DNA of 64,000 nt, taken from Microbacterium sp. Leaf320 (GTDB lineage Bacteria > Actinomycetota > Actinomycetes > Actinomycetales > Microbacteriaceae). Under the pieces are notes generated by a model that saw nothing but the letters and a program-made list of their open reading frames with translations, searched no databases and was not told the origin of the DNA. The position numbers were made by a program, and so were the translations under genes. Positions 1 through 64,000 of the stretch are shown here, piece after piece. Numbering within the stretch: position 1 is the stretch's first letter; each line of letters opens with the position of its first letter. The stretch spans positions 705,890 to 769,889 of the forward strand of contig NZ_LMOD01000002.1 of NCBI RefSeq assembly GCF_001423485.1, given 5' to 3'.

Positions 1-567
1 AGCGACGAGTTCGCGACGTTCGTCGAGCGCGTCCCCACCGACGTCCTGATCATCCTCGACGAGGCCTACGCCGAGTTCGTCACCGCCCCCGGCGCTGTCG
101 ACGGCCTCGAGGAGCGCGTGTTCGAACGGCATCCGAACGTCGTCGTGCTGCGCACCTTCTCGAAGGCATACGGACTCGCGGGTCTGCGCATCGGCTACGC
201 GATCGGCCACGAGAAGGTCCTCGATGCCGCTCGCACCACCGGCATCCCGCTCTCCGTCACCTCTGCCGCCGAGAACGCCGCCATCGCGAGTCTCGACGCC
301 GAGGGCGAGCTGCTCGAGCGGGTCGCCGTGATCGTCGAGCGCCGCACGCGCCTGCTCGAGGGACTCCGGAGGCAGGGCTGGGACGTGCCCGACTCGCAGG
401 CCAACTTCGTCTGGCTCCCCACCGGTGAGCGCACTGTCGAGGTCGCCGCGGCCTTCGTCTCTGCCGACCTGATCGTGCGTCCGTTCCCGGGCGACGGCAT
501 CCGCATCTCCGTCGGCGAAGAAGAGTCCGTGGCGCGTGTGCTCGACGTCGCCTCGACCCTGCGCTGA
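1..567 (+). CDS. hisC: Histidinol-phosphate aminotransferase (C-terminal part)
   Basis: This is the 3' part of a fold-type I PLP-dependent aminotransferase; the reading frame is open from base 1, so the start lies outside the window. The partial protein has the Asp-Glu-Ala-Tyr segment (LDEAYAEF) that contacts PLP and the [14 protein letters not shown] motif, whose lysine forms the Schiff base with PLP. A C-terminal [13 protein letters not shown] segment carries the phosphate/carboxylate-binding arginine. This arrangement is typical of HisC and of closely related aromatic aminotransferases. HisC transfers an amino group to imidazole-acetol phosphate in histidine synthesis. No other his gene is visible nearby, so an aromatic aminotransferase role remains possible. 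Confidence 0.85.
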
Positions 568-662
568 GGGGCTCCATCCCGCTGTTTCTCCGGTTTCCCG
601 GCAGATGCGAGGACGTCCTAGGTATGCGTGACCGGGCATGCGCGCGGCGGTAGCGTGGCACC

Positions 663-1790
663 GTGACCTCGTCAGAGACTGAACTCGTCCGCGTCCTCGA
701 TCAGGACGGCCGCTATACCCCGAGCGCGGCTGCTGAGCAGTATCTGCCGCTGATCGAGGCGATCAGCGACGCCGAGCTCGAGCAGTTCTACCGCGACATG
801 GTGGGCATCCGCGCGATCGACACCCAGGCGACCAACCTGCAGCGTCAGGGGCAGCTCGCCCTGTGGCCGCCGAGCCGTGGGCAGGAGGCAGCTCAGGTCG
901 GATCCGCCCGTGCCGCCCGTGCTCAGGACACGATCTTCCCGTCGTACCGCGAGCACGCCGTGACGCGTATCCGCGGGGTCGATCCCGTCGACATCATCAA
1001 GCTCATGCGCGGTGTCTCGCACGGTGGCTGGGATCCGACGGACCCCAAGAACGGCAACACTCGCCTCTACACGCTCGTGCTCGGCTCGCAGGTGCTGCAT
1101 GCCACCGGCTACGCGATGGGGCTGAACTTCGACGGCCGCTCGGGAACGGGCGACGTCGATAAGGACGAAGCCGTCATCGTCTACTACGGCGACGGCGCAT
1201 CGAGCCAGGGCGACGTGCACGAGGCGATGGTCTTCGCCGCCAGCTACCAGTCGCCGACCGTCTTCTTCCTGCAGAACAACCACTGGGCGATCTCGGTGCC
1301 CGTGTCGACGCAGTCGCGCGTGCCGCTCGTCGAGCGCAGCGCCGGGTACGGAATCCCCAGCGTCCGCGTCGACGGCAACGACGTGCTCGCCAGCTACGCC
1401 GTCTCGCGAGTGGCCCTCGACGACGCCCGCAGCGGCAAGGGCCCGCGTGCCATCGAAGCCGTGACCTACCGGCTCGGGGCGCACACCACCAGTGACGACC
1501 CCACGAAGTACCGCGGCTCCGACGAGGAGCAGTCGTGGGCGCAGCGCGACCCGATCGACCGCATGCGCGCGTTCCTCGAGAACAGGGGAGCGGCCGGCCA
1601 GTTCTTCGCCGACGTGGATGCCGAGGCAGCCGACGCCGCCGAAGACCTGCGCGCCCGGAGCGTCGAGCTCGGACCGCCGACCGCGGACAAGATCTTCGAC
1701 CACGTCTACAGCGAGCCGCATCCTCTGATCGCGGAGCAGAAGGCCTGGCACAGGCAGTACGAAGCATCGTTCGAAGGGGACAGCAAGTGA
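663..1790 (+). CDS. 2-oxo acid dehydrogenase E1 component, alpha subunit
   Basis: 375 aa. This is the thiamine-diphosphate-dependent E1 alpha subunit of a branched-chain 2-oxo acid or pyruvate dehydrogenase complex. The ThDP/Mg motif starts at YYGDGASSQGD and ends about 28 residues later at the NN pair of FFLQNNHWA. The phosphorylation-loop-like stretch (GAHTTSDDPTKYR) and the FPSYREH substrate-channel segment are also present. The GTG start follows TAGCGT (651-656) by six bases with no Shine-Dalgarno, so the mRNA is probably leaderless. The E1 beta gene overlaps its stop. BCKDH is somewhat favoured by the split E1 and the single lipoyl domain of the E2; pyruvate cannot be excluded. Confidence 0.9.
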   Translation: MTSSETELVRVLDQDGRYTPSAAAEQYLPLIEAISDAELEQFYRDMVGIRAIDTQATNLQRQGQLALWPPSRGQEAAQVGSARAARAQDTIFPSYREHAVTRIRGVDPVDIIKLMRGVSHGGWDPTDPKNGNTRLYTLVLGSQVLHATGYAMGLNFDGRSGTGDVDKDEAVIVYYGDGASSQGDVHEAMVFAASYQSPTVFFLQNNHWAISVPVSTQSRVPLVERSAGYGIPSVRVDGNDVLASYAVSRVALDDARSGKGPRAIEAVTYRLGAHTTSDDPTKYRGSDEEQSWAQRDPIDRMRAFLENRGAAGQFFADVDAEAADAAEDLRARSVELGPPTADKIFDHVYSEPHPLIAEQKAWHRQYEASFEGDSK

Positions 1791-2767
1791 CTCTCGAGAC
1801 GATGCCTCTCAGCAAGGCACTCAACGCGGGCCTCCGCAAGGCCATGGAGGACGACTCCAAGGTCCTCCTCATGGGTGAGGACATCGGCAAGCTCGGCGGT
1901 GTCTTCCGCGTCACCGAGCACCTGCAGCGCGACTTCGGCGACAAGCGCGTGCTCGATACGCCTCTCGCCGAGTCAGGCATCGTGGGCACCGCGATCGGAC
2001 TCGCGATGGCAGGGTTCCGTCCCGTGATCGAGATCCAGTTCGACGGGTTCGTGTTCCCGGCGTTCGACCAGATCACGACGCAGCTCGCCAAGCTCACCAA
2101 CCGGCACGAGGGCAGGCTCAGTCTGCCGATCGTGATCCGCATCCCGTATGGCGGGCACATCGGCGCCGTCGAGCACCACCAGGAGAGCCCCGAGGCGTAC
2201 TTCGCGCACACCCCGGGTCTGCGCGTGGTCTCGCCGTCGACGCCCAACGACGCCTACTGGATGATCCAGGAGGCCATCGCGTCGAACGACCCCGTGATCT
2301 TCATGGAGCCGAAGAGCCGCTACTGGCAGAAGGGCGAGGTCGAGCTCGACGGGTCGGCCGCTCCGCTGCACTCGTCCCGTGTCGTGCGCACGGGCTCCGA
2401 CGTCACCCTCGTCGGGCACGGCGCCATGGTCACGACGCTGTTGCAGGCCGCGGCGCTCGCCGAGTCCGAGGGCACCAGCTGCGAGGTCGTCGACGTGCGC
2501 TCGCTGTCGCCCATCGACTACGAGCCGATCCTGAACTCGGTGCGCAAGACCGGACGCATGGTCTATGCGCAGGAGGCGCAGGGCTTCACAAGCATCGGCA
2601 GCGAGGTGGCGGCGACCGTCATGGAGCGCGCCTTCTACGCTCTCGAAGCCCCCGTGCTGCGCGTCTCGGGCTACGACACCCCCTTCCCGCCCGCGAAGCT
2701 CGAGGGCACCTACCTCCCGGATGCCGACCGCATCCTCGAGGCCGTCGACCGTTCGCTGGCCTACTGA
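1787..2767 (+). CDS. 2-oxo acid dehydrogenase E1 component, beta subunit
   Basis: 326 aa. This is the transketolase-like beta subunit that completes the E1 heterotetramer and oxidatively decarboxylates 2-oxo acids onto the E2 lipoyl arm. Recognisable segments are LMGEDIGKLGGVFRVTEHL, DTPLAESGIVGTAIGLAMAG and the C-terminal domain YAQEAQGFTSIGSEVAA. I place the start at the GTG that overlaps the E1 alpha stop (GTGA), giving the usual family length. A much longer upstream frame exists but only overlaps E1 alpha and is not part of the protein. The four-base overlap implies translational coupling with the alpha subunit. Confidence 0.92.
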   Translation: MTLETMPLSKALNAGLRKAMEDDSKVLLMGEDIGKLGGVFRVTEHLQRDFGDKRVLDTPLAESGIVGTAIGLAMAGFRPVIEIQFDGFVFPAFDQITTQLAKLTNRHEGRLSLPIVIRIPYGGHIGAVEHHQESPEAYFAHTPGLRVVSPSTPNDAYWMIQEAIASNDPVIFMEPKSRYWQKGEVELDGSAAPLHSSRVVRTGSDVTLVGHGAMVTTLLQAAALAESEGTSCEVVDVRSLSPIDYEPILNSVRKTGRMVYAQEAQGFTSIGSEVAATVMERAFYALEAPVLRVSGYDTPFPPAKLEGTYLPDADRILEAVDRSLAY

Positions 2768-2777
2768 GTTTCCCTGG

Positions 2778-2807
2778 CCGTTGAGCGAGCGCAGCGAGAC
2801 GAAACGC
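2778..2807. repeat. Intergenic repeat, family A (copy 1)
   Basis: This GC-rich element of about 30 bases contains GTTGAGCGAGCGCAGCGAGA followed by CGAAACG. It recurs, often in inverted orientation, at 11441-11470, 11503-11537, 18609-18643 and 40834-40907. It lies in the 54-base gap between the E1 beta and E2 genes, just before the E2 ribosome binding site (CGAAAGGA). Confidence 0.7.
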
Positions 2808-2821
2808 CGAAAGGACCGCAC

Positions 2822-4177
2822 ATGAGCACGCAGAACTTCAACCTCCCCGACGTGGGGGAGGGCCTGACCGAGGCCGAGATCGTGGCGTGGAAGGTCGCGC
2901 CCGGTGACACCGTCGCCATCAACGACGTCATCTGCGAGATCGAGACGGCCAAGTCGCTCGTCGAGCTGCCCTCGCCGCACGCCGGCGTCGTCGGCGAACT
3001 GCTCGCCGCCGAGGGGGCGACTGTGGAGGTCGGATCCCCGATCATCACGTTCGTGACGGATGCTCGCGACGATGCAGGTCCCGGCAAGATCGCGACTGCC
3101 GAGGCACCCGCGCCCGAAGAGGGCGGCGGCTCGGTGCTCGTCGGCTACGGCACCGGCGGCGGCGCGACATCCCGCCGCAAGCGTCCGGCAGAGCGCCCGG
3201 TGCGCTCGTCGGTCGGCGTGATCGCCAAGCCCCCGATCCGCAAGCTCGCCCGCGACCTGGGCGTCGATCTGACGACCGTCACGCCGACCGGCGCAGACGG
3301 CGAGGTCACGCGCGACGACGTCGTGACCCACGCATCGCAGGCGAGTGTCTTCCGCAACATCGAGACGCCGGAGTGGGGAGCCGTGCGCGAAGAGACCGTT
3401 CCCGCGCCGCAGAGCACGCCGGCTGGCCTCGCCCGTGGAGTGTCGGCAGCGCAGGCATCCGCCCCGGTGTCCGACGACCGCACGGAGTCGATCCCGGTCA
3501 AGGGGGTGCGCAAGGCCACGTCGTCGGCGATGGTGCAGAGCGCCTACTCCGCCCCGCACGTCACCGTGTGGAAGGAGATCGACGCGAGCCGCACGATGGA
3601 GCTCGTGAAGCGGCTCAAGGCATCACCCGACTACGCCGACATCCGCGTCTCGCCGCTGCTGATCATGGCCCGAGCTGTCATCTGGGCCGCGCGCCGCACC
3701 CCGATGGTCAACGCCGCCTGGATCGAGACCGAGGGCGGCGCCGAGATCTCGGTGCGCCACTACGTGAACCTCGGGATCGCCGCGGCGACGCCTCGAGGAC
3801 TGCTCGTGCCGAACATCAAGGACGCACAGGACCTCAGCATGAAGGACCTCGCCCGCGCGCTGAACCGTCTGACGCTCACCGCCCGCGAGGGCAAGACGAG
3901 CCCCGCCGACCAGCAGGGCGGCACGATCACCATCACCAACATCGGCGTGTTCGGGATGGATGCCGGCACGCCGATCATCAACCCCGGCGAGGCGGGCATC
4001 GTGGCCATGGGCACGATCAGCCAGAAGCCGTGGGTCGTCGACGGCGAGGTGCGCCCCCGCTGGGTCACCACGGTCGCGGGTTCGTTCGACCACCGCGTGA
4101 TCGACGGCGACGGCATGAGCCGCTTCATCGCCGACGTGGCATCCGTTCTCGAGGAGCCCGCGCTGCTCGTCGAGTGA
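2822..4177 (+). CDS. Dihydrolipoamide acyltransferase (E2) of the 2-oxo acid dehydrogenase complex
   Basis: 451 aa. E2 accepts the acyl group from E1 on a lipoyl arm and transfers it to CoA. The domains in order are one biotinyl/lipoyl domain (about 5-78) with lipoyl lysine K44 in [10 protein letters not shown], a flexible linker, a peripheral-subunit-binding domain (about 137-172, [15 protein letters not shown]) and a catalytic acyltransferase core (about 225-451). The core ends in [10 protein letters not shown] with active-site H424. A single lipoyl domain is usual for a BCKDH-type E2, whereas actinobacterial PDH E2 (AceF/SucB type) often has two or three. No E3 gene follows, so the complex must use a lipoamide dehydrogenase encoded elsewhere. 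Confidence 0.92.
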
Positions 4178-4192
4178 TACCCGGCCGTCGCG

Positions 4193-5170
4193 TCACACGC
4201 CGGGATCACGGGCGCGAGTAACCTGCCCAGCGGTGACGGGATCGCGGGCGCCGCGCTCACGGGTCGTGGTGTCGAGAACGCGGTGCCGGTGACGGCGTTC
4301 GATCGCCTGCCCCGCGTACGACGCTGCGACGATGAGAGCGGCGCCGAGCAGGCCGACGGCGCCGACGCTCTCGCCGGCGAGCAGGATTCCGACCAGCAGT
4401 GCCCAGACCGGCTCGGTGCCCATGAGGATGCTGGCGCGCGTCGCAGAGGTGCGCCGCACCGCCCAGAGCTGGACGACGAACGCGAACACCGAGCACATCA
4501 GGCCGAGGAACAGGATGTTCGCCCACCCCGCTCCGTCGAGTCGTGCGACCGCTGCGGGCAGCTCCGCCCCTGCGACCAGTGAGGCGGTCCCTGCGCAGAC
4601 GATGAGCTGCACCAGGACGACAGCGAGCGTGCTGTCTCGTCGGTCGCGGGTGAGCCTGGCGCTCGCCGTCACGTGCAGCGCGCGCACGACCGCCGCCGCG
4701 ATCACCAGGGCGTCGCCTGCGCTCGGCATCCGTAGTCCGCCGTCAGACACGAGAAGGGCGACTCCTACCACGGCCGCGACGGCGGCGACGAAGTATGAGC
4801 GCGGGAGCCACGACCGCGCGGCGAGGCTCTCGAGCACCGGGGTGAACACGAGCGCGAGACTGATGAGCAGGCCGGCGTTGGTCGCCGAGGTGAGATGGAC
4901 GCCCCAGGTCTCGAGCCCGATGATGGCGGCCTGGGAGAGGCCGAGGAGGACGGCGACGGCGAGCCCGCGCCCGCGCGGCATCCGCTCCCTGCGCGCTGCG
5001 CAGATCACGCCGAGAGCGACCGCCGCGATGAGGAACCGCAGTGCGACAGCGGGGGCGACGCCCACCTCGAGGGCGAGACCCTTGGCCGCGACGAAGCTCG
5101 CGCCCCACACCGCCGCGACGGCGACGAGCAGAACGTCGACGAGCAGATCGCGAGAGGGACGACGAGGCAT
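4193..5170 (-). CDS. EamA/DMT-superfamily transporter
   Basis: 325 aa, with about ten hydrophobic segments in two EamA repeats. Typical features are AAVWGASFVAAKGLALEVG near the N terminus and ILMGTEPVWALLVGILLAGE in the second repeat. Members export amino acids or other small metabolites across the inner membrane. The C-terminal 35 residues are polar and basic (ERRHRHRV...). The gene is divergent from a LysR-type regulator, a common pairing for exporters induced by their substrate. CAGAGT lies six bases before the ATG, so leaderless expression is possible. The substrate cannot be read from the sequence. Confidence 0.88.
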   Translation of the reverse strand: MPRRPSRDLLVDVLLVAVAAVWGASFVAAKGLALEVGVAPAVALRFLIAAVALGVICAARRERMPRGRGLAVAVLLGLSQAAIIGLETWGVHLTSATNAGLLISLALVFTPVLESLAARSWLPRSYFVAAVAAVVGVALLVSDGGLRMPSAGDALVIAAAVVRALHVTASARLTRDRRDSTLAVVLVQLIVCAGTASLVAGAELPAAVARLDGAGWANILFLGLMCSVFAFVVQLWAVRRTSATRASILMGTEPVWALLVGILLAGESVGAVGLLGAALIVAASYAGQAIERRHRHRVLDTTTRERGARDPVTAGQVTRARDPGV

Positions 5171-5226
5171 GTACTCACTCTGGCGATCCTGACCATGAAG
5201 ACCAAGGGGAATCTTCTTACAGTTCC

Positions 5227-5244
5227 CATAAGGTTGCCCTTATG
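5227..5244. promoter_or_regulatory. Palindrome covering the LysR start codon
   Basis: This is a perfect 7-4-7 inverted repeat, CATAAGG-TTGC-CCTTATG, whose right arm includes the ATG of the LysR-type gene. A second weaker inverted pair, AAGGGGAA (5204-5211) and TTGCCCTT (5234-5241), surrounds it. The position fits autoregulation by the LysR protein and control of the divergent exporter. Confidence 0.55.
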
Positions 5245-6162
5245 GAACCGACTCACCTTAGACTGCTCCGAGAGCTCCGCGACCGGGGCAGCGTCACGGC
5301 CGTCGCGGCCGCTCTCGGAGTCTCGGCGTCGGCGGTCTCGCAGCAGCTCGCGACTCTGCAGTCGACGGTGCCCCTGCCGCTCACTGTGCGTCGGGGTCGA
5401 GTCCTGATCCTGACCGCGGCGGGGGAGGCGCTCGCCGCGGCGAGCACCCGGGTCGATGAGGCGTTGACTGCTGCACGCGACTCGATCGGGGCGCTCCTCG
5501 AAGCGGGCGACAGGCCGGTGCGGGTGTCGTCGTTCAACAGTGCGGGCCTTGCGCTGTTCGGCCCGCTCCTGAGGGAACTCGACGGGAGCCCTGCCGTCCG
5601 CCTCGCCGATGCCGACGTCCCGCACCGAGACTTCCCCGGGCTCACCGCAGACCACGATCTCGTGATCGCCCATCGGCTCGCGCACGACGCCCTCTGGCCG
5701 GCGGATCGGGTCGTCGCGGTCCCGCTCGTCGAGGAGCCGCTCGACATCGCCCTCCCCGCAGGTCACCGTCTCGCCGGCCGAGCGGAGATCTCCCTCGCCG
5801 ACCTCCGCGACGAGGAATGGGTGGCGGTGCATGAGGGATTCCCTCTCGCGGGAGTGCTCGACCATCTCGCCGCGCTGTCTGGTGCACCGCTGCGAATCTC
5901 TCATCGCATCAACGAGTTCTCGGTGACTGCCGAGGTCGTGCGGGCCGGGGCGGCGATCGCCGTCATGCCTCGCGCCACGGCTACGCCTCTGGCTGTGGAC
6001 GGCCTCGTTCTCAGGCCGCTGTCGGATGTCGATCTGATCCGCCACGTCGACGTGCTGGCTCGGCCGGATGCGCTGGCCTACACGGCGGTCAGGCGTGTGC
6101 TGCGAGCCCTGCAGGATGTCGCCGCGCGCGTGCAGCGCGACTCGCTCCGCTCACCAGGCTGA
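5242..6162 (+). CDS. LysR-family transcriptional regulator
   Basis: 306 aa. It has an N-terminal winged helix-turn-helix (about 1-60, HLRLLRELRDRGSVTAVAAA then ALGVSASAVSQQLATLQ) and a C-terminal effector-binding domain of periplasmic-binding-protein type (about 90-295). I chose the ATG at 5242 because the helix-turn-helix begins a few residues later; the open frame upstream encodes no recognisable LysR sequence. The likely target is the divergent EamA exporter, with the operator in the 71-base shared region. The linker sequence LPLTVRRGRVLILTAAGEAL is typical of the family. Confidence 0.88.
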   Translation: MEPTHLRLLRELRDRGSVTAVAAALGVSASAVSQQLATLQSTVPLPLTVRRGRVLILTAAGEALAAASTRVDEALTAARDSIGALLEAGDRPVRVSSFNSAGLALFGPLLRELDGSPAVRLADADVPHRDFPGLTADHDLVIAHRLAHDALWPADRVVAVPLVEEPLDIALPAGHRLAGRAEISLADLRDEEWVAVHEGFPLAGVLDHLAALSGAPLRISHRINEFSVTAEVVRAGAAIAVMPRATATPLAVDGLVLRPLSDVDLIRHVDVLARPDALAYTAVRRVLRALQDVAARVQRDSLRSPG

Positions 6163-6197
6163 GGCGCGCCTCGGGCCGAGCTCCGCCGGTCGACCGG

Positions 6198-6737
6198 CTA
6201 CGCCTGACGCAGCTCCGCGAGGGTCGTGATCTGCGCGGTGGCGGGGTCCCAGTGCCGCACGTTGCACGAGTGAGCGTGGATGTCACCGCCGATGAGATCC
6301 AGCGCCGTCGCGAGGTCGGCGACGCGCAGCCGGCGGGCGAGCGCGACGTGCGGCATCCACTCGCCGGGCGCGGTGTGCGGGGCGTCGTCACCCGGCCCGA
6401 CGGCGGCGAGGATCGTCTCGCGGAGGCTGAGCAGCTCGGGACTGGGGACGATGCTGCGCGCCAGCACGCGGCGATCCCCGGATCCGAAGAGCAGGGGAGC
6501 GCCGAGCGCGATCGGGAACGACGGGATGCCGGCGAGGAAACCCCGGTCCGGCGGCGCAAGGCCGAGGCGCGCGACCATCGTGATGTGAGGGCGGTTGCTC
6601 GCCGATGTGTGCCCCGCGAGGCTCGACAGGCCGCGCGTGGCGAGAGCATCCCATTCGGCCCGGATCGCGGCCTCGGCCTCTGCGTCCAGGAGCAGCTCGA
6701 TCGATGACGGGGAGCGCTGCGGCTCGGGTTCTCGCAC
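6198..6737 (-). CDS. 2'-5' RNA ligase / cyclic phosphodiesterase-like protein
   Basis: 179 aa. It belongs to the 2H phosphoesterase superfamily, which hydrolyses or ligates 2',3'-cyclic-phosphate RNA ends or related nucleotides. The two conserved histidine motifs are visible as RPHITMVARLG (first HxT) and MPHVALARRL (second HxA/S, where threonine is usual). The GTG start at 6737 gives a normal family length. CATAAT lies six bases upstream with no ribosome binding site, so the transcript may be leaderless. A longer frame from 6860 adds only arginine-rich sequence and is unlikely to be used. The biological substrate is unknown. Confidence 0.75.
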   Translation of the reverse strand: MREPEPQRSPSSIELLLDAEAEAAIRAEWDALATRGLSSLAGHTSASNRPHITMVARLGLAPPDRGFLAGIPSFPIALGAPLLFGSGDRRVLARSIVPSPELLSLRETILAAVGPGDDAPHTAPGEWMPHVALARRLRVADLATALDLIGGDIHAHSCNVRHWDPATAQITTLAELRQA

Positions 6738-6910
6738 GGGTCGATTATGTCGCGGCCCGCGGTCCGCGCCGCGGCATCCGCGCCCGGCATCCGCGCGGGA
6801 AACCGCAGACCATTCCTGTGCGCCGCGGCAATTCGCCCCTCGACTCGCCGCGGCGCGCACCGATGCTCTCCGTTTTCCGAGGAGGAACGGCCGGAACGTC
6901 GGCCAGCTCG

Positions 6911-8131
6911 TCAGCTCACCGCGCTGAGGCGCCGTTCCGCCAGCAATGGCACGGCCACCTCGCGGGCGGCCATGCGAGCCGTCGCGACGGCGCCGATCGA
7001 CACGACCTCAGCGCCGAGCGTCGAGGCGAGGATCTCGGGTGCCGGCAGGTGAAGCTGGGTCGGCAGCACCTCGCGTGCGGCCGTGAGCACGGGGGCGATG
7101 CTCTCGGCGACCCCGCCGCAGATGATCACGCGCGCCGGGTCGTACATGCTGCCCAGCACGCCGACGACTCGAGCGAGCGTTGCGCCGACGCGTGCGGTCG
7201 CGAGCAGCGCGTCGGCATCACCGGCGGATGCCGCGGTCAACACGATCCGCGGGTCGATGCGGTCCTCGCGCGCGAGCCGCCCGATCGCGGATTCCGGCGA
7301 GATCTCGCCGCTCTCGACACCTGCGCGCACCTGGTCCTGCAGCGCGTAGCGCAGCCCGAAGGCCGACCCGACCCCGATGATGTGGTCGAACACGACGCCC
7401 TCGCCGACGCCGCCGTGCGCACCGTGCAGCACATGGCCGTCGACGACGACACCCCCGCCGAACCGTTCGCTCGCGAGCAGGGCGACGTAGTCACGGCATC
7501 CGACCGCAGCCCCTGCCGAGCCTTCGGCGATCGCGGCCAGCTGAGCGTCGTTCTTGATCTCGACGACGGGCGCCCAGTCGGCCAGCGCCTCGGCGAGCCC
7601 CGGGTTGGTGCGCTCCCAGAAGCCGTCGGGGTGCGGCGGTGAGATGCCGGCCCTGTTGACGGGAGCAGCCACTCCGACGCAGATCGCGAGGATCTCGGTG
7701 CGGTCGACGCCGGCCTCGTCGAGTGCGAGCTGCATCTGTCCGAGGATGGTCGCGCGTCGCGCATGCGCCGACTGGCCGGAGTCGAGGTCGGTGCGGTGGT
7801 GCACGAGGGTGCGCTCGAGCGGGTCGGAGATCGTGACCGCGAGGTGGGTGTCTCCGGCATCCACACCGACGACGACGCCGAGATCGGATGCCAGCACGAA
7901 GCGCCTCGCGGGGCGCCCGGCCCGGTAGCTCCCGGCCACCCGCGCGTTGGGGAGTTCCTGCAGCACCGCGGCGCTGACGAGGGTGTCGATCGCGTCGATC
8001 GCGGTCGAGCGGGTCAGCGTGGTGGTCGCCATCGCCTCGGTCGCGGTGAACTCGCCGGCGGCCCATGCGAAGTCGAGGATGGCGCCGACGCTGGCTCGTC
8101 CGGTGCCCAGACCTGCGGATACTTCGGTCAT
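6911..8131 (-). CDS. ROK-family transcriptional repressor
   Basis: 406 aa. An N-terminal winged helix-turn-helix (about 15-75, ATTTLTRSTAIDAIDTLVSA) is followed by a sugar-kinase-like ROK domain (about 90-395) with VVGVDAGDTHLAVTIS as the phosphate-binding region. The usual zinc-binding cysteine cluster of active ROK kinases is not evident, so the protein probably senses a sugar rather than phosphorylates it. It is divergent from the sugar ABC operon and GH13 gene that it most likely controls. The ATG at 8131 has GTGAGG about nine bases upstream; a GTG at 8146 is an alternative. Confidence 0.85.
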   Translation of the reverse strand: MTEVSAGLGTGRASVGAILDFAWAAGEFTATEAMATTTLTRSTAIDAIDTLVSAAVLQELPNARVAGSYRAGRPARRFVLASDLGVVVGVDAGDTHLAVTISDPLERTLVHHRTDLDSGQSAHARRATILGQMQLALDEAGVDRTEILAICVGVAAPVNRAGISPPHPDGFWERTNPGLAEALADWAPVVEIKNDAQLAAIAEGSAGAAVGCRDYVALLASERFGGGVVVDGHVLHGAHGGVGEGVVFDHIIGVGSAFGLRYALQDQVRAGVESGEISPESAIGRLAREDRIDPRIVLTAASAGDADALLATARVGATLARVVGVLGSMYDPARVIICGGVAESIAPVLTAAREVLPTQLHLPAPEILASTLGAEVVSIGAVATARMAAREVAVPLLAERRLSAVS

Positions 8132-8176
8132 GGGTCTTGACCTCACTCTCGTTCACATGAGACAGTACCGTTCATC

Positions 8177-8204
8177 GAAGTTAATTCGCTCACTAGATTT
8201 AGTC
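8177..8204. promoter_or_regulatory. Putative ROK operator and promoter region
   Basis: This AT-rich patch lies in the divergent region between the ROK gene and the sugar-binding protein. It contains inverted repeat CGAA-GTTAA-TTCG (8177-8189) and a near-palindrome ACTA-GATT-TAGT (8193-8204). TAGATT (8195-8200) or TAGTCT (8201-8206) could be the -10 element for the transport operon, so a bound ROK protein would block the promoter. Confidence 0.45.
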
Positions 8205-8232
8205 TGCGGATCTACAGGACGAAAGGACAACG

Positions 8233-9576
8233 GTGTCTGTGAAACCTCCACGCCCGGCGCAGATCGTCGCCGGTGCGGCCGCTCTCGCCCTGGTCGGGGC
8301 CGCCCTCACCGGCTGCTCGACGGCCGGCGGAACCGAGACCATCCGCTTCACGTTCAGCAAGCGCGAGGCGATCGAGTTCATGACCGAGCTCGTCGCGCAG
8401 TACAACGCCTCGCAAGACAAGGTGCGCGTCGAGATCGACACCTCGGGTGTCGACGTCGTCTCGGCCAGCTTCGTGCGGGGCAACCCGCCCGACATCATGC
8501 TCGCCAACTACAACTACGAGATCGCCCGCTTCGTGCAGCGCTGCGCGCTCACCGATCTGTCGGGCACCGAGGCCGCCTCGACCATCCGCGACGACCTGCA
8601 GCCGCTCATGGAGCAGTACGGGTCGTGCGAGGGTCGCACGAGTGCACTGCCGTACTCCGTGATGGGGGCGTCAGTCATCTACAACAAGGAGGTCTTCGCG
8701 CAGCAGGGTCTCGAGGTCCCGCAGACCTGGGACGAGCTCCTCGCGGTGTGCGACCAGCTGAAGGAGGCGGGCATCGACCCGTTCTACGCCACCTTCAAGG
8801 ACGACTGGACGGTCGCTCAGGGCTGGTACGACTACACGGCGGGCGGCTCGGTCGACGTGATCGACTTCTTCGACACTCTCGCCGAAGAGGGCACTGAGGT
8901 CGGGCCCGACTCGGAGGTCTCTTTCGAGAACGACTTCGCAGAGCCCATGGACCGCATGATGACGCTGGTGGACAACTACACCAACGCGGATGCCGCGAGC
9001 CGAGGCTACGGCGACGGCAACCTCGCCTTCGGCAAGGGCGAGGCCGCGATGTACCTGCAGGGACCGTGGGCCTTCAGCGAGATCGAGAAGACCGCGCCCG
9101 ACCTCGAACTCGGCACCTTCCCGCTGCCGATGACGGATGACCCCGCCGACCTCGGCGTGCGCGTCAACATGGACCTCGCCGCGATGATCCCCGAGGGATC
9201 GCGCCACCAGGAGGCCGCCCGCGACTTCCTGGAGTACCTGTTCCTGCCCGAGCACATCGAGGAGTACAACGCCTCGCAGCTCGGCTTCACTCCGACGAAG
9301 GACGCTCCGGCGCCGGATGACCCGCGGGTCGAGGGCATGGTCGAGTACTACGACAACGGGCAGATCTACCAGGGCCCCTCGGTGCTCGTGCCCCGCACCC
9401 TTCCGGTCTTCAACTACGCGCAGGCGATGGTGCTCGGCGCGTCCACCACCTCCACGTTGCGCACCATGGATGCCGACTGGGCCAGGATCGCATTCCGCGC
9501 GCCCATCCCGTCGACCCAGGACAATGCCTCCGGTGAGGACTCAGCATCCGGCGAGACAGAGGAGTCCACGCCATGA
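8233..9576 (+). CDS. Sugar ABC transporter substrate-binding lipoprotein
   Basis: 447 aa. This is an extracellular family-1 solute-binding protein tethered to the membrane. The signal peptide ends in lipobox LTGC with lipidated C28. The mature part has the two-lobed binding-protein pattern, including YNKEVFAQQGLEVPQTWDEL and GEAAMYLQGPWAFSEIE. The GTG start follows a GAAAGGA ribosome binding site. The next gene overlaps it by four bases (ATGA). The alpha-glucosidase downstream suggests an alpha-glucoside such as maltose, trehalose, sucrose or isomalto-oligosaccharides; this is inferred from context only. Confidence 0.9.
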   Translation: MSVKPPRPAQIVAGAAALALVGAALTGCSTAGGTETIRFTFSKREAIEFMTELVAQYNASQDKVRVEIDTSGVDVVSASFVRGNPPDIMLANYNYEIARFVQRCALTDLSGTEAASTIRDDLQPLMEQYGSCEGRTSALPYSVMGASVIYNKEVFAQQGLEVPQTWDELLAVCDQLKEAGIDPFYATFKDDWTVAQGWYDYTAGGSVDVIDFFDTLAEEGTEVGPDSEVSFENDFAEPMDRMMTLVDNYTNADAASRGYGDGNLAFGKGEAAMYLQGPWAFSEIEKTAPDLELGTFPLPMTDDPADLGVRVNMDLAAMIPEGSRHQEAARDFLEYLFLPEHIEEYNASQLGFTPTKDAPAPDDPRVEGMVEYYDNGQIYQGPSVLVPRTLPVFNYAQAMVLGASTTSTLRTMDADWARIAFRAPIPSTQDNASGEDSASGETEESTP

Positions 9577-10556
9577 CGAACACCGCTCTGCCGAATCCCG
9601 CGGCGACTCCCGCCGCGTCGAACATCACCAAGCCGAACACCCCGACGACCGACACCACGGCGATCGTCACGGGCGGCACCCGCAAGCTCGGTCGCCGCAC
9701 CCGCAAGGTCGAGCCGATCTACTACCTCTTCCTGCTGCCGACGCTCGTGATCTTCACGCTCGCGATCACGGTGCCCGGCGTCATGGGCATCTTCTTCAGC
9801 TTCACCGACTCGATCGGCATCGGCGAGTGGAGCTTCAACGGGCTGACGAACTACATCGCGATGTTCAGCGACCCGGCCATCCTGCAGAGCTACCTGTTCA
9901 CGTTCGGCTTCTCCATCGCCACGGTGATCGTCGTCAACGTGGTCGCCTTCATGCTCGCGGTCGGGCTGACCTCCCGCATCCGATTCAAGACCGGGCTCCG
10001 CACGATCTTCGTGATCCCGATGGTGATCTCGGGCATCATCATCGCCTACGTCTTCAACTTCCTGTTCTCCAACTCCCTCCCTGCGGCGGGTGCGGCCACC
10101 GGCATCCCGTGGCTGTCGACCAGCCTTCTCGCGAATCCCGATCTCGCCTGGGTCGCGATCGTGATCGTGACTGCATGGCAGGCCGTTCCCGGCACGCTGC
10201 TGATCTACATCGCAGGCCTGCTCTCGGTGCCGGGCGAGGTCTACGAGGCGGCGAGCATCGACGGGGCGAACAAGACGCAGCAGCTGTTCCGCATCACGCT
10301 GCCGCTCGTGGCGGGCTACGTGGTGATCAACGTGATCCTCGGGTTCAAGGGCTTCCTCAACGCCTACGACATCATCGTCGGACTCACCAACGGCGGACCC
10401 GGCACCTCCACCCGCAGCGTCGCGATGACGATCATCGCGGGCTTCAACGGCGGCGACTACGCCTACCAGATGGCCAACGCGACGATCTTCTTCATCGTCG
10501 CCGTGCTCATCTCCCTGCTGCAGCTCTCGCTGACCCGCGGAAGGAACGCACTCTGA
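9573..10556 (+). CDS. Sugar ABC transporter permease (MalF/UgpA type)
   Basis: 327 aa. This inner-membrane permease has six transmembrane segments after a polar N-terminal region of about 45 residues. The cytoplasmic EAA loop that contacts the ATPase is EAASIDGANKTQQLFRITLP. It is translationally coupled to both neighbours by ATGA overlaps. With the next permease it would form the heterodimeric channel for the binding protein encoded upstream. Confidence 0.9.
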   Translation: MTNTALPNPAATPAASNITKPNTPTTDTTAIVTGGTRKLGRRTRKVEPIYYLFLLPTLVIFTLAITVPGVMGIFFSFTDSIGIGEWSFNGLTNYIAMFSDPAILQSYLFTFGFSIATVIVVNVVAFMLAVGLTSRIRFKTGLRTIFVIPMVISGIIIAYVFNFLFSNSLPAAGAATGIPWLSTSLLANPDLAWVAIVIVTAWQAVPGTLLIYIAGLLSVPGEVYEAASIDGANKTQQLFRITLPLVAGYVVINVILGFKGFLNAYDIIVGLTNGGPGTSTRSVAMTIIAGFNGGDYAYQMANATIFFIVAVLISLLQLSLTRGRNAL

Positions 10557-11434
10557 TGTCGACGCAGACACTCACCACCATCCCCACCACGGGCAAGAAG
10601 CCGCGCGTCCGCATGGAGCGCGTCAACTGGTCGGGCACGATCATCCTGATCCTCTGCGCCGTGACCGTGCTGCTGCCGCTCTACGTGACGATCTCGATGG
10701 CCTTCAAGACCACCGGTCAGGCGGTCGACGGCAACGCCTTCTCGCTGCCGGCTCCGTTCAGCATCGACGGGTTCGTCGAGGCGTGGAACCTCACGAAGTT
10801 CCCGGTCGGTGCCGGCATCTCCCTGCTGGTCACGGCCGGAACGGTCATCGCGACCATCGTGCTCGCCGCATTCGCCTCGTACGCGATCGTGCGCAACTGG
10901 GACCACCGCCTGTTCCGCTACTCGTTCTTCTACCTGCTCGCCGCGATGTTCATCCCGTTCCCGGTCGTCGCTCTGCCCCAGATCCAGCTCACCGGCTGGG
11001 TCGGACTCGACAACCCGTTCGGCGTGATCATCCTCGCGACGATGTTCCAGCTGAGCTTCAGCGTGCTGCTGTTCACGGCGTTCCTGCGGTCGATCCCGAT
11101 CGAGCTCGAGGAGAGCGCGCGCATCGACGGCGCCACGACGTGGCAGACGTTCTGGCAGCTGATCTTCCCCCTGCTCGCGCCGATGAGCGCGACGGTCGGG
11201 ATCTTCGCCTTCCTCTACGCGTGGAACGACTTCATGATGCCGTCGCTGATCATCTCCGATCCCGCGCTGCAGACGCTCCCGGTGCGGCAGAACCTCTTCC
11301 AGACCCAGTTCAGCAACAACTACAACGTGTCGTTCGCCTCGTACCTGATGGCGATGGCCCCGGCGATCCTGGCGTACCTGTTCACGCAGCGCTTCGTCAT
11401 GGAGGGCGTCACGCAGGGCGCCGTCAAGGGCTGA
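10556..11434 (+). CDS. Sugar ABC transporter permease (MalG/UgpE type)
   Basis: 292 aa. This is the second permease of the importer, with six transmembrane segments and EAA loop ESARIDGATTWQTFWQLIFP. The ATG at 10556 overlaps the previous stop by one base (TGATG). An open frame extends far upstream but runs through the first permease and is not real. No ABC ATPase follows, so the importer must borrow one from elsewhere, as MsiK-dependent systems do. Confidence 0.9.
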   Translation: MSTQTLTTIPTTGKKPRVRMERVNWSGTIILILCAVTVLLPLYVTISMAFKTTGQAVDGNAFSLPAPFSIDGFVEAWNLTKFPVGAGISLLVTAGTVIATIVLAAFASYAIVRNWDHRLFRYSFFYLLAAMFIPFPVVALPQIQLTGWVGLDNPFGVIILATMFQLSFSVLLFTAFLRSIPIELEESARIDGATTWQTFWQLIFPLLAPMSATVGIFAFLYAWNDFMMPSLIISDPALQTLPVRQNLFQTQFSNNYNVSFASYLMAMAPAILAYLFTQRFVMEGVTQGAVKG

Positions 11435-11440
11435 CACATG

Positions 11441-11537
11441 CGTTTCGTCTCGCTTCGCTCGCTCGACGACCGGATATCGCTCGTCGAGCGCCCCGTGCCG
11501 CTCGTTGAGCGAGGGGCGCAGCGACGAGGCGAAACGC
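11441..11537. repeat. Inverted pair of intergenic repeats, family A (copies 2 and 3)
   Basis: CGTTTCGTCTCGCTTCGCTC (from 11441) and its roughly inverted partner CGTTGAGCGAGGGGCGCAGC (from 11503, running to GCGAAACGC) face each other. They could fold into a large hairpin between the permease gene and the alpha-glucosidase gene. Similar sequences lie at 2778, 18609 and 40834. The hairpin could act as a terminator or an mRNA-stability element that separates importer and enzyme expression. Confidence 0.65.
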
Positions 11538-11583
11538 CCCCACACCCGACCGCAGACCGCAACACGAAGGAGCAGTACCCCTC

Positions 11584-13263
11584 ATGACCGATGCGCTTCT
11601 CACCGAGACCCGCGACGACACGACGGCAGCATGGTGGCGACAGGCCGCCGTGTATCAGATCTACCCCCGCAGCTTCGCGGACGCGAACGGCGACGGGCTC
11701 GGTGACATCCCGGGCATCGTCTCGCGGGCCGATTACCTGAGTGACCTCGGCATCGACGCCGTGTGGCTGAGCCCGTTCTACCCGTCGGCGCTGGCCGACG
11801 GCGGGTACGACGTGGCCGACTACCGCAACGTCGACCCGCGCCTGGGCACGCTCGACGACTTCGACGACATGGTCGCCGCTCTGCACGAGCGCGGCATCCG
11901 CGTGGTCGTCGACATCGTGCCGAACCACTCGTCTGATCTGCACGAGTGGTTCCAGGAGGCGCTCGCCGCAGGACGCGGCTCGGCCGCCCGGGAGCGGTAC
12001 ATCTTCCGCGAGGGTGCCGGCGAGGACGGCTCCGAGCCCCCGACCGACTGGACCGCCGCGTTCGGCGGGTCGGCGTGGGAGCGGGTCGACGACGGGCAGT
12101 GGTACCTGCACAGCTTCGCCCCCGAGCAGCCCGACCTCAACTGGGACCACCCCGAGGTGCGTGAGGACTTCTTGACGACCCTGCGGTTCTGGTCGGACCG
12201 TGGGGTCGACGGCTTTCGCATCGACGTGGCGCACATGCTCACGAAGGACCTGAGTGAGCCGCTGCCGAGCACCGCTGAGCTGGAGCTCTTGCCGCACGAT
12301 GGCAACCACCCGCTGCATGACCGCGATGACGTGCACGAGGTCTATGCCGAGTGGCGGCGGGTCTTCAACGAGTACGACCCGCCTCGCACGGCCGTCGCCG
12401 AAGCCTGGGTGAGCACGCCTGAGCGTCGCGCCAGGTACGCATCGGCCGAGGGGCTCGGTCAGGCGTTCAACTTCGACCTGCTCGTGGCCGACTTCGACGC
12501 GACGCAGTTCCGCACGATCATCACCGACAACCTCGCGCAGTCCGATGCGACCGGCTCGTCGACGACGTGGGTGCTCTCGAACCACGACGTCACGCGGCAC
12601 GCGACGCGGTACGGTCTCGCCCCGATGGCCGGGCGCACGGGCGTCAAGCAGGGTGTCGAGTGGGTGGCCGCGGGCGGGCCCGAGGAGCAGCTCGACCGCG
12701 AGGCGGGGCGGCGTCGGGCGCATGCCGCGACGCTGCTGCTGCTCGGGCTGCCGGGCAGCACCTACCTCTACCAGGGCGAGGAGCTCGGCCTGCAGGAGGT
12801 CGCCGAGATCGGCCCCGAGCAGCGCCAGGATCCCGCGTTCTTCCGCGGCGCGGTGTTCGACGGCCTCGGTCGCGACGGATGCCGCGTGCCGCTGCCGTGG
12901 ACGGCATCGGGTTCGTCCTTCGGCTTCGGCGCCGGCGATGCGCACCTGCCGCAGCCCGAGTGGTTCGCCGAGTACGCAGTGGATGTCGAGGAGGCAGACC
13001 CGTCGTCGACGCTGTCGCTCTACCGTGAGGCGTTGCGCCTGCGTCGCGAGCTGCAGACCGACGAGCGTCTCGAGTGGATCGAGACAGGTCGCCCCGATGT
13101 GCTGCGATTCGCCCGCCCGAACGGATGGCAGATCGTGACGAACTTCGGCGCCGAGCCGTTCGACCTCGGGGCGGATGCCGCGGATGTCGTGCTCGGTTCG
13201 GTCTCAGACGGTGCAGTGCCGGCGGATTCGACCGTGTGGATCGCACCCGGTCTGATCGGCTGA
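11584..13263 (+). CDS. GH13 alpha-glucosidase / oligo-1,6-glucosidase
   Basis: 559 aa, cytoplasmic (no signal peptide). The N-terminal (beta/alpha)8 barrel carries the GH13 regions: DIVPNHSSD (about 110-118), GFRIDVAH with nucleophile D214, VAEAWVS with acid/base E273 and SNHDVTRH with transition-state stabiliser D335. The opening YQIYPRSFADANGDGLGDIPGI is typical of the oligo-1,6-glucosidase/alpha-glucosidase subfamilies. It would hydrolyse the imported alpha-glucoside to glucose. An AAGGAG ribosome binding site lies about 12 bases before the ATG. Sucrose or trehalose activity cannot be distinguished by eye. Confidence 0.9.
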   Translation: MTDALLTETRDDTTAAWWRQAAVYQIYPRSFADANGDGLGDIPGIVSRADYLSDLGIDAVWLSPFYPSALADGGYDVADYRNVDPRLGTLDDFDDMVAALHERGIRVVVDIVPNHSSDLHEWFQEALAAGRGSAARERYIFREGAGEDGSEPPTDWTAAFGGSAWERVDDGQWYLHSFAPEQPDLNWDHPEVREDFLTTLRFWSDRGVDGFRIDVAHMLTKDLSEPLPSTAELELLPHDGNHPLHDRDDVHEVYAEWRRVFNEYDPPRTAVAEAWVSTPERRARYASAEGLGQAFNFDLLVADFDATQFRTIITDNLAQSDATGSSTTWVLSNHDVTRHATRYGLAPMAGRTGVKQGVEWVAAGGPEEQLDREAGRRRAHAATLLLLGLPGSTYLYQGEELGLQEVAEIGPEQRQDPAFFRGAVFDGLGRDGCRVPLPWTASGSSFGFGAGDAHLPQPEWFAEYAVDVEEADPSSTLSLYREALRLRRELQTDERLEWIETGRPDVLRFARPNGWQIVTNFGAEPFDLGADAADVVLGSVSDGAVPADSTVWIAPGLIG

Positions 13264-13325
13264 GCCGGTCGCACTGAGCCGGTCGCACTGAGTCGTTCGC
13301 AGGGAGTCATTTGCGGGAAGAAAGT

Positions 13326-13367
13326 ACGGATGCAGGACGAGAACACGGCTTCTCGTCCTGCATCCGT
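13326..13367. terminator. Perfect 18-bp hairpin after the GH13 gene
   Basis: Arms 13326-13343 and 13350-13367 are perfectly complementary (ACGGATGCAGGACGAGAA and its reverse complement) around a six-base loop. No U-rich tail follows. It probably ends transcription of the alpha-glucoside operon or shields the zinc operon; without a T-tract its strength is uncertain. Confidence 0.6.
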
Positions 13368-13418
13368 GCCTCGGTCCTGCAGACGGGCGCGCAACGCCCC
13401 ATCAATTCCCGGCCGATT

Positions 13419-13436
13419 TGATAATGGTTCTCATTA
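13419..13436. promoter_or_regulatory. Zur-type operator of the znu operon
   Basis: TGATAATGGTTCTCATTA is an imperfect palindrome 17 bases before the znuA ATG. It closely resembles actinobacterial Zur boxes of the TGAAAATCATTTTCA form. Zinc-loaded Zur bound here would block transcription, so znuACB would be derepressed in zinc starvation. Confidence 0.8.
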
Positions 13437-13453
13437 GCGTTTAGAGTGGGATC

Positions 13454-14443
13454 ATGAAGAAGCCGCTCGTCGCCCTCGCCCTGGCATCCGTCGCCGCACT
13501 CTCGCTGGCCGGATGCTCCGCCGCTCCCGCAGCGGGCGGGGGCGACGACGACGCGGTGACGGTCGTGGCGAGCACCAACGTCTACGGCTCGCTCGCGGCC
13601 CAGATCGGAGGCGACCGCATCGACGTCACCTCGATCATCACCTCGGCAACCCAGGATCCCCACTCGTACGAGGCATCGGCACGCGATCGCCTCGCCGTGC
13701 AGAAGGCCGACCTCGTGATCGAGAACGGCGGCGGCTATGACGCGTTCATCGACACGCTGCTGCAGGATGCCAGCGACCCGCACGTGATCACCGCGGTCGA
13801 GTTCTCGCATGACTTCCCCGGCAACGAGGGGCACTCCGACGAGTCAGAAGGAGCGGCTGAGGAGGAGCACGACCACGCCGAGGGCGAAGAAGGCCACGAG
13901 GGTCACGACCACATCGAGGGGTTCAACGAGCACGTCTGGTTCGACCCGCACACGATGATCCACGTCGTCGAGACGATCGCCGAGGAGCTCGCGGAGCTCG
14001 ACCCCGACGGCGAGGCCGACTTCACCGCCAACGCCGAGGAGATCGTCGCTGACCTCGAGGGCTTCGAGGCCGATCTCGAGACGCTCAAGGCGGATGCCGC
14101 GGCTGCGAACGTGATCATCACCGAGCCGGTGCCCGGCTACCTCGCCGAGGCCGCCGGACTCACCGATGTCACGCCCGAGGGCTTCGCCGAATCGGTCGAG
14201 GAGGGCAGCGATGTCGCCCCCGCGACACTGCTCGAGACGCTCAACGTCGTCGAGAGCGGAGATGTGGCGGCCGTGCTCACGAACGCACAGACCGGTGGTG
14301 CCGAGACGCAGCGCGTCGAGGATGCCGCGACGGATGCCGGCATCCCCGTCGTCGCCTTCACGGAGCTGCTCCCCGACGGATCGTCGTACTCTGAGTGGAT
14401 GAGTGACGCGATCCAGAGCCTCGCCGACGCGCTCCAGTCGTGA
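13454..14443 (+). CDS. znuA: Zinc ABC transporter substrate-binding lipoprotein
   Basis: 329 aa, cluster A-I metal-binding protein. The lipobox is LAGC with C21. Likely zinc ligands include H70 (SATQDPHSYE) and H160 (NEHVWFDP). A His/Glu/Asp-rich loop at about 127-153 (EEEHDHAEGEEGHEGHDH) is diagnostic of zinc rather than manganese uptake. It is the first gene of the operon, directly behind the Zur-type box, and the ATPase gene overlaps its stop by four bases. Confidence 0.93.
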   Translation: MKKPLVALALASVAALSLAGCSAAPAAGGGDDDAVTVVASTNVYGSLAAQIGGDRIDVTSIITSATQDPHSYEASARDRLAVQKADLVIENGGGYDAFIDTLLQDASDPHVITAVEFSHDFPGNEGHSDESEGAAEEEHDHAEGEEGHEGHDHIEGFNEHVWFDPHTMIHVVETIAEELAELDPDGEADFTANAEEIVADLEGFEADLETLKADAAAANVIITEPVPGYLAEAAGLTDVTPEGFAESVEEGSDVAPATLLETLNVVESGDVAAVLTNAQTGGAETQRVEDAATDAGIPVVAFTELLPDGSSYSEWMSDAIQSLADALQS

Positions 14444-15294
14444 GCGCCGCCGCCGACGCGCGGGCAGGAGCCGAGACGACGAACCCCGTACTCGAGGTGC
14501 GGGGAGCCGCCCTCCAGCGCGGTGACAGGGAATTGTGGTCGGGCCTCGACCTCACGGTCGAACCCGGCGAGTTCATCGCCGTGCTCGGGCCGTCGGGTTC
14601 GGGCAAGACCACGCTGCTGCGCAGCATCCTGGGCCTGCAGCCGCTCTCGGCCGGCGAGATCACCGTCGCGGGCGGGCCCGTGCGCAAGGGCAATCCGCGC
14701 ATCGGCTACATCCCGCAGCAGCGCTCGCTCGCCCCTGACACGAGCATGCGGGCCCGCGATCTCGTGGCGCTCGGGGTGCAGGGCAGCCGCTTCGGCTTCC
14801 CGATCCCGCACCGCGGCGACAAAGCCAAGGTCGACCAGCTGCTCGCCTCGGTCGGGGCCTCTCACTACGCGGACCGCCGGGTCGGCCTGCTCTCGGGCGG
14901 TGAGCAGCAGCGACTGCGCGTCGGGCAGGCCCTGGCCGACGAGCCCAGCCTGCTGCTCTGCGACGAGCCGCTGTCGAACCTCGACCTCGCGAATCAGGTC
15001 GCCGTCACCGACATCATCGACCGTCAGCGTCGCGATCGCGGTGCAGCAGTGCTGTTCGTGACCCACGACATCAACCCGATCCTGGGCCGTGTCGACCGCA
15101 TCCTCTACATCGCGGGTGGCCGCTTCGTGCTCGGCACCCCCGAAGAGGTGCTGCAGACGCGGGTGCTCACCGAGCTCTACGGCACCCCGGTGTTCGTGCT
15201 GCGGGCGGGCGACCGGCTGGTCGTCGTCGGAGTGCCGGATGCCGAGCCCCACCACGAGCACGCGCACGATCACGATCACGGGGGTGCCGCATGA
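14440..15294 (+). CDS. znuC: Zinc ABC transporter ATP-binding protein
   Basis: 284 aa. This is the ATPase that powers zinc import. The Walker A motif is GPSGSGKT (50-57), the signature is LSGGEQQRLRVGQAL and Walker B is LLLCDEPLSNLD, with an H-loop at FVTHD. The C terminus carries a short His-rich tail (HHEHAHDHDHG) that might bind zinc. The GTG start overlaps the znuA stop and the stop overlaps znuB, so the three proteins are probably made in proportion. Confidence 0.93.
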   Translation: MSAAADARAGAETTNPVLEVRGAALQRGDRELWSGLDLTVEPGEFIAVLGPSGSGKTTLLRSILGLQPLSAGEITVAGGPVRKGNPRIGYIPQQRSLAPDTSMRARDLVALGVQGSRFGFPIPHRGDKAKVDQLLASVGASHYADRRVGLLSGGEQQRLRVGQALADEPSLLLCDEPLSNLDLANQVAVTDIIDRQRRDRGAAVLFVTHDINPILGRVDRILYIAGGRFVLGTPEEVLQTRVLTELYGTPVFVLRAGDRLVVVGVPDAEPHHEHAHDHDHGGAA

Positions 15295-16169
15295 ACGTCA
15301 TGACCGGCATCGTCCACGCGGTCGACTGGAGCGACGTCTTCTCGTTCCAGGACTACGGCGAGCTCGTCGCCCTGCTCGCCAACTCGATCATCGCGGGAGC
15401 GGTGCTCGGCATCGTCGGCGGACTCATCGGCGTCTTCGTGATGCAGCGCGACCTCGCATTCGCCGTGCACGGGGTGAGCGAGCTGTCGTTCGCCGGTGCC
15501 GCCGCGGCGCTGCTGTTCGGCGGCAGCGTGGTGGTCGGGTCTCTCGGCGGCGCACTGGTCGCGGCGATCCTGATCGGGGTCCTCGGGGCCAAGGCCCGCG
15601 ACCGCAACTCGATCGTCGGCGTGCTCATGCCGTTCGGCCTCGGCCTCGGCATCCTGTTCCTGTCGCTCTACGACGGACGCAGCGCCAACCGCTTCAGCCT
15701 GCTCACCGGGCAGATCGTCTCTGTCTCGAGCCCCGACCTCGGCTGGCTGCTCGGCATCAGCATCGTCGTGCTGCTCGGACTGCTGCTCATGTGGAACCCG
15801 CTGCGCTTCGACTCGCTCGACCCCGAGTCGGCCGCCGCCCGCGGCGTGCCCACGCGTGCGGTGAGTCTGCTGTTCATGGTGCTGCTCGGCCTGATCGTCG
15901 CGGTCAGCGTGCACATCATCGGAGCACTGCTCGTCATGGCACTGCTCGTGACACCTGCGGCCGCCGCGATGCGCATCACCGCGGGGCCGGTGGCCGTGCC
16001 GCTGCTCGCGGCACTGTTCGGCTTCGTGTCGGCCGTCGGCGGCATCCTGCTCGCGCTCGCCGGCACCCTGCCGGTGAGTCCGTACATCACCACCCTGTCG
16101 TTCACCATCTACGTCGTGTGCTGGATCGTCCAGCGCGCACGCGGCGGGGTGCGCCGCGTGCGCGCCTGA
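15291..16169 (+). CDS. znuB: Zinc ABC transporter permease
   Basis: 292 aa. This is an ABC-3 family integral membrane protein with about eight or nine hydrophobic helices, including FAVHGVSELSFAGAAAALLF and the characteristic HIIGALLVMALLVTPAAAA. The ATG overlaps the znuC stop. It forms the zinc channel for ZnuA and ZnuC. A 44-base gap separates it from the fur-family gene, which has its own promoter-like hexamer. Confidence 0.92.
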   Translation: MNVMTGIVHAVDWSDVFSFQDYGELVALLANSIIAGAVLGIVGGLIGVFVMQRDLAFAVHGVSELSFAGAAAALLFGGSVVVGSLGGALVAAILIGVLGAKARDRNSIVGVLMPFGLGLGILFLSLYDGRSANRFSLLTGQIVSVSSPDLGWLLGISIVVLLGLLLMWNPLRFDSLDPESAAARGVPTRAVSLLFMVLLGLIVAVSVHIIGALLVMALLVTPAAAAMRITAGPVAVPLLAALFGFVSAVGGILLALAGTLPVSPYITTLSFTIYVVCWIVQRARGGVRRVRA

Positions 16170-16213
16170 CGCTCCCAGGGCCCGGCAAGGGCGGCGCGCC
16201 TAGAATCGTCGGT

Positions 16214-16630
16214 ATGGCTCAGCGGAACACCTGGCAGCGCGATCGCGTGCGCGAAGCCCTCGCCGATGCGCGAGGATTCGTCAGCGCGCAGAACCTGCAC
16301 GCCTCGCTCCGCGACGACAACACCGGCATCGGCCTCGCCACGGTCTATCGGGCCCTGGCCGGACTCGCCGCAGCCGGCGACGCCGACTCGCTGCAGAGCC
16401 CCGAAGGCGAGGCGCTCTACCGCGCCTGCACGACGCAGGGCCACCACCACCACCTGATCTGCCGCAACTGCGGGCTCACGGTCGAGATCGAGGCCACGGA
16501 CGTCGAGCAGTGGGCGCATCGCACCGCGGCTCTGCATGGATTCACGGATGCCGCGCACGTCGTCGACATCTTCGGACTGTGCGCCTCCTGCACCAACAAG
16601 CGCGATGCCGAAGAGGCAGCGAACGCGTGA
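16214..16630 (+). CDS. zur: Fur-family zinc uptake regulator
   Basis: 138 aa. It has an N-terminal winged helix (about 5-75, ATVYRALAGLAAAGDAD as recognition region) and a C-terminal dimerisation domain. The domain holds the GHHHHLICRNCG metal segment and a second CxxC (GLCASC), forming the structural zinc site. Position within the znu locus identifies it as Zur. TAGAAT (16201-16206) ends seven bases before the ATG and no ribosome binding site is present, so zur is probably also transcribed leaderless from its own promoter. I rejected a longer frame that begins inside znuC. Confidence 0.88.
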   Translation: MAQRNTWQRDRVREALADARGFVSAQNLHASLRDDNTGIGLATVYRALAGLAAAGDADSLQSPEGEALYRACTTQGHHHHLICRNCGLTVEIEATDVEQWAHRTAALHGFTDAAHVVDIFGLCASCTNKRDAEEAANA

Positions 16631-17661
16631 CCACCCAGGCCGCTCCACGGACTGTGCACTCGCACCGACCCTCCCGATCCCCGCGCTCGCCGTGGGTCGG
16701 GGTGGGGTTCGGCGCTGCGATCGTGGCGGCACTGTTCCTGGTCGACCGGTTCGTGCCGACCCTGTTCGCCGCCAGTCTTCCCGACAGGGCGCAGGACGGC
16801 CTGACGCTCGCGTTGAGTGTGCTGATCGAGGCACTGCCGTTCGTGATCCTCGGCGTGCTGCTGTCGATCGTCGTGCAGGTGTGGCTGCCCGCCGACGTCA
16901 TCCACCGCTGGCTTCCGAAGCGCGCCTGGGCGCGTCGCGCCGTGCTGTCGCTGCTCGGCATGCTGATCCCGGTATGCGAATGCGGCAACGTGCCCTTCGC
17001 CCGCGGCCTGATGATGCGGGGCCTCGCCCCCGCCGAGGCGCTCACCTTCTTGATCGCCGCTCCGATCGTGAACCCGATCGTCATTCTCACCACGCATGCG
17101 GCGTTCGGCTTCGACGACGGCATCCTGGTCGCCCGCCTGATCGGCGGCTACCTGATCGCGAACCTGATCGGCTGGATCTACAGTCGTCACCCCTCGCCCG
17201 ACTCGCTGCTCACGCAGCGGTTCATCGACACGTGCGACCGCGTCACCCATGAACCGGGCACCCCGGTGCGTCGCAGCCTGACCCAGTTCCTCGTCGAGCT
17301 GCGTGCGGTGATGCCGGCGCTCGTGATCGGCTCGGCGCTCGCCGGGGCCGTGCAGGTGCTCATCCCTCGGGACGTGCTGCTGGCGATCGGATCGAACCCG
17401 GTGCTGTCGATCCTCGCGATGATGGCCCTCGCCATGACCGTCGCGATCTGCTCGAACGTCGACGCGTTCTTCGCACTGTCGTTCGCCTCGACGTTCTCCT
17501 CCGGCGCGCTCGTGGCGTTCCTGCTCGTCGGTCCGCTGGTCGACGTCAAGATGCTCGCGCTCATGCGCACGACCTTCACCACTCGCACGCTCGTCGGCAT
17601 CGTGGGCGTCGTGCTCTTCGCCGCTTTCGCGATCGGGATCGGGGTGAACGTCTTTGTCTGA
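16627..17661 (+). CDS. DUF318-family (YraQ/ArsP-like) permease
   Basis: 344 aa. This predicted inner-membrane permease has about eight helices. The family hallmark PVCECGNVPFARGL lies after the third helix, and a second half carries AICSNVDAFFALSFAS. The GTG start overlaps the zur stop (GTGA). Relatives include the arsenite/organoarsenical permease ArsP and uncharacterised YraQ proteins. Its place behind zur and beside a His-rich partner suggests transport of zinc or a zinc-linked compound; this is inference from context. Confidence 0.8.
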   Translation: MTTQAAPRTVHSHRPSRSPRSPWVGVGFGAAIVAALFLVDRFVPTLFAASLPDRAQDGLTLALSVLIEALPFVILGVLLSIVVQVWLPADVIHRWLPKRAWARRAVLSLLGMLIPVCECGNVPFARGLMMRGLAPAEALTFLIAAPIVNPIVILTTHAAFGFDDGILVARLIGGYLIANLIGWIYSRHPSPDSLLTQRFIDTCDRVTHEPGTPVRRSLTQFLVELRAVMPALVIGSALAGAVQVLIPRDVLLAIGSNPVLSILAMMALAMTVAICSNVDAFFALSFASTFSSGALVAFLLVGPLVDVKMLALMRTTFTTRTLVGIVGVVLFAAFAIGIGVNVFV

Positions 17662-18463
17662 TCACGCCCACACCGGCACGCACACCGATCACGAGGCCTC
17701 CCGCGCTCGCGCCCGCGCCCTCGGCTCGCGCTGGCTCGGCATCGGCCTCGCCACCGTCATCTCGGTCGTGACTCTCGGACTCGGTCTCACCGGCCGGCTC
17801 AACCTCTACATCAGCCCGGAGTCGGTGTGGTTCGCGTGCGCCGCGGCCGTCGTGACCCTCGCGGGGGCCATCTGGTCGTGCACGCTGCCGCTCGGCGAAG
17901 AGGACGATCACGGTCACGACCACGGACACGCTCATGACGCGGATGCACCGGCCGCACCGCGCCGCAGCCTCGCCGTCGTCGGCACGGTGACGGGCGGGGT
18001 GATCGCCTCGGGCGTCGTCGTCGCCGCTCTCGTGCTGCCGCCCGCATCGCTGTCGGTCGAGCTCGCGATGTCACGGGTCGGCGAGCAGACCGCGCTGTTC
18101 GCGGGCGCCGACGACGTGACCCTCGGAGTCGCCGACACCTCGACCTTCGGCGTGGGCGACTGGGCGAGCGTGTTCGCGACGGCGACCAACACCGCCGCCT
18201 ACGACGGCAAGACGGTCACCCTGACCGGATTCGTGACCCCCACGGACGCCGATGCGGTCAACCTCACGCGCCTTGTCATCACGCACTGCGTGATCGACGC
18301 GCAGCCGGCGACACTGCCCGTGACGATCGATGCCGGCGAGTTCGACACCGGCCAGTGGGTCGAGATCGAGGGCACGATCAAGGCGGATGCCGACGGATCG
18401 CTGCACGTCGAGCCGAACTCGGTCACGCCGATCGACGAACCGCAGGACCCGTATGAGTACTGA
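17654..18463 (+). CDS. TIGR03943-type membrane protein, partner of the DUF318 permease
   Basis: 269 aa. The N-terminal half has two hydrophobic segments, a His-rich cytoplasmic or loop stretch (EEDDHGHDHGHAHDADA, about 76-95) and a third hydrophobic segment. The soluble C-terminal domain includes VTLTGFVTP and ITHCVIDAQP, whose conserved cysteine is typical of this family. The TTG start overlaps the preceding gene by eight bases; the first residues (MSDHAHTGTHTDH) are also His-rich. These proteins nearly always accompany DUF318 permeases. The histidines suggest metal handling. Confidence 0.75.
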   Translation: MSDHAHTGTHTDHEASRARARALGSRWLGIGLATVISVVTLGLGLTGRLNLYISPESVWFACAAAVVTLAGAIWSCTLPLGEEDDHGHDHGHAHDADAPAAPRRSLAVVGTVTGGVIASGVVVAALVLPPASLSVELAMSRVGEQTALFAGADDVTLGVADTSTFGVGDWASVFATATNTAAYDGKTVTLTGFVTPTDADAVNLTRLVITHCVIDAQPATLPVTIDAGEFDTGQWVEIEGTIKADADGSLHVEPNSVTPIDEPQDPYEY

Positions 18464-20312
18464 CGACGAGCGCCCCGACCTGCCGGCGGCGCCTCGCACG
18501 CGCGCCGAGATGCGCGCCGCCCGCGAGGCCGAGGCGGCCGCGTCGGCTCCCGCGTCTGATGACGACGGCGGAGCCGACCGCGACGAGGCGTCTTCCGCTG
18601 CGGAGCCGCGTTTCGACTCGCCTGCGGCTCGCTCAACGACCGGTGGTGGGGGCGCTGCGGCTCGCCCGAAGGGTGACGAGCGGCCGACGCGTTCGACCTT
18701 CGTCGCGCCGGATGCCGACTCGACGACCACGTTCGCGGCTCACTCCTCGATCGACTACGTGGCCCCCGCTTCCTCTGCGACCGACGAGTCATCCCCGGCA
18801 CCTGAGAAGCGGAAGCCCGCCAAAGCGCCGAAGCCCGCGAAGGAGCCGAAGCCCGCGAAGGAACCGAAGCCGGCCAGGGAGCCCAAGCCCGCGAAGGAGC
18901 CCAAGCCCGCGAAGGAGCCGAAGCCCGATAATCCCGCTTCCCCTCGCGACCGCCGATTCCTCCTGGCCCTCGGCGCCGTGCTCGGCATCCTCGTGCTGGT
19001 CGGCGCCGGACTCGGCGCCGTCAGCCTGACTCAGGGACCGCGCATCACCGAGGTGCAGGTGAACCCGACCGAGGCGATCGAGACCTCGGGCAGTCGCGTC
19101 ATCCTCACGGCGAACCAGTCTCTTGCGGCGATCGACGAGTCCCAGGTGACGGTCGAGCCCGCAGTTCCCTTCACGCTGGATGCGGCCGGCCGCGGCATCG
19201 GCATCCGCTTCACCGTGCCGCTCGACGACGACACCGACTACACCGTGAGCATCGCCGACGCGGTGGGCGCCGGAGGCGGACCCGCCGCGACCCTCACGAC
19301 GAGCTTCTCGACTCCCGCGTCGAGCATCTTCCTGCTGCACCGCGACGTCGAGGGCAAGGACACGATCTTCCGCACCGACCTCTCGGGCGAGGAGGCAGTG
19401 CCGGTGTTCACCGCCGACAGCATCAACGACTTCCGAGCGACGTCGACGCAGCTCGTCGTCTCGCTGGAGGAGGACGAAGGCTCGAAGCTGCTCGTGATGG
19501 ACCGCGAGGGCGGGAACCAGCGCGAGCTGCCGCTCCCCGGGGTCGGCTATGTCGGCGCGATCCAGGTCTCGGACCGCGGCGGACTCGTCGGCTACAGCTA
19601 CTCCGACAAAGAGCTCAGCGATACCGAGGGACGCGCGAGCGTGCTCGTCACCCAGTCGCTCAGCGGTGACGACGAGCCCGTCGTCACCGAGGTCGGCGGC
19701 ACAGAGGCGAACATCTTCGTCTGGCAGTTCGTGCCCGACACCGCCGCGGTGCTCTTCATCGACTTCGACGGTGCACTGTCGCTGGTCGATCGCTCGACAG
19801 ATGCCGGTGTGCAGTCCCTCGGGCTCGCGACGACGATCCAGGGCGTCTCCCGCGGCACGTACACGGCCATCGTGGAGCGCCTCGACGGCACGGTCGTCGA
19901 GCTGAACCTCACCGACGGCACGGAGGTGCCGCTCGAGGCATCGGATCCCGACTACGGAACCGCCACCACGATCACGCCGTTCCCGGGAGGAACGCTGCGT
20001 CACGTCGTCGCGCGGGCCGCTGACGGCATGCCGACGGGTCAGGCGGTCGTGCGGGTCGACGACGACGGAAAGGCGACCCCGCTGGTCGAGGTCGATTCGA
20101 CGGATTCGATCCTGCAGGCCTGCGCCTCGCCGAGCGGGCAGTACGCCGCGGTCGTGATCGCTCCCGACCTCGCAGACAACCCCTACGACCAGATGCTGCT
20201 GCCTCTGCCGCAGAACCTCGAGACGCACCTGCTCGACCTGCGCACCGGAGACGAGATCGTGGCCCTCACCGGCTTCGACGCCTCGTGGTGCCAGACGGCT
20301 CCGCAGTTCTAG
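18453..20312 (+). CDS. Single-pass membrane protein with Lys/Pro repeat and extracytoplasmic domain
   Basis: 619 aa. The cytoplasmic N-terminal region is acidic and low-complexity. It is followed by a basic AKEPKP hexapeptide repeat (about 121-159), one transmembrane helix (about 169-193) and a large exported domain. That domain begins with an Ig-like segment (VQVNPTEAIETSGSRVILTA) and continues as probable beta-propeller-like sequence (SIFLLHRDVEGKDTIFRTDL and following). The ATG overlaps the previous stop by 11 bases. A family-A intergenic repeat appears to be embedded in the coding region (18609-18643). No enzymatic motif is visible and the function is unknown. Confidence 0.75.
   Translation: MSTDDERPDLPAAPRTRAEMRAAREAEAAASAPASDDDGGADRDEASSAAEPRFDSPAARSTTGGGGAAARPKGDERPTRSTFVAPDADSTTTFAAHSSIDYVAPASSATDESSPAPEKRKPAKAPKPAKEPKPAKEPKPAREPKPAKEPKPAKEPKPDNPASPRDRRFLLALGAVLGILVLVGAGLGAVSLTQGPRITEVQVNPTEAIETSGSRVILTANQSLAAIDESQVTVEPAVPFTLDAAGRGIGIRFTVPLDDDTDYTVSIADAVGAGGGPAATLTTSFSTPASSIFLLHRDVEGKDTIFRTDLSGEEAVPVFTADSINDFRATSTQLVVSLEEDEGSKLLVMDREGGNQRELPLPGVGYVGAIQVSDRGGLVGYSYSDKELSDTEGRASVLVTQSLSGDDEPVVTEVGGTEANIFVWQFVPDTAAVLFIDFDGALSLVDRSTDAGVQSLGLATTIQGVSRGTYTAIVERLDGTVVELNLTDGTEVPLEASDPDYGTATTITPFPGGTLRHVVARAADGMPTGQAVVRVDDDGKATPLVEVDSTDSILQACASPSGQYAAVVIAPDLADNPYDQMLLPLPQNLETHLLDLRTGDEIVALTGFDASWCQTAPQF
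18609..18643. repeat. Family A repeat embedded in a coding sequence
   Basis: CGTTTCGACTCGCCTGCGGC followed by TCGCTCAACGACCGG matches the intergenic copy at 11441 (CGTTTCG-CTCG... GCTCRACGACCGG). Here it is read in frame as RFDSPAARSTTG within the disordered N-terminal region of the 619-aa protein. Confidence 0.6.
18814..18929 (+). repeat. 18-base tandem repeat encoding AKEPKP
   Basis: About six imperfect copies of an 18-base unit (GCGAAGGAGCCGAAGCCC) encode a Lys/Pro-rich linker just before the transmembrane helix. Copy number is likely to vary between strains. Its positive charge on the cytoplasmic side would help set membrane topology. Confidence 0.85.
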
Positions 20313-20317
20313 ACGCC

Positions 20318-21013
20318 ATGTCGTCGGATCCGCTGCACCGCGCCACCCGCGCCGAGCTGAGCGGGCTGGCGGTCGATGTCGCCCCGCTGCTGCTCGGGGC
20401 CGAGCTGCGCACGGTCGTCGCGGGCTCCGAGGTGCGCATCCGGCTCACCGAGGTCGAGGCCTATCACGGGCATGGCACCGGAACCCGGGCCGACCCGGGT
20501 TCGCACGCGCGCATGGGCCGCACCGCACGCAATGCGACGATGTGGGGCGAGCCGGGGCATCTGTACGTCTACCTCAGTCACGGCATCCATTCGTGCGTCA
20601 ACGTCGTGTGCGGGCCGGAGGGTCAGGCGGGTGGAATCCTGATGCGCGCGGGCGAGATCGTCTCGGGGGTGGATGCCGTCGCGGTGCGCCGCGGCGCGAA
20701 GACGCCTCTCACGAAGACCGCGCTGCGTGACCTCGCCCGCGGGCCCGGGCGATTCGGACAGGCGGTGGGGCTGCGGCATCCGATCCACGACGGCATCGAT
20801 GCGGTCACCGGCGAGGAGTTCGAGGGCGCCCGCGCCGAGCTGTGGCTGCGTGACGAACCGATCACCGACGTGGCGACCGGGCCGCGTGTCGGGGTGGCGG
20901 GCATCGCCGGCACCGCGGCGTTCCCCTGGCGGTTCTGGATCGCGGGCGACCCGACGGTCTCGCCGTTCCGCTGGGGGAGAGGGGCTCAGACCGAGTCCCT
21001 CGACCACGCCTGA
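20318..21013 (+). CDS. DNA-3-methyladenine glycosylase (AAG/MPG family)
   Basis: 231 aa. This base-excision-repair enzyme removes alkylated purines. The catalytic region LTEVEAYHG places the water-activating glutamate at E45 or E47. The family segment HLYVYLSHGIHSCVNVV and the loop RNATMWGEPG are present. The start lies only five bases after the preceding stop, so it may be co-transcribed with the membrane protein. There is no sign of truncation. Confidence 0.88.
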   Translation: MSSDPLHRATRAELSGLAVDVAPLLLGAELRTVVAGSEVRIRLTEVEAYHGHGTGTRADPGSHARMGRTARNATMWGEPGHLYVYLSHGIHSCVNVVCGPEGQAGGILMRAGEIVSGVDAVAVRRGAKTPLTKTALRDLARGPGRFGQAVGLRHPIHDGIDAVTGEEFEGARAELWLRDEPITDVATGPRVGVAGIAGTAAFPWRFWIAGDPTVSPFRWGRGAQTESLDHA

Positions 21014-21020
21014 GCCCGGG

Positions 21021-22031
21021 TCAGGCCGAGTCTCTCCACACCACCGGCGTCGGCAGCATGATGCCCTCGCGGGGGCGCTGATCGTCGCGCAGCTGCGCGA
21101 GCACGGATGCTGCGGCCGCGGCCCCGAGCCCTTCGGCCGGCTGGTCGACGGTCGAGAGCAGCGGGGTGGTGCGCGTCGCCCAGCTGCTGTTGTCGAAGCC
21201 GACCACGCCCACATCCTCCGGCACGCGGCGCCCGGCTTCGCGAAGCGCCCACATCGCGCCCGCCGCGACCGCATCGGAGGCAGCGAACACGCCGTCGATG
21301 TCGGGCGCTCGCTCGAGCAGCCGGGTCATGGCCGCTGCGCCATCGGCGTAGGAGTACAGCGGCACCTCCTCGACGAGATCCGCGTCGAACGCGTCGCCGA
21401 GCGCGTCGGTGAAGCCCGCGAGGCGATCGGTGCCCGAGTCGCGGTCGAGGGCGGCGGCGATCATGCCGACCCGTGTGCGCCCGGTGGCGATCAGCCGTGA
21501 CGTCACGGCCTGCGCGGCGCCGCGATTGTCGACGCCGACCCAGGCGGCATCGACATCGGGCGGGTGTCCGACGTAGGCGACGGGCAGGTCGAGCCGCATG
21601 ACGGCCTTGGTGATCGGGTCCTGTGCTCGTGCCGAGACGATGACGGCTCCGTCGACGAAACCGCCGTTCAGATACCGGGCGACGCGCTCGGTGTCTCGCT
21701 CGGAATCCACCACGAGGCACACCATCTGGTAGTCGGCCTCAGACAGCGTCTCGTTGGTGCCGAGCATGATCGCGCCGATGTTGGGGTCTTCGAGGAACAG
21801 CGCGTGCGGCTCGTGCACGATGAACGCGATGGCCTGCGTGCGCTGGCGCACGAGGTTCTGGGCCGCGGTGTTCGGCACGTAGCCGACCTCCCGGATCGCG
21901 TCTTCGATGGCGGTGCGTGCGGAGTCCGACACGTAGCCGCCGTTGATCACGCGGCTCACGGTTCCTCTCGAGACCCCGGCCACGCGCGCCACGTCGTGCA
22001 CGGTGCTGCGACGACGCGCGGAAGTACTCAT
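21021..22031 (-). CDS. LacI-family transcriptional regulator
   Basis: 336 aa. The N-terminal helix-turn-helix is STVHDVARVAGVSRGTVSRV with hinge region SDSARTAIEDAIREVGY. It is followed by a periplasmic-binding-protein-like sugar sensor (about 65-330). It is divergent from the GH42 gene, and two matching palindromic operators lie in the shared region. TAGGCT (22039-22044 read on the minus strand) ends seven bases before the ATG, so the mRNA is probably leaderless. It should repress the galactoside operon until its inducer is present. Confidence 0.9.
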   Translation of the reverse strand: MSTSARRRSTVHDVARVAGVSRGTVSRVINGGYVSDSARTAIEDAIREVGYVPNTAAQNLVRQRTQAIAFIVHEPHALFLEDPNIGAIMLGTNETLSEADYQMVCLVVDSERDTERVARYLNGGFVDGAVIVSARAQDPITKAVMRLDLPVAYVGHPPDVDAAWVGVDNRGAAQAVTSRLIATGRTRVGMIAAALDRDSGTDRLAGFTDALGDAFDADLVEEVPLYSYADGAAAMTRLLERAPDIDGVFAASDAVAAGAMWALREAGRRVPEDVGVVGFDNSSWATRTTPLLSTVDQPAEGLGAAAAASVLAQLRDDQRPREGIMLPTPVVWRDSA

Positions 22032-22086
22032 GATCGACAGCCTAGCGACCTGGACTTGACGGGATTCGCGAAGACATGCGACGATG

Positions 22087-22100
22087 TGTGCACGTTCACA
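22087..22100. promoter_or_regulatory. LacI-type operator O1
   Basis: TGTGCACGTTCACA is a near-perfect palindrome with the central CG typical of LacI-family sites. Its centre is 46 bp from the second operator, about four helical turns, so a tetramer or two dimers could bind on the same face of the DNA. Confidence 0.75.
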
Positions 22101-22132
22101 GAAATCCCGATCGCTGCTTTCATGCCGCGAGC

Positions 22133-22146
22133 TGTGCACGTGCACA
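22133..22146. promoter_or_regulatory. LacI-type operator O2
   Basis: TGTGCACGTGCACA is a perfect 14-base palindrome lying immediately upstream of the GH42 ribosome binding site. It differs from O1 at one position. Binding here would block transcription of the galactoside operon. Confidence 0.8.
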
Positions 22147-22171
22147 CATGAACCGCAAAGGAGCGTCACCG

Positions 22172-24181
22172 ATGGCCGCCGCTGTGTCCGACCGCATCGC
22201 CACCCTCTCCGCAGGGCGCGGCCTCGTCTTCGGATGCGACTACAACCCGGAGCAGTGGGGCCGCAGCGTCTGGCCCGAAGACGTTCGTCTCATGCAGCAG
22301 GCCGGCGTCGGACTCGTGGCGATCAACATCTTCGGCTGGTCGTCGATCAACCCGGCCAGGGGAGTGTGGGACTTCACCGCGCTCGACGAGATCGTCGGGC
22401 TTCTGCACGAGGGCGGCATCCGCATCAACCTCGGCACCGGCACTGCGTCTCCCGCACCGTGGCTCACCGCGCAGCATCCCGAGATCCTGCCGGTCGGCGA
22501 AGACGGCACCGTCTTCCAGCAGGGCGGCCGCCAGGGCTACTGCCCGAGCTCGCCTCTCTTCCGCGCCTACGCCGCCGAGGTCGTCACCCGCGTCGTCGAG
22601 CGCTACGGCGACCACCCCGCCGTGTCGCTCTGGCACGTGTCGAACGAACTGGGCTGCCACAACGCGCTCTGCTACTGCGACACCAGTGCCGAGGCGTTCC
22701 GCGGCTGGCTGCGCGATCGCTACGACGACATCGACGCGCTCAACCGCGCATGGGGCACGACCTTCTGGAGCCAGCGGTACAGCGACTTCGACGACGTGCG
22801 CGTGCCCGGCCAGGCCCTCTCGCTGCGCAATCCGGGTCAGATCCTCGACTTCCAGCGGTTCAGCTCCGACGAGCAGCTCGCGCTCTACCGCGCCGAGGCT
22901 GAGATCCTGCGCGAGCGCAGCGACGTGCCGGTCACGACCAACTTCATGGTCACCGCTCACATCCGCAACCTCGACTACTGGTCGTGGGCGGCCGAGATGG
23001 ATCTGATCGCCAACGACCACTACCTCGACCGCCGCCTCGACGACGCGCGGGGAGAGCTCTCGTTCGCCGCCGACCTCACCCGCGGCCTCGCGCAGGGTGC
23101 GCCGTGGCTGCTGATGGAGACCTCGACCGGCGCCGTGAACTGGCAGCCGTACAACCTCGCCAAGGCCCCGGGCGAGATGCAGCGCAACATCGCCTCGCAC
23201 GTCGCCCGTGGTGCCGACGGCATCTGCTTCTTCCAGTGGCGCGCGTCGACGCAGGGTGCCGAGAAGTACCACACCGCCCTCGTGCCCCACGCGGGTGAGG
23301 ACTCCGACCAGTGGCGCGAGGTCGTCGAGCTCGGCGGTCTGCTCGATCGCCTCGGCGAGGTCGCCGGTACCCGTGTCGCCGCCGACGCCGCTCTGCTCTT
23401 CTCCTGGGAGAGCTGGTGGGCAACCGAGAACGAGGGCCGCCCGAGCGAGGCGCTCACCTACCTCGGCCAGGTGCACGCAGCCCACGCGGCGCTGTCGGAT
23501 GCCGGTGTCACCACCGACGTCGTCCGTCCAGGCGCAGACCTCGACGGCTACCGCCTGCTGATCGTTCCGGCTCTGCACCTCATCAGCGACGCGGATGCCG
23601 TGGCCATCGCCCGCGCGGTCGAGAACGGCGCCACGGCTCTCATCACCTTCTACAGCGGCATCGTCGATGAGGAAGATCGCGTGCGCACCGGCGGCTACCC
23701 CGGAGCGTTCCGCGACCTGCTCGGCATCCGCTCGGAGGAGTTCGCCCCGCTGCTTCCCGGAGAGACCGTGTTCCTCACCGACGGCACGAGCGGATCGGTA
23801 TGGGCTGAGCGACTCAAGACGACGGATGCCGAGACCGTGGCGTCGTTCGCCGACGGTCCCGCCGCAGGCGGCCCCGCACTCACCCGTCGCGAGGCGGGGA
23901 AGGGCTCGGCCTGGTTCGTCGCCACGCAGCCCGACCGCATCGCATACCGCGATCTGATCGCCCGCCTCGCTTCGGATGCGGGCATCGCGCCGATCCCCGG
24001 TGCCGACCGCGACGTCGAGGTCGTGCGTCGCACCGGCGGCGCCGGCTCGTTCCTGTTCGTCATCAACCACGGCGACTCCGCCGCCGAGATCGGCGTCACG
24101 GGGCACGACCTCGTCACCGACGCCCCCGCCACCGGCTTCGTCCCGGCAGGCGGAGTCCGCATCATCAAGGAGGATGTATGA
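22172..24181 (+). CDS. GH42 beta-galactosidase
   Basis: 669 aa, with no signal peptide, so cytoplasmic. The (beta/alpha)8 barrel carries acid/base E159 in WHVSNELGCHN and nucleophile E316 in LLMETSTGAVNW. Cysteines C124, C162, C167 and C169 match the metal-binding cluster of GH42 enzymes. A trimerisation/beta-galactosidase-like domain follows the barrel. I chose the ATG at 22172 because AAAGGAG lies eight bases upstream; an in-frame ATG at 22148 precedes the ribosome binding site. It hydrolyses imported beta-galactosides, and its stop overlaps the first permease gene (ATGA). Confidence 0.92.
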   Translation: MAAAVSDRIATLSAGRGLVFGCDYNPEQWGRSVWPEDVRLMQQAGVGLVAINIFGWSSINPARGVWDFTALDEIVGLLHEGGIRINLGTGTASPAPWLTAQHPEILPVGEDGTVFQQGGRQGYCPSSPLFRAYAAEVVTRVVERYGDHPAVSLWHVSNELGCHNALCYCDTSAEAFRGWLRDRYDDIDALNRAWGTTFWSQRYSDFDDVRVPGQALSLRNPGQILDFQRFSSDEQLALYRAEAEILRERSDVPVTTNFMVTAHIRNLDYWSWAAEMDLIANDHYLDRRLDDARGELSFAADLTRGLAQGAPWLLMETSTGAVNWQPYNLAKAPGEMQRNIASHVARGADGICFFQWRASTQGAEKYHTALVPHAGEDSDQWREVVELGGLLDRLGEVAGTRVAADAALLFSWESWWATENEGRPSEALTYLGQVHAAHAALSDAGVTTDVVRPGADLDGYRLLIVPALHLISDADAVAIARAVENGATALITFYSGIVDEEDRVRTGGYPGAFRDLLGIRSEEFAPLLPGETVFLTDGTSGSVWAERLKTTDAETVASFADGPAAGGPALTRREAGKGSAWFVATQPDRIAYRDLIARLASDAGIAPIPGADRDVEVVRRTGGAGSFLFVINHGDSAAEIGVTGHDLVTDAPATGFVPAGGVRIIKEDV

Positions 24182-25107
24182 CCACCACGCTCACCGCTCC
24201 GGCGGTCGCCTCGGCGCCGAAGGCGCAGGGACGGCGCCGACGCATCCCGCACAAGGGCGCCATCGCCTTCCTGATCGTGCCGTTCGGCATCCTGTTCCTC
24301 CTCTTCTACGTGGTGCCGATCGCCTACGCGTTCTGGCAGTCGCTGCTCGTCGTCGAGCGTGACGGCACGTTCGGCAAGGCCGAGCAGGTGTTCGGCGGCT
24401 TCGCCCAATACGTGCTCGTCTTCCAGAACGAGGCGTTCTGGGCCTCGATGGGGCGGATGCTGACCTTCGGTGTCGTGCAGGTGCCGGTCATGCTCGGCCT
24501 CGCCCTGCTGTTCGCGCTGCTGCTCGATTCGCCGCTCGTGCGGGGCAAGCGCTTCTTCCGCCTCGCGTTCTTCGTGCCCTACGCGGTGCCCGGTGTCATC
24601 GCCGCGATCATGTGGGGTTCGCTGTTCTCGCCCAACCTGTCGCCGTTCACCGCCATCACCAGGAACATCGACTTCCTCGGAGCCGACCTCGTGCTGTGGT
24701 CGATCGCGAACGTCGTCACCTGGGTCTACGTCGGCTACAACATGCTGATCATCTACTCGGCGCTGCTGTCGATCCCGCAGGAGCTCTACGAGGCGGCGAT
24801 CCTCGACGGCGCAGGCCAGTGGCGCATCGCCTGGTCGATCAAGATCCCGCTGGTGCGCCCGGCGATCGTGATGACCGCGATCTTCTCGATCATCGGCACG
24901 CTGCAGCTGCTCGCCGAACCCCAGGTGTTCCGCTCGTTCAGCTCGGCGGTCACGAGCACCTTCACCCCGAACATGACCGTGTACGCGACGGCATCCATCC
25001 CGAACACGAACCTGGCGGCCGCCTTCTCGGTCGTGCTCGCCGTGACGACCTTCGTGCTGTCGTTCGGATTCATGAAGTACATGCAGCGCAAGGAGCAGAA
25101 CGCATGA
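24178..25107 (+). CDS. Galactoside ABC transporter permease 1
   Basis: 309 aa. This is a MalF/LacF-type permease with six transmembrane helices and EAA loop EAAILDGAGQWRIAWSIKIP. It overlaps the GH42 gene and the next permease gene by ATGA, so the products are likely coupled in translation. It forms half of the membrane channel of the galactoside importer. Confidence 0.9.
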   Translation: MTTTLTAPAVASAPKAQGRRRRIPHKGAIAFLIVPFGILFLLFYVVPIAYAFWQSLLVVERDGTFGKAEQVFGGFAQYVLVFQNEAFWASMGRMLTFGVVQVPVMLGLALLFALLLDSPLVRGKRFFRLAFFVPYAVPGVIAAIMWGSLFSPNLSPFTAITRNIDFLGADLVLWSIANVVTWVYVGYNMLIIYSALLSIPQELYEAAILDGAGQWRIAWSIKIPLVRPAIVMTAIFSIIGTLQLLAEPQVFRSFSSAVTSTFTPNMTVYATASIPNTNLAAAFSVVLAVTTFVLSFGFMKYMQRKEQNA

Positions 25108-26009
25108 GCACCATGTCGATCGTCGCCCCCGGTCGGGGCTCGCGCGGCAAGGCCCCGCGCGGAAAGGCCGCTCGCGAGTCGGGCATCTCCCGAACGGGCG
25201 CCATGCTGATCATGGCCGTGTTCACGGTCTACTTCCTGCTGCCGCTGTGGTGGCTGCTCGTGGCCTCGAGCAAAGACACGGGCGACATCCTGACCACCGC
25301 TCCGCTGTGGTTCGCCGACTTCCATCTGCTCGACAACATCGCCGAGCTGTTCGCCTACCGCGACGGCGTGTACCTGCGCTGGCTGATGAACTCGGTGCTC
25401 TATGCGGCACTCGGCGGGGCCATCGCGACGCTGCTCGCCGCCATGGCCGGCTACGCGCTGGCGAAGTACCGGTTCCCTGGACGCGACCTGATGTTCGACA
25501 TCGTGCTCGGCGGCGTGCTCGTGCCGGCGACGGCCCTCGCGCTGCCGCTGTTCCTGATCTTCAGCCAGGCGCAGCTGACCAACACGTTCTGGTCGGTCTT
25601 CCTGCCCTCGATCGTGAGTCCGTTCGGCGTGTACCTGGCGCGGATCTTCGCGGCCTCGTCGGTGCCCGACGAACTGCTCGAGGCGAGTCGACTCGACGGC
25701 GCGGGTGAGATCCGCACGTTCTTCACCGTCAGCATCCGCCTGATGACCCCGGCGCTGGTGACGATGTTCCTCTTCCAGTTCGTGGCCATCTGGAACAACT
25801 TCTTCCTGCCGATGATCATGCTCCGATCCGAGGACCTCTTCCCGGTCGTCTTCGGTCTCTACAACTGGAACAACCAGCTGAACCAGCTGCCAGAACTCCG
25901 CGGTCTCGTGCTGATCGGCGCTCTGCTGTCGGTCATCCCGCTGATCGTCACCTTCCTCCTGCTCCAGCGCTTCTGGCGCAACGGACTGGGCGCCGGCGCC
26001 CTGAAGTGA
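25104..26009 (+). CDS. Galactoside ABC transporter permease 2
   Basis: 301 aa. This is a MalG/LacG-type permease with six helices and EAA loop EASRLDGAGEIRTFFTVSIR. A basic N-terminal stretch (GRGSRGKAPRGKAARE) precedes the first helix. The ATG at 25104 overlaps the previous stop. As in the other sugar operon, no ATPase gene accompanies it. Confidence 0.9.
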   Translation: MSTMSIVAPGRGSRGKAPRGKAARESGISRTGAMLIMAVFTVYFLLPLWWLLVASSKDTGDILTTAPLWFADFHLLDNIAELFAYRDGVYLRWLMNSVLYAALGGAIATLLAAMAGYALAKYRFPGRDLMFDIVLGGVLVPATALALPLFLIFSQAQLTNTFWSVFLPSIVSPFGVYLARIFAASSVPDELLEASRLDGAGEIRTFFTVSIRLMTPALVTMFLFQFVAIWNNFFLPMIMLRSEDLFPVVFGLYNWNNQLNQLPELRGLVLIGALLSVIPLIVTFLLLQRFWRNGLGAGALK

Positions 26010-26098
26010 GCAGGCAGCCGACCGGACCGACCGGACGGCTCCGCACCACCCGCACCACACACCCGCACCACCCCCATCGCATCCACGAAAGGATCGAA

Positions 26099-27430
26099 AT
26101 GCAGCATTCGAAGATGAAGGCAGCCGCTGTCATCGCCATCTCGGCGTTCGCGCTCGCCGGTTGCTCGGCGTCCGGCGGAGACACCTCCGGCACCGGCGGC
26201 GACGCAGCCGCCTGCACCCCGGCCGACGGCGACGTCACGCTCGAGTTCACCTCCTGGATCCCCGGCATCGAAGACGTCGTCGAGATCTGGAACGAGGCCA
26301 ACCCCGAGATCCAGGTCGACGTGCAGACCGGCCCGAACGGCAACGGCGGCACGTACCAGAACTTCTTCAACCAGATCAAGGCGGGCGACGCCCCCGACCT
26401 CGGCCAGATCGAGTACGACGCCCTGCCGAACTTCCTCGTGCAGGACGGCCTCGAAGACCTCAGCGCCTGCGAAGACGTGGTCGCCGCCGAAGACCAGTTC
26501 GTCGACTGGGCCTGGGGTCAGGTGACGCTCGGCACCGAGGGCGTCTACGGCGTGCCGCAGGACACCGGCCCCATGGCGCTGTTCTACCGCGCCGACCTGT
26601 TCGAGCAGAACGGCATCGAGATCCCCACCACGTGGGACGAGTACCGCGACGCCGCCGTGAAGATCCGCGACCTCGGCGGATACATCACCAACTTCTCGCA
26701 GTCGGACATCAACCAGTTCGCCGGCTTCGCCTGGCAGGACGGCGCTCAGTGGTTCTCGAGCGACGACGAGGGCTGGACGGTCTCGATGGCCGATGACGCC
26801 ACCGCCACGGTCGCGGACTTCTGGCAGAGCATGCTCGACGACGACCTGGTCGCGACGGTTCCCGCGTGGACCGACGAGTGGAACAACGCCTACAACTCCG
26901 GTCAGGTCTGGACCTGGAACTCCGCCGTCTGGGGTGCCAACTCGATCTCGAGCGGCGCGCCCGACACGGCGGGCAACTGGGCCGTCGCACCGCTCCCGCA
27001 GTGGGAAGAGGGCGGATCCGCCGCCGGCAACTGGGGCGGCTCGTCGACCGCCGTCCTCAAGGGCAGCGAGCACCTCTTCGAGGCGACGAAGTTCGCGCTG
27101 TGGCTCAACACGTCGGATGAGGCGCTGACCGCGCTCGCCGAGGCCGCCAACCTCTACCCGGCCACCACAGCGGGCCTCGACCTTCCGGTCTACGCCGAGG
27201 GCGTCGAGTTCTACGGCGGACAGAAGATCTACGACGTCTTCGCCGACGCCGCCACCCAGGTCTCGCCCGACTTCGCATGGGGCCCGACCATGACCCAGAC
27301 CTACTCGGACGTGTCCGACGGTTTCAAGGCCGCGGTCTCGGGCAGCGGCACGCTGCTCGACGCGATCGAGAAGGGTCAGACGGCCACCGTCGACGCGCTC
27401 AAGGCAGCGTCGATCCCCGTCAAGGAGTAA
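26099..27430 (+). CDS. Galactoside ABC transporter substrate-binding lipoprotein
   Basis: 443 aa. The lipobox LAGC gives lipidated C22, followed by a Gly/Ser/Asp-rich spacer. The mature protein has the family-1 binding pattern (FNQIKAGDAPDLGQIEYDAL and MALFYRADLFEQNGIEIPTTWDEY), with many tryptophans suited to sugar stacking. GAAAGGA lies just before the ATG. Placing the binding protein after the permeases and before a strong terminator is unusual for such operons; both flanking glycosidases act on galactosides, so the ligand is probably a galacto-oligosaccharide. Confidence 0.9.
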   Translation: MQHSKMKAAAVIAISAFALAGCSASGGDTSGTGGDAAACTPADGDVTLEFTSWIPGIEDVVEIWNEANPEIQVDVQTGPNGNGGTYQNFFNQIKAGDAPDLGQIEYDALPNFLVQDGLEDLSACEDVVAAEDQFVDWAWGQVTLGTEGVYGVPQDTGPMALFYRADLFEQNGIEIPTTWDEYRDAAVKIRDLGGYITNFSQSDINQFAGFAWQDGAQWFSSDDEGWTVSMADDATATVADFWQSMLDDDLVATVPAWTDEWNNAYNSGQVWTWNSAVWGANSISSGAPDTAGNWAVAPLPQWEEGGSAAGNWGGSSTAVLKGSEHLFEATKFALWLNTSDEALTALAEAANLYPATTAGLDLPVYAEGVEFYGGQKIYDVFADAATQVSPDFAWGPTMTQTYSDVSDGFKAAVSGSGTLLDAIEKGQTATVDALKAASIPVKE

Positions 27431-27438
27431 CACCCCTC

Positions 27439-27472
27439 GGAGGCCCGCCCGTATGCTCACGGGCGGGCCTCC
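27439..27472 (+). terminator. Strong intrinsic terminator inside the galactoside locus
   Basis: Perfect 14-bp GC-rich arms (GGAGGCCCGCCCGT at 27439-27452 and its complement at 27459-27472) enclose a six-base loop and are followed by CTTTT. It ends only 19 bases before the alpha-galactosidase ATG. Expression of that gene therefore depends on read-through or on a promoter within the hairpin region. Confidence 0.85.
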
Positions 27473-27491
27473 CTTTTCGTCTGGAGCGGCA

Positions 27492-29621
27492 ATGAGCGAA
27501 CTCGTCCACCTGACCTCGGCCGGCGTGAGCGTCGTCATCGACACGATGAGTGCGCGCCTGCTGCACTGGGGGGCGGCGCTCGACGGCGCCGACCTCGAGG
27601 CGCTCGCGGGCTCGTCGACCGGCTCGGTGACCTTCAGCTCGTTCGACGCGCCGCGCACCTTCCCGCTGCTGGCCGTCGAGGCCGACGGGTGGTCGGGCGC
27701 ACCGGCTCTTGCCTGGCACCGGGGTGGTCTGCACAGCGCCCCGCTGCTGCGATCGGTCGGGTGGGAGTCGACGGCGACGTCGCTGCGGGCGGAGTTCACG
27801 GATGCCGCGGCCGGTGCATCCGTGGTGCTCGACCTCTCGCTGGATGCCGTCGGCGTGCTGACCGCGCAGATATCGGTGACGAGCACCGCGGATGCCGCCG
27901 AGCGGGCCGAGCCGCTGGATCTGCTGGCCGCGCGCATCCTGCTGCCGATCCCCGCTCATGCCACCGAGGTGCTCGATCACACCGGGCGCTGGACGGGCGA
28001 GCGTCACCCGCAGCGGGGCGCTCTGCGCCACGGAGCCCACCTGCGTCAGGTGCGCCGCGGTCGTGGCGGCCACGATGCCCCGTACCTGACTGCGGTCGGC
28101 ACCGACGGGTTCGGCTTCCGTCGGGGAGAGCTCTGGACAGCGCACGTCGCGTGGAGCGGTGACCTCGAGGTCGGGGTCGAGAGGCTCCCCGAGGGTGCCG
28201 GTGTGCACGGCGCGGTGCTCGGTGGGGGAGAGCTGCTGCTTCCCGGCGAGATCCGGCTCGGCGCGGGCGAGACCTACGTCTCTCCTCGGGTGTTCCTGAC
28301 CTACGGCGACAGCGGGCTCGACTCGGTCTCGGCCCGCCTGCATCAGACGGTCCGCGCGTTCTCCGCGCACCCCACGACGCCGCGCCCGCTCGTGCTCAAC
28401 ACGTGGGAGGCGGTGTACTTCGATCACGATCCGGCGAAGATCGTCGAGCTCGCCGAGGCCGCGGCATCCGTCGGCGTCGAGCGGTTCGTGCTCGACGACG
28501 GCTGGTTCCGCGGACGCCCCGACGACCGGTCGGGGCTCGGAGACTGGCACATCGATCACGCCAAATGGCCCGAGGGGCTGCGCCCGCTCGCCGACCACGT
28601 GCACTCTCTCGGCATGCAGTTCGGGCTCTGGTTCGAACCCGAGATGGTGAATCCGGTGTCCGACCTCGCCGCACAGCATCCGGACTGGGTGCTTCAGGCG
28701 TCACCCGACTCGCCCACCTGGCGGCACCAGAAGGTGCTCGACCTCGCGAACCCGGATGCCGCGGCCTACCTGCTCGAGCGCCTCGACGCGCTCGTCTCCG
28801 AGGTCGGGATCGACTTCATCAAGTGGGATCACAACCGCGACCTGCACGCGGCGGTGTCGCCGCACACCGGCCGTGCGTCGGTGCATGCGCAGACCACCGC
28901 GTTCTATGCCCTTCTCGACGCGCTGCGCGAGCGGCACCCGTCGTTGGAGATCGAATCGTGCGCGAGCGGCGGCGCCCGCGTCGACCTCGGAGTGCTGCAG
29001 CGCACGCAGCGCGTGTGGGCCTCGGACTCGAACGACCCGGTCGAGCGTCAGCGCATCCAGCGCTGGACCGGCACGCTCGTGCCGCCGGAAGTCGTGGGCT
29101 CGCACGTCGGCCCGCCGGTCGCCGAGACGACGCACCGCGCGGCATCCCTGCCGTTCCGCATGACGACCGCGCTGTTCGGCCACGCCGGCATCGAGTGGGA
29201 CATCACCGGATGCACCGACGACGAGCGTGCGGCGCTGGCGCGCTGGACCGCGCTGTATCGCGAGCTGCGGCCGCTGCTGCACTCGGGCGTCACCGTGCGC
29301 AGTGACGAGGTCGACGACGAGACCCTGCTGCACGGCGTGGTCGCGGTCGATGGATCGCGGGGTGTCTTCGCGTGGGTGCGTCTGGGCGCCTCGGTCGATG
29401 GCTTCACGCCCCGCACCCGCATCCCCGGACTGCAGCCGGGGGAGCGGTACCGACTGCGCGTGCGCGACGAGCTCGGCGCGGTGTCGCGTCACCAGGTGTC
29501 AGACCCCGCATGGCTGGATGTCGGCATCGAGGCGACGGGTTCGTTCTTCGAGTCCGTCGGAGTGCCCCTGCCGCTGCTCGCGCCGGGAGCGGCGATGCTG
29601 CTCGAGGCCGTTCGAGTCTGA
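27492..29621 (+). CDS. GH36 alpha-galactosidase
   Basis: 709 aa, cytoplasmic. An N-terminal beta-sandwich domain (about 1-290) precedes a (beta/alpha)8 barrel. The barrel shows FVLDDGWFRGR, nucleophile D446 in IKWDHNRD, substrate-binding ESCASGGARVDLG and acid/base D512 in WASDSNDP. A small C-terminal beta domain follows. It would remove alpha-1,6-galactose from raffinose-family or melibiose-type sugars. The upstream ribosome binding site (GGAG, seven bases before the ATG) is clear. Together with GH42 it lets the locus degrade both alpha- and beta-galactosides. Confidence 0.92.
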   Translation: MSELVHLTSAGVSVVIDTMSARLLHWGAALDGADLEALAGSSTGSVTFSSFDAPRTFPLLAVEADGWSGAPALAWHRGGLHSAPLLRSVGWESTATSLRAEFTDAAAGASVVLDLSLDAVGVLTAQISVTSTADAAERAEPLDLLAARILLPIPAHATEVLDHTGRWTGERHPQRGALRHGAHLRQVRRGRGGHDAPYLTAVGTDGFGFRRGELWTAHVAWSGDLEVGVERLPEGAGVHGAVLGGGELLLPGEIRLGAGETYVSPRVFLTYGDSGLDSVSARLHQTVRAFSAHPTTPRPLVLNTWEAVYFDHDPAKIVELAEAAASVGVERFVLDDGWFRGRPDDRSGLGDWHIDHAKWPEGLRPLADHVHSLGMQFGLWFEPEMVNPVSDLAAQHPDWVLQASPDSPTWRHQKVLDLANPDAAAYLLERLDALVSEVGIDFIKWDHNRDLHAAVSPHTGRASVHAQTTAFYALLDALRERHPSLEIESCASGGARVDLGVLQRTQRVWASDSNDPVERQRIQRWTGTLVPPEVVGSHVGPPVAETTHRAASLPFRMTTALFGHAGIEWDITGCTDDERAALARWTALYRELRPLLHSGVTVRSDEVDDETLLHGVVAVDGSRGVFAWVRLGASVDGFTPRTRIPGLQPGERYRLRVRDELGAVSRHQVSDPAWLDVGIEATGSFFESVGVPLPLLAPGAAMLLEAVRV

Positions 29622-29661
29622 ACGGGTCGTTCGGGTCTGGCTGGCCGTTCGGGTCTGGCTG
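29607..29661. repeat. Three tandem copies of an 18-base unit at the end of the GH36 gene
   Basis: GCCGTTCGAGTCTGAACG (29607-29624), GTCGTTCGGGTCTGGCTG (29626-29643) and GCCGTTCGGGTCTGGCTG (29644-29661) are successive degenerate copies. The first contains the last sense codons and the TGA stop of the GH36 gene, so the others probably arose by slippage duplication of that end. Confidence 0.75.
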
Positions 29662-29671
29662 GGGGCCATGC

Positions 29672-29677
29672 TAAACT
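29672..29677 (+). promoter_or_regulatory. -10 element of the rpmB operon
   Basis: TAAACT is the best -10 match before rpmB. It would start transcription at about 29683-29685, exactly at the base of the leader's long inverted repeat. No convincing -35 sequence is seen. Confidence 0.5.
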
Positions 29678-29683
29678 GACTCT

Positions 29684-29798
29684 TTGTCTGCGCACACTCC
29701 TGTGCGTAGTTCGCGTGCTTCCCCTTCTTCCACCGAGAAATCGGCGATGCGGGGTGGCGCGCAGACAAGGGATCTTGGGTGAGGCCGTCCGGCCTCAC
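29684..29798 (+). ncRNA. Structured leader RNA of the rpmB-rpmG-rpsN operon
   Basis: TTGTCTGCGC (29684-29693) pairs perfectly with GCGCAGACAA (29759-29768), closing a domain of about 85 nt. Inside are hairpins GCACA-CTCC-TGTGC (29692-29705, sharing two bases with the closing stem) and CCGA-GAAA-TCGG (29733-29744, a GNRA tetraloop). A separate hairpin GTGAGGCC-GTCC-GGCCTCAC (29779-29798) precedes the AAGGAG ribosome binding site. The organisation resembles autoregulatory ribosomal-protein leaders; I do not recognise a named family. Confidence 0.55.
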
Positions 29799-29818
29799 GG
29801 TATAGAAGGAGTCACATC

Positions 29819-30055
29819 ATGGCAGCAGTGTGCCAGGTGACAGGAGCTGTTCCCGGCTTCGGTCACAACGTCTCGCACTCGCACCGCCGGACGAAGCGTC
29901 GCTTCGACCCGAACGTGCAGAAGAAGACCTATTTCGTCGCTTCGCTCGGTCGTAAGATCACGCTCAACGTGTCCGCCAAGGGCATCAAGGTGATCGACGT
30001 CCGCGGCATCGAGAACGTGGTCAAGGACCTCCAGGCGAAGGGTGTGAAGCTCTAA
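29819..30055 (+). CDS. rpmB: 50S ribosomal protein L28 (zinc-free type)
   Basis: 78 aa. [20 protein letters not shown] and [13 protein letters not shown] identify L28. It lacks the paired CxxC motifs of the zinc-binding form and ends in [17 protein letters not shown] like zinc-free homologues. AAGGAG lies eight bases before the ATG. The stop codon overlaps the rpmG start by one base. In mycobacteria and Streptomyces such copies are Zur-repressed backups, but no Zur-like box is visible here. Confidence 0.95.
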
Positions 30056-30225
30056 TGGCCAAGAAGGCTCAGGACGTACGTCCGATCATCAAGCTGCGCT
30101 CGACGGCAGGTACGGGTTACACGTACGTGACGAAGAAGAACCGCCGCAACACCCCCGACCGCCTCGTGCTCAAGAAGTACGACCCGGTCATCCGTCAGCA
30201 CGTCGAATTCCGAGAGGAGCGTTGA
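30055..30225 (+). CDS. rpmG: 50S ribosomal protein L33 (zinc-free type)
   Basis: 56 aa. The sequence around [20 protein letters not shown] and the continuation [16 protein letters not shown] is L33. Neither of the two CxxC pairs of zinc-binding L33 is present; their positions are taken by Ser/Thr and Asp/Pro residues. The ATG overlaps the rpmB stop by one base (TAATG). L33 sits near the ribosomal E site. Confidence 0.95.
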
Positions 30226-30228
30226 TCA

Positions 30229-30534
30229 ATGGCTAAGAAGAGCAAGATCGCTCGCAACGAGCAGCGCAAGGTCATCGTCGAGCGTTACGCAGAGCGTCGC
30301 GCCGAGCTGAAGAAGACCCTGGTCGACCCGAACGCCACCGACGAGGCCCGCGAGGCCGCACGCGTCGGCCTGCAGAAGCTGCCGCGCAACGCGTCGCCGG
30401 CTCGCGTGCGTTCGCGCGACGTCATCGACGGCCGCCCCCGCGGTGTCCTCACGAAGTTCGGCATCTCGCGTGTCCGCTTCCGTGACATGGCACACCGTGG
30501 CGAGCTGCCCGGTGTCACCAAGTCGAGCTGGTAA
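30229..30534 (+). CDS. rpsN: 30S ribosomal protein S14 (zinc-free type)
   Basis: 101 aa. This is the long S14 form ([20 protein letters not shown] at the start and [21 protein letters not shown] at the end), with no CxxC zinc ribbon. It starts three bases after rpmG, and GAGAGGAGCG provides the ribosome binding site. The three-gene order rpmB-rpmG-rpsN matches the zinc-independent ribosomal cluster of Actinobacteria, here followed by a strong terminator. Confidence 0.95.
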
Positions 30535-30550
30535 GTCTCAGCAGACAAGC

Positions 30551-30588
30551 CGAAAGGGGCGAGGATCTTCGGATCCTCGCCCCTTTCG
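30551..30588 (+). terminator. Terminator of the ribosomal protein operon
   Basis: Perfect 17-bp arms (30551-30567 and 30572-30588) are closed by a C(TTCG)G tetraloop, and the right arm ends CCCCTTTCG. A close relative of this hairpin lies at 31941-31975. Confidence 0.88.
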
Positions 30589-30665
30589 CTGTGCCCGGGC
30601 GGCGTGTGTCCCGGGGAGTGTGCTTCGCCCTCGTGGGCGTCTTCGTGAGCACTTTGCGGAGGTAA

Positions 30666-30707
30666 GAAATATTAGTACTTGGCGTTATTGAAATATTAAT
30701 GTATTCT
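30666..30707 (+). promoter_or_regulatory. Promoter with direct repeats before the LAATG surface protein
   Basis: TTGGCG (30679-30684), a 17-base spacer and TATTCT (30702-30707) form a good sigma-70-type promoter in an AT-rich patch that stands out from the local GC content. GAAATATTA occurs twice (30666-30674 and 30690-30698, 24 bases apart), flanking and overlapping the -35 to -10 interval. A regulator binding the direct repeats would directly affect the promoter. Confidence 0.6.
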
Positions 30708-30797
30708 TGGGGTATCAGCCACCCGCTGATCCGTCGGATCGAGAGTTCTGGAGCCGGCGTACGCGACACCGTCGCGAAGACCTATCGAAGGAACCCC

Positions 30798-31922
30798 ATG
30801 ACCATCCCGAACTCCTCCGCGCGCCACGCGCCGCGACCACGCGCTACCTCCGGTGCCGCAGTCGCGATCGGCATCGCCATCGCGGCAGCATCCATCATCG
30901 GCTTCGCCGCACCCGCGTCCGCGGCGGCCTCCGCCTCCGATGACGCCACGGCCGACTCCCTCACGGCGGCGGCCATCGTTGCCCCCGCTGAGGACGCACC
31001 GGTCGAGGCCGAAGCTCCGATCGACTCGTCCTCCGAGGCCCCGCTTCCGACCGAGTCGGATGTCGAGACCCCCGTCGACGCAGAACCGCCTGCGAGTGAC
31101 GTGCCCGCTGACCCGGCCCCCGAGATCCTGCCGGTGGACGAGCGCGCATTCGTCGCCGCCCCCGTCTTCGATACCCCCTCGATGGCGATCGGACCGACGG
31201 CGGCCGTCACCGGAACCGGTGTCGTCGGAGCCACGGTGCACGTGTCGATCTATCAGGGCGCCCTGATCGGCACTGCCGTGGTCGCTGAGGACGGCAGATG
31301 GAGCGTCATCCCGACAACGCCCCTCGCGCACGGAATCAATCGACTCTCGGCATATCAGAGCTCAGTCGACGGAGATTCGATGAACCTCGGCGGCATCGTG
31401 CTCGTCGACGCACTCGTCGACCCGCCGACCGTGGCCGGCCCCGAGGGTGAGCAGGATCTCAGTGAGCCCGTCGAGCTCGTCGGCACGGGAGAGCAGGGCG
31501 CGACCATCGAGGTGCGCGACGACGCCGGCACCGTCGTGTGCTCCACCACCGTCGAGACCGACGGCACCTGGACCTGTGTCATCCCCGCTCTCGAGGACCG
31601 TGACCAGGAGCTCTCGGTCGCCCAGACCGACCGCGTCGGCAATGTCAGCACGCCGGTCGCCGTCAGCATCCACAAGACTTCCGCTCCGGGCCCCCAGCCC
31701 GGTGACGGATCCACGCCGGAGGCGGGCCCCCAGCCCGGATCCGGAGCCGCTGCCGATCCGATCTCCCCATCGGATGCGTCTGCGCCCTTGACGGCGCCGG
31801 CGCGGGCGGCGGCGTTGGCTGCCACGGGCGGTGAGGTCGACGGCATCCTTCTGGGTGCCGGTGGACTCCTGCTCGTCGCCGGCATCCTGTCTCTCGCGAT
31901 TCCCCGTCGCAGAGTGCAGTAA
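30798..31922 (+). CDS. Cell-wall-anchored Ig-like surface protein (LAATG sorting signal)
   Basis: 374 aa. A signal peptide (about 1-43) ends near PASAA. An acidic Ala/Pro/Glu-rich stretch follows, then two bacterial Ig-like (Big_6-type) domains at about 130-205 and 210-292, the second with a cysteine pair in VVCSTTVETDGTWTC. A Pro/Gly/Ser spacer leads to LAATGG, a hydrophobic helix and RRR, the layout of a sorting signal for a class E sortase. It is probably a wall-linked adhesin or stalk. SD-like AAGGA precedes the ATG. Specific ligand unknown. Confidence 0.82.
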   Translation: MTIPNSSARHAPRPRATSGAAVAIGIAIAAASIIGFAAPASAAASASDDATADSLTAAAIVAPAEDAPVEAEAPIDSSSEAPLPTESDVETPVDAEPPASDVPADPAPEILPVDERAFVAAPVFDTPSMAIGPTAAVTGTGVVGATVHVSIYQGALIGTAVVAEDGRWSVIPTTPLAHGINRLSAYQSSVDGDSMNLGGIVLVDALVDPPTVAGPEGEQDLSEPVELVGTGEQGATIEVRDDAGTVVCSTTVETDGTWTCVIPALEDRDQELSVAQTDRVGNVSTPVAVSIHKTSAPGPQPGDGSTPEAGPQPGSGAAADPISPSDASAPLTAPARAAALAATGGEVDGILLGAGGLLLVAGILSLAIPRRRVQ

Positions 31923-31940
31923 GCCGTCAGACAGCCGGGA

Positions 31941-31975
31941 GGGGCGAGGGTCTTCGGGATCCTCGCCCCTTTCGT
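31941..31975 (+). terminator. Terminator of the LAATG surface protein gene
   Basis: AGGGGCGAGGGTC (31941-31953) pairs with GATCCTCGCCCCT (ending 31971) with one G-T pair, followed by TTCGTACTT. It is nearly identical to the rpsN terminator at 30551-30588, pointing to duplication or to a widely reused terminator sequence. Confidence 0.8.
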
Positions 31976-32071
31976 ACTTCTTCGGGCGTGCCGCCGCGCC
32001 GCCGCCCCTTGCGTGTCCCACACCTTTGAGTCCCGCATCCCTCGCGCCGCCCGAGTCTTTGCGCCCCCTCG

Positions 32072-32154
32072 CGCCTCCCGGGAGGAGAACTGCGCTTCGG
32101 GAGGGCAGATCCGCGGATCTTCCCCTCCCGAAGCGCAGTCCTCCTCCCGAGGCG
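32072..32154. repeat. Palindromic intergenic element, family B (copy 1)
   Basis: The left arm (32072-32104, containing GGGAGGAGAACTGCGCTTCG) and right arm (32124-32154) are almost perfect inverted copies. The spacer includes palindrome GATCCGCGGATC (32108-32119). The second copy (33146-33225) lies on the other side of the DUF559-type gene. Confidence 0.75.
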
Positions 32155-32308
32155 CACGACGAAGCGCGGAGTAGTTACGACGGGGGTGGGAGGGTGTCGG
32201 CGTGCGGCAGCGCCACATCTTCTGCACGTGGCAGCGAACGATCTGCGCGATGCACGATTCGTGGGAATCGCGCCAAACTCGGATGCCGTCATCAGCGATC
32301 CTCGATGA

Positions 32309-33133
32309 GTGACCCCGACACAGGCCCTGGCTCAGTACGATGGCGTGGCCCGCACCGAGACGCTGAGTCGGCTCGGCGTCAGCCGGCATTCCATTCGGTC
32401 CGCAGTGCAACGCGGTGAGGTCATCTCTGTGCGCCGGGGGTGGGTCGCGCTGCCTGGCGCCGACCCGATGCTTCTGGCTGCTGCGCGCCGTGGGGTGGTC
32501 CTGAGCTGCGTCACTCTCGCGGCGCGGAGGGGGCTGTGGGTGCTCGACGCCTCCGAACCGCATGTCGCCGCACCGGCGAGGTCGGGTCATGTGACGGTCG
32601 CGCGCGGAACGATCCATTGGAACGAGCCGGTGTTTCCGCGGAACCCCGACTCACGGGAGGATTCACTCGAGAATGCGCTGATCGTGGTCGCAGGGTGCCA
32701 GCCTTACGAGAGCGCGCTGGCGACATGGGAGTCGGCCATGCGGCAGTCTCTCGTGGACCCGGGGATGCTCAAGCGAGCTCCGCTTCCGCCGAAGGCCCGA
32801 CGGCTACTCGCCGATGCCCGGCCGTTCGCCGATTCCGGTACGGAGAGCATCTTCCAGGCGCGATTGCGGTGGTTGGGAATCCCCGTGGTGCCGCAGGTCT
32901 GGATACTCGGCCATCGGGTTGACTTCGTCATCGGCGAACGTCTCGTCATCCAGATCGACGGCGGACACCATGTCGGGCAGCAGCGCACGAGCGACATCGC
33001 CCATGACGCCCTGCTGACGCTGCACGGCTATCACGTGATCCGCATCGGCTACGACCAGCTGATGGGACAGTGGGCACAGGTGCAGCAGGTCATTCTGGCC
33101 GCCATCGGGCAGCGACTTCATCTTGCGGCCTGA
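32309..33133 (+). CDS. DUF559 / AbiEi-like protein (PD-(D/E)XK fold)
   Basis: 274 aa. The N-terminal region (about 1-60, ALAQYDGVARTETLSRLGVS) resembles the winged helix of type IV antitoxin AbiEi proteins. The C-terminal region (about 185-262) resembles DUF559, a Vsr/PD-(D/E)XK-like nuclease fold, with GTESIFQARLRWLGIPVVPQ and VDFVIGERLVIQIDGGHH. The usual acidic residue of EVDG is glutamine here (IQIDG), so catalytic activity is uncertain. No AbiEii toxin or other partner lies beside it. Flanking copies of a palindromic repeat suggest a mobile cassette. Confidence 0.7.
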   Translation: MTPTQALAQYDGVARTETLSRLGVSRHSIRSAVQRGEVISVRRGWVALPGADPMLLAAARRGVVLSCVTLAARRGLWVLDASEPHVAAPARSGHVTVARGTIHWNEPVFPRNPDSREDSLENALIVVAGCQPYESALATWESAMRQSLVDPGMLKRAPLPPKARRLLADARPFADSGTESIFQARLRWLGIPVVPQVWILGHRVDFVIGERLVIQIDGGHHVGQQRTSDIAHDALLTLHGYHVIRIGYDQLMGQWAQVQQVILAAIGQRLHLAA

Positions 33134-33145
33134 ATGTGACCGACC

Positions 33146-33225
33146 CCTCGGGAGGAGAACTGCGCCTCGGGAGGAGGAAATCCGCAGATCTCTCCTCCCG
33201 AGAGGCAGTCCTCCTCCCAGGGGGA
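33146..33225. repeat. Palindromic intergenic element, family B (copy 2)
   Basis: The left arm (33146-33174, with GGGAGGAGAACTGCGCCTCG) and the right arm (from CTCCTCCCGAG at 33192 to about 33218) form a hairpin like copy 1, with GATC in the loop region. It lies between the DUF559-type gene and the convergent hydrolase gene and may also terminate both transcripts. Confidence 0.75.
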
Positions 33226-33253
33226 GGGCGCCCCGGAGGGCCAGCGCCCCACA

Positions 33254-34078
33254 TCAGACGGATGCTGTCGCGTGCGCCACCGCCCAGGTGAGCGCGTAGT
33301 CGGCGATCTCCTCCCAGCCGTCCTGGCTGACGAGTCGGTGGGTGCGGCCTGCGTACTCCTTGTACTCGACGGTGGCGGGGCTGCCGGAGGAGCGGTACTT
33401 CTTGACGATCGCGCGACCGATGGCCGGCGGCACGACGTGGTCGATCTCGCCGGTGATGACGAGCAGCGGAGCGCGGTCGGTGCGGGAGTAGTTGACGTGG
33501 GTGACTCCGCCCTTCTCATTGAGCACCGAGGTCACGCCCTCGAAGAAGACCTTGTTGTAGGAGTTCACGGCGTACTCCTCCCAGAGGGCGTCGGATGCCG
33601 CGCGCGACAGGTCGTTGCCGAACGTGAAGTGGAAGTGGCGCTTCGACAGCGGCTTGGCGCCGTTGATGCCGAACGGGTTCGACAGGATCGGGGTTCCGGT
33701 CCACAGCGTCGAGAGGGGGAGGGCGGTGACGCCGGCGGTCTGTCCGGGGGCGACGCCCACGTAGGCGGCACCGAGTCCGCGGTCGGCGAGCATCTGGGTG
33801 AGCACCCCGCCGAAGGAGTGGCCCATGATGATCGGCTTCACGGGGAGCGCGCGGATGATGCGCTCGTAGTTGTCGGCGATCTGCTTCAGGCCGATGCCCT
33901 TCAGTGCCGACGGGTCGCGGCGGATGTCTTCGACCGAGCGGTCGTCGATGCCGGGCCAGCCGGGCACGATCACTTCGTGGCCCTGTGCCCGGAAGCGCTC
34001 TGCCCACGTGTTCCAGCTCTTCGGCGTCATCCAGAGTCCGTGGATGAGGACGATCGGGGTCTTCTCGGTGCTGCTCAT
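33254..34078 (-). CDS. Alpha/beta hydrolase
   Basis: 274 aa, no signal peptide. The fold is shown by VLIHGLWMTPKSWNTWAERF (oxyanion region), nucleophile S88 in GHSFGG and a late aspartate in TGEIDHVVPP. The catalytic histidine is probably in AGRTHRL. Relatives include esterases, lactonases and haloalkane-dehalogenase-like enzymes. The gene is divergent from a TetR regulator with a good palindrome between them, so it is probably induced by a small lipophilic compound. Natural substrate unknown. Confidence 0.85.
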   Translation of the reverse strand: MSSTEKTPIVLIHGLWMTPKSWNTWAERFRAQGHEVIVPGWPGIDDRSVEDIRRDPSALKGIGLKQIADNYERIIRALPVKPIIMGHSFGGVLTQMLADRGLGAAYVGVAPGQTAGVTALPLSTLWTGTPILSNPFGINGAKPLSKRHFHFTFGNDLSRAASDALWEEYAVNSYNKVFFEGVTSVLNEKGGVTHVNYSRTDRAPLLVITGEIDHVVPPAIGRAIVKKYRSSGSPATVEYKEYAGRTHRLVSQDGWEEIADYALTWAVAHATASV

Positions 34079-34130
34079 TGTCTCTTCTCCTTTGTCTGCC
34101 CCGCCGGGTGCGAGTGCGTTACGCTGATAG

Positions 34131-34150
34131 TAGACCGAACGTTCTATCTA
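34131..34150. promoter_or_regulatory. TetR-type operator
   Basis: TAGACCGAACGTTCTATCTA is an interrupted palindrome (TAGA-CC-GAACGTTC-TA-TCTA) centred in the 147-base divergent region between the hydrolase and TetR genes. It could repress both genes at once. Confidence 0.7.
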
Positions 34151-34225
34151 CCGCAACGTATTCCCCAAAATTCACAAGTCGCGGTTCGAAACCGGGGTTC
34201 GGATGACACGATGAGAGGGATCACC

Positions 34226-34846
34226 ATGGACACCACCACTCGCACGACGATGACCGATGCCCCACACGCCGACGCTCCGAAGCGGCCCAGCGCAGCCCGC
34301 GCCCGGCTGATCGACAGCGCGACGAGGCTCTTCTACGAGGAGGGGATCCACGCGGTCGGCGTCGATCGGATCATCGAGGAGGCCGCCGTCACCAGAGCCA
34401 CCCTCTACAAGCAGTTCGGCGGCAAGGAGAATCTCGTCCTCGCCTACCTGCGCAATGAAGACGAGATGCTCCGGGCGATGTTCGCCGAGGCCGGCGCCGA
34501 GGTCGCCGACCCCGCCCAGCTGGTCGATGCGGTGATCGAGGGCATCGCGGCCGACATCCGCCTCCGGCACACGCGGGGATGCCCCTTCATCAACGCGGCG
34601 GCGGAGTACCCGGATGCCGAGGGCGCGGTGCGCCAGCTGATCGAGGAGCACCGGGAGTGGTTCCGCTCCACCCTGCAGGGGGTCGCCGAGCTGGCCGGTC
34701 TCGACAGCCCCGCCGAAGTCGCGGCCTCGCTCGTGCTGCTGCGCGATGCGGCCCTCGTCGGGGGCTACCTCGACGGAGAGGATCGCGTGGCCCCGGCCTT
34801 CGCGCGCACCGCCCGCTCCGTGATCGACGCGCACCGCCCGCGCTGA
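34226..34846 (+). CDS. TetR-family transcriptional regulator
   Basis: 206 aa. The N-terminal helix-turn-helix is ARARLIDSATRLFYEEGIHA followed by VGVDRIIEEAAVTRATLYKQFGGKENLV. The C-terminal ligand domain has the conserved RHTRGCPFINAAAEYPDAEG segment seen in a common TetR subgroup. I chose the ATG at 34226 because GAGGG lies eight bases upstream; an ATG at 34211 would add five residues. The likely targets are itself and the divergent hydrolase gene. Confidence 0.88.
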   Translation: MDTTTRTTMTDAPHADAPKRPSAARARLIDSATRLFYEEGIHAVGVDRIIEEAAVTRATLYKQFGGKENLVLAYLRNEDEMLRAMFAEAGAEVADPAQLVDAVIEGIAADIRLRHTRGCPFINAAAEYPDAEGAVRQLIEEHREWFRSTLQGVAELAGLDSPAEVAASLVLLRDAALVGGYLDGEDRVAPAFARTARSVIDAHRPR

Positions 34847-34983
34847 CGGGCGCATTCGATGAGGCGGCGGATCACAGCGAATGCCGGGCGGCCGCCGGCG
34901 GATGTGTGGCGGATCAGTGGCGGCCGACTGGCGGCTGACTGGCGCTCCGATGGCGTGGCGGTGGATGGCGGCCGATCGAGAGC
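34847..34983. other. GGC-rich degenerate repeat region
   Basis: This 137-base gap carries many TGGCGG/CGGCGG words (for example GGCGGATCACAG, TGGCGGATCAGTGGCGGCCG and ACTGGCGGCTGACTGGCG). No clean period or promoter is evident. Confidence 0.5.
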
Positions 34984-35544
34984 ATGGAGCACATGAACAC
35001 GACACGAATCACCGAGCTGCGCCAGGCGCAGGGATGGACACAGGAACGGCTGGCGAACGAGAGCGGAGTCGGGCTTCGAACCGTGCAGCGGCTCGAGGCG
35101 GGGCAGGATGCGAGCCTCGAGACTCTCTCGCTCGTCGCCGATGCGCTGCAGGTTCCGGTGCGCGACCTGTTCGCCGCGATCGAGGACGACGCGCTCAGCA
35201 GTCGAGTGGATTCACTGCAGCAGCGCACCGACGATCAGCAGGCATCGCGCGATCGGACCACGAAGGCCTGGCGATGGCTCTACGTGGGGATCGGCATCGT
35301 CTGCACCCTGCTCAGCTTCACCTTCCCGTACGGTCTGGTCCTCTTCCTGTCGTACTGGGTCGGTGGCTACGTGATCCTCAGCGCACTGCGACGGATCGTC
35401 CTCGAGCCGCAGCTGGATGCTCGCTTCCCGCTCTCCAAGGAGACGCGGACCCGCCGGGCGAAGCGTCGAGCAGCGGCGTCCGCAGCTGCAGCGGCATCGG
35501 ATTCCGGCAGTGATCAGGTGCCCAGTACGTCACCCGTGCAGTGA
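34984..35544 (+). CDS. XRE-type helix-turn-helix membrane protein
   Basis: 186 aa. A Cro/C1-type helix-turn-helix (about 7-62, LRQAQGWTQERLANESGVGL) precedes a short coiled coil (SSRVDSLQQRTDDQQASRD). Two transmembrane helices follow (about 98-133, a 2TM-domain arrangement) and a basic Ala-rich tail. The pattern suggests a membrane-tethered DNA-binding regulator. Starts at 34984 and 34993 are both possible; GGAG lies just before the second. Targets are not evident. Confidence 0.78.
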   Translation: MEHMNTTRITELRQAQGWTQERLANESGVGLRTVQRLEAGQDASLETLSLVADALQVPVRDLFAAIEDDALSSRVDSLQQRTDDQQASRDRTTKAWRWLYVGIGIVCTLLSFTFPYGLVLFLSYWVGGYVILSALRRIVLEPQLDARFPLSKETRTRRAKRRAAASAAAAASDSGSDQVPSTSPVQ

Positions 35545-35703
35545 TCGCGGGCGCAGGAGCGGCCAGGAACGCAGCCGCATCGGCACCTGAAGCGGGCGCT
35601 TGAGAAGCCGCCACACGAGTCACATTCGTCACTTCTGCACCACGACACGCCGCCGAAAAGCCCAAAACCCGCGAAATGACGCGGAAATGTGGGTGGTGGT
35701 TGG

Positions 35704-35709
35704 TACATT
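35704..35709 (+). promoter_or_regulatory. -10 element of the HU gene
   Basis: TACATT fits a -10 hexamer about 80 bases before the HU ATG, preceded by an A-rich stretch unusual for this genome (AAAAGCCCAAAACCCGCGAA). The resulting leader is about 75 bases and ends in a good GGAGG ribosome binding site. Confidence 0.5.
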
Positions 35710-35791
35710 CAAGGCGGTCACTCGACCAACGGAGGGCATCAGCCCCCCGAACACCAACGATGCGACGGGAACCTCGTCGCTGGAGGATGAC

Positions 35792-36079
35792 ATGGCTGAC
35801 AAGTCCATCACCAAGACCGAGCTCGTCGCGAGCATCGCTTCCGCCACCGGCCAGAGCCAGGCCACCGTCTCCGGTGTCCTCGACGCGCTGTTCTCCTCGG
35901 TCTCCGACGCTGTTGCCAAGGGCAGCAAGGTCTCGATCCCGGGCTGGATCTCGTTCGAGCAGGTCGCGACCGCAGCTCGCACGGGCCGCAACCCCCAGAC
36001 CGGCGCCGAGATCAAGATCCCGGCCGGCCACCGCGTCAAGGTGACCGCTGGTTCCAAGCTCAAGGCTGCCGTCAAGTAA
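35792..36079 (+). CDS. hup: HU-family nucleoid protein
   Basis: 95 aa. It contains the full HU/IHF fold, with DNA-binding beta arm sequence GRNPQTGAEIKIPAGHRVKVTAG and N-terminal helices TKTELVASIASATGQSQATV. It lacks the long Lys/Ala-rich C-terminal tail of mycobacterial HupB. GGAGG precedes the ATG by five bases and a strong hairpin terminator follows. It compacts and bends chromosomal DNA. Confidence 0.93.
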   Translation: MADKSITKTELVASIASATGQSQATVSGVLDALFSSVSDAVAKGSKVSIPGWISFEQVATAARTGRNPQTGAEIKIPAGHRVKVTAGSKLKAAVK

Positions 36080-36092
36080 GACCGCACCTCTT

Positions 36093-36128
36093 CGAAGGCC
36101 GCTCCCGATCAGTCGGGGGCGGCCTTCG
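36093..36128 (+). terminator. Terminator of the HU gene
   Basis: CGAAGGCCGCTCCCGA (36093-36108) pairs with TCGGGGGCGGCCTTCG (36113-36128) with one G-T pair and loop TCAG. It isolates hup from the leaderless gene that starts 37 bases downstream. Confidence 0.88.
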
Positions 36129-36164
36129 TGCGTTCTCCCCGATGGGGCGGCTTAGGCTTGTGGT

Positions 36165-38174
36165 GTGAGTGCCCGTGCCGTGCAGACCCCGACCAGCTCC
36201 GCGTATCGCGCGGGCGGAATCGGAATCCTCCTCGCGGCCGCACTGATCGGCGTGCTGATCGCCCTCGCGTTCGGCGGGGGAGCGGCGCCGCTGCTGCTGC
36301 AGGACCCGGGTCCGTTCGTGCGGTGGGCCACCCCGATCGCCAAGCTCGTGATGAACATCGCCTCGGCGGCGATGCTCGGCTCCCTCGTGCTCGCCCTCTT
36401 CGCGCTGCGCAGCGAGGAGAAGTCGTTCGACCTCGCGCTCAACACGGCATCGATCGGCGCCGCCGTCTTCACGGTCACGGCAGGCATCGGCGGCTTCTTC
36501 ACCTTCATGGCGGCCTTCAACCCGCAGCTGAGTGCCGAGCGCGAATTCGGCCAGCAGCTCGGCCGGTTCCTGCTGGAGCTGCCTCTCGGACAGTCCTGGC
36601 TGATCACCACGATCATGGGCTCGGTCATCACGGTGCTCGCTTTCGCGTGGCGCACCTGGACTCCCACCCTCATCACGGCGCTCCTGGCCGCCGCATCGTT
36701 CCTGCCCCTGGCGACGCAGGGCCACTCGGGTGAGCTGTCCGGCCACAACATCGCCGTCAACTCGATCCTGCTGCACACGATCGGCGCCGCCGTCTGGCTC
36801 GGCGGTCTGCTGCTCGTCGTGATCCTGCGCGGCCGCTCGGGAATCGGCACCGCGCATCTCGTCGGCCGCTATTCGAGCCTCGCGATCGCGGCCTTCGCCG
36901 TCGTCGCGATCTCGGGACTCACCCGTTCGTTCGTCGCCCTCGGCGACATCTCGCAGCTGTGGACGCCGTACGGCATGATCCTGCTCGCGAAGGTGGTGCT
37001 GCTGGGCGCCATGGGCCTGCTCGGCGCCTGGTACCGCATCCGCCTGATCCCTCGTCTCGAGGGCGCGAACGCCTCGCGCTGGTTCTGGATGCTGGTGCTG
37101 TGCGAGGTCGCGCTCATGGGTCTCGCCTCGGGCACCGCCGCCGCGCTCGCGCGCACCCCTCCGCCCACGGGCGAAGAGGCGGCCTTCGTGCAGACGCCGG
37201 CCGAGAACCTCACCCGCTCGCCGCTGCCGCCGGAGTTCACGATCGACCGCTGGTTCACGGCGTGGGACATCGACGTGCTCTGGCTGGTCGCCGCGGGCTT
37301 CGGCCTGTTCTTCTATCTCGCCGGCGTCCGTCGCCTGCGGCTGAGAGGCGACCACTGGCCGGTCCACCGCACGATCTTCTGGGTGCTGGGCATGCTGATG
37401 CTCGTGTGGGTCACGGGTGGGCCGATCAACGCCTACCAGGAGTACCTCTTCAGCGTGCACATGCTCGGGCACATGATGCTGTCGATGGCCATCCCGTTGC
37501 TGCTGGTCTCGGGTGCGCCGATCACCCTGGCGCTGCGCGCGATCCACAAGCGCGACGACGGCACCCGTGGCGGCCGTGAGTGGATCATGTGGGCGGTGCA
37601 CTCGCCGTTCTCGAGGGTGGTCACGCATCCGTTCGTCGCGGCCGGCATCTTCATCCTGTCGCTGTGGGCCTTCTACTTCACCGACCTGGTGCGCTGGTCG
37701 ATGTTCGAGCACCTGGGCCACGAGTGGATGGTCGCTCACTTCCTGATCTCGGGCTACCTGTTCGTGATGAGCCTGATCGGCGCCGACCCGGTGCCGTACC
37801 GCCTGCCGTACCCCGGCCGTCTCATCACCCTGATCGCGATCATGGCCATGCACGCCTTCTTCGGCATCGCGATCATGATGCAGGAGGGTCTGATGGTCGC
37901 CGACTGGTTCGGCTCGATGGGGCGGACCTGGGGACCCTCTCCGCTCGAGGATCAGTACATCGGTGGCGGCATCGCCTGGTCGATCGGCGAGATCCCCACA
38001 CTGATCCTGGCGATCACCGTGGCCATCCAGTGGAGCCGCAGCGACACCAAGCTGCAGAAGCGCCGCGACCGGCATGCGGATCGCACGGGTGAGGCCGAGC
38101 TCGAGGAGTACAACGCGAAGCTCGCGGCTCTGGCTGAGCGCGACCAGCGCGAGGCCGAACGCCAGGCACGCTGA
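36165..38174 (+). CDS. CopD-CtaG fusion membrane protein (copper handling / cytochrome oxidase assembly)
   Basis: 669 aa, about 15 transmembrane helices. The N-terminal half (about 1-330) resembles CopD copper-resistance proteins (GHSGELSGHNIAVNSILLHT...GAAVWLGGLL). The C-terminal half (about 350-640) resembles caa3-type oxidase assembly factor CtaG (HMLGHMMLSMAIPLLLVSG, MFEHLGHEWMVAHFLISGYL). The GTG start follows TAGGCT (36153-36158) by six bases with no ribosome binding site, so it is probably leaderless. It may deliver copper to cytochrome oxidase. The C terminus is charged and cytoplasmic. Confidence 0.88.
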   Translation: MSARAVQTPTSSAYRAGGIGILLAAALIGVLIALAFGGGAAPLLLQDPGPFVRWATPIAKLVMNIASAAMLGSLVLALFALRSEEKSFDLALNTASIGAAVFTVTAGIGGFFTFMAAFNPQLSAEREFGQQLGRFLLELPLGQSWLITTIMGSVITVLAFAWRTWTPTLITALLAAASFLPLATQGHSGELSGHNIAVNSILLHTIGAAVWLGGLLLVVILRGRSGIGTAHLVGRYSSLAIAAFAVVAISGLTRSFVALGDISQLWTPYGMILLAKVVLLGAMGLLGAWYRIRLIPRLEGANASRWFWMLVLCEVALMGLASGTAAALARTPPPTGEEAAFVQTPAENLTRSPLPPEFTIDRWFTAWDIDVLWLVAAGFGLFFYLAGVRRLRLRGDHWPVHRTIFWVLGMLMLVWVTGGPINAYQEYLFSVHMLGHMMLSMAIPLLLVSGAPITLALRAIHKRDDGTRGGREWIMWAVHSPFSRVVTHPFVAAGIFILSLWAFYFTDLVRWSMFEHLGHEWMVAHFLISGYLFVMSLIGADPVPYRLPYPGRLITLIAIMAMHAFFGIAIMMQEGLMVADWFGSMGRTWGPSPLEDQYIGGGIAWSIGEIPTLILAITVAIQWSRSDTKLQKRRDRHADRTGEAELEEYNAKLAALAERDQREAERQAR

Positions 38175-38202
38175 CCCGAGCGAGGCCGCCCAGCCGGGCA
38201 GC

Positions 38203-39273
38203 TCAGCCGGTCGACTCCTCGTCGGGGGACCCGACACGGATCGAGGCCGACCCGTCGGGGAGGATCGTGATCGATCCGTTGACCTGGAACGCGACGTCCT
38301 CGGACACCTCCTGCACGGAGCCGTCGAACAGCGAACGGATCTCGACCTCGACGTGCGCCACAGCATCCGTCGGGGGGATCTTCCAGTGTCCGCCGTCGGG
38401 GACGACCGTGACCTGGGGCTGGTTCGCGATCGACCACTCAGGCAGCGACGCGATGCGGTTGGAGACCTGCAGCCCGAACGGGCAGGCGGTCGGCTGCAGC
38501 ACCTGCTGCGACGTGCACGCGGTGAGGAACTCCTCGACCCGTTGCTGCACGACCGAGACGAAGTCAGCCGTGGGCGTGGTCTGCACGTCGACCGGCGTCG
38601 TGGCGAGAGGGGAGTCGGCGAGGACGCCGACACCGTCGGAGTCTGAGATCACGGTGTCGACGGTCACCGAGTACAGCCCCGGAGTGAAGACGAGCAGCGG
38701 AAGCGGGTCGAGCGGGGCTGCATCGGCGCCGGCGAACGACACCTGCCGTCGGTCGACCTCGAAGCCGTTCACCGCGAACTGATCCGCGCCGCGCAGGGTC
38801 AGCTCGATCACCGCGAGAGGGCTGTCGGTGAAGCGCCAGTTCGGCGTCACCCCGGCCCAGCCGTCCTGCTCGACCGTGAAGGTCGTGATTCCCGAGTGCT
38901 CGGCGGCCTTGTACGAGACGGTCACCGCGGTCTTGTCGCCGTCGGACTTCTCGGACACCACCTCGACGTCGGTGAGGGGGGCGAGCGCTGAGTGCCGGAG
39001 CAGGGCCTCGGATGCCGTGGCGCCGATGCCCGCTGCCTCGAGCGTCTCGCGGTCGACCGCGACGCCGGGGATGCGCAGGGCATCTGCCGCACGGCCCTCC
39101 GAGAGGAGGTCGAGGTAGCGCACCACGAACGCGGAGGGCCCGTAGAACTGCCGGTACAGAGTGGCCCCGCCGGCGCCGAGAGCGGCGACGAGCAGCAGAC
39201 CGATGACCGAGAGCAGTGCGAGGTCGGCGACGAGGCGCGAACGCCGGGGCGCCTTCGTCTCGACCTGCTGCAT
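38203..39273 (-). CDS. Membrane-anchored exported protein of unknown function
   Basis: 356 aa. A basic N-terminal tail (APRRSRL) and one helix (about 17-40) anchor a long extracytoplasmic part that is rich in beta-strand-like sequence. The region around ADALRIPGVAVDRETLEAAG (about 59-78) and a Cys pair (about 270-283, ACTSQQVLQPTACPFG) may mark two subdomains. TAGACT (39280-39285 on the minus strand) lies six bases upstream of the ATG, suggesting a leaderless mRNA. I do not recognise a family. Confidence 0.7.
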   Translation of the reverse strand: MQQVETKAPRRSRLVADLALLSVIGLLLVAALGAGGATLYRQFYGPSAFVVRYLDLLSEGRAADALRIPGVAVDRETLEAAGIGATASEALLRHSALAPLTDVEVVSEKSDGDKTAVTVSYKAAEHSGITTFTVEQDGWAGVTPNWRFTDSPLAVIELTLRGADQFAVNGFEVDRRQVSFAGADAAPLDPLPLLVFTPGLYSVTVDTVISDSDGVGVLADSPLATTPVDVQTTPTADFVSVVQQRVEEFLTACTSQQVLQPTACPFGLQVSNRIASLPEWSIANQPQVTVVPDGGHWKIPPTDAVAHVEVEIRSLFDGSVQEVSEDVAFQVNGSITILPDGSASIRVGSPDEESTG

Positions 39274-39436
39274 GGCGTCAGTCTAGGAGGGCGGCCTGGG
39301 ACGGAGCCGAGCATGGCGTCGCTCTGTGACGGGCCGGTTCGGCTGTGTCCGTCGGATGACGGGCCGCAGCGCCACGTAGCATGGGAGAGCGCGTGTTCCG
39401 CGTGCGCTTTCCGCCGTCGTCCCGTGTGAGAGATCC

Positions 39437-40831
39437 GTGTCGCTTCCCGCCCTGTCCGAAGAGCAGCAAGAGCTGTTCCGGCTGATCGAGGACACCGGTG
39501 AGCACGTGTTCATCACCGGGCGCGCGGGCACCGGCAAGTCGACGCTGCTGCAGTACTTCTCGTGGAACACGAAGAAGCAGATCGCGATCTGCGCTCCCAC
39601 CGGCGTCGCCGCACTGAATGTCGAGGGGCAGACGATCCACTCGCTGTTCCGGCTGCCCATCGGTCTGATCGGCGACTCGGACATAGATCAGAACGACAAC
39701 ACCCGCCGCATCCTCAACGCCATCGAGACGCTCGTGATCGACGAGATCTCGATGGTGAACGCCGACCTCATGGATGCGATGGACCGCTCTCTGCGCCAGG
39801 CGCGGGGCAAGCGCGGCATCCCGTTCGGCGGCGTGCAGATCGTCATGTTCGGCGACCCGTATCAGCTCGCCCCCGTGCCGCCGCGGGGCGACGAGCTGCG
39901 CTACGTGAAGGATCACTACCGCTCTTTCTGGTTCTTCGACGCCAAGGTCTGGGCAGGAGCCGCCGGTGGCGAGGCTCCAGACGACGACGGCGGTCTCTTC
40001 GCGGTCGACACCCGAGCCGAGCTGCACGTGCGCGAACTCGTGCAGATCCACCGCCAGTCGGATGACGGATTCAAGGCCATGCTGAACGCCGTGCGCTACG
40101 GGCGGGTCACCGCCGAGATCGCCGGCGTGCTGAACACGCAGGGTGCTCGCACGCCCCCCGACCCCGAGCCGGGGGAGGTGCCGATGATCACGCTCGCCAC
40201 CCGCAACGACATCGTGAACACGATCAACAGTCGACACTTGGCCGCCCTCCCGGGCAAGGAGCAGACGGCGCGGGCCGAGGTCAGCGGCGAGTTCGGAAAG
40301 GGCGAGGCCTCGTTGCCCGCCGAGTCGGAGCTGAAGCTCAAGATCGGCGCGCAGGTGATGTTCCTGCGCAACGACACGTCGATGTCCGGCGAGCCGCCCC
40401 GGTGGGTGAACGGCACGATCGGCACGGTCATCCGCATCCTCGGCGAGACCGTGCGCGTCGAGATCGACGGCGAGGAGGTCGACGTCGACCCCGCCGTCTG
40501 GGAGCGTTTCCGCTATTCGTACGAGCCGAGCACCAAGAAGCTGTCTCGCGACGTGGTCGCAGAGTTCACGCAGTTCCCGCTGCGTCTCGCGTGGGCCGTC
40601 ACGATCCACAAGTCGCAGGGCAAGACCTACGACCGCGCGATCATCGATCTGGGTTCCGGGGCCTTCGCGCCGGGGCAGACCTATGTGGCGCTCTCGCGTC
40701 TCACGTCTCTCGACGGGCTCTACCTGTCGAGGGCGCTGCGCCCGAGCGACATCCGGGTCGACGAGGACGTGCGCCGCTTCATGCGCGACGCGTGGCTCGC
40801 GGCATCCACGCCCGAGGTCGGCAAGGGCTGA
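39437..40831 (+). CDS. PIF1/RecD-like helicase
   Basis: 464 aa. This is a superfamily 1B DNA helicase. Walker A is GRAGTGKS (28-35) and Walker B is LVIDEISMV with D102 and E103. The PIF1 signatures FGGVQIVMFGDPYQLAPVPP and HKSQGKTYDRA are present, and the C-terminal motif YVALSRLTSLDGLYL is of the UvrD-C type. Such proteins unwind 5'-3' and remove G-quadruplexes or R-loops. The GTG start is preceded by GAGAG. It stands alone between an exported-protein gene and the heme oxygenase pair. Confidence 0.88.
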   Translation: MSLPALSEEQQELFRLIEDTGEHVFITGRAGTGKSTLLQYFSWNTKKQIAICAPTGVAALNVEGQTIHSLFRLPIGLIGDSDIDQNDNTRRILNAIETLVIDEISMVNADLMDAMDRSLRQARGKRGIPFGGVQIVMFGDPYQLAPVPPRGDELRYVKDHYRSFWFFDAKVWAGAAGGEAPDDDGGLFAVDTRAELHVRELVQIHRQSDDGFKAMLNAVRYGRVTAEIAGVLNTQGARTPPDPEPGEVPMITLATRNDIVNTINSRHLAALPGKEQTARAEVSGEFGKGEASLPAESELKLKIGAQVMFLRNDTSMSGEPPRWVNGTIGTVIRILGETVRVEIDGEEVDVDPAVWERFRYSYEPSTKKLSRDVVAEFTQFPLRLAWAVTIHKSQGKTYDRAIIDLGSGAFAPGQTYVALSRLTSLDGLYLSRALRPSDIRVDEDVRRFMRDAWLAASTPEVGKG

Positions 40832-40833
40832 GG

Positions 40834-40907
40834 CGTTTCGTCTCGGGCGCTGCGCTCCTCGCTCAACGAGCGGGGTCTCGGGCGCTGCGCTCCTCGCTGG
40901 ATGAGCG
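40834..40907. repeat. Intergenic repeat, family A (copies 5 and 6)
   Basis: CGTTTCGTCTCGGGCGCTGC followed by GCTCCTCGCTCAACGAGCGG (40834-40873), then a direct second partial copy GTCTCGGGCGCTGCGCTCCTCGCT... (to about 40907). They fill the gap between the convergent helicase and heme oxygenase genes. Confidence 0.65.
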
Positions 40908-40911
40908 GGAG

Positions 40912-41559
40912 TCAGGCCGCGACGCGTGCTCGGTCGAGGTCTTCGAACAGCTCGGTGTTGAAGCGGTAGGCGAGCAGGACCTCGTCGATCACGCGCTCGC
41001 GCTCGGCGTCGTCCCACGGGGCAGCGTCGAGCTGCTCGCGGTAGACGTCTTTGAAGGCAGCCGGGTCGGCGATGTCGTCGAACAGGTAGAACCCGATGCC
41101 GTTGGTCTCGAAGCCGAAGCGGCGCGCCATCACACGCCCGATGAAGATGCCGCCCGAGAGGTCGCCGAGGTAGCGCGTGTAGTGGTGCGCCACGAAGCCG
41201 CCTGCCCACGTCGCTCCGACCTGGCGGATGCGCTCGACGTAGCGCTGCGTGGTGGGGAGGGCTGTGATCTCGTCGCGCCAGTCGGCGCCGAGCAGGAACT
41301 CGAGGTCGGCCTCGAGCGCAGGCAGCCGGGTCAGCTGGTCGCTGATGAAGACGGATGCCACAGGGTCCTGACGCATACGGTCGCCCGCCGACTCGAGGGC
41401 CTCGTAGATGAAGTAGTGCTGTGCGACGAGCGCGATGTAGTCCTCGCGCGAGCCCTCGCCCTTGAGCAGGTCGGACATGAAGCCTGCGCCCTCGCTGCGC
41501 GAGTGCGAGCTGGAGGAGCGCTCGCGGAGCGCGGCGGAGAAGGAGATGATCTCGGACAT
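40912..41559 (-). CDS. hmuO: Heme oxygenase (biliverdin-producing)
   Basis: 215 aa. The enzyme opens heme to biliverdin, CO and iron. The proximal heme ligand is probably H19 (SSSSHSRSEGAGF), and the distal-helix signature HHYTRYLGDLSGG is intact. It is therefore close in length and motifs to corynebacterial HmuO. An IdeR/DtxR-like palindrome lies 10 bases before the start, indicating induction by iron limitation. The DUF2470 gene directly upstream is often associated with heme utilisation. Confidence 0.9.
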   Translation of the reverse strand: MSEIISFSAALRERSSSSHSRSEGAGFMSDLLKGEGSREDYIALVAQHYFIYEALESAGDRMRQDPVASVFISDQLTRLPALEADLEFLLGADWRDEITALPTTQRYVERIRQVGATWAGGFVAHHYTRYLGDLSGGIFIGRVMARRFGFETNGIGFYLFDDIADPAAFKDVYREQLDAAPWDDAERERVIDEVLLAYRFNTELFEDLDRARVAA

Positions 41560-41569
41560 GTGCCCAGTG

Positions 41570-41588
41570 TAAGGGTTGCCTTACCTCT
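41570..41588. promoter_or_regulatory. IdeR/DtxR-like iron box of hmuO
   Basis: TAAGGGTTGCCTTACCTCT contains perfect inverted arms GTAAGG/CCTTAC (41569-41584) and matches the 19-bp TTAGGTTAGCCTAACCTAA consensus at about two thirds of positions by eye. Iron-loaded regulator would repress hmuO. Confidence 0.65.
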
Positions 41589-41613
41589 GGCGAAACCCCA
41601 TGATCTCAGAGCG

Positions 41614-41928
41614 TCACGCGTGCGGACGCGGCTCCACCCCGAGCTTCTCGCAGGCGAGGTCATAGAGTGCGACGACCTCTCGGCGCACGGCGGGCCGCTC
41701 GCTGATGGGGCCTGACGGCCACGCGACGCGCACCTCGGAGGAGAGCCCCTCGCGGGTGATCTCCCACGCCCCGCCGTCGCCGTCGAGGCCCGTCATCACG
41801 GCGTCCGTGATCTCGCCGCCGTCCGCGGGCGCGAAGGCGCGCGTGATCAGCAGGTTGTCGTCGGTATGGTCGCCGTTCATGTGGCGCAGGATCGCGGAGA
41901 CGACGTCGGCATCGAAGGAGTGGGGCAT
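41614..41928 (-). CDS. DUF2470 domain protein
   Basis: 104 aa. HMNGDHTDDNLLITRAF and the surrounding residues match DUF2470, a small alpha/beta domain found at the C terminus of FMN-binding pyridoxamine-oxidase-like heme-utilisation (HugZ-like) proteins. The ATG at 41928 follows AGGG by eight bases; a GTG at 41937 is possible. It lies 54 bases upstream of hmuO in the same direction, so the pair may cooperate in heme degradation or sensing. Confidence 0.8.
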   Translation of the reverse strand: MPHSFDADVVSAILRHMNGDHTDDNLLITRAFAPADGGEITDAVMTGLDGDGGAWEITREGLSSEVRVAWPSGPISERPAVRREVVALYDLACEKLGVEPRPHA

Positions 41929-42017
41929 GATGATCACCCTAAACGGGCCCCGGCGATGCGATCTTTCAGGAACGGCGTTCTAGACTCGGGAGACACGTCT
42001 TCCGGGGGTCCCCTTTC

Positions 42018-43295
42018 ATGCAGCTTCTCTCGTCGCGCAGGTTCCGCGCAGCAGCGGCCGGCGCAGCCGTGCTCGGGCTCGTCCTCACCGGATGCACATC
42101 CGAACCGGAATTCAGCTACGAGCCACCGGCTCAGGTCGACGGCGCACTGCCGGACGACACCGTCGCCGCGATGGAGGCCGCCGTCGCGAACGCGCTGACG
42201 GCCTCTGGCGCATCCGGTGCCGTCGTCGGCGTCTGGGCTCCGTGGAGCGGCAGCTGGGTGACCGGAGTGGGCACGCAGGAGCCCGGTGGGGCCGACGAGA
42301 TCAGCACGGACATGGCGTTCCGCGTCGCCGACGTGACGCGCCTCATGACCTGCGACGTGCTCTACGGTCTGGTCGATGACGGGGTCGTCGACCTCGACGA
42401 CCCCGTGCCGGACTACGTGTCGGGTGTCCCGAACCTGCAGGACATCACCCTGCTCGATCTGTGCAACGGCACGGCGGGACTGGGCTCGTCCGAGGCCGTC
42501 GCGAAGTCGGCGTGGATGAACACGCCCGAGCGCGTGTGGGCTCCGCTCGAGCTCGCGTCCTACGGCCTCGGTGCTCCGCGAGGAGCCGTGCACACCACGT
42601 ACTCGAACTCCGACACCGCATACCTGCTGCTCGGCCTCGCTCTCGAGCGCGCCTCCGGCATGACTGCGTCCGAGCTGATCGCCGAGTACGTGACCGAGCC
42701 GCTCGGTCTCGCGAACACGTCGCTGCCGGCTGCCGCAGCCGCGCCCCCCTCCACAGGGCCCGCCATGAAGGGGCACTACCTCTCGCCGGTCGAGGGCGGG
42801 TACAACTGCGCTGCGCCCGTCGACATCACGACGCTCTCGTCGAGCTCCGGGTTCACCGACTCCGGAGCGGTCTCGACCATCGAGGACCTCGGTCGCTATG
42901 CGCAGGCCGAAGCCACGCTCCGCACCGAGCAGACACCTGATCGCTTCGCGAGCCCGCTCCCGGTCGCTGCGGATACACCGTCGTGGCTGCAGGCCACCGG
43001 TGGGGCTGTCCTCGTCGGCTCGATGGTCGGTCAGTACGGCTGGACCCCCGGGTACCAGACCGCCGCCTACTCCGACCCTGCGACCGGATTCACGGTCGCG
43101 GTGTCGCTGAACGACTCGACCACGGGCGGCACGACTGCCGCGTACCTCGCGTGGGAGCTCGCGGCCATCGCCTCCAAGGCGCCGGCCGCAGAGGGTCAGA
43201 CCGCTCCGGAGTTCGGTCTGCCGTTCACCGCCGAGCAGTACCACGAGGCCATCGCCGCATCGGCGATCCCCTGCGTCGCACCCGCTGAGGGCTGA
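42018..43295 (+). CDS. Serine-hydrolase (class C beta-lactamase-fold) lipoprotein lacking the SxxK nucleophile
   Basis: 425 aa. A lipobox LTGC (C26) makes this a lipoprotein. The fold is that of class C beta-lactamase/DD-peptidase-like proteins: the tyrosine motif YSN (HTTYSNSDTAYLLLGLAL) and a late HTG-like segment (YGWTPGYQT) are present. The position of the catalytic SxxK (normally FRIGSVTK) reads FRVADVTR, so the nucleophilic serine is D105 and the lysine is R108. Two changes at essential positions indicate an enzymatically dead member, perhaps a peptidoglycan-binding or regulatory protein. TAGACT (41981-41986) is a plausible -10 element. Confidence 0.82.
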   Translation: MQLLSSRRFRAAAAGAAVLGLVLTGCTSEPEFSYEPPAQVDGALPDDTVAAMEAAVANALTASGASGAVVGVWAPWSGSWVTGVGTQEPGGADEISTDMAFRVADVTRLMTCDVLYGLVDDGVVDLDDPVPDYVSGVPNLQDITLLDLCNGTAGLGSSEAVAKSAWMNTPERVWAPLELASYGLGAPRGAVHTTYSNSDTAYLLLGLALERASGMTASELIAEYVTEPLGLANTSLPAAAAAPPSTGPAMKGHYLSPVEGGYNCAAPVDITTLSSSSGFTDSGAVSTIEDLGRYAQAEATLRTEQTPDRFASPLPVAADTPSWLQATGGAVLVGSMVGQYGWTPGYQTAAYSDPATGFTVAVSLNDSTTGGTTAAYLAWELAAIASKAPAAEGQTAPEFGLPFTAEQYHEAIAASAIPCVAPAEG

Positions 43296-43345
43296 GACCG
43301 GGGCGTCGAGCCGCGGCCCGGCCCGGCCGGACGGAAGGGAAGCCG

Positions 43346-44362
43346 ATGGCGATCATCGACAACGCGATCTACGTCGACGGTGTCCGCACCGAGAACCCGC
43401 GGAACCTCAGCGAGACCTTCGAGGCGATGCGCGAGCGCGGCGGACTGAGTTGGATCGGGCTGTACCGTCCGAGTGAGGCCGAGATCCGTGAGGTGGCCGA
43501 CGAGTTCGGCATCCACGCTCTCGTCGTCGAGGACGCCCTGTCAGGGCATCAGCGGTCGAAGCTCGAGCGCTACGACGACGTGCTGTTCATGGTGCTCCGC
43601 TCGGCTCGCTATCTCGACGCGTCCGAAGAGGTCGAGTTCGGCGAGATCCACGTGCTCGTGGGCAAGGACTTCGTCGTCACCATCCGGCATGCGGAGTCTC
43701 CCGACCTGGCGCGCGTCCGCCGTCGCCTCGAGAGCGACCCCGCGCTGCTGAAGCTCGGCCCCGAGGCCGTGCTCTATGCGATCCTCGACGAGGTCGTCGA
43801 CGAGTATGCGCCGGTGCTCGCAGGCCTCGAGAACGACATCGACGAGATCGAGAGCCAGCTCTTCGAAGACGGAGTCGACGCGACGCAGCGCATCTACGAG
43901 CTGGGGCGAGAGGTCATCGACTTCCAGCGGGCGGTGCAGCCGTTGGCGGGCATGCTCGATGCCCTGCTGCGCGGCTCTGCGAAATATCAGGTCGACGAGG
44001 AGCTGCAGCGCTACCTGCGCGACGTGCTCGACCACACCCTGCGCGTCTCGGAGCGCGCGAACACGTTCCGCACCGTGCTCGACAACGCTCTGACCGTCGA
44101 GTCCACGATCGTGGCACGGCGTCAGAACGAGGAGATGACGCGGATGACGGAGCTGAGCATCCGTCAGAACGACGAGGTCAAGAAGATCTCCGGCTGGGCG
44201 GCGATCCTGTTCGCGCCGACCCTCGTCGGCACCGTCTACGGCATGAACTTCGACCACATGCCCGAGCTGCACTGGGCGTTCGGATACCCCATGGCGATCG
44301 CGCTGATGGTGGGGATGGGCTTCGGCTTGTACTGGGTCTTCAAGCGCAAGGGCTGGCTCTAG
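43346..44362 (+). CDS. corA: CorA-type magnesium/cobalt transporter
   Basis: 338 aa. The large N-terminal cytoplasmic domain (about 1-270) includes the long helix that gates the pore. It is followed by two transmembrane helices. The selectivity motif YGMNFDHMPEL (GMN at 300-302) between them is diagnostic of the CorA family. A GGAAGGGAAG ribosome binding site precedes the ATG. It forms a pentameric Mg2+ channel in the inner membrane. Confidence 0.93.
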   Translation: MAIIDNAIYVDGVRTENPRNLSETFEAMRERGGLSWIGLYRPSEAEIREVADEFGIHALVVEDALSGHQRSKLERYDDVLFMVLRSARYLDASEEVEFGEIHVLVGKDFVVTIRHAESPDLARVRRRLESDPALLKLGPEAVLYAILDEVVDEYAPVLAGLENDIDEIESQLFEDGVDATQRIYELGREVIDFQRAVQPLAGMLDALLRGSAKYQVDEELQRYLRDVLDHTLRVSERANTFRTVLDNALTVESTIVARRQNEEMTRMTELSIRQNDEVKKISGWAAILFAPTLVGTVYGMNFDHMPELHWAFGYPMAIALMVGMGFGLYWVFKRKGWL

Positions 44363-44426
44363 CCGCCCGATCGCGATCTCGCGGATACGCTGGGTCGATC
44401 CCCGCCGATGTGTCTGGAGACCTGCT

Positions 44427-46091
44427 GTGCCCGTCGAACGTCGTCCCCGTCACCGCATCGCCGTGGTGCTCTCCTTCGCCGCGGTCCTCGGCGCCGCGCT
44501 GTTCGGAGGCGGTGTCGCCCCCGCATCCGCCGCCTCGCCGTCGCCCGTGACCGCCGTCTCGGTCGCCCCGTATGAGGCGGCCAACCCGCTGGTGCCGTCA
44601 GCTGCTCTGGCCTTCCTGGCGGTCACGGTCGAGTTCGAGCGCGAACTCGCGAGTGACGGTGAGACGTTCGATGTCCGCACCCCCGCCGGGACCCGGGCGG
44701 TGCTCTCGACCGATGCGACCGTGACGGATGCCGCGAGCGGGGCGCCGCTCGTCGATGTGACCGTCGCCAAATCCGGAACGGCCGGCGACCTCGTGCGCGG
44801 CACGTTCACCGCGGCCGCCGCGGATGCCGTGAGCGTCACCGGGTCTTTCACGTTCTTCCTGCAGGTGGTCGGCTCGGGCATCCTCGATGCGGCCGGTGGC
44901 GTCTACTCGGCTGAGTTCGAGAGCGGTGGCGCCGTCTTCCGCTCGGACGTGCCGTACGGCACCGCGATCGACCTGTACCAGCGCACGGGAGGCCACTGGG
45001 TGAGCGGTGCGACCGCGACGTCACCTGCGCGGTTCGTCGTGCAGGCGAAGGCGATCGGTGACGAGACTGCCGCGGACTTCGGTGGGCGATGGGTCGCGGC
45101 CGGCACCGAGGAGATGCCCCCGTTCGGGGCCTCGGTCGTGGACTGCTCAGCCACCACCCTGCGGGTGTTCGCAGAGGATCCCGGCCCCGTGAACGTGCCG
45201 ATCGAAGGCGGGACGCTGCTGGCCGAGGGCGTCGACTACACCGCGAACTGCGACGACACTCTCGACGGCCAGCCGATCGTCAGCGCGACGATCCCTGAAC
45301 CGCAGCAGGGGGCGTTCTACGTGCTCTCCTCCACGAGGAACGTGACGGGCGAGTCGACGTGGTTCCCGGTCGACAACCCCGCCATTCCCGAAGTGGCTCG
45401 CCAGGTCGCCCTGTACTCGGCGGTCGGGGCGGTCAGCGATGCGTCCCGGGATCCTTCGCACTCCACGCAGAAGAGCACTCTGCTGCTGTACGCCGGGCGC
45501 ACCGCCGGAACCGCGGTCACAGCCGCGGCCGCGCCGGGGCTCGCTCTCGAGGCCTCGGCCGAACCCGACTCCGGTGCCGAGGTGCGCACCGGCGATCGCA
45601 TTCGCTACCGGATGACCCTCACGAACACGGGCAACGTGCCGCTGACGGATGCCACGCTGACCGCCGACCTCGCCTCGCTGCTGAGCTCGGCGGGCATCGA
45701 CGGCGCGTTCCAGGCGAGCATCGGGCAGGCGCGACTCGACGGCAGCGTGCTGCGCTGGGTCGGCGCGCTCGCACCCGGCGAAGCCGTGACGGTGTCGTTC
45801 ACCGCGCTCGTGCGCGTGGGGGGAACGGTCATCGACGTCGACGTCGCCGCCGAGAGCCCCGGCGCGCGAGGCGGTGCCGTGGCGACCGCACCGCAGTCGT
45901 TCGCACACGAGGTCATCGCGGATGCGCCGCCGGAGTCCACGACCCCGACGGATCCGTCGCGCGGCGCGCTCGCCGTGACCGGCGCCGACAGCTCGGGGGC
46001 AGCAGCGTTGGGCGGGATGCTCGTGCTCGCGGGCGCCGCGGTGAGCATCGTCGCGGCTGTCCGCCGCCGCCGCACCGCCGCGCGCTCGTGA
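44427..46091 (+). CDS. Sortase-dependent surface protein (LAVTG sorting signal)
   Basis: 554 aa. A signal peptide (about 1-36, ending ASA) precedes a large beta-rich extracellular region. Around residues 375-490 is a DUF11/conserved-repeat-type domain (TGDRIRYRMTLTNTGNVPLTD). The C terminus has LAVTGADSSG, a hydrophobic helix and RRRRTAARS, the pattern of class E sortase substrates. GGAG lies nine bases before the GTG start. Probably a wall-attached adhesin or structural protein. Confidence 0.8.
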   Translation: MPVERRPRHRIAVVLSFAAVLGAALFGGGVAPASAASPSPVTAVSVAPYEAANPLVPSAALAFLAVTVEFERELASDGETFDVRTPAGTRAVLSTDATVTDAASGAPLVDVTVAKSGTAGDLVRGTFTAAAADAVSVTGSFTFFLQVVGSGILDAAGGVYSAEFESGGAVFRSDVPYGTAIDLYQRTGGHWVSGATATSPARFVVQAKAIGDETAADFGGRWVAAGTEEMPPFGASVVDCSATTLRVFAEDPGPVNVPIEGGTLLAEGVDYTANCDDTLDGQPIVSATIPEPQQGAFYVLSSTRNVTGESTWFPVDNPAIPEVARQVALYSAVGAVSDASRDPSHSTQKSTLLLYAGRTAGTAVTAAAAPGLALEASAEPDSGAEVRTGDRIRYRMTLTNTGNVPLTDATLTADLASLLSSAGIDGAFQASIGQARLDGSVLRWVGALAPGEAVTVSFTALVRVGGTVIDVDVAAESPGARGGAVATAPQSFAHEVIADAPPESTTPTDPSRGALAVTGADSSGAAALGGMLVLAGAAVSIVAAVRRRRTAARS

Positions 46092-46098
46092 GCGCCCG

Positions 46099-46359
46099 CT
46101 ACTCCTGAGGCTCGGTCTCGACGCCGGTCTCGACGGCGGTCTGGTCTTCCGTCTCGTCTTCGGTCTCGACGCCGGGGCCGGGGCCCGGGCGCACCGCGGC
46201 ATCCGGAGCGATGTCGATGCGCGTGTTGCCGTCGTGCTCCGACACCTCGATGCGAGGTGCGGCGTCGGCTTCGGTGGCATCCGGTGCCGCGGTCAGCTGG
46301 TCATGACGCTTCTCTTCGCTCGTCATGGCCTCGTCAGGGGTCTGGTCAGGCGTGCTCAT
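46099..46359 (-). CDS. Small acidic disordered protein
   Basis: 86 aa, extremely rich in Glu, Asp, Thr and Pro, with no hydrophobic core. The C terminus repeats an (E/V)ETE-type pattern (GVETEDETEDQTAVETGVETE). It overlaps the upstream amino acid permease gene by 14 bases, so it is probably translated from the same mRNA. I do not recognise a family; it could be a spacer or chaperone-like acidic peptide, or a non-functional frame. Confidence 0.5.
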   Translation of the reverse strand: MSTPDQTPDEAMTSEEKRHDQLTAAPDATEADAAPRIEVSEHDGNTRIDIAPDAAVRPGPGPGVETEDETEDQTAVETGVETEPQE

Positions 46360-47752
46360 GGTTCTCCTTCGGGGTGTCGGGGGTGTCGGTGGTGACGGTG
46401 GTGTCGGTGGTGTCTGAAGAGTGGGCGCGCGACGCGGAGCGCCTGCGGCTCCAGCGGGCGAGCAGGTACAGGACTCCGCCGACCGCGAGCAGGATGGCGC
46501 CGAACAGCCAGACCACGGGCCGCTGCTGCGTCAGGAGCAGGAGGCATGAGCCGATGCCGAGCACGGGGATGACGGTCCAGATGCGGAAGTGGTCGTGCTC
46601 GACCCTGTCGCGCCGCAGCACGAGCACCGACACGTTGACGCTGAGGAACACGAACAGGAGCAGCAGCACGACCGTCTCGGCGAGCGTCGCGAGATCGCCG
46701 ACCAGGGTCAGCCCCATCGCGACGAGGGTGGTGGTGAGGATCGCGACCCACGGCGTCCTGCGGTTCGGCAGGACGCGTCCGAGCACCGACGGCAGCAGGT
46801 TCTGCTCCGCCATGCCATAGGTCAGACGGCTCACCATGATCATCGTCAGCAGTGCGCCGTTCGCGACGGCCACGAGGGCGATCAGGCTGAACAGCCAGGA
46901 CGGGATGCTCGCGCCCGCCGCCTCGACGACCGAGAGCAGCGGACCGCTCGACTCCTGCAGCTCCGATGCCGGCAGGGCGATCGAGCTCGCGACGCCCACC
47001 AGCACGTAGACCGCGCCGGCCGTGAACAGAGCGCCGAACAGCGCCCGCGGGTAGGTGCGTCGCGGATCCTTGACCTCTTCGATCATGTTGGCGGAGGTCT
47101 CGAAGCCGACGAACGAGTAGTACGCGATCACCGCTCCGCCGAGGACCGCCAGGGCGACCGGTGTGCCCTCAGGTGTCTGGGTGAGGCGTGAGGCGTCACC
47201 GCCGCCTCCGGCCACGAACATGCCGACCACCACGATCACGATCACCAGACCGCTGAGCTCGATCGCCGTCATCACGAGGTTCGCGCCGAGCGACTCGCGG
47301 ATGCCGCGGGCGTTGAGGGCGGCGACGACGGCGAGGAACGCGATGGCGACGGGGATCGTCGGCAGGTCGAAGAACGTGCCGAGGTAGTCGCCGGCGAAGG
47401 CGATCGCGAGACCGGCCGCGCTCGTGACGCCGGCGGCCAGCATGCTGAATCCGACGAGGAACGATACGACAGGGCTGTGGAACGCGCGCTCGGCGAACAC
47501 CGACGCTCCGCCTGCACGGGGGTACTTCGTGACGAGTTCCGCATACGAGCCGGCGGTGAGCAGGGCGAGGAGCAGCGCGAGCAGCAACGGCGCCCACAGC
47601 ATCCCGCCGACCTTCTCGGACAGCACCCCCATCAGGGCGTAGATCCCCGCCCCGAGGACGTCGCCCAGGATGAACGCGAACAGCAGCGGACCGGTGATGG
47701 CGCGACGCAGCCGGGTCGGCTCCTCGTGCGTCTGGGCGGTGTCGGAGGTCAT
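46346..47752 (-). CDS. APC-family amino acid permease
   Basis: 468 aa, about 12 transmembrane helices. The first helix region RRAITGPLLFAFILGDVLGAGIYALMG carries the substrate-binding GAGIY motif of APC transporters. The C terminus ends in a threonine/aspartate-rich low-complexity tail (DTTDTTVTTDTPDTP). TAGAGT (47760-47765 on the minus strand) ends seven bases before the ATG with no ribosome binding site, so it is probably leaderless. It would exchange or import amino acids; substrate not predicted. Confidence 0.9.
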   Translation of the reverse strand: MTSDTAQTHEEPTRLRRAITGPLLFAFILGDVLGAGIYALMGVLSEKVGGMLWAPLLLALLLALLTAGSYAELVTKYPRAGGASVFAERAFHSPVVSFLVGFSMLAAGVTSAAGLAIAFAGDYLGTFFDLPTIPVAIAFLAVVAALNARGIRESLGANLVMTAIELSGLVIVIVVVGMFVAGGGGDASRLTQTPEGTPVALAVLGGAVIAYYSFVGFETSANMIEEVKDPRRTYPRALFGALFTAGAVYVLVGVASSIALPASELQESSGPLLSVVEAAGASIPSWLFSLIALVAVANGALLTMIMVSRLTYGMAEQNLLPSVLGRVLPNRRTPWVAILTTTLVAMGLTLVGDLATLAETVVLLLLFVFLSVNVSVLVLRRDRVEHDHFRIWTVIPVLGIGSCLLLLTQQRPVVWLFGAILLAVGGVLYLLARWSRRRSASRAHSSDTTDTTVTTDTPDTPKENHEHA

Positions 47753-47964
47753 GCTCGGAACTCTAGAAAGGCTCTGACCCGGTGGCGACGGGGTTGACAG
47801 CCGTCCAGGGCGTGTACAGGAATTTCACAGAAAACCCGCGCGGCGCGCGTCTGCGGGGTGTGCGCCGTCGCTAGATTCGGTCGCGAAACCGGAAGGTGCG
47901 TCGGCTGGAGTGCGGTGGCGGGCGGGGGTCGCCTTTCGCCATCTCTCAGGAAAAGGGCACACAC

Positions 47965-48609
47965 ATGACCGGTACTCCTCGCAAGGCGATCGCAGAAGCG
48001 CTCGCCACCTTCCTCTTCGTCCTCAGCATCATCGCCGCGGTGAACAGCGAGAGCCCGCTGACGCCGCTCGCGATCGGCTTCACCCTGATGGTGCTCGTCT
48101 ACTCGACGGGCCACATCTCAGGCGCTCACCTCAACCCGGCCGTCTCGGTCGGCGTCTTCCTGCGCGGCGGGCTGAGCGTCGTCGACCTCATCGCCTACCT
48201 CGTTGCGCAGTTCGTCGGTGGCGCGCTCGCTGCCCTGGCCAGCCTCGCGGTGTGGCCCAGCGGTGGGGAGGCGATGATCGTCGAGGTCGGCCCGGCGTTC
48301 TTCGTCGAGGCGCTCTTCACGCTGATCCTCGTCTGGGTCGTGCTCAACACCGCGACCTCGAAGGACACCGAGGGCAACTCGTTCTACGGTCTCGCGATCG
48401 GTGCCACCGTGTTCATCGGTGCGGCCACAGTCGGCTCGATCTCGGGCGGCGGCTTCAACCCGGCCGTGGCGCTGGGACTCTCGGTCGGCGGCTACTTCGA
48501 CTGGGCTTCGCTGTGGCTCTACATCGCGGCTCCCGTCGTCGGTGCAGTCATCGCGGCCCTGCTCTTCCGTCTGCTCAACACGGACGACGCGAAGAAGATC
48601 GGCGCGTAA
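47965..48609 (+). CDS. MIP-family channel (aquaporin-like)
   Basis: 214 aa, six transmembrane helices and two NPA half-helices: HLNPAVS (NPA 57-59) and GFNPAVA (165-167). The arginine that normally follows the second NPA and forms the selectivity filter is replaced by valine. Such channels may pass larger or apolar solutes than water; transport specificity is unclear. AAAAGGG precedes the ATG. The 212-base region upstream is divergent from the amino acid permease gene and shows no other feature. Confidence 0.85.
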   Translation: MTGTPRKAIAEALATFLFVLSIIAAVNSESPLTPLAIGFTLMVLVYSTGHISGAHLNPAVSVGVFLRGGLSVVDLIAYLVAQFVGGALAALASLAVWPSGGEAMIVEVGPAFFVEALFTLILVWVVLNTATSKDTEGNSFYGLAIGATVFIGAATVGSISGGGFNPAVALGLSVGGYFDWASLWLYIAAPVVGAVIAALLFRLLNTDDAKKIGA

Positions 48610-48623
48610 CACTCTTCATCGAA

Positions 48624-48651
48624 CGCCGCGTCCTCTGCGGAGGGCGCGGCG
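48624..48651 (+). terminator. Terminator-like hairpin after the MIP gene
   Basis: CGCCGCG-T-CCTC-TGCG-GAGG-G-CGCGGCG (48624-48651) forms a stem with a four-base loop, 15 bases after the stop codon. No T-tract follows. Confidence 0.55.
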
Positions 48652-48674
48652 CTCGTGCGTTTCGTGTGGTGTCG

Positions 48675-48760
48675 CGGTCGCACTTCGTGCCGCGCAACTG
48701 GCGCGCGGGCGGCACGAACTGCGACCGGAGGGCCAGCGGCGGCGCGAACTGCGACCGGAG
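48675..48760. repeat. Inverted repeat with extra half copy
   Basis: Arms CGGTCGCACTTCGTGCCGC (48675-48693) and GCGGCACGAACTGCGACCG (48709-48727) pair with one mismatch. The right-arm core CGAACTGCGACCGGAG is repeated at 48715-48730 and 48745-48760, 30 bases apart. The element fills the gap before the GPP34 gene. Confidence 0.65.
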
Positions 48761-48833
48761 CGGCCGGCGACGGCATCCGAAGTCATCCGTCCGGGGGATG
48801 CCGAGTCGCGAAGCTCCGTCATAGCGTGGATGC

Positions 48834-49505
48834 ATGCTGATCGTCGAAGAACTCCACATGCTGCTTCTCCGGCCTGATGGTCGCGTCGAGAGCGCCGTGA
48901 GCGTGAACCGCCTCTACGGTGAGATCGCTGCGGTCATCGTCGACCTCGCCCTGCACGGACGCGTCGTCGTCTCGGAGGGCAAGAACCCGACCGTCGAGAT
49001 CGTGTCGACAGAGCCGACGGGCAATCCGATTCTCGATTCGACGCTCGAGCGCCTCGTGCCGCTGAGCGGCAAGCGCCTGCAGTCGCTGGTCGCGCGTCCG
49101 AAGCTCGATCCGCTCGAGGTCGTCGTGGAGTCGCTGGTCGTGCAGGGTGTGCTCATCCGCGGAGAGCGCGGCTTCTTCGGGTGGGGTTCGGCCCGCACGC
49201 CTGAGTCCGACTCCACGCCGGAGCAGGTGCTGCGTGCGAGGCTCTCCGCCGTGATCGCCGGCACGGGGGCGCCGACCCAGGCCGATCTGGCGCTGCTCTC
49301 GATCCTGCAGAACCTGAACTCTGCCCACGCGATTCTGCGCGACCAGTGCGAGGGGATGTCCGCACGCGACCTCAAGCGGAGGATCGAGGATCTCACTGCA
49401 GGCTCGGCCGCGGGGGATGCCGTCGCCAAGGCCGTCAACGATGCGATCACCGCCGCGATGGTGGCCATCATGACGCCGACGATCGTGGCGGCGACGATCA
49501 CCTGA
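48834..49505 (+). CDS. GPP34 (Golgi phosphoprotein 3-like) protein
   Basis: 223 aa. MLIVEELHMLLLRPDGRVE and the pattern of alternating helical segments match the GPP34 family. In eukaryotes the family binds phosphatidylinositol-4-phosphate and Golgi enzymes; bacterial members are of unknown role, mainly in Actinobacteria. TAGCGT (48822-48827) ends six bases before the ATG and no ribosome binding site is visible, so the mRNA is likely leaderless. The C terminus is a hydrophobic alanine-rich helix that may associate with membrane. Confidence 0.78.
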   Translation: MLIVEELHMLLLRPDGRVESAVSVNRLYGEIAAVIVDLALHGRVVVSEGKNPTVEIVSTEPTGNPILDSTLERLVPLSGKRLQSLVARPKLDPLEVVVESLVVQGVLIRGERGFFGWGSARTPESDSTPEQVLRARLSAVIAGTGAPTQADLALLSILQNLNSAHAILRDQCEGMSARDLKRRIEDLTAGSAAGDAVAKAVNDAITAAMVAIMTPTIVAATIT

Positions 49506-49511
49506 CGCCCG

Positions 49512-50261
49512 TCAGCGCAGCACCGACACCCGCCCCGCGAGCTCCTCGATCACGGGATTCGCATCGCGGGGGTCGACGACGACGCCCGCGACGGAGTCGA
49601 GGTCGAGCACCGGATACTGCGAGGTCGCGCCGATCTTCTCCTCGCTGCCGAGCACGAACGTCCGTGTGCAGCGTGCGGCGATCGCCCGCTTTGTGACTGC
49701 GTCGTCGAGGTGGCCGGTGGTCAGGCCGCGCGCCGGGTCGATGCCCGTCACGCCGAGGAAGAACAGGTCGGCGGCGAGGTGCTGCACGGCTTCCATCGCG
49801 AGCGGGCCGCTCGCGACCATAGAGAATCGTGCGAGCTCTCCGCCGATCATCACGATGCGGGCGTCGGAGTGCTCGGCCACGGCCAGGGCGATCGCGGGGC
49901 TCGGCGTGATGACCGTGAGCTCGGCGCCGCGGGGGAGCATCCGGGCCATCGCCAGGGTCGTCGTGCCGGCATCCAGCACGATCGTCGAGCCCGGGGCGAT
50001 CAGGTCGACCGCACGACGGGCGACTCGCTCCTTGCTGTCCGTCGCAAGCGAGGAGCGCTGATCGACGGGTCTGTCGGCGGGCGGCACCGGCAGGGCTCCG
50101 CCGTAGACGCGCACCATTTCGCCGGCGTCGGCAAGCTCTCGGAGGTCGCGTCGGATCGAGTCCTCCGAGACGCCGAGGTCGAGGGCGACGTCTTTCGCGA
50201 CCACGCGGCCGTCTCTGCGGAGGATCTCTCGCAGATGGTCCTTGCGCTGTGCGCCCAGCAT
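49512..50261 (-). CDS. DeoR/GlpR-family transcriptional regulator
   Basis: 249 aa. The N-terminal helix-turn-helix (about 4-58, RKDHLREILRRDGRVVAKDV) carries the family-typical VSEDSIRRDLRELADAG. The C-terminal DeoR sensor domain, with VLDAGTTTLAMARML and FFLGVTGIDPARGLTTG, binds phosphorylated sugars. It is divergent from a DUF4406-like gene and direct repeats lie between them. GGGAG lies near the start codon. It may control sugar-phosphate or nucleoside metabolism. Confidence 0.9.
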   Translation of the reverse strand: MLGAQRKDHLREILRRDGRVVAKDVALDLGVSEDSIRRDLRELADAGEMVRVYGGALPVPPADRPVDQRSSLATDSKERVARRAVDLIAPGSTIVLDAGTTTLAMARMLPRGAELTVITPSPAIALAVAEHSDARIVMIGGELARFSMVASGPLAMEAVQHLAADLFFLGVTGIDPARGLTTGHLDDAVTKRAIAARCTRTFVLGSEEKIGATSQYPVLDLDSVAGVVVDPRDANPVIEELAGRVSVLR

Positions 50262-50293
50262 CCGACTCCCTCAGTACTTGATCTCTCGCGAAG

Positions 50294-50320
50294 TTGCACG
50301 TTCTTGCACGGTTAACGTTA
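50294..50320. promoter_or_regulatory. Direct repeats TTGCACG before the DUF4406-like gene
   Basis: TTGCACG occurs at 50294-50300 and 50304-50310 (10-base period), followed by GTTAACGTTA. The first copy can serve as a -35 element for TACAGT at 50319-50324 with a 19-base spacer. The DeoR-type protein would bind the repeats and block the divergent promoters. Confidence 0.6.
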
Positions 50321-50331
50321 CAGTCTTCCCC

Positions 50332-50703
50332 ATGACAACTCCACTCCTGATTCTCATCGCCGGCCCCTACCGCTCGGGAACCGGCGGAGACCCCGCCCTG
50401 ATCGCCCGCAACCTCGAGCGCCTCGAAGAGGCCGCCGCCCCCATTCACCGCCGCGGCCACGTGCCGATGATCGGCGAATGGGCAGCCCTGCCGATCCTCC
50501 GCGGGATGGATGAGGCGGATGCCGCCGACGGCGACGTCATGTACGAGACCGCCCACCGACTGCTGCAGCACTGCGACGCCGTGCTGCGCCTGGCAGGCGA
50601 GTCCGCCGGGGCCGACAAGGACGTCGAGATCGCCCTCGAGCGCGGGTTGCCCGTGTATCGCTCGATCGACGAGATCCCGGTGCGGGCGGGCGTGGCCGTG
50701 TAG
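50332..50703 (+). CDS. DUF4406-like protein (nucleoside 2-deoxyribosyltransferase-like fold)
   Basis: 123 aa. LILIAGPYRSGTGGDP is the nucleotide-binding opening of nucleoside 2-deoxyribosyltransferase-like and DUF4406 proteins. A late AGADKDVEIALERGLPVYRSID segment contains the catalytic acid-like region. TACAGT ends seven bases before the ATG, so the gene is probably leaderless. The small size and isolation next to a DeoR-type regulator suggest nucleotide or sugar salvage. Exact activity is unknown. Confidence 0.7.
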   Translation: MTTPLLILIAGPYRSGTGGDPALIARNLERLEEAAAPIHRRGHVPMIGEWAALPILRGMDEADAADGDVMYETAHRLLQHCDAVLRLAGESAGADKDVEIALERGLPVYRSIDEIPVRAGVAV

Positions 50704-50788
50704 TCGGTGCGCCGTCGGAACGGAGGAGGCGGGAGGACCGCCTCCTCTCGCGGATTGCCCGCTTCCCGCAGGTGGCGTAGATTGCCCA

Positions 50789-50802
50789 GTAAACGCTTTC
50801 CC
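50789..50802. promoter_or_regulatory. LacI-family-type operator before the beta-helix/toroid gene
   Basis: GTAAACGCTTTCCC fits the AANCGNTT core of LacI-family sites, about 40 bases upstream of the ATG. The sequence differs from the operators at 22087 and 22133, so a different LacI-type protein outside this window is implied. Confidence 0.6.
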
Positions 50803-50841
50803 GCTTGGAGCAAGCCGGATCACCCGACCCGAGAGGCTGAC

Positions 50842-52665
50842 ATGACCACCGGATCCGAGACCGGCCTCCCGTTCGACCGCACTCACTTCGACTACTCGCC
50901 GTGGTCGTTCTGGACCGACGCGTCCGACGAGCAGAAGCAGCGGCAGCTCGCGTTGCAGCACGCCCTCGTCGGCGCCAGACCGGATCATGTGCTGGGCGAT
51001 CGCACCTTCATCTCGGAGCTCGCGGCGGTGCAGACCGACAGCCTCGAGCTCGGCGATCGCACGTACATCGCCGCGAATGCCTATGTCACCGGAAAGGTGC
51101 GCACAGGCAGGGACTGCACGATCAATCCGTCGGCGATCGTCAGGGGAGACATCCGCATGGGGGATGCCGTGCGCATCGGCGCCTTCGCGTCGATCATCGG
51201 CTTCAACCACGGTTTCGCAGACACCGAGGTCGAGATCTTCCGGCAGCCGCTCACCAGCACGGGGATCGTGATCGGCGACGACGTGTGGATCGGCTCGCAC
51301 GTGACGGTGCTCGACGGGATCACCGTCGGCGAGAAGTCCATCCTCGCCGCGGGTGCGGTCGTCACGAAGGACGTACCGGCCGGGGCGATCGTCGGCGGCA
51401 ACCCGGCGCGGGTCATCCGCTCGCGGTTCGCGCCGACAGCGCCGACGACGCCGCAGCCGGTGCCGCAACCTATGTCGCCGCAACCGGTGCCGCGAGCGGT
51501 GCCGCAACCGACACCGCAACCGGTCGTGCCGAAGCCCGAGTCCCTGTCGGGCCGGCTCGTACACTTCGCGAGCACCGCGCGAGCGCAGGCGCCCGCCATC
51601 CTCGCCCGCTCCTGGAATCCGCACATCGCCGACGGCCTGTTCTCCGACAGTCCCGATGCCCCACCGACCGTGCGGGCGCAGTGCGACGCGATCGAGATCA
51701 GCTCGCTGCTGCTGGGCCGGGCGCCGGATCAACTCCCTGCCGACGCGCAGATCGCTCGGCTGCAGTCGTATCAGGATCCGGAGACCGGCCTCGTCCCGAG
51801 CCTGGGCGCGGATGGCCTGATCGAGCGCCCCGCGCCAGGAGTCGACCTGAACGACGGCGATGCGGCGTATCACGTCGAATGCGTCGGCTATGCGCTCGAC
51901 CTGCTCGGTGCGCGCTTCCCGTACCCCATCCGCTCGGTCGCCGAGATGTCGGGCGACGAGGTGGTCGGGTTTCTCGGGAGCCGCTCATGGCGCAGCCGGG
52001 CATGGGGTGCCGGCCACGACGTGGACGCGCTCGGAACGGCGCTGCTGTGGAACCTCGACCACGGGAAGCGGGGCGCGTTCGAGGCGTACTTCGGCTGGCT
52101 GTTCACCCACGTCGACCCGGCGACCGGAATGTGGGGCCACCCGCGGTCGGACGACGGTCTGCTGCAGATCGTGAACGGCTACTACCGGCTGACCAGGGGC
52201 AGCTTCGCCCAGTTCGGAGTCCCGCTGCCGTACGCCGACCGTGCCGTGGACACCGTGCTCGCGCATACACGGGATACGCGGTTCTTCGAGCCGGAGAGAC
52301 TCAACGCCTGCAACGTCCTCGATGTCGCGCATCCGCTCTGGCTGCTGCGCCCGCAGACCGGCGCTTATCGATCCGACGAGATCCGGGCCCTCGCCTCGAA
52401 CCTTCTCGACGCAGCGCTCGACAACTGGGTCGACGGCGAGGGATTCGGCTTCCAGACCCCGTCGTCGTCGAGCGGGCTCACGGGTGCCTCGGCACCGGGG
52501 CTTCAGGGCACGGAGATGTGGCTGTCGATCGTCTGGCTTCTCGCCGACCTGCTCGGCGAATCCGACGCTCTGGAGTACCGCCCGCGTGGCATCCATCGCC
52601 CGGAGCCCGCGCGCGGGATCCCGCTCGGTGAGGCGGCATCCCCGGCACTCGACACGGCTCACTGA
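50842..52665 (+). CDS. Left-handed beta-helix acyltransferase fused to an alpha-toroid domain
   Basis: 607 aa. Residues about 45-195 form hexapeptide repeats of the maltose/galactoside O-acetyltransferase type ([42 protein letters not shown]). The candidate catalytic histidine is H123 in FNHGFAD. A Pro/Gln/Val linker (about 198-231) leads to a C-terminal region of about 370 residues with helical repeats ([46 protein letters not shown]). That pattern resembles the (alpha/alpha)6 toroid of terpene cyclases and polysaccharide lyases. No signal peptide is seen. The gene directly precedes GH35 and follows a LacI-type operator. Confidence 0.72.
51436..51540 (+). repeat. Low-complexity linker repeat (PQPVP units)
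   Basis: Imperfect repeats of CCGCAGCCGGTGCCG-type units encode the PQPVP/PQPTP linker between the beta-helix and toroid domains. Length variation is likely between strains. Confidence 0.7.
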
Positions 52666-52673
52666 GGAGAACC

Positions 52674-54947
52674 ATGACCGCGACGTCGCGCCTTCGGACC
52701 ATCCGGCTCCTCGATGACCGGCCCCCGCTCATCGAGCCGGCCATGAGCAACACCGAGGACCCGCACGAGAGGCTGCGTCTGACGAGTCGGTGGATCGAGG
52801 TCGATGGGTCACCGACGGTGCCGGTGACCGGCGAGATGCACTTCAGCCGGATACCGTGCAGGCGGTGGGAGGAGCAGCTGCGGCTTCTCGTCGCCTCCGG
52901 ACTCACCTCGGTCTCGACATACGTGTTCTGGATCCACCATGAGCGCGAACGCGGTCAGGTGCGGTTCGACGGCGACCTGGACATCGCGGCCTTTCTCGAG
53001 ACGGCGGAGCGGGTGGGCATCGACGTGATCCTTCGCATCGGTCCGTGGTGTCACGGAGAGGTCCGAAACGGCGGTCATCCGGACTGGGTGGTCTCAGCCC
53101 TCGGCGGTCGCGCACGGACGAACGATCCCGAATACCTCGCGCTGGTGCGCGACTGGTACGAACGCATCGCCGAACAGGTTCGGCCGTTCTGCGGCCCGGA
53201 TCGGCCGATCGTCGGCATCCAGCTCGAGAACGAGCTCCACGACCAGCCCGATCACATCGCGGCTCTGAAGGTCATCGCCCAGGAGTCCGGGCTCTCGGCC
53301 CCGATGTGGACGGCGACGGGGTGGGGCGGTGCGATGCTGCCGCCCCACGACGTCTTCCCGCTCTACAGCGGGTATGCCGACGGCTTCTGGGCGGGTCAGG
53401 GCTCGACCTGGGACGACAGCTTCCGTGATCACTTCCGGTTCGCGCACGTCTGGGACGACCCGGGTGTGGGAGGCGACTTCCGGGAGGAGGGCGCCGAGAT
53501 CGTCGTGCGTGCGATCGACCCCGAGTTCCCTCCGGCGACGTGCGAGCTCGGTGGAGGCATGGCGACCGCGTATCACCGCCGACCGATCGCGCGCGGGCGG
53601 GACATCGCCGCCCTCGCCAATGTGAAGATCGGCAACGGGTCGGCGTGGCAGGGCTTCTACATGTACGCGGGAGGCGTGAACCCCGAGGACGGACTGCAGG
53701 AGAGCCTCGCCACGGGATACCCGAACGACCTGCCGCGCTTCGACTACGACTTCCAGGCGGCGTTCGGCGCCACGGGTCGTCCGGGCCCGAGCCTGGGCGT
53801 GCTCCGCGACCACAACGCGTTCCTCGCCGCCTTCGGCCCGCGCCTCGCCGACACGTTCAGCTCTCTTCCCGACGATGCCCCCGTCGACGTTCACGACCTC
53901 GACTCGCTGCGCTGGGCGGTGCGCGGAGACGGTGCCAGCGGGTTCCTGTTCGTCAACACCCATCAGCCGCACGAGCCGCTGTCGGGCTCGACCGGTGTGC
54001 AGTTCCGCATCCCCTTCGCCGATGGCGACCTGGTGGTCCCCGACCGCCCGATCGACATCCCGAGCGGGGTGATCGGCCGCTGGCCGCTGCGGATCGACGT
54101 CGCGGGTGTCCGCGTCGAGTGGGCGACGGCATCCGTCGCCGGGATCGTCGACGGTGAGGTGCCGACGCTGGTCCTCCGTGCGCACGACGGCCTTCCCGCT
54201 CGTCTGCAGTTCGGCGGAGGGCCTCGTGCCCTCCTTCGCGGGATCGAGGTGGATGCAGCGGCGCCGCTCGATCTCGACCCGGGTGATGTCCTGGTGATCG
54301 ACGGTGCCCTGCGCATCCTCGTGGTCGACGAGGAGCGAGCCGAGCGGCTCTGGTACCTCGGCGCCGACCTGATCGACTCGACGGATGCCGTCTGGCGGCA
54401 AGCCGGTGACCTCGTGGTGCGCGCAGACCGCGAGCCGACGGCGCTCATCTGGAGTGGCGAGGAGTTCACCCCGCTCGTCCTGCGCACCCACGCGCGGCCG
54501 GGATCGACCCGAGTGATGGTCGAGGAGCTGCGCCCCGTGGGCGACGTCCCGGCGCGCTACGGCGAATCGATGGGCCGGTCGGCAGCGCCCGACAGCGCGC
54601 AGTTCGACGACGTCGCCGGTGTCTGGCGGATCGTGCCGCCCGCGCCGCACGACCGGTCGGCGGGAGATCTCGTCGAGCTCGTCGTCGATTGGGAGGGCGA
54701 CGTCGCCCAGCTCCGCGCGGACGGCGTCGTGATCGGGGATCGCTTCTGGGACGGCCTGACCTGGCGCATCGACGTCACCGAACTCGCTCCCGGTGCGGAT
54801 CTCACCCTGCACATCGCGCCGATCGCGGCGCACAGCGTGATCGATCTCGACGCGTCCGTGCGCGATCGCGTCGATGCGGCGGGGTGCCTCGGGGCTGTCG
54901 TCCGCATCGATCGCGTCGTGTCCTCGCGCTGGACGTCAGAGCGCTGA
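52674..54947 (+). CDS. GH35 beta-galactosidase
   Basis: 757 aa. The N-terminal (beta/alpha)8 barrel carries GH35 signatures: PVTGEMHFSRIP, acid/base E187 in GIQLENELHD and nucleophile E291 in CELGGGMATAYH. Later residues form beta-sandwich domains. No signal peptide is evident, so the enzyme is cytoplasmic. GGAGAACC precedes the ATG, eight bases after the beta-helix/toroid stop. It probably removes terminal beta-galactose from a galactan or glycan-derived oligosaccharide. The upstream O-acyltransferase/toroid partner suggests acylated glycans. Confidence 0.85.
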   Translation: MTATSRLRTIRLLDDRPPLIEPAMSNTEDPHERLRLTSRWIEVDGSPTVPVTGEMHFSRIPCRRWEEQLRLLVASGLTSVSTYVFWIHHERERGQVRFDGDLDIAAFLETAERVGIDVILRIGPWCHGEVRNGGHPDWVVSALGGRARTNDPEYLALVRDWYERIAEQVRPFCGPDRPIVGIQLENELHDQPDHIAALKVIAQESGLSAPMWTATGWGGAMLPPHDVFPLYSGYADGFWAGQGSTWDDSFRDHFRFAHVWDDPGVGGDFREEGAEIVVRAIDPEFPPATCELGGGMATAYHRRPIARGRDIAALANVKIGNGSAWQGFYMYAGGVNPEDGLQESLATGYPNDLPRFDYDFQAAFGATGRPGPSLGVLRDHNAFLAAFGPRLADTFSSLPDDAPVDVHDLDSLRWAVRGDGASGFLFVNTHQPHEPLSGSTGVQFRIPFADGDLVVPDRPIDIPSGVIGRWPLRIDVAGVRVEWATASVAGIVDGEVPTLVLRAHDGLPARLQFGGGPRALLRGIEVDAAAPLDLDPGDVLVIDGALRILVVDEERAERLWYLGADLIDSTDAVWRQAGDLVVRADREPTALIWSGEEFTPLVLRTHARPGSTRVMVEELRPVGDVPARYGESMGRSAAPDSAQFDDVAGVWRIVPPAPHDRSAGDLVELVVDWEGDVAQLRADGVVIGDRFWDGLTWRIDVTELAPGADLTLHIAPIAAHSVIDLDASVRDRVDAAGCLGAVVRIDRVVSSRWTSER

Positions 54948-55055
54948 CTCCACGACGTCAGGGGTCATGCGCCCAGCCGAGAAGGCGCAGTGCCGGCCGG
55001 GCCGGACAGGGTCGGCCCGTTGCCACGCCGGGCGACTCCCTGTGAGACTGGGGCG

Positions 55056-55871
55056 ATGACCGACGGCCTCGAGTTCCCCCGCCATGTCTTCGATGCGCTC
55101 GGCGCAGATCCCATCGCGTGGGAGGACCGCATCGGCGGTGCGATCCGGGTGGTCGAGAAGCGGCCGGCCGGCGGTCCGATCACGATCATGACCTCGGGGG
55201 CCTCTCTGATGCCCACGGACTCGGGCGAGCGCGTCGAGCTGGCGGTCGAGGTGCTCGACGGTCAGCAGGGTGCCGCTCGCGTGGCGCTCGGGATCGTGTG
55301 CGACGACATGGCGACGAACCGGCGGGTGCCCCCGGTCGGTGCCCCGTGGCGCAACAGCGAGCCGTTCCTCACCGGCACCCGGATCTCGGCGATCATGGTG
55401 ACGCCGTCGCGCTGGGGCGCATCGTTCGACGACGTCCGCGCCGACGACGGAACGGTGATCGGGCATGTCCGCACGCTCCGGATGCTCACGGATGCCGAGG
55501 CCGGCTTCGCTTCGGCGAAGGGGTGGGACGCCCTGGTCGCGGAGGCAGGGTCGGTGGATGCTCTGCTCGATGTCACGCGCGACGACGCCGCCTCGTCTCC
55601 GGGGCTCGCGGGCAATGCCCCCGTCTTCCTGTCGAAGCTGCATGCCGAGCATCCGCCCCGCTGGATCACGTTCACGGGCAGCGACCTGCAGTCGGTCACA
55701 GGGCTCGAGTCCGAGGAGTACATGAACGACTCCGCGAATCACGAGGTGTGGTCGGTCGACTCGTTCGTCGCCCGCTTCCCGTGGGTCGCGGCCTTCGTGC
55801 GCGAAGCGAAGTCCGGCCAGACCGGGCTGTTCACCGACGCCTCGGGGGCATACGTGCTCGAAGACGACTAG
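55056..55871 (+). CDS. SUFU-like (suppressor of fused domain) protein
   Basis: 271 aa. GGPITIMTSGASLMPTDSGE and RVELAVEVLD match the SUFU domain (about 1-160). A C-terminal extension includes WITFTGSDLQSVTGLESEEYMNDSANHE. SUFU-like proteins in bacteria are often immunity-like partners of toxins, but no toxin gene lies beside this one. GAGACT ends six bases before the ATG, a weak leaderless promoter candidate. Convergent with the SDR gene. Role uncertain. Confidence 0.65.
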   Translation: MTDGLEFPRHVFDALGADPIAWEDRIGGAIRVVEKRPAGGPITIMTSGASLMPTDSGERVELAVEVLDGQQGAARVALGIVCDDMATNRRVPPVGAPWRNSEPFLTGTRISAIMVTPSRWGASFDDVRADDGTVIGHVRTLRMLTDAEAGFASAKGWDALVAEAGSVDALLDVTRDDAASSPGLAGNAPVFLSKLHAEHPPRWITFTGSDLQSVTGLESEEYMNDSANHEVWSVDSFVARFPWVAAFVREAKSGQTGLFTDASGAYVLEDD

Positions 55872-55892
55872 GGCGTGTCCAGGGCCCCGTGG

Positions 55893-56798
55893 CTAGGCCG
55901 AGAAGCGCACGCCGGCCATGTGCTCGGCGACGGACCACAGCTCGGCCCCCACGTCGACCGAGCGCACCTGCTCGCTCGCGGTGACCCGCTTGGGCGCTCC
56001 GCGGAACTCGAGCAGACCGCCGGGGCCCCAGTAATCGCCGCCGGTGGCGTCTGAGGCGACCGCCGCGTGCACGATGGGCGCTGCTCCGGCATCCTTCCCC
56101 TGCACGAGCGCGCGACTCAGCGAGGCGAACGCCCGCGTCGTGGCCGAGACGTCTGCGAGTCCGTCGCGGTGCGGGGTGAGCGGATCGACCGCGTAGCCGG
56201 GGTGCGCGCAGAGCGCGGAGCGCGCCGTGCCCCGCCAGCGGCGGTTGAGTTCGAACGCGAACGCCATGAGCGCGGCCTTCGAGCGGCCGTACTGGCGCAG
56301 CGATGCTCCGGTCCACGGCTCTGCGAGCGTCGCAGGGTCGATGTCTGCGAAGCGATGAGCGAGCGAGCCGACCGCCACGACGCGCGCATCGTCGGCGAGC
56401 ACGTGCCCGAGCTGAGCGAGCAGAGCGAAGTGCCCGACGAAGTTCGTGCCCACCATCAGATCCAGTCCGTCGGCGGTGCGCGCGTCGCGATCCGCCGCCT
56501 TGACCCCCGCGTTGCAGATCACGGCGTCGACGCGCTCGTCGAGCGACGCGGCGGCTGCTCGGATGCTCGTGAGAGAGCCGAGATCGACCGAGAGGATCCT
56601 GAGATCCGCGCCCGGCACATGAGCGCGGATCGAGGAAGCGGCGACCTCTGCGCGCTCGGTCGACCGGCATCCGAGCAGCACCCGTGCGCCGTGTGCGGCG
56701 AGGATCTCGGCGCACCAGTATCCGATGCCCGCATTCGCCCCGGTCACGAGGATCGTGCGGCCGTGCAGGTCGGGTATTCCCGTCGCTGAGGAGGTCAT
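55893..56798 (-). CDS. Short-chain dehydrogenase/reductase
   Basis: 301 aa. The dinucleotide-binding motif is TGANAGIGYWCAEILA, the structural motif is CNAGVK and the catalytic residues are S145, Y170 and K174 (YGRSK). The sequence is of the WW-domain-oxidoreductase/retinol-dehydrogenase-like subgroup. TAGGTT (56806-56811 on the minus strand) ends seven bases before the ATG; a GGAG stretch lies in between, so either leaderless or normal initiation is possible. Substrate unknown. Confidence 0.88.
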   Translation of the reverse strand: MTSSATGIPDLHGRTILVTGANAGIGYWCAEILAAHGARVLLGCRSTERAEVAASSIRAHVPGADLRILSVDLGSLTSIRAAAASLDERVDAVICNAGVKAADRDARTADGLDLMVGTNFVGHFALLAQLGHVLADDARVVAVGSLAHRFADIDPATLAEPWTGASLRQYGRSKAALMAFAFELNRRWRGTARSALCAHPGYAVDPLTPHRDGLADVSATTRAFASLSRALVQGKDAGAAPIVHAAVASDATGGDYWGPGGLLEFRGAPKRVTASEQVRSVDVGAELWSVAEHMAGVRFSA

Positions 56799-56833
56799 GC
56801 TCTCCAACCTAGGTGGCGTTCGAAGAGCCTCAG

Positions 56834-56864
56834 GAAGAATTCTTCGACGAATCTGTGACGAATC
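56834..56864. promoter_or_regulatory. Palindrome and direct repeats before the stress operon
   Basis: GAAGAATTCTTC (56834-56845) is a perfect 12-base palindrome, and GACGAATC is repeated at 56846-56853 and 56857-56864 (11-base period). These AT-richer elements lie in the region between the SDR and the Asp23 operon. They are candidate binding sites for a stress regulator. Confidence 0.5.
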
Positions 56865-56959
56865 CCCGCCCCCGCACGTCCTATCTGTGAGCGACCAACA
56901 CGCTCCCGGTGAGGCCATCAGGTCTCGCAGCCGGCACCCCGTGAGACGAAGGAAAAGTC

Positions 56960-57484
56960 ATGGCAACTCAGGACCAGAACACCCCCGCCAGCCCCGCTGA
57001 GAAGGAACTGGCACAGACTTCCGCCGCGCCGAAGTCGGCAGCATCCACCTCGCGCGTGGACCGCTCCTCCAGCTTCTCGACGTCGCGGATCCCCGCCGAC
57101 TCCGATGCCGCGGGCAAGACCACCATCGCCGACGGCGTCGTGGCCAAGGTCGCCGGCATCGCCGCCCGTGAGGTCGCCGGCGTGTACGCGCTCGGTGGCG
57201 GCGGAGCACGCGCCTTCGGCGCCATCCGCGACGCCGTCAACGCCACCGACCTCTCGCAGGGTGTCAAGGTCGAGGTCGGTGAGACGCAGGCCGCCGCAGA
57301 CCTGACCATCGTCGTCGAGTACCCCGCCCCCATCCAGGAGGTCGCGAACAACGTCCGCGCCGCCGTCGCGGGAGCGATCAGCCGTCTGGTCGGCCTCGAG
57401 GTCGTCGAGGTCAACGTCGAGGTCAACGACGTCCACGTGCCCGGCGACGACAACCACGAGAACGAGGAGTCGCGCGTCTCATGA
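56960..57484 (+). CDS. Asp23/Gls24 family envelope-stress protein
   Basis: 174 aa. After a disordered Ala/Ser-rich N terminus (about 1-45), the Asp23 domain begins with TIADGVVAKVAGIAAREVAG. It includes VKVEVGETQAAADLTIVVEYP and VAGAISRLVGLEVVEVNVEV. In Staphylococcus Asp23 is anchored to the membrane by AmaP and its loss triggers the cell-wall stress response. An AAGGAAAAG ribosome binding site precedes the ATG. First gene of a five- to seven-gene operon. Confidence 0.88.
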   Translation: MATQDQNTPASPAEKELAQTSAAPKSAASTSRVDRSSSFSTSRIPADSDAAGKTTIADGVVAKVAGIAAREVAGVYALGGGGARAFGAIRDAVNATDLSQGVKVEVGETQAAADLTIVVEYPAPIQEVANNVRAAVAGAISRLVGLEVVEVNVEVNDVHVPGDDNHENEESRVS

Positions 57485-57669
57485 CCCCCACCACCACGGG
57501 TGCCCTGATCGGTGCCCTCCTCGCCCTCGCGGCGCTGATGTTCGGATTCTGGGGCTTCCTGCTCATGGCTCTGTTCGCCGGCATCGGGGCGCTCATCGGT
57601 CGGATCGCGTCCGGCAAGCTCGACGTCCGCGGTCTCGCGGACGCCTTCACCGGGCGGCGTACCTCCTGA
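57481..57669 (+). CDS. DUF2273-type small membrane protein
   Basis: 62 aa. Two closely spaced hydrophobic helices, separated by GFWGFLL, match the short DUF2273 proteins that accompany Asp23 in many Gram-positive bacteria. The ATG overlaps the Asp23 stop. It may be a membrane anchor for Asp23. Confidence 0.78.
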   Translation: MTPTTTGALIGALLALAALMFGFWGFLLMALFAGIGALIGRIASGKLDVRGLADAFTGRRTS

Positions 57670-58061
57670 TGCGCGCCGACCAGCACTTCGCCGCCGGTGG
57701 CGGCCCCGTCGGGGCCGCCACCGAGGCCACCGTCCCTGGTCGCGTCGACGTGAAAGAGCGCGTCTACCGCACGGTCACCGAACAGGCGTCCGCAATCCTG
57801 ATCGGTGTCCCGCGCGGTGACGTGAAGGTCGACGTGACCGAACACCCCGGCGGGATCGCGGTGCGCATCGCCACACCGCTTCCCGTTCCCGATCTCGACG
57901 ACACCGTCGCGATCTCCCAGAGCGTCCCCGTGCTCGATCGGGCCCGCCAGCTGCAGGAGCAGCTCCAGCGGAACCTGACCGATGTCCTCGGACGCGACGT
58001 CACCCGCATCAACCTCACCATCACCGGTGCGACCATCCCCGAGAGGAGACGAGTGCGATGA
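57669..58061 (+). CDS. Short Asp23-like protein
   Basis: 130 aa. VDVKERVYRTVTEQASAILI followed by DVKVDVTEHPGGIAVRIATP resembles a reduced Asp23 domain. The start overlaps the preceding stop by one base and the stop overlaps the next gene. It has no membrane segment. Perhaps a second peripheral subunit of the envelope complex. Confidence 0.65.
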   Translation: MRADQHFAAGGGPVGAATEATVPGRVDVKERVYRTVTEQASAILIGVPRGDVKVDVTEHPGGIAVRIATPLPVPDLDDTVAISQSVPVLDRARQLQEQLQRNLTDVLGRDVTRINLTITGATIPERRRVR

Positions 58062-58642
58062 GCACCCCTGTTCTTCGTCGCGTCGTCCGACGCGAGACGC
58101 ATTCACCGCGTACCGTCGCGATGTTCGTGGCGGTCATCCTCCTCATCCTCGCCCTTGCCTACATCGGGCTCGAGATCGTGCTGAGCCTCGCCGCCCAGCC
58201 CGCGCTCCTGCTCGGTCCCGCAGCGGCCGGCGGATGGCTGGTGGGTCTGCCCACCGCGCAGCCCGCCGGACTCGTGATCGCCGGCAGCGTGGTGCTCGCC
58301 CTCATCGGGGTCGTCTTCCTCGTGCTCGCCCTCACACCGGGCCGCCTGTCGAAGCACACCCTCGACGCGGGCGACCGGGCGGTCGTCGTCGACAACGGCG
58401 TGATCGCGAGCGCTCTCGCTCAACACCTGTCTGAGGAGACGGGCCTCGCCCGTGACAACATCACCGTCGGTGTGGGTCACCGCGGAGTCGACGTCACCGT
58501 GCGCCCCGGCGCCGGGATCCCGCTCGACAAGAATGCGGTGCAGTCCGCCGCCGAAGCCGAGCTGCAGACGTACCGACTCACCAGGAGCGTCCGTACCCGG
58601 GTGCGCATCGAGCGCCCCACCGATCAGGAGGACGAGCTGTGA
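58058..58642 (+). CDS. DUF6286-type membrane protein
   Basis: 194 aa. Two hydrophobic helices (about 25-50 and 75-95) are followed by an extracytoplasmic or cytoplasmic domain (ITVGVGHRGVDVTVRPGAGIPLD) related to Asp23-like folds. It is coupled to neighbours by overlapping starts and stops. The family occurs in actinobacterial Asp23 operons. Confidence 0.65.
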   Translation: MSTPVLRRVVRRETHSPRTVAMFVAVILLILALAYIGLEIVLSLAAQPALLLGPAAAGGWLVGLPTAQPAGLVIAGSVVLALIGVVFLVLALTPGRLSKHTLDAGDRAVVVDNGVIASALAQHLSEETGLARDNITVGVGHRGVDVTVRPGAGIPLDKNAVQSAAEAELQTYRLTRSVRTRVRIERPTDQEDEL

Positions 58643-59253
58643 ACAACACGAACCGTGCGCTGAACCGCGCACTGCTGCTGATCATCGGGCTGCTGTTCCT
58701 GGCCCTCGGCGCCATCGGCATCACGATCATGAGCTGGCCCACCGCGACGGACATCTGGACGTCGGCCGGTGAGAACGCCCGCTCCTGGCTCGACCAGGCG
58801 ATCGCTGCCACCGCGATCGCGGGCGGCAGTCTCTCGTGGATCGGAATCGGTGCCGTCGCGGCGATCCTCGTGGTCGTCGTGCTGCTGATCCTCGCGCTCA
58901 CCAGCATCGCCGGACGCCGCTCCAAGACGGCGTTCCGCTCGACGGGTGCGCAGAACCCACTGGGTCGGGTCACCGTCACCGAGTCCTTCGTGTCGGATGC
59001 CGTGAAGAATTCGCTCGCGACGCGAGACGAGATCCTCTCGGCGCAGGTCACGGCGAACGACATCCGCAACACGCCCGTGCTGCACGTGTCGGTCACGCCG
59101 CGGCAGAACACCGACCCGCGCGAGCTCGTCGATCACGTCGACCGGCTGCTCACCAACCTCGCCACCCTGACCGGCCGTGACACCGAGACCTACGTCTCGA
59201 TCCACACCGGACTCCGTGCGCGTCTCGCCCACGACCAGCGTCGACTGTCGTGA
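58639..59253 (+). CDS. AmaP-like alkaline shock response membrane anchor
   Basis: 204 aa. Two transmembrane helices (about 12-34 and 62-85) precede a soluble domain with VTVTESFVSDAVKNSLATRDEIL and VLHVSVTPRQNTDPRELVDHV. This is the layout of AmaP, which recruits Asp23 to the membrane. The GTG start overlaps the previous stop. Identification is by context and topology, so moderate. Confidence 0.68.
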   Translation: MNNTNRALNRALLLIIGLLFLALGAIGITIMSWPTATDIWTSAGENARSWLDQAIAATAIAGGSLSWIGIGAVAAILVVVVLLILALTSIAGRRSKTAFRSTGAQNPLGRVTVTESFVSDAVKNSLATRDEILSAQVTANDIRNTPVLHVSVTPRQNTDPRELVDHVDRLLTNLATLTGRDTETYVSIHTGLRARLAHDQRRLS

Positions 59254-59297
59254 ACACCGGCCGTCGCCCTCGTACTCAGGAAGCAGGAACCAGCATC

Positions 59298-59510
59298 ATG
59301 CGAAACAAGATCCTCCTCATCGGCGCCGTCGCCTTCGCCGCCTACATCCTGGGCAGCCGGTCGGCGACCGTGCAGGTGAACAAGGGCGAGTCGGTCCGGC
59401 ATCAGCTCGTACGGATGTGGAACGACCCGAAGGCGAAGAAGGAACGCGCCAAGACCGCCAAGAAGGCGGCCAAGGCCGCGGAGAAGGCGCTCGACCGGGT
59501 GCGCCGCTGA
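59298..59510 (+). CDS. YtxH-like small membrane protein
   Basis: 70 aa. One helix (about 4-20) is followed by a Lys/Ala-rich amphipathic stretch (KAKKERAKTAKKAAKAAEKA). It resembles YtxH-type stress proteins. The ATG at 59298 has no clear ribosome binding site; the GTG at 59250 would add 16 residues. It follows the AmaP-like gene by 44 bases. Confidence 0.6.
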   Translation: MRNKILLIGAVAFAAYILGSRSATVQVNKGESVRHQLVRMWNDPKAKKERAKTAKKAAKAAEKALDRVRR

Positions 59511-59610
59511 CACCCGTCCACACACTTATCGTCGGTCGCGAAGAGCAACGGCGATAAGACGTCGGGAATCCTCCCGAAGTCAACGATCACCCTCACGAAA
59601 GGAGCTCCTC

Positions 59611-59784
59611 ATGGGACTCGATGACAAGATCAAGAACGCCGCTCAGGACATCGCCGGCAAGGCGAAGGAAGCGATCGGCAACGCGACCGACAACGACAAG
59701 CTCGCCGCCGAAGGCAAGGCCGACCAGGTCAAGGCCGACGCGAAGAAGGCCGGCGAGAACGTCAAGGACGCGTTCAAGAAGTAA
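59611..59784 (+). CDS. CsbD family stress protein
   Basis: 57 aa. MGLDDKIKNAAQDIAGKAKE and DNDKLAAEGKADQVKADAKK are the CsbD repeat pattern of small, acidic/basic, stress-induced proteins. AAAGGAG lies eight bases before the ATG. It ends the Asp23 operon and is followed by a terminator. CsbD proteins are sigma-B-controlled in Bacillus; the role is unknown. Confidence 0.88.
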   Translation: MGLDDKIKNAAQDIAGKAKEAIGNATDNDKLAAEGKADQVKADAKKAGENVKDAFKK

Positions 59785-59795
59785 GACCCCCGGCG

Positions 59796-59833
59796 CGGGC
59801 GGGTGGAGGGTGATTCACACCTCCACCCGCCCG
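59796..59833 (+). terminator. Terminator after the CsbD gene
   Basis: CGGGCGGGTGGAGG (59796-59809) pairs perfectly with CCTCCACCCGCCCG (59820-59833) around a ten-base loop. TTGCTG follows. It closes the stress operon. Confidence 0.8.
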
Positions 59834-59872
59834 TTGCTGTGCGCGCGGGAGCCGACGTGAGACGATGCCGGG

Positions 59873-60724
59873 ATGGATGCCGGGAAGGATGCCGCCGCGG
59901 AGGACGAACTGCGGGAGCTGCGGGCTCGCGCGTACGGCCCTCACGCCGATATCGCGACGGATCCGGCTGCTCTCCGCCGGCTGCAGGAGCTCGAGTCGTC
60001 GCGTGCTGCGTCGCCCGCCCGACTCCGAGAGGGAGGGGCGACCGCTCTCGACTCCCCTGATGCCGCCGCCGAGTTGCGCCTCGTGATCCCTGCTGCAGAC
60101 GACTCCCGCGCGAGCGACGAGCTCCTCGATCGACTGGGTGACGACTCGCGTTGGGATGACACCGTCGCGCTCGATGAGCCGACCGACGATGCCGACTGGC
60201 GGTCGCATCTCGCGCGATGGCGGACGCCGCTGTGGGTGGCATCGGTCGTGGCATCCGCTGCCGTGGCCGCCGGTGCGACCTTCGCCCTGACGTCGATGCC
60301 GTCGGTCTCGTCATCGGCGGAGGCGCCGCAGATCGAGACGCTCGAACTGTCGCGCACCGGAGCGGTGCCCCCGGGGTGGTTCGGGGCCGAGACCGACGTC
60401 GCGGCCGCCGAGTTCTTCGGCCTGACGGTCTTCGAGGGTCCGGGGTGGGTCTCGGAGTCGGGCGACCGGTCGTCGGAGAACCGCTGCATCTCGGTCGTCA
60501 GGACGGTCGATGTGCCGGACGAGGGCTCGAACGACGGATCGTCGTACTCGAGCGGACCGATGTACGCGGCATGCAGCATCGGTGCGTTCCCGGCTGAGGT
60601 CGAGGTGCTGATCGACGCGGAGATGCCGGCACAGCTGATCGAGCGATATCCCTCGGGCGTCGCGCTCCAGTTCGTGCTCGACGGCGACCGCGTCGGAGTC
60701 TTCCTCGACAGCGACGAGGAGTAG
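59873..60724 (+). CDS. Single-pass membrane protein of unknown function
   Basis: 283 aa. An acidic cytoplasmic part (about 1-120, with ELRELRARAYGPHADI near the start) precedes one transmembrane helix (about 123-145) and an extracytoplasmic domain. That domain holds conserved-looking cysteines in NRCISVVRTVD and MYAACSIGAFP. GACGAT ends six bases before the ATG. It may sense or bind something outside the cell; no family recognised. Confidence 0.65.
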   Translation: MDAGKDAAAEDELRELRARAYGPHADIATDPAALRRLQELESSRAASPARLREGGATALDSPDAAAELRLVIPAADDSRASDELLDRLGDDSRWDDTVALDEPTDDADWRSHLARWRTPLWVASVVASAAVAAGATFALTSMPSVSSSAEAPQIETLELSRTGAVPPGWFGAETDVAAAEFFGLTVFEGPGWVSESGDRSSENRCISVVRTVDVPDEGSNDGSSYSSGPMYAACSIGAFPAEVEVLIDAEMPAQLIERYPSGVALQFVLDGDRVGVFLDSDEE

Positions 60725-60739
60725 CGGGTGTGCCGCGCT

Positions 60740-61447
60740 TCAGCGGCTCGCCCCCACGCCCGCGCCCACGCGCGGCACCCCGGCATACCCCGGGCGGATG
60801 AACCACGACGGCAGCGCTCGCCGCAGGTGGGTCGGGCCCGTCGTCGTGGCGTCGTCCGCGAGCAGCAGCGTCGTCCACTCGATGTCGCCGCGCCAGAACC
60901 GGGTCAGTGAGCGCAATGAGCAGCGCACCTCGATCGCGACCTCGTAACCGGGATCGGCGTGGCACACGTCGGCATCCCCGTCGTGGATGACCAGCCACCA
61001 CCGTCGCTGCGCCGGGCTCGCATCGGTGAAGTGCAGGGCGATCACCGTGCGCGCTTCCGGAACGGTCTCATGGTCGATGTTGCGATGCATGTCCCAGAGC
61101 AGCAGCTTGGGGTCGAGATCGGCGTCGCCGAGCTCGCCGATCCATCGCACGCCCCATGCCGAGAGCTGCTCGACGACCGGCCGCAGCTCGGCGCCCGCCG
61201 GGGTGAGCACGTAGCGGACGTCGGCGCCCTGGGCGATCCGCTCGATCAGTCCGGCGCGCTGCAGCTGGTCGAGCCGATGCGACAGCAGAGTGGGCGACAT
61301 GCGGGGGAGGCCGCGACGCAGGTCGTTGAAGTGCTCGGTGCCGAGCAGCAGCTCGCGCAGCAGGAGCATCGTCCACCGCTCGTCGAGCAGCTCCATCGCC
61401 TTGGCGACGGGGCAGAACTGGTAATAGGGGGCGCCCACGAGGCTCAC
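60740..61447 (-). CDS. HxlR-family regulator with C-terminal extension
   Basis: 235 aa. The N-terminal winged helix (about 8-100) starts with the HxlR pattern FCPVAKAMELLDERWTMLLL and GTEHFNDLRRGLPRMSPTLL. The C-terminal 110 residues resemble the sterol-carrier-like ligand domain found in some HxlR proteins (LHFTDASPAQRRWWLVIHDG; EVRCSLRSLTRFWRGDI). A cysteine in the N-terminal motif could be redox-sensitive. It is divergent from a methyltransferase gene that it may control. Confidence 0.82.
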   Translation of the reverse strand: MSLVGAPYYQFCPVAKAMELLDERWTMLLLRELLLGTEHFNDLRRGLPRMSPTLLSHRLDQLQRAGLIERIAQGADVRYVLTPAGAELRPVVEQLSAWGVRWIGELGDADLDPKLLLWDMHRNIDHETVPEARTVIALHFTDASPAQRRWWLVIHDGDADVCHADPGYEVAIEVRCSLRSLTRFWRGDIEWTTLLLADDATTTGPTHLRRALPSWFIRPGYAGVPRVGAGVGASR

Positions 61448-61528
61448 GATAGACCCGGTACAGATCCGATACTAGAGCGGTCTGTGCGGGCTTCGTAGCG
61501 TGAGGATCACAAGGCAGAGGAGCCCATC

Positions 61529-62359
61529 ATGAACACCACCACAGACCTTCAGACCGATGCGGATCGCGCGTTGAAGGCGAAGCACAGGATCGTCTGGGCG
61601 CTCGGCGACTACGCCGCCGTCGCGCGTGAGGTCATTCCCGAACTCGGCAGGGTTGTCGTAGCCGAGAGCGGCGTCAGGCCCGGTGACCGGGTGCTCGATG
61701 TCGCCGCCGGCACGGGCAACGCGTCGATCGAGGCTGCACGTGCCGGAGCATCCGTGGTCGCCAGCGACCTCACGCCCGAGCTGCTCGAGATCGGAAGGCA
61801 GGATGCCCCGCGTCAGGGCGTAGAGCTCACCTTCGAAGAGGCGGATGCCGAGGCGCTGCCCTATGCCGACGACTCGTACGACGTGGTGCTCTCGTGCGTC
61901 GGCGTCATGTTCGCACCGCACCACGAGGTCGCGGCCGGCGAGCTGACCCGAGTCGGCCGCCCGGGCGGCAGACTGGCACTGATCAACTGGACCCCCGAGG
62001 GTTTCATCGGCCAGCTGTTCGCCACGCTGAAGCAGTTCGTCCCTGCGCCTCCTGCAGGCGTTCAGCCGCCACCGCTCTGGGGCAGCGAGGACCACGTGCG
62101 CGAGCTGCTCGGAGACCGCGTGACCGATCTGACGATGGAGCGTCGGCGGCTGTCGGTCGACAGGTTCGCGTCGGGCGCTGCGTTCCGGGACTTCTTCCGG
62201 GACTTCTACGGACCCACAGCGGCGGCCTACCGCGGGATCGGCGACGACGATGAACGGCGCGGCGAGCTGGACGACGCTCTGGCCGCGCTCGGCGACCGCC
62301 ACCTCGACGGCGGCGCGATGGACTGGGAGTACCTGCTGGTGACCGCGACCGTGAAGTGA
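61529..62359 (+). CDS. Class I SAM-dependent methyltransferase
   Basis: 276 aa. The SAM-binding motif I is VLDVAAGTGNASIEAARAGA, motif II is EEADAEALPYADDSYDVVLS and motif III lies near VGRPGGRLALINW. AGAGGAG precedes the ATG. TAGCGT (61496-61501) is a candidate -10 element giving a 20-base leader. The UbiE-like sequence indicates methylation of a small molecule. Regulated perhaps by the adjacent HxlR protein. Confidence 0.85.
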   Translation: MNTTTDLQTDADRALKAKHRIVWALGDYAAVAREVIPELGRVVVAESGVRPGDRVLDVAAGTGNASIEAARAGASVVASDLTPELLEIGRQDAPRQGVELTFEEADAEALPYADDSYDVVLSCVGVMFAPHHEVAAGELTRVGRPGGRLALINWTPEGFIGQLFATLKQFVPAPPAGVQPPPLWGSEDHVRELLGDRVTDLTMERRRLSVDRFASGAAFRDFFRDFYGPTAAAYRGIGDDDERRGELDDALAALGDRHLDGGAMDWEYLLVTATVK

Positions 62360-62386
62360 GCGCCGCACGGGGGCGCGCCGAGTGCG

Positions 62387-63010
62387 TCAGCCGAGCGGGT
62401 TGTTCGCCAGCTTGCGGACGACGCCGCCCTCGACCAGCCGGTGCGCTGCGGTGTGCGGCTTCCGCGAGGCCTGGTCGACGACGCCGGTGCCGAACTCCTG
62501 AGCGAGGTCGAGACGCGGGTGCGCGTCGAGCACCTCTCGGATGAAGGTCGCGGGGAGCGCATCGGGTCGAGCGCCGGAGATGTCGAGACCGGTCGCGATC
62601 TCGAGCAGGTATCCCTCGAGGTCGAGGTCGGGATCGACGGCCGGCCAGTTGTGGCGCACGATCACCTCGAGCGCCCGCTGACCCCGACGCTGGTCCCATC
62701 CCGCACCGCGGGTGAGCGCGACAGCCACGTGCCCTCCGGACTCCTCATACGAGCGGAAGACGTTGTCGAACTCGGGCACCAGGCCGATGTCGTGCAGCAC
62801 GGCGGCGACGTAGAGGAGTTCGCGGTCGATGTCCGTCCGACCCTCGATGATCGCGAACGCCTCGGCCCACAGCCACGACCGCAGCACATGATTCAGCATC
62901 GTCGGTGAGTGGTACTGCGTCGCGAGAGACAGGGCGGCCCGGGCCGCTGCCGTGTCCGGCTGCGCGAACGAGGCGAGTGTCAGGTGGGCGGGCGTCGCGT
63001 TCTCACTCAT
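62387..63010 (-). CDS. HD-domain phosphohydrolase
   Basis: 207 aa. The metal-binding HD motif is VAAVLHDIGLVPEFD, with an upstream H in LNHVLRSWLWAEAF and a later D in ATGLDISG. TACGCT lies seven bases before the ATG with no ribosome binding site, suggesting leaderless expression. Members include cyanamide-hydratase-like and nucleotide phosphohydrolases. Substrate unknown. Confidence 0.82.
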   Translation of the reverse strand: MSENATPAHLTLASFAQPDTAAARAALSLATQYHSPTMLNHVLRSWLWAEAFAIIEGRTDIDRELLYVAAVLHDIGLVPEFDNVFRSYEESGGHVAVALTRGAGWDQRRGQRALEVIVRHNWPAVDPDLDLEGYLLEIATGLDISGARPDALPATFIREVLDAHPRLDLAQEFGTGVVDQASRKPHTAAHRLVEGGVVRKLANNPLG

Positions 63011-63081
63011 GCCGGTCAGCGTATCGCTGAGGCCGCTCACGACGAGAACGGCGGATGACACTCGGATGACACAATGACGGG

Positions 63082-63813
63082 ATGCAGCTGCACACGGCGA
63101 CCTCCGGCTCAGGCGAGCACCATGTCGGACTGATCCACGGCCTGGGAGCCGACGGCACGACGTGGCAGCCGTTGATCGATCTGATGCTCGCCACGGGCAG
63201 GTACGCCGTGACGACGATCGACCTGCGGGGTCACGGGCGCAGCGACCGGGCGTCGTCGTACACGCTGGGCGAACTCGCCGACGACGTCGTGGAGTCGCTG
63301 CCGCAGGGGCTGCACAGCGTCGTCGGGCACTCGCTGGGTGGTGCGGTGCTCGTCCGCGCGGTCGAACGGCTCCGCCCTGCGCGTGCGATCTACCTCGACC
63401 CCGGCTTCGGTCTCGCGCTTCCCACCACGGGCCTCGCCGGCCGTGCCTTCTGGGCGGTTCCGGTGCTCACCCTGGGGGTCGTCGGTGCGCGGCAGGCACG
63501 TCGCAGCGCGTCGCAGCGAGCCGTCTACCCCGAGAGCATCCGGGAGTCGATGAAGGAGAGCCAGCGGCGCTTCGACTCGAAGATGGCGATCGGTGTGTTC
63601 CGCGAGATCGCTTTCCACCCGGTCGCGATCGCGGCTCCCGTGGTGCCGTCGACGATCGTGCTCTCCGACGAGTCGCCCGCGGTGCTGTCCGATGCCATGG
63701 CGGCCGGGCTCGAGAGCGAAGGCTGGGACATCCGTCGGATCTCCGGGATCCACCACGACATGCACCTGGAAGACCCCGAGCGGGTGTTCGGAGTCCTCGA
63801 GGACGTGCTCTGA
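63082..63813 (+). CDS. Alpha/beta hydrolase
   Basis: 243 aa. VGLIHGLGADGTTWQPLIDL, nucleophile S84 in GHSLGG, an acidic residue in VLSDESPAV and H in ISGIHHDMHLEDPE complete the fold. CACAAT ends six bases before the ATG, with GACGGG as spacer, so initiation could be leaderless. It is divergent from the HD gene. Esterase or lipase-like; substrate unknown. Confidence 0.83.
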   Translation: MQLHTATSGSGEHHVGLIHGLGADGTTWQPLIDLMLATGRYAVTTIDLRGHGRSDRASSYTLGELADDVVESLPQGLHSVVGHSLGGAVLVRAVERLRPARAIYLDPGFGLALPTTGLAGRAFWAVPVLTLGVVGARQARRSASQRAVYPESIRESMKESQRRFDSKMAIGVFREIAFHPVAIAAPVVPSTIVLSDESPAVLSDAMAAGLESEGWDIRRISGIHHDMHLEDPERVFGVLEDVL

Positions 63814-63836
63814 GCCCGCTGACCTAGGGTGAGGGG

Positions 63837-64000
63837 GTGCAGCCCTCACCCGACCGCGACGCGACCGTGCGTACGCGTCGCCGACGACTTCTGGTCGCCG
63901 CGGTGCTGGTGATCGTGATCGGCCTCGCCGTGCACCTGATCGGCAGCGGCCCGGTGGCGGACTTCGCGGGTGATGCCCTCTACGCCGTGATGATCTACCT
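63837..64000 (+). CDS. DUF2809-type membrane protein (N-terminal part)
   Basis: 54 residues are visible before the window ends. After a basic N terminus (TVRTRRRRL), the sequence enters a hydrophobic helix (LVAAVLVIVIGLAVHLIG) and then DFAGDALYAVMIY, resembling the DUF2809 family of four-helix membrane proteins. The GTG start follows TAGGGT (63825-63830) by six bases, consistent with a leaderless transcript. Confidence 0.65.
   Translation, partial: MQPSPDRDATVRTRRRRLLVAAVLVIVIGLAVHLIGSGPVADFAGDALYAVMIY

Follow-up and report, generated by a model that had tools for sequence, protein, structure and literature searches.

A fused acyltransferase–toroid protein recurs beside uronate enzymes and is probably an unrecognised part of acidic-sugar breakdown

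The window (the whole stretch of 64,000 nucleotides that was analysed) encodes a protein of 607 amino acids in which a left-handed beta-helix (LbH) acyltransferase is joined to a predicted (alpha/alpha)6 toroid, and this fused gene is probably an unrecognised part of an acidic-sugar breakdown pathway. Its commonest marked partners are uronate enzymes (PL33-like lyases, DUF2264 proteins, and GH88 hydrolases), which recur beside it in distant lineages, and not GH35, which adjoins it in the window. The architecture, conservation, and gene associations of the fusion are direct results of computation. If the assignment is true, the fusion adds to the catabolism of glucuronate-containing glycans a component that had gone unrecognised and that ranges from Microbacterium through rhizobia to a haloarchaeon. 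It would also offer a testable partner in loci where DUF2264 and GH88 occur, the dehydratase step of which was described in 2025 (PMC12269599), and it raises the question of why a degradative pathway would need an acetyltransferase.

The fused gene reads as a single open reading frame (ORF) at 50842..52665 on the + strand, with an ATG at 50842 and a stop codon at 52663-52665, which bears out the fusion proposed in a preliminary description of this DNA. The LbH (hexapeptide) domain spans residues 60-196 (51019..51429, +), and its repeats and conserved His assign the protein, as judged from its sequence, to the hexapeptide-repeat acyltransferase superfamily. The Pfam family Hexapep (PF00132) matched at 6.8e-17 (60.8 bits against a cut-off of 27), with the best stretch at residues 141-176, and maltose and galactoside O-acetyltransferases (Maa and LacA) were among the best PDB sequence matches. 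The fusion shares the LbH repeats, a His in the same alignment column, and the VWIG and VVTKD-P...G-P-RVIR stretches with these and other hexapeptide acyltransferases; unlike Maa and LacA, it bears a toroid of about 360 residues and scores far below both NCBIfam equivalog cut-offs (51.8 versus 347 bits for LacA, NF007076, and 56.7 versus 314 bits for Maa). The candidate catalytic base, His123 (codon 51208..51210, +), pairs with a His in all four displayed PDB alignments and is kept in all 39 alignment rows with a residue in that column (row 40, L076, is gapped) and in 11 of 11 further homologue rows; W149 and P188/R195 of the LbH half are also unchanged in all rows having those positions. The Pfam score, the PDB matches, and the His conservation agree with the earlier view of a maltose-acetyltransferase-like beta-helix with H123 as the candidate residue, and AlphaFold2 modelled the strands of this part at lower confidence. 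The Pro-rich linker (residues 197-234; 51430..51543, +), previously described as of PQPVP type, is present in the ORF translation but is not conserved among relatives in the alignment. The C-terminal part, residues 235-592 (51544..52617, +), is predicted to form six helix pairs arranged as an (alpha/alpha)6 toroid (AlphaFold2, domain alone: pLDDT of 90.8 and pTM of 0.90), as the helical repeats had suggested.

Searched for elsewhere, the fusion was present in several bacterial phyla and an archaeon (Actinomycetota, Verrucomicrobiota, rhizobia, and a Haloarcula), and 128 plasmid records covered at least 80% of it. The two halves are co-conserved and together have 58 invariant positions, including H123, R278, D282, Y343, R449, R452, C490, D494, H497, and E558. 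The preliminary description had considered that the fusion might split into two genes in most relatives; nearly all relatives seen hold both halves in a single gene. In the toroid-only relative L077, most invariant residues are changed (by eye), and no other full-length match was obtained among 246 genomes. A phylum-wide profile search returned only the window's own genome among 296, a result that is not read as absence, at most six candidates having been scored per genome. Plasmid annotations call the fusion only an "acyltransferase," "putative acetyltransferase protein," "O-acetyltransferase trimeric LpxA-like protein," or "DapH/DapD/GlmU-related protein." Within the one literature library searched, no description of the fusion or its role was found, in keeping with the earlier statement that no described enzyme was known to combine an LbH with a toroid.

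Neighbours were counted in 55 genomes or records with the fusion (raw counts, with neighbour genes called by an approximate codon-model caller). Not included in this census are L019 and G023, both truncated where a contig ends, G339, whose match is partial and weak (E of 9.7e-5), the second, broken copy of G261 (L075), and the distant L077; in eight of the genomes, the flank had been lengthened since partners were already known there. Among PL33-like lyases, DUF2264, and GH88, at least one lay in the examined flank in 17 records, at least two in 15, and all three in 12; 38 records had none. Two Agrobacterium vitis plasmids carry the gene order heparinase–ABC–GH88–ABC–DUF624–SBP–DUF2264–fusion, with 5 bases between DUF2264 and the fusion, and all three partners are also near it on plasmids of Allorhizobium and Neorhizobium. 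On a Haloarcula plasmid, genes for GH88 and DUF2264 lie downstream of the fusion; in G006, genes for GH88, KduI, PfkB, and KDPG aldolase come before it, and the fusion stands last. Other uronate lyase-type families found nearby are PcRGLX (L003), RGL11 (L004), and BNR_4 (L015). Genome-wide, GH88 gave 17 matches in 14 of 20 genomes, with 7 of the 17 within about 11 kb of the fusion. DUF2264 was found somewhere in 17 of the 20 genomes, and its mere presence in a genome is therefore not specific. Since six of the seven genomes with GH88 nearby have both the fusion and DUF2264, the fusion does not replace GH88 or DUF2264. PDB sequence matches tie DUF2264 to the GH154 beta-D-glucuronate dehydratase BcGDH, an enzyme that acts on uronides and whose mutated active-site residues include Tyr, Arg, Asn, Trp, and Glu (PMC12269599). 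Uronate beta-elimination is carried out by the heparinase II/III-type lyases, PL33 included, which are recurrent neighbours as well (PMC11848413).

We put at somewhat under an even chance that the fusion is a cytosolic two-domain enzyme for the breakdown of imported uronic-acid-containing oligosaccharides. The LbH trimer would acetylate a hydroxyl of a uronic-acid sugar with acetyl-CoA as the donor and His123 acting as the base, as in maltose and galactoside O-acetyltransferases, and the toroid, with its invariant Arg, Asp, Tyr, Asn, Cys, His, and Glu residues, would bind the acidic sugar and probably process it chemically; we infer the trimer, the cytosolic location, the use of acetyl-CoA, the uronide as ligand, and catalysis by the toroid. 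In several lineages, its working partners would be PL33-like lyases, glucuronate dehydratases of the DUF2264 type, and GH88 hydrolases, and in the window a divergent GH35 would pair with it instead of the uronate enzymes.

Upstream of the fused gene in the window, a sigma70-like promoter can be read (TTGCCC-N17-TAGATT; 50755..50783, +), directly followed by an operator candidate, AGTAAACGCTTTCC (50788..50801, +), and both are identical upstream of the orthologue in L001. The candidate is a single, weak match, fitting in 10 of 12 specified bases a LacI/cre-type consensus; because 0.68 such matches are expected by chance per 64 kb, the sequence by itself is not significant as an operator. The LacI-type operator reported earlier is thus represented by a conserved candidate for which this chance expectation has to be allowed; the one neighbouring regulator scanned by Pfam is of the DeoR type. 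The GH35 gene noted eight bases after the fusion is indeed there: it encodes a divergent family member of 757 amino acids (52674..54947, +; PF01301 over cut-off for 52743-54944, with 141.4 versus 27 bits and 6.5e-41), its ATG at 52674 lies behind GAGGAGAACC, a ribosome-site-like stretch, and it probably shares a transcript with the fusion. Relatives of this protein occur in L001 (91% identity) and L012 (41%). Its subfamily accompanies the fusion in 3 of the 55 records (the window, L012, and L001, the last with an AraC gene between), a canonical GH35 lies within about 16 kb of the fusion in three more (G028, G024, and G435), and GH35 is a minor partner. The role in processing a galactose-containing glycan that the preliminary description had called plausible is partly supported: it keeps its sugar-catabolic context, with gal genes or GH35 near some loci, but GH35 is minor and the recurring partners are uronate enzymes. 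Galactose is plausible as a co-component of the glycan: the related uronate locus has genes that read, by eye, as galT, galK, and galE nearby in the window's own genome and in G005 and as galT and galK in G024, with GH35, GH30_2, alpha-L-arabinofuranosidase, GH2, or GH42 near some fusion copies.

The pairing of GH35 with an acetyltransferase in the window recalls that of lacZ with lacA, and a LacA-like detoxification, in which the protein would acetylate oligosaccharides or dead-end sugars of no use to the pathway for exit from the cell and the toroid would only select the sugar, is an unlikely explanation that still carries some weight. Galactoside and maltose acetyltransferases among the best PDB matches fit this explanation, as do the sugar ABC permease genes in 15 of 45 clustered loci (class from scan and by eye), but so many polar residues of the toroid are invariant, from bacteria to the archaeon, that they seem more than sugar choice needs.

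The toroid domain occurs widely and has no match in Pfam. The possibility raised earlier that it belongs to a known non-enzymatic or unrelated family did not come true, as sequence searches of Pfam, NCBIfam, and the PDB found nothing significant. Against PDB sequences, neither the single query nor the profile gave a match up to an E of 10, and 38 toroids searched against Pfam with an E limit of 5 yielded nothing beyond chance-like matches (the best to DUF411, at 0.046, in one member), with none to GH88/GH105 (PF07470), DUF2264/GH154, PL33/heparinase II/III, or prenyltransferases. The toroid profile showed no similarity when compared with the GH88, DUF2264, PL33, and GH35 families, whose alignments are shallow (hhalign probability of 0.2% for GH88). 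Foldseek gave no match at E up to 0.001 (best E of 2.6e-3, mixed families; TM-scores no higher than about 0.45 among the top rows); ranks 2 and 3 were 5noa, a polysaccharide lyase of PL27 (E of 0.015), and 4q88, a GH88 (E of 0.017), neither of them significant. By VIA-align, the best match was the farnesyltransferase beta subunit (Z of 20.6, 4.2 A over 297 residues); GH88 and PL27 are absent among the 50 rows listed, which are prenyltransferase entries and exclude nothing. The fold matches of the model to prenyltransferase beta subunits, GH88, and a PL27 lyase are ambiguous. The PL27 entry, the L-rhamnose-alpha-1,4-D-glucuronate lyase BACCELL_00875, has an (alpha/alpha)6 barrel like the toroid but differs from the fusion in having a beta-sandwich domain and no LbH (PMC8377490).

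The Foldseek rows of ranks 2 and 3 would suit a toroid that itself does the catalysis, as a uronide lyase, a dehydratase, or an unsaturated-uronyl hydrolase, with the LbH mainly a trimerising scaffold, which we consider rather unlikely. The neighbours come from several unrelated lyase and dehydratase families, and DUF2264 and PL33-like genes are present in the window genome and in G005, where GH88-family matches are absent. However, the constancy of H123, W149, and P188/R195 makes a mere scaffold unlikely, no sequence kinship of the toroid to GH88, DUF2264, or PL33 was detected in the shallow family alignments, and the fusion coexists with a nearby GH88 in seven genomes.

In five annotated Rhizobium records, the fusion has proline/hydroxyproline-betaine genes around it and converges with a LysR gene, and this setting, with the 38 of 55 records lacking the three partners in the flank seen, speaks against a single role. 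That the role varies by lineage, uronate association being one of several uses and the betaine neighbourhood another, is nevertheless quite doubtful: the Rhizobium proteins L098, L101, and L102 differ from the window protein in 30 listed columns only at H475, which is Asn, and Agrobacterium proteins from the uronate locus have Asn there too.

It is very unlikely that the toroid founds a new family of uronide-active enzymes and cooperates with the acetyltransferase in one protein, such that the LbH would esterify a uronic-acid hydroxyl (e.g., O-4) using acetyl-CoA and the toroid would then carry out a beta-elimination in which the acetate departs, or would need the acetylated sugar in some other way. 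Acetyl-CoA would in this reading drive the opening of uronosides that are beyond plain dehydratases.

Protein prenyltransferases have an Asp-Cys-His zinc site, and C490, D494, and H497 of the toroid are invariant. An isoprenoid or lipid-linked role, with a toroid like protein prenyltransferases or terpene cyclases and an LbH that acylates a lipid-linked or terpenoid compound, is highly improbable: the farnesyltransferase beta subunit outranks a sugar epimerase (Z of 13.3, full model) in VIA-align and the second gene upstream in L011 matches AtuA, "acyclic terpene utilisation" (PF07287, 1e-27), but prenyltransferase beta subunits are about 11-12% identical to the toroid in the top rows, the Foldseek and Pfam results above speak against kinship, and L011 apart, no isoprenoid gene was found among the neighbours scanned, a part of all neighbours.

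The window gene appears likelier to be a separate acquisition because it groups with L001 (clade support of 100/99), away from the genus's other nine sequences; the idea that it is the moved orthologue of a copy absent from its own genome's C6 locus was dropped, as the window and L001 lineage lies apart. In Frondihabitans, genes for GH2, GH92, and GH125 lie near the fusion.

The open reading frame at positions 50842 to 52665 of the window encodes a protein of 607 residues, in which a left-handed beta-helix (LbH) acyltransferase domain (residues 60 to 196; Pfam Hexapep, E value of 6.8e-17) is followed by a proline-rich linker that varies between homologues (residues 197 to 234) and by a C-terminal toroid half (residues 235 to 592) for which searches of Pfam, NCBIfam, and PDB sequences gave nothing significant. 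The LbH part matched sugar acetyltransferase models of NCBIfam with scores below their cutoffs, and 116 PDB sequences matched it at E values up to 0.001, the first four of which include maltose and galactoside acetyltransferases. In all four PDB alignments inspected, the candidate catalytic residue H123 lies opposite a histidine, and the fusion mostly shares its VWIG and VVTKD-P stretches with these PDB sequences, which bears out the preliminary description of a beta-helix acyltransferase with H123. For the toroid half, NCBIfam returned no row up to an E value of 1, PDB sequences returned none up to 10 with either a single sequence or a 38-row profile, and Pfam returned, at E values up to 5, three chance-like families only (best, 0.046).

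AlphaFold2 modeled the whole protein with a pLDDT of 76.2 and a pTM of 0.60 and the toroid alone with values of 90.8 and 0.90, respectively; the latter model has six helix pairs, in line with the toroid-like helical region first described. Foldseek searches with the toroid found nothing at E values up to 0.001, the first four rows being AprG (2.6e-3), the polysaccharide lyase BACCELL_00875 (1.5e-2), a GH88 protein (1.7e-2), and RabGGTase (2.0e-2). VIA-align ranked farnesyltransferase beta subunits at the top (Z score of 20.6; 4.2 Å, 297 residues) and, with the full model, gave a sugar epimerase at a Z score of 13.3. These analyses lend good support to a predicted (alpha/alpha)6 toroid, with ambiguous matches as to its superfamily.

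All 39 alignment rows that have a residue in the column of H123 keep the histidine. Across 51 rows, including those of Haloarcula and rhizobia (L076, L014, and L063 were set aside, and gaps were tolerated in a few rows), 58 positions carry a single residue, among them H123, W149, R278, D282, Y343, W383, W388, D395, W431, N445, Y448, R449, R452, Q457, C490, D494, H497, E558, and H585. In the AlphaFold2 toroid model, it is the second helix of a pair that carries many of these residues, and they may line one pocket. The architecture and its conservation are computationally established.

Among 26 loci from the contig search, 20 contained LbH and toroid (including L021, which is broken over several frames), 4 contained LbH only, 1 was cut by a contig end (L019), and 1 gave no ORF match. 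The toroid was matched in 10 of 58 whole genomes of relatives, in 16 of 394 whole genomes of the class, and in 136 plasmid records (115 Rhizobium, 9 Agrobacterium, 5 Neorhizobium, 2 Streptomyces, 2 Allorhizobium, and 1 each of Frondihabitans, Haloarcula, and Martelella), and 128 plasmid records contain 80% or more of the full query at one place. The fused state is therefore the rule among homologues. Frame-broken copies occur in L021, L075, and L106, and the copy in L076 is shortened, its alignment row being gapped at the LbH histidine. A distant toroid-only gene (L077, positions 9396 to 10415), in which most invariant toroid residues are changed, adjoins an ABC solute-binding protein gene. 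On a haloarchaeal plasmid (L099, positions 260 to 6758), GH88 and DUF2264 genes accompany the fusion, suggesting that the module has moved between domains of life.

The neighborhoods were viewed by calling genes and scanning selected neighbors against Pfam, and a census of three partner families (PL33-like lyase, DUF2264, and GH88) was made with home-made profiles on 55 genomes or records with the fusion gene. At least two families were found in the examined flank of 15 of the 55 (L008, L018, G005, G006, G018, G024, G028, G375, G435, G261, L099, L103, L105, L107, and L110), all three in 12 (the same set minus G005, G261, and L099), one or more in 17 (L003 and L005 join the set), and none in 38, with flanks of unequal length, some short contigs, and, in eight genomes, flanks lengthened after earlier searches had shown partner matches. 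L008 and L018 are Microbacterium, and the seven G-numbered genomes other than G261 belong to the genus of the window, taken from L001 to be Microbacterium. In a whole-genome check, GH88 matched 17 times, in 14 of 20 genomes (13 genomes had a match above the cutoff), and 7 of the 17 matches lay no farther than about 11 kb from the fusion; the chance expectation is only roughly estimated, at well under one. DUF2264 occurs somewhere in 17 of the 20 genomes, so its mere presence is not specific.

Six loci (L008, L018, G018, G024, G375, and G435) share the gene order PL33-like, regulator, fusion, and in G006 the fusion comes last after a run of GH88, FAA hydrolase, SDR, KduI, PfkB, and KDPG aldolase genes. 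On two Agrobacterium vitis plasmids, the genes run heparinase, ABC, GH88, ABC, DUF624, SBP, DUF2264, fusion. Downstream of the Haloarcula fusion are genes for GH88, DUF2264, FAA hydrolase, Gfo/Idh, and ABC proteins, the record ending on the other side. Other copies lie near an exo-rhamnogalacturonan-lyase-like gene (PcRGLX) and DUF2264 (L003), RGL11 (L004), heparinase II/III (L005 and L070), BNR_4 (L015), GH2 with GH42, GH127, GH78, and GH29 (L069), or, in Streptomyces NBC_00184, two GH28 genes. Part of the copies lie among regulators of the LacI or DeoR-HTH-PBP type, ABC importers for sugars, and enzymes of sugar acids. Several distant lineages show a strong association of the fusion with uronate enzymes, but it does not hold everywhere.

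Acetyltransferases with a place in degradative routes include LacA and the lysosomal heparan N-acetyltransferase. By eye, no signal peptide was apparent in the fusion N-terminal sequences inspected. In the PDB, the DUF2264 neighbor matched entries carrying the names beta-D-glucuronic acid dehydratase (E value of 1.7e-24) and glucuronate dehydratase (1.2e-23) and, slightly better, an entry named beta-galactosidase (4.2e-26). By sequence, DUF2264 corresponds to GH154, of which one member and the founding member are reported to be dehydratases, the first of them priming chondroitin-type sugars for GH88 (PMC12269599). The heparinase-like neighbor matched 8r73 and its kin (2.3e-76), which are entries of a PL33 paper (PMC11848413), and a Rha-GlcA lyase belongs to PF15892 (BNR_4) (PMC8377490). 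Because of these DUF2264/GH154, PL33-like, and BNR_4 identities, the fusion most likely serves intracellular catabolism of uronic acid oligosaccharides, the chemistry being what we infer.

The window's own genome has a related uronate locus (L091, positions 3889 to 14007; contig C6, positions 57885 to 68009) with PL33-like, regulator, DUF2264, importer, DUF624, hydroxyacid dehydrogenase, and other genes, followed by genes that read by eye as GalT, GalK, and GalE (Leloir type). This locus has no fusion at the exact position that it occupies in G005, between the hydroxyacid dehydrogenase and Gfo/Idh-like genes; the genome's fusion lies in the window, beside the GH35 gene (positions 52674 to 54947, + strand). 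Both genomes have DUF2264 and PL33-like genes, and PF07470 (GH88) gave no match in either. In the tree, the window and L001 branch separately from the nine further sequences of their genus, so their fusion was likely acquired separately. A GH35 of the window subfamily (41% identity) follows the fusion in Promicromonospora sukumoe, where the called ORFs overlap by 4 bases; none was found in the flank seen at five other Promicromonospora loci, and in L001 an AraC gene lies between fusion and GH35. As for the LacI-type operator proposed upstream of the fusion, a candidate sequence is present but is not significant by sequence alone; other loci of the genus have a different, AACGATCA-like repeat upstream of DUF2264.

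The uronate reading is weakened by the 38 of 55 records in whose examined flank no partner family was found, and by several contexts of another kind. In five annotated Rhizobium records, the fusion adjoins a LysR gene, a ring-hydroxylating dioxygenase gene, and genes for betaine transport, and four of these records also list a hydroxyproline epimerase. GH2, GH92, and GH125 lie by the Frondihabitans fusion. Proline/hydroxyproline-betaine genes are repeated neighbors on three Rhizobium plasmids (L098, positions 13944 to 15596; L101 and L102, both positions 8371 to 10023). Upstream of the fusion, one Promicromonospora locus (L011, positions 8232 to 9605) has an AtuA-type gene (acyclic terpene utilization, PF07287) and also an isocitrate/isopropylmalate dehydrogenase-type gene. 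Among side observations, L059 encodes, directly upstream of the fusion, a 916-residue protein (positions 11299 to 14046) without a Pfam match at E values up to 0.01. Downstream of the window GH35, positions 55059 to 55871 match the SUFU domain (PF05076, 9.3e-6), unrelated to sugar genes. Upstream of the window fusion are a small gene with weak DUF7768/DUF1937/DUF4406 similarity (positions 50332 to 50703) and a divergent DeoR-family regulator (positions 49512 to 50261), and the vicinity of the fusion in both L001 and L058 contains relatives of these two genes.
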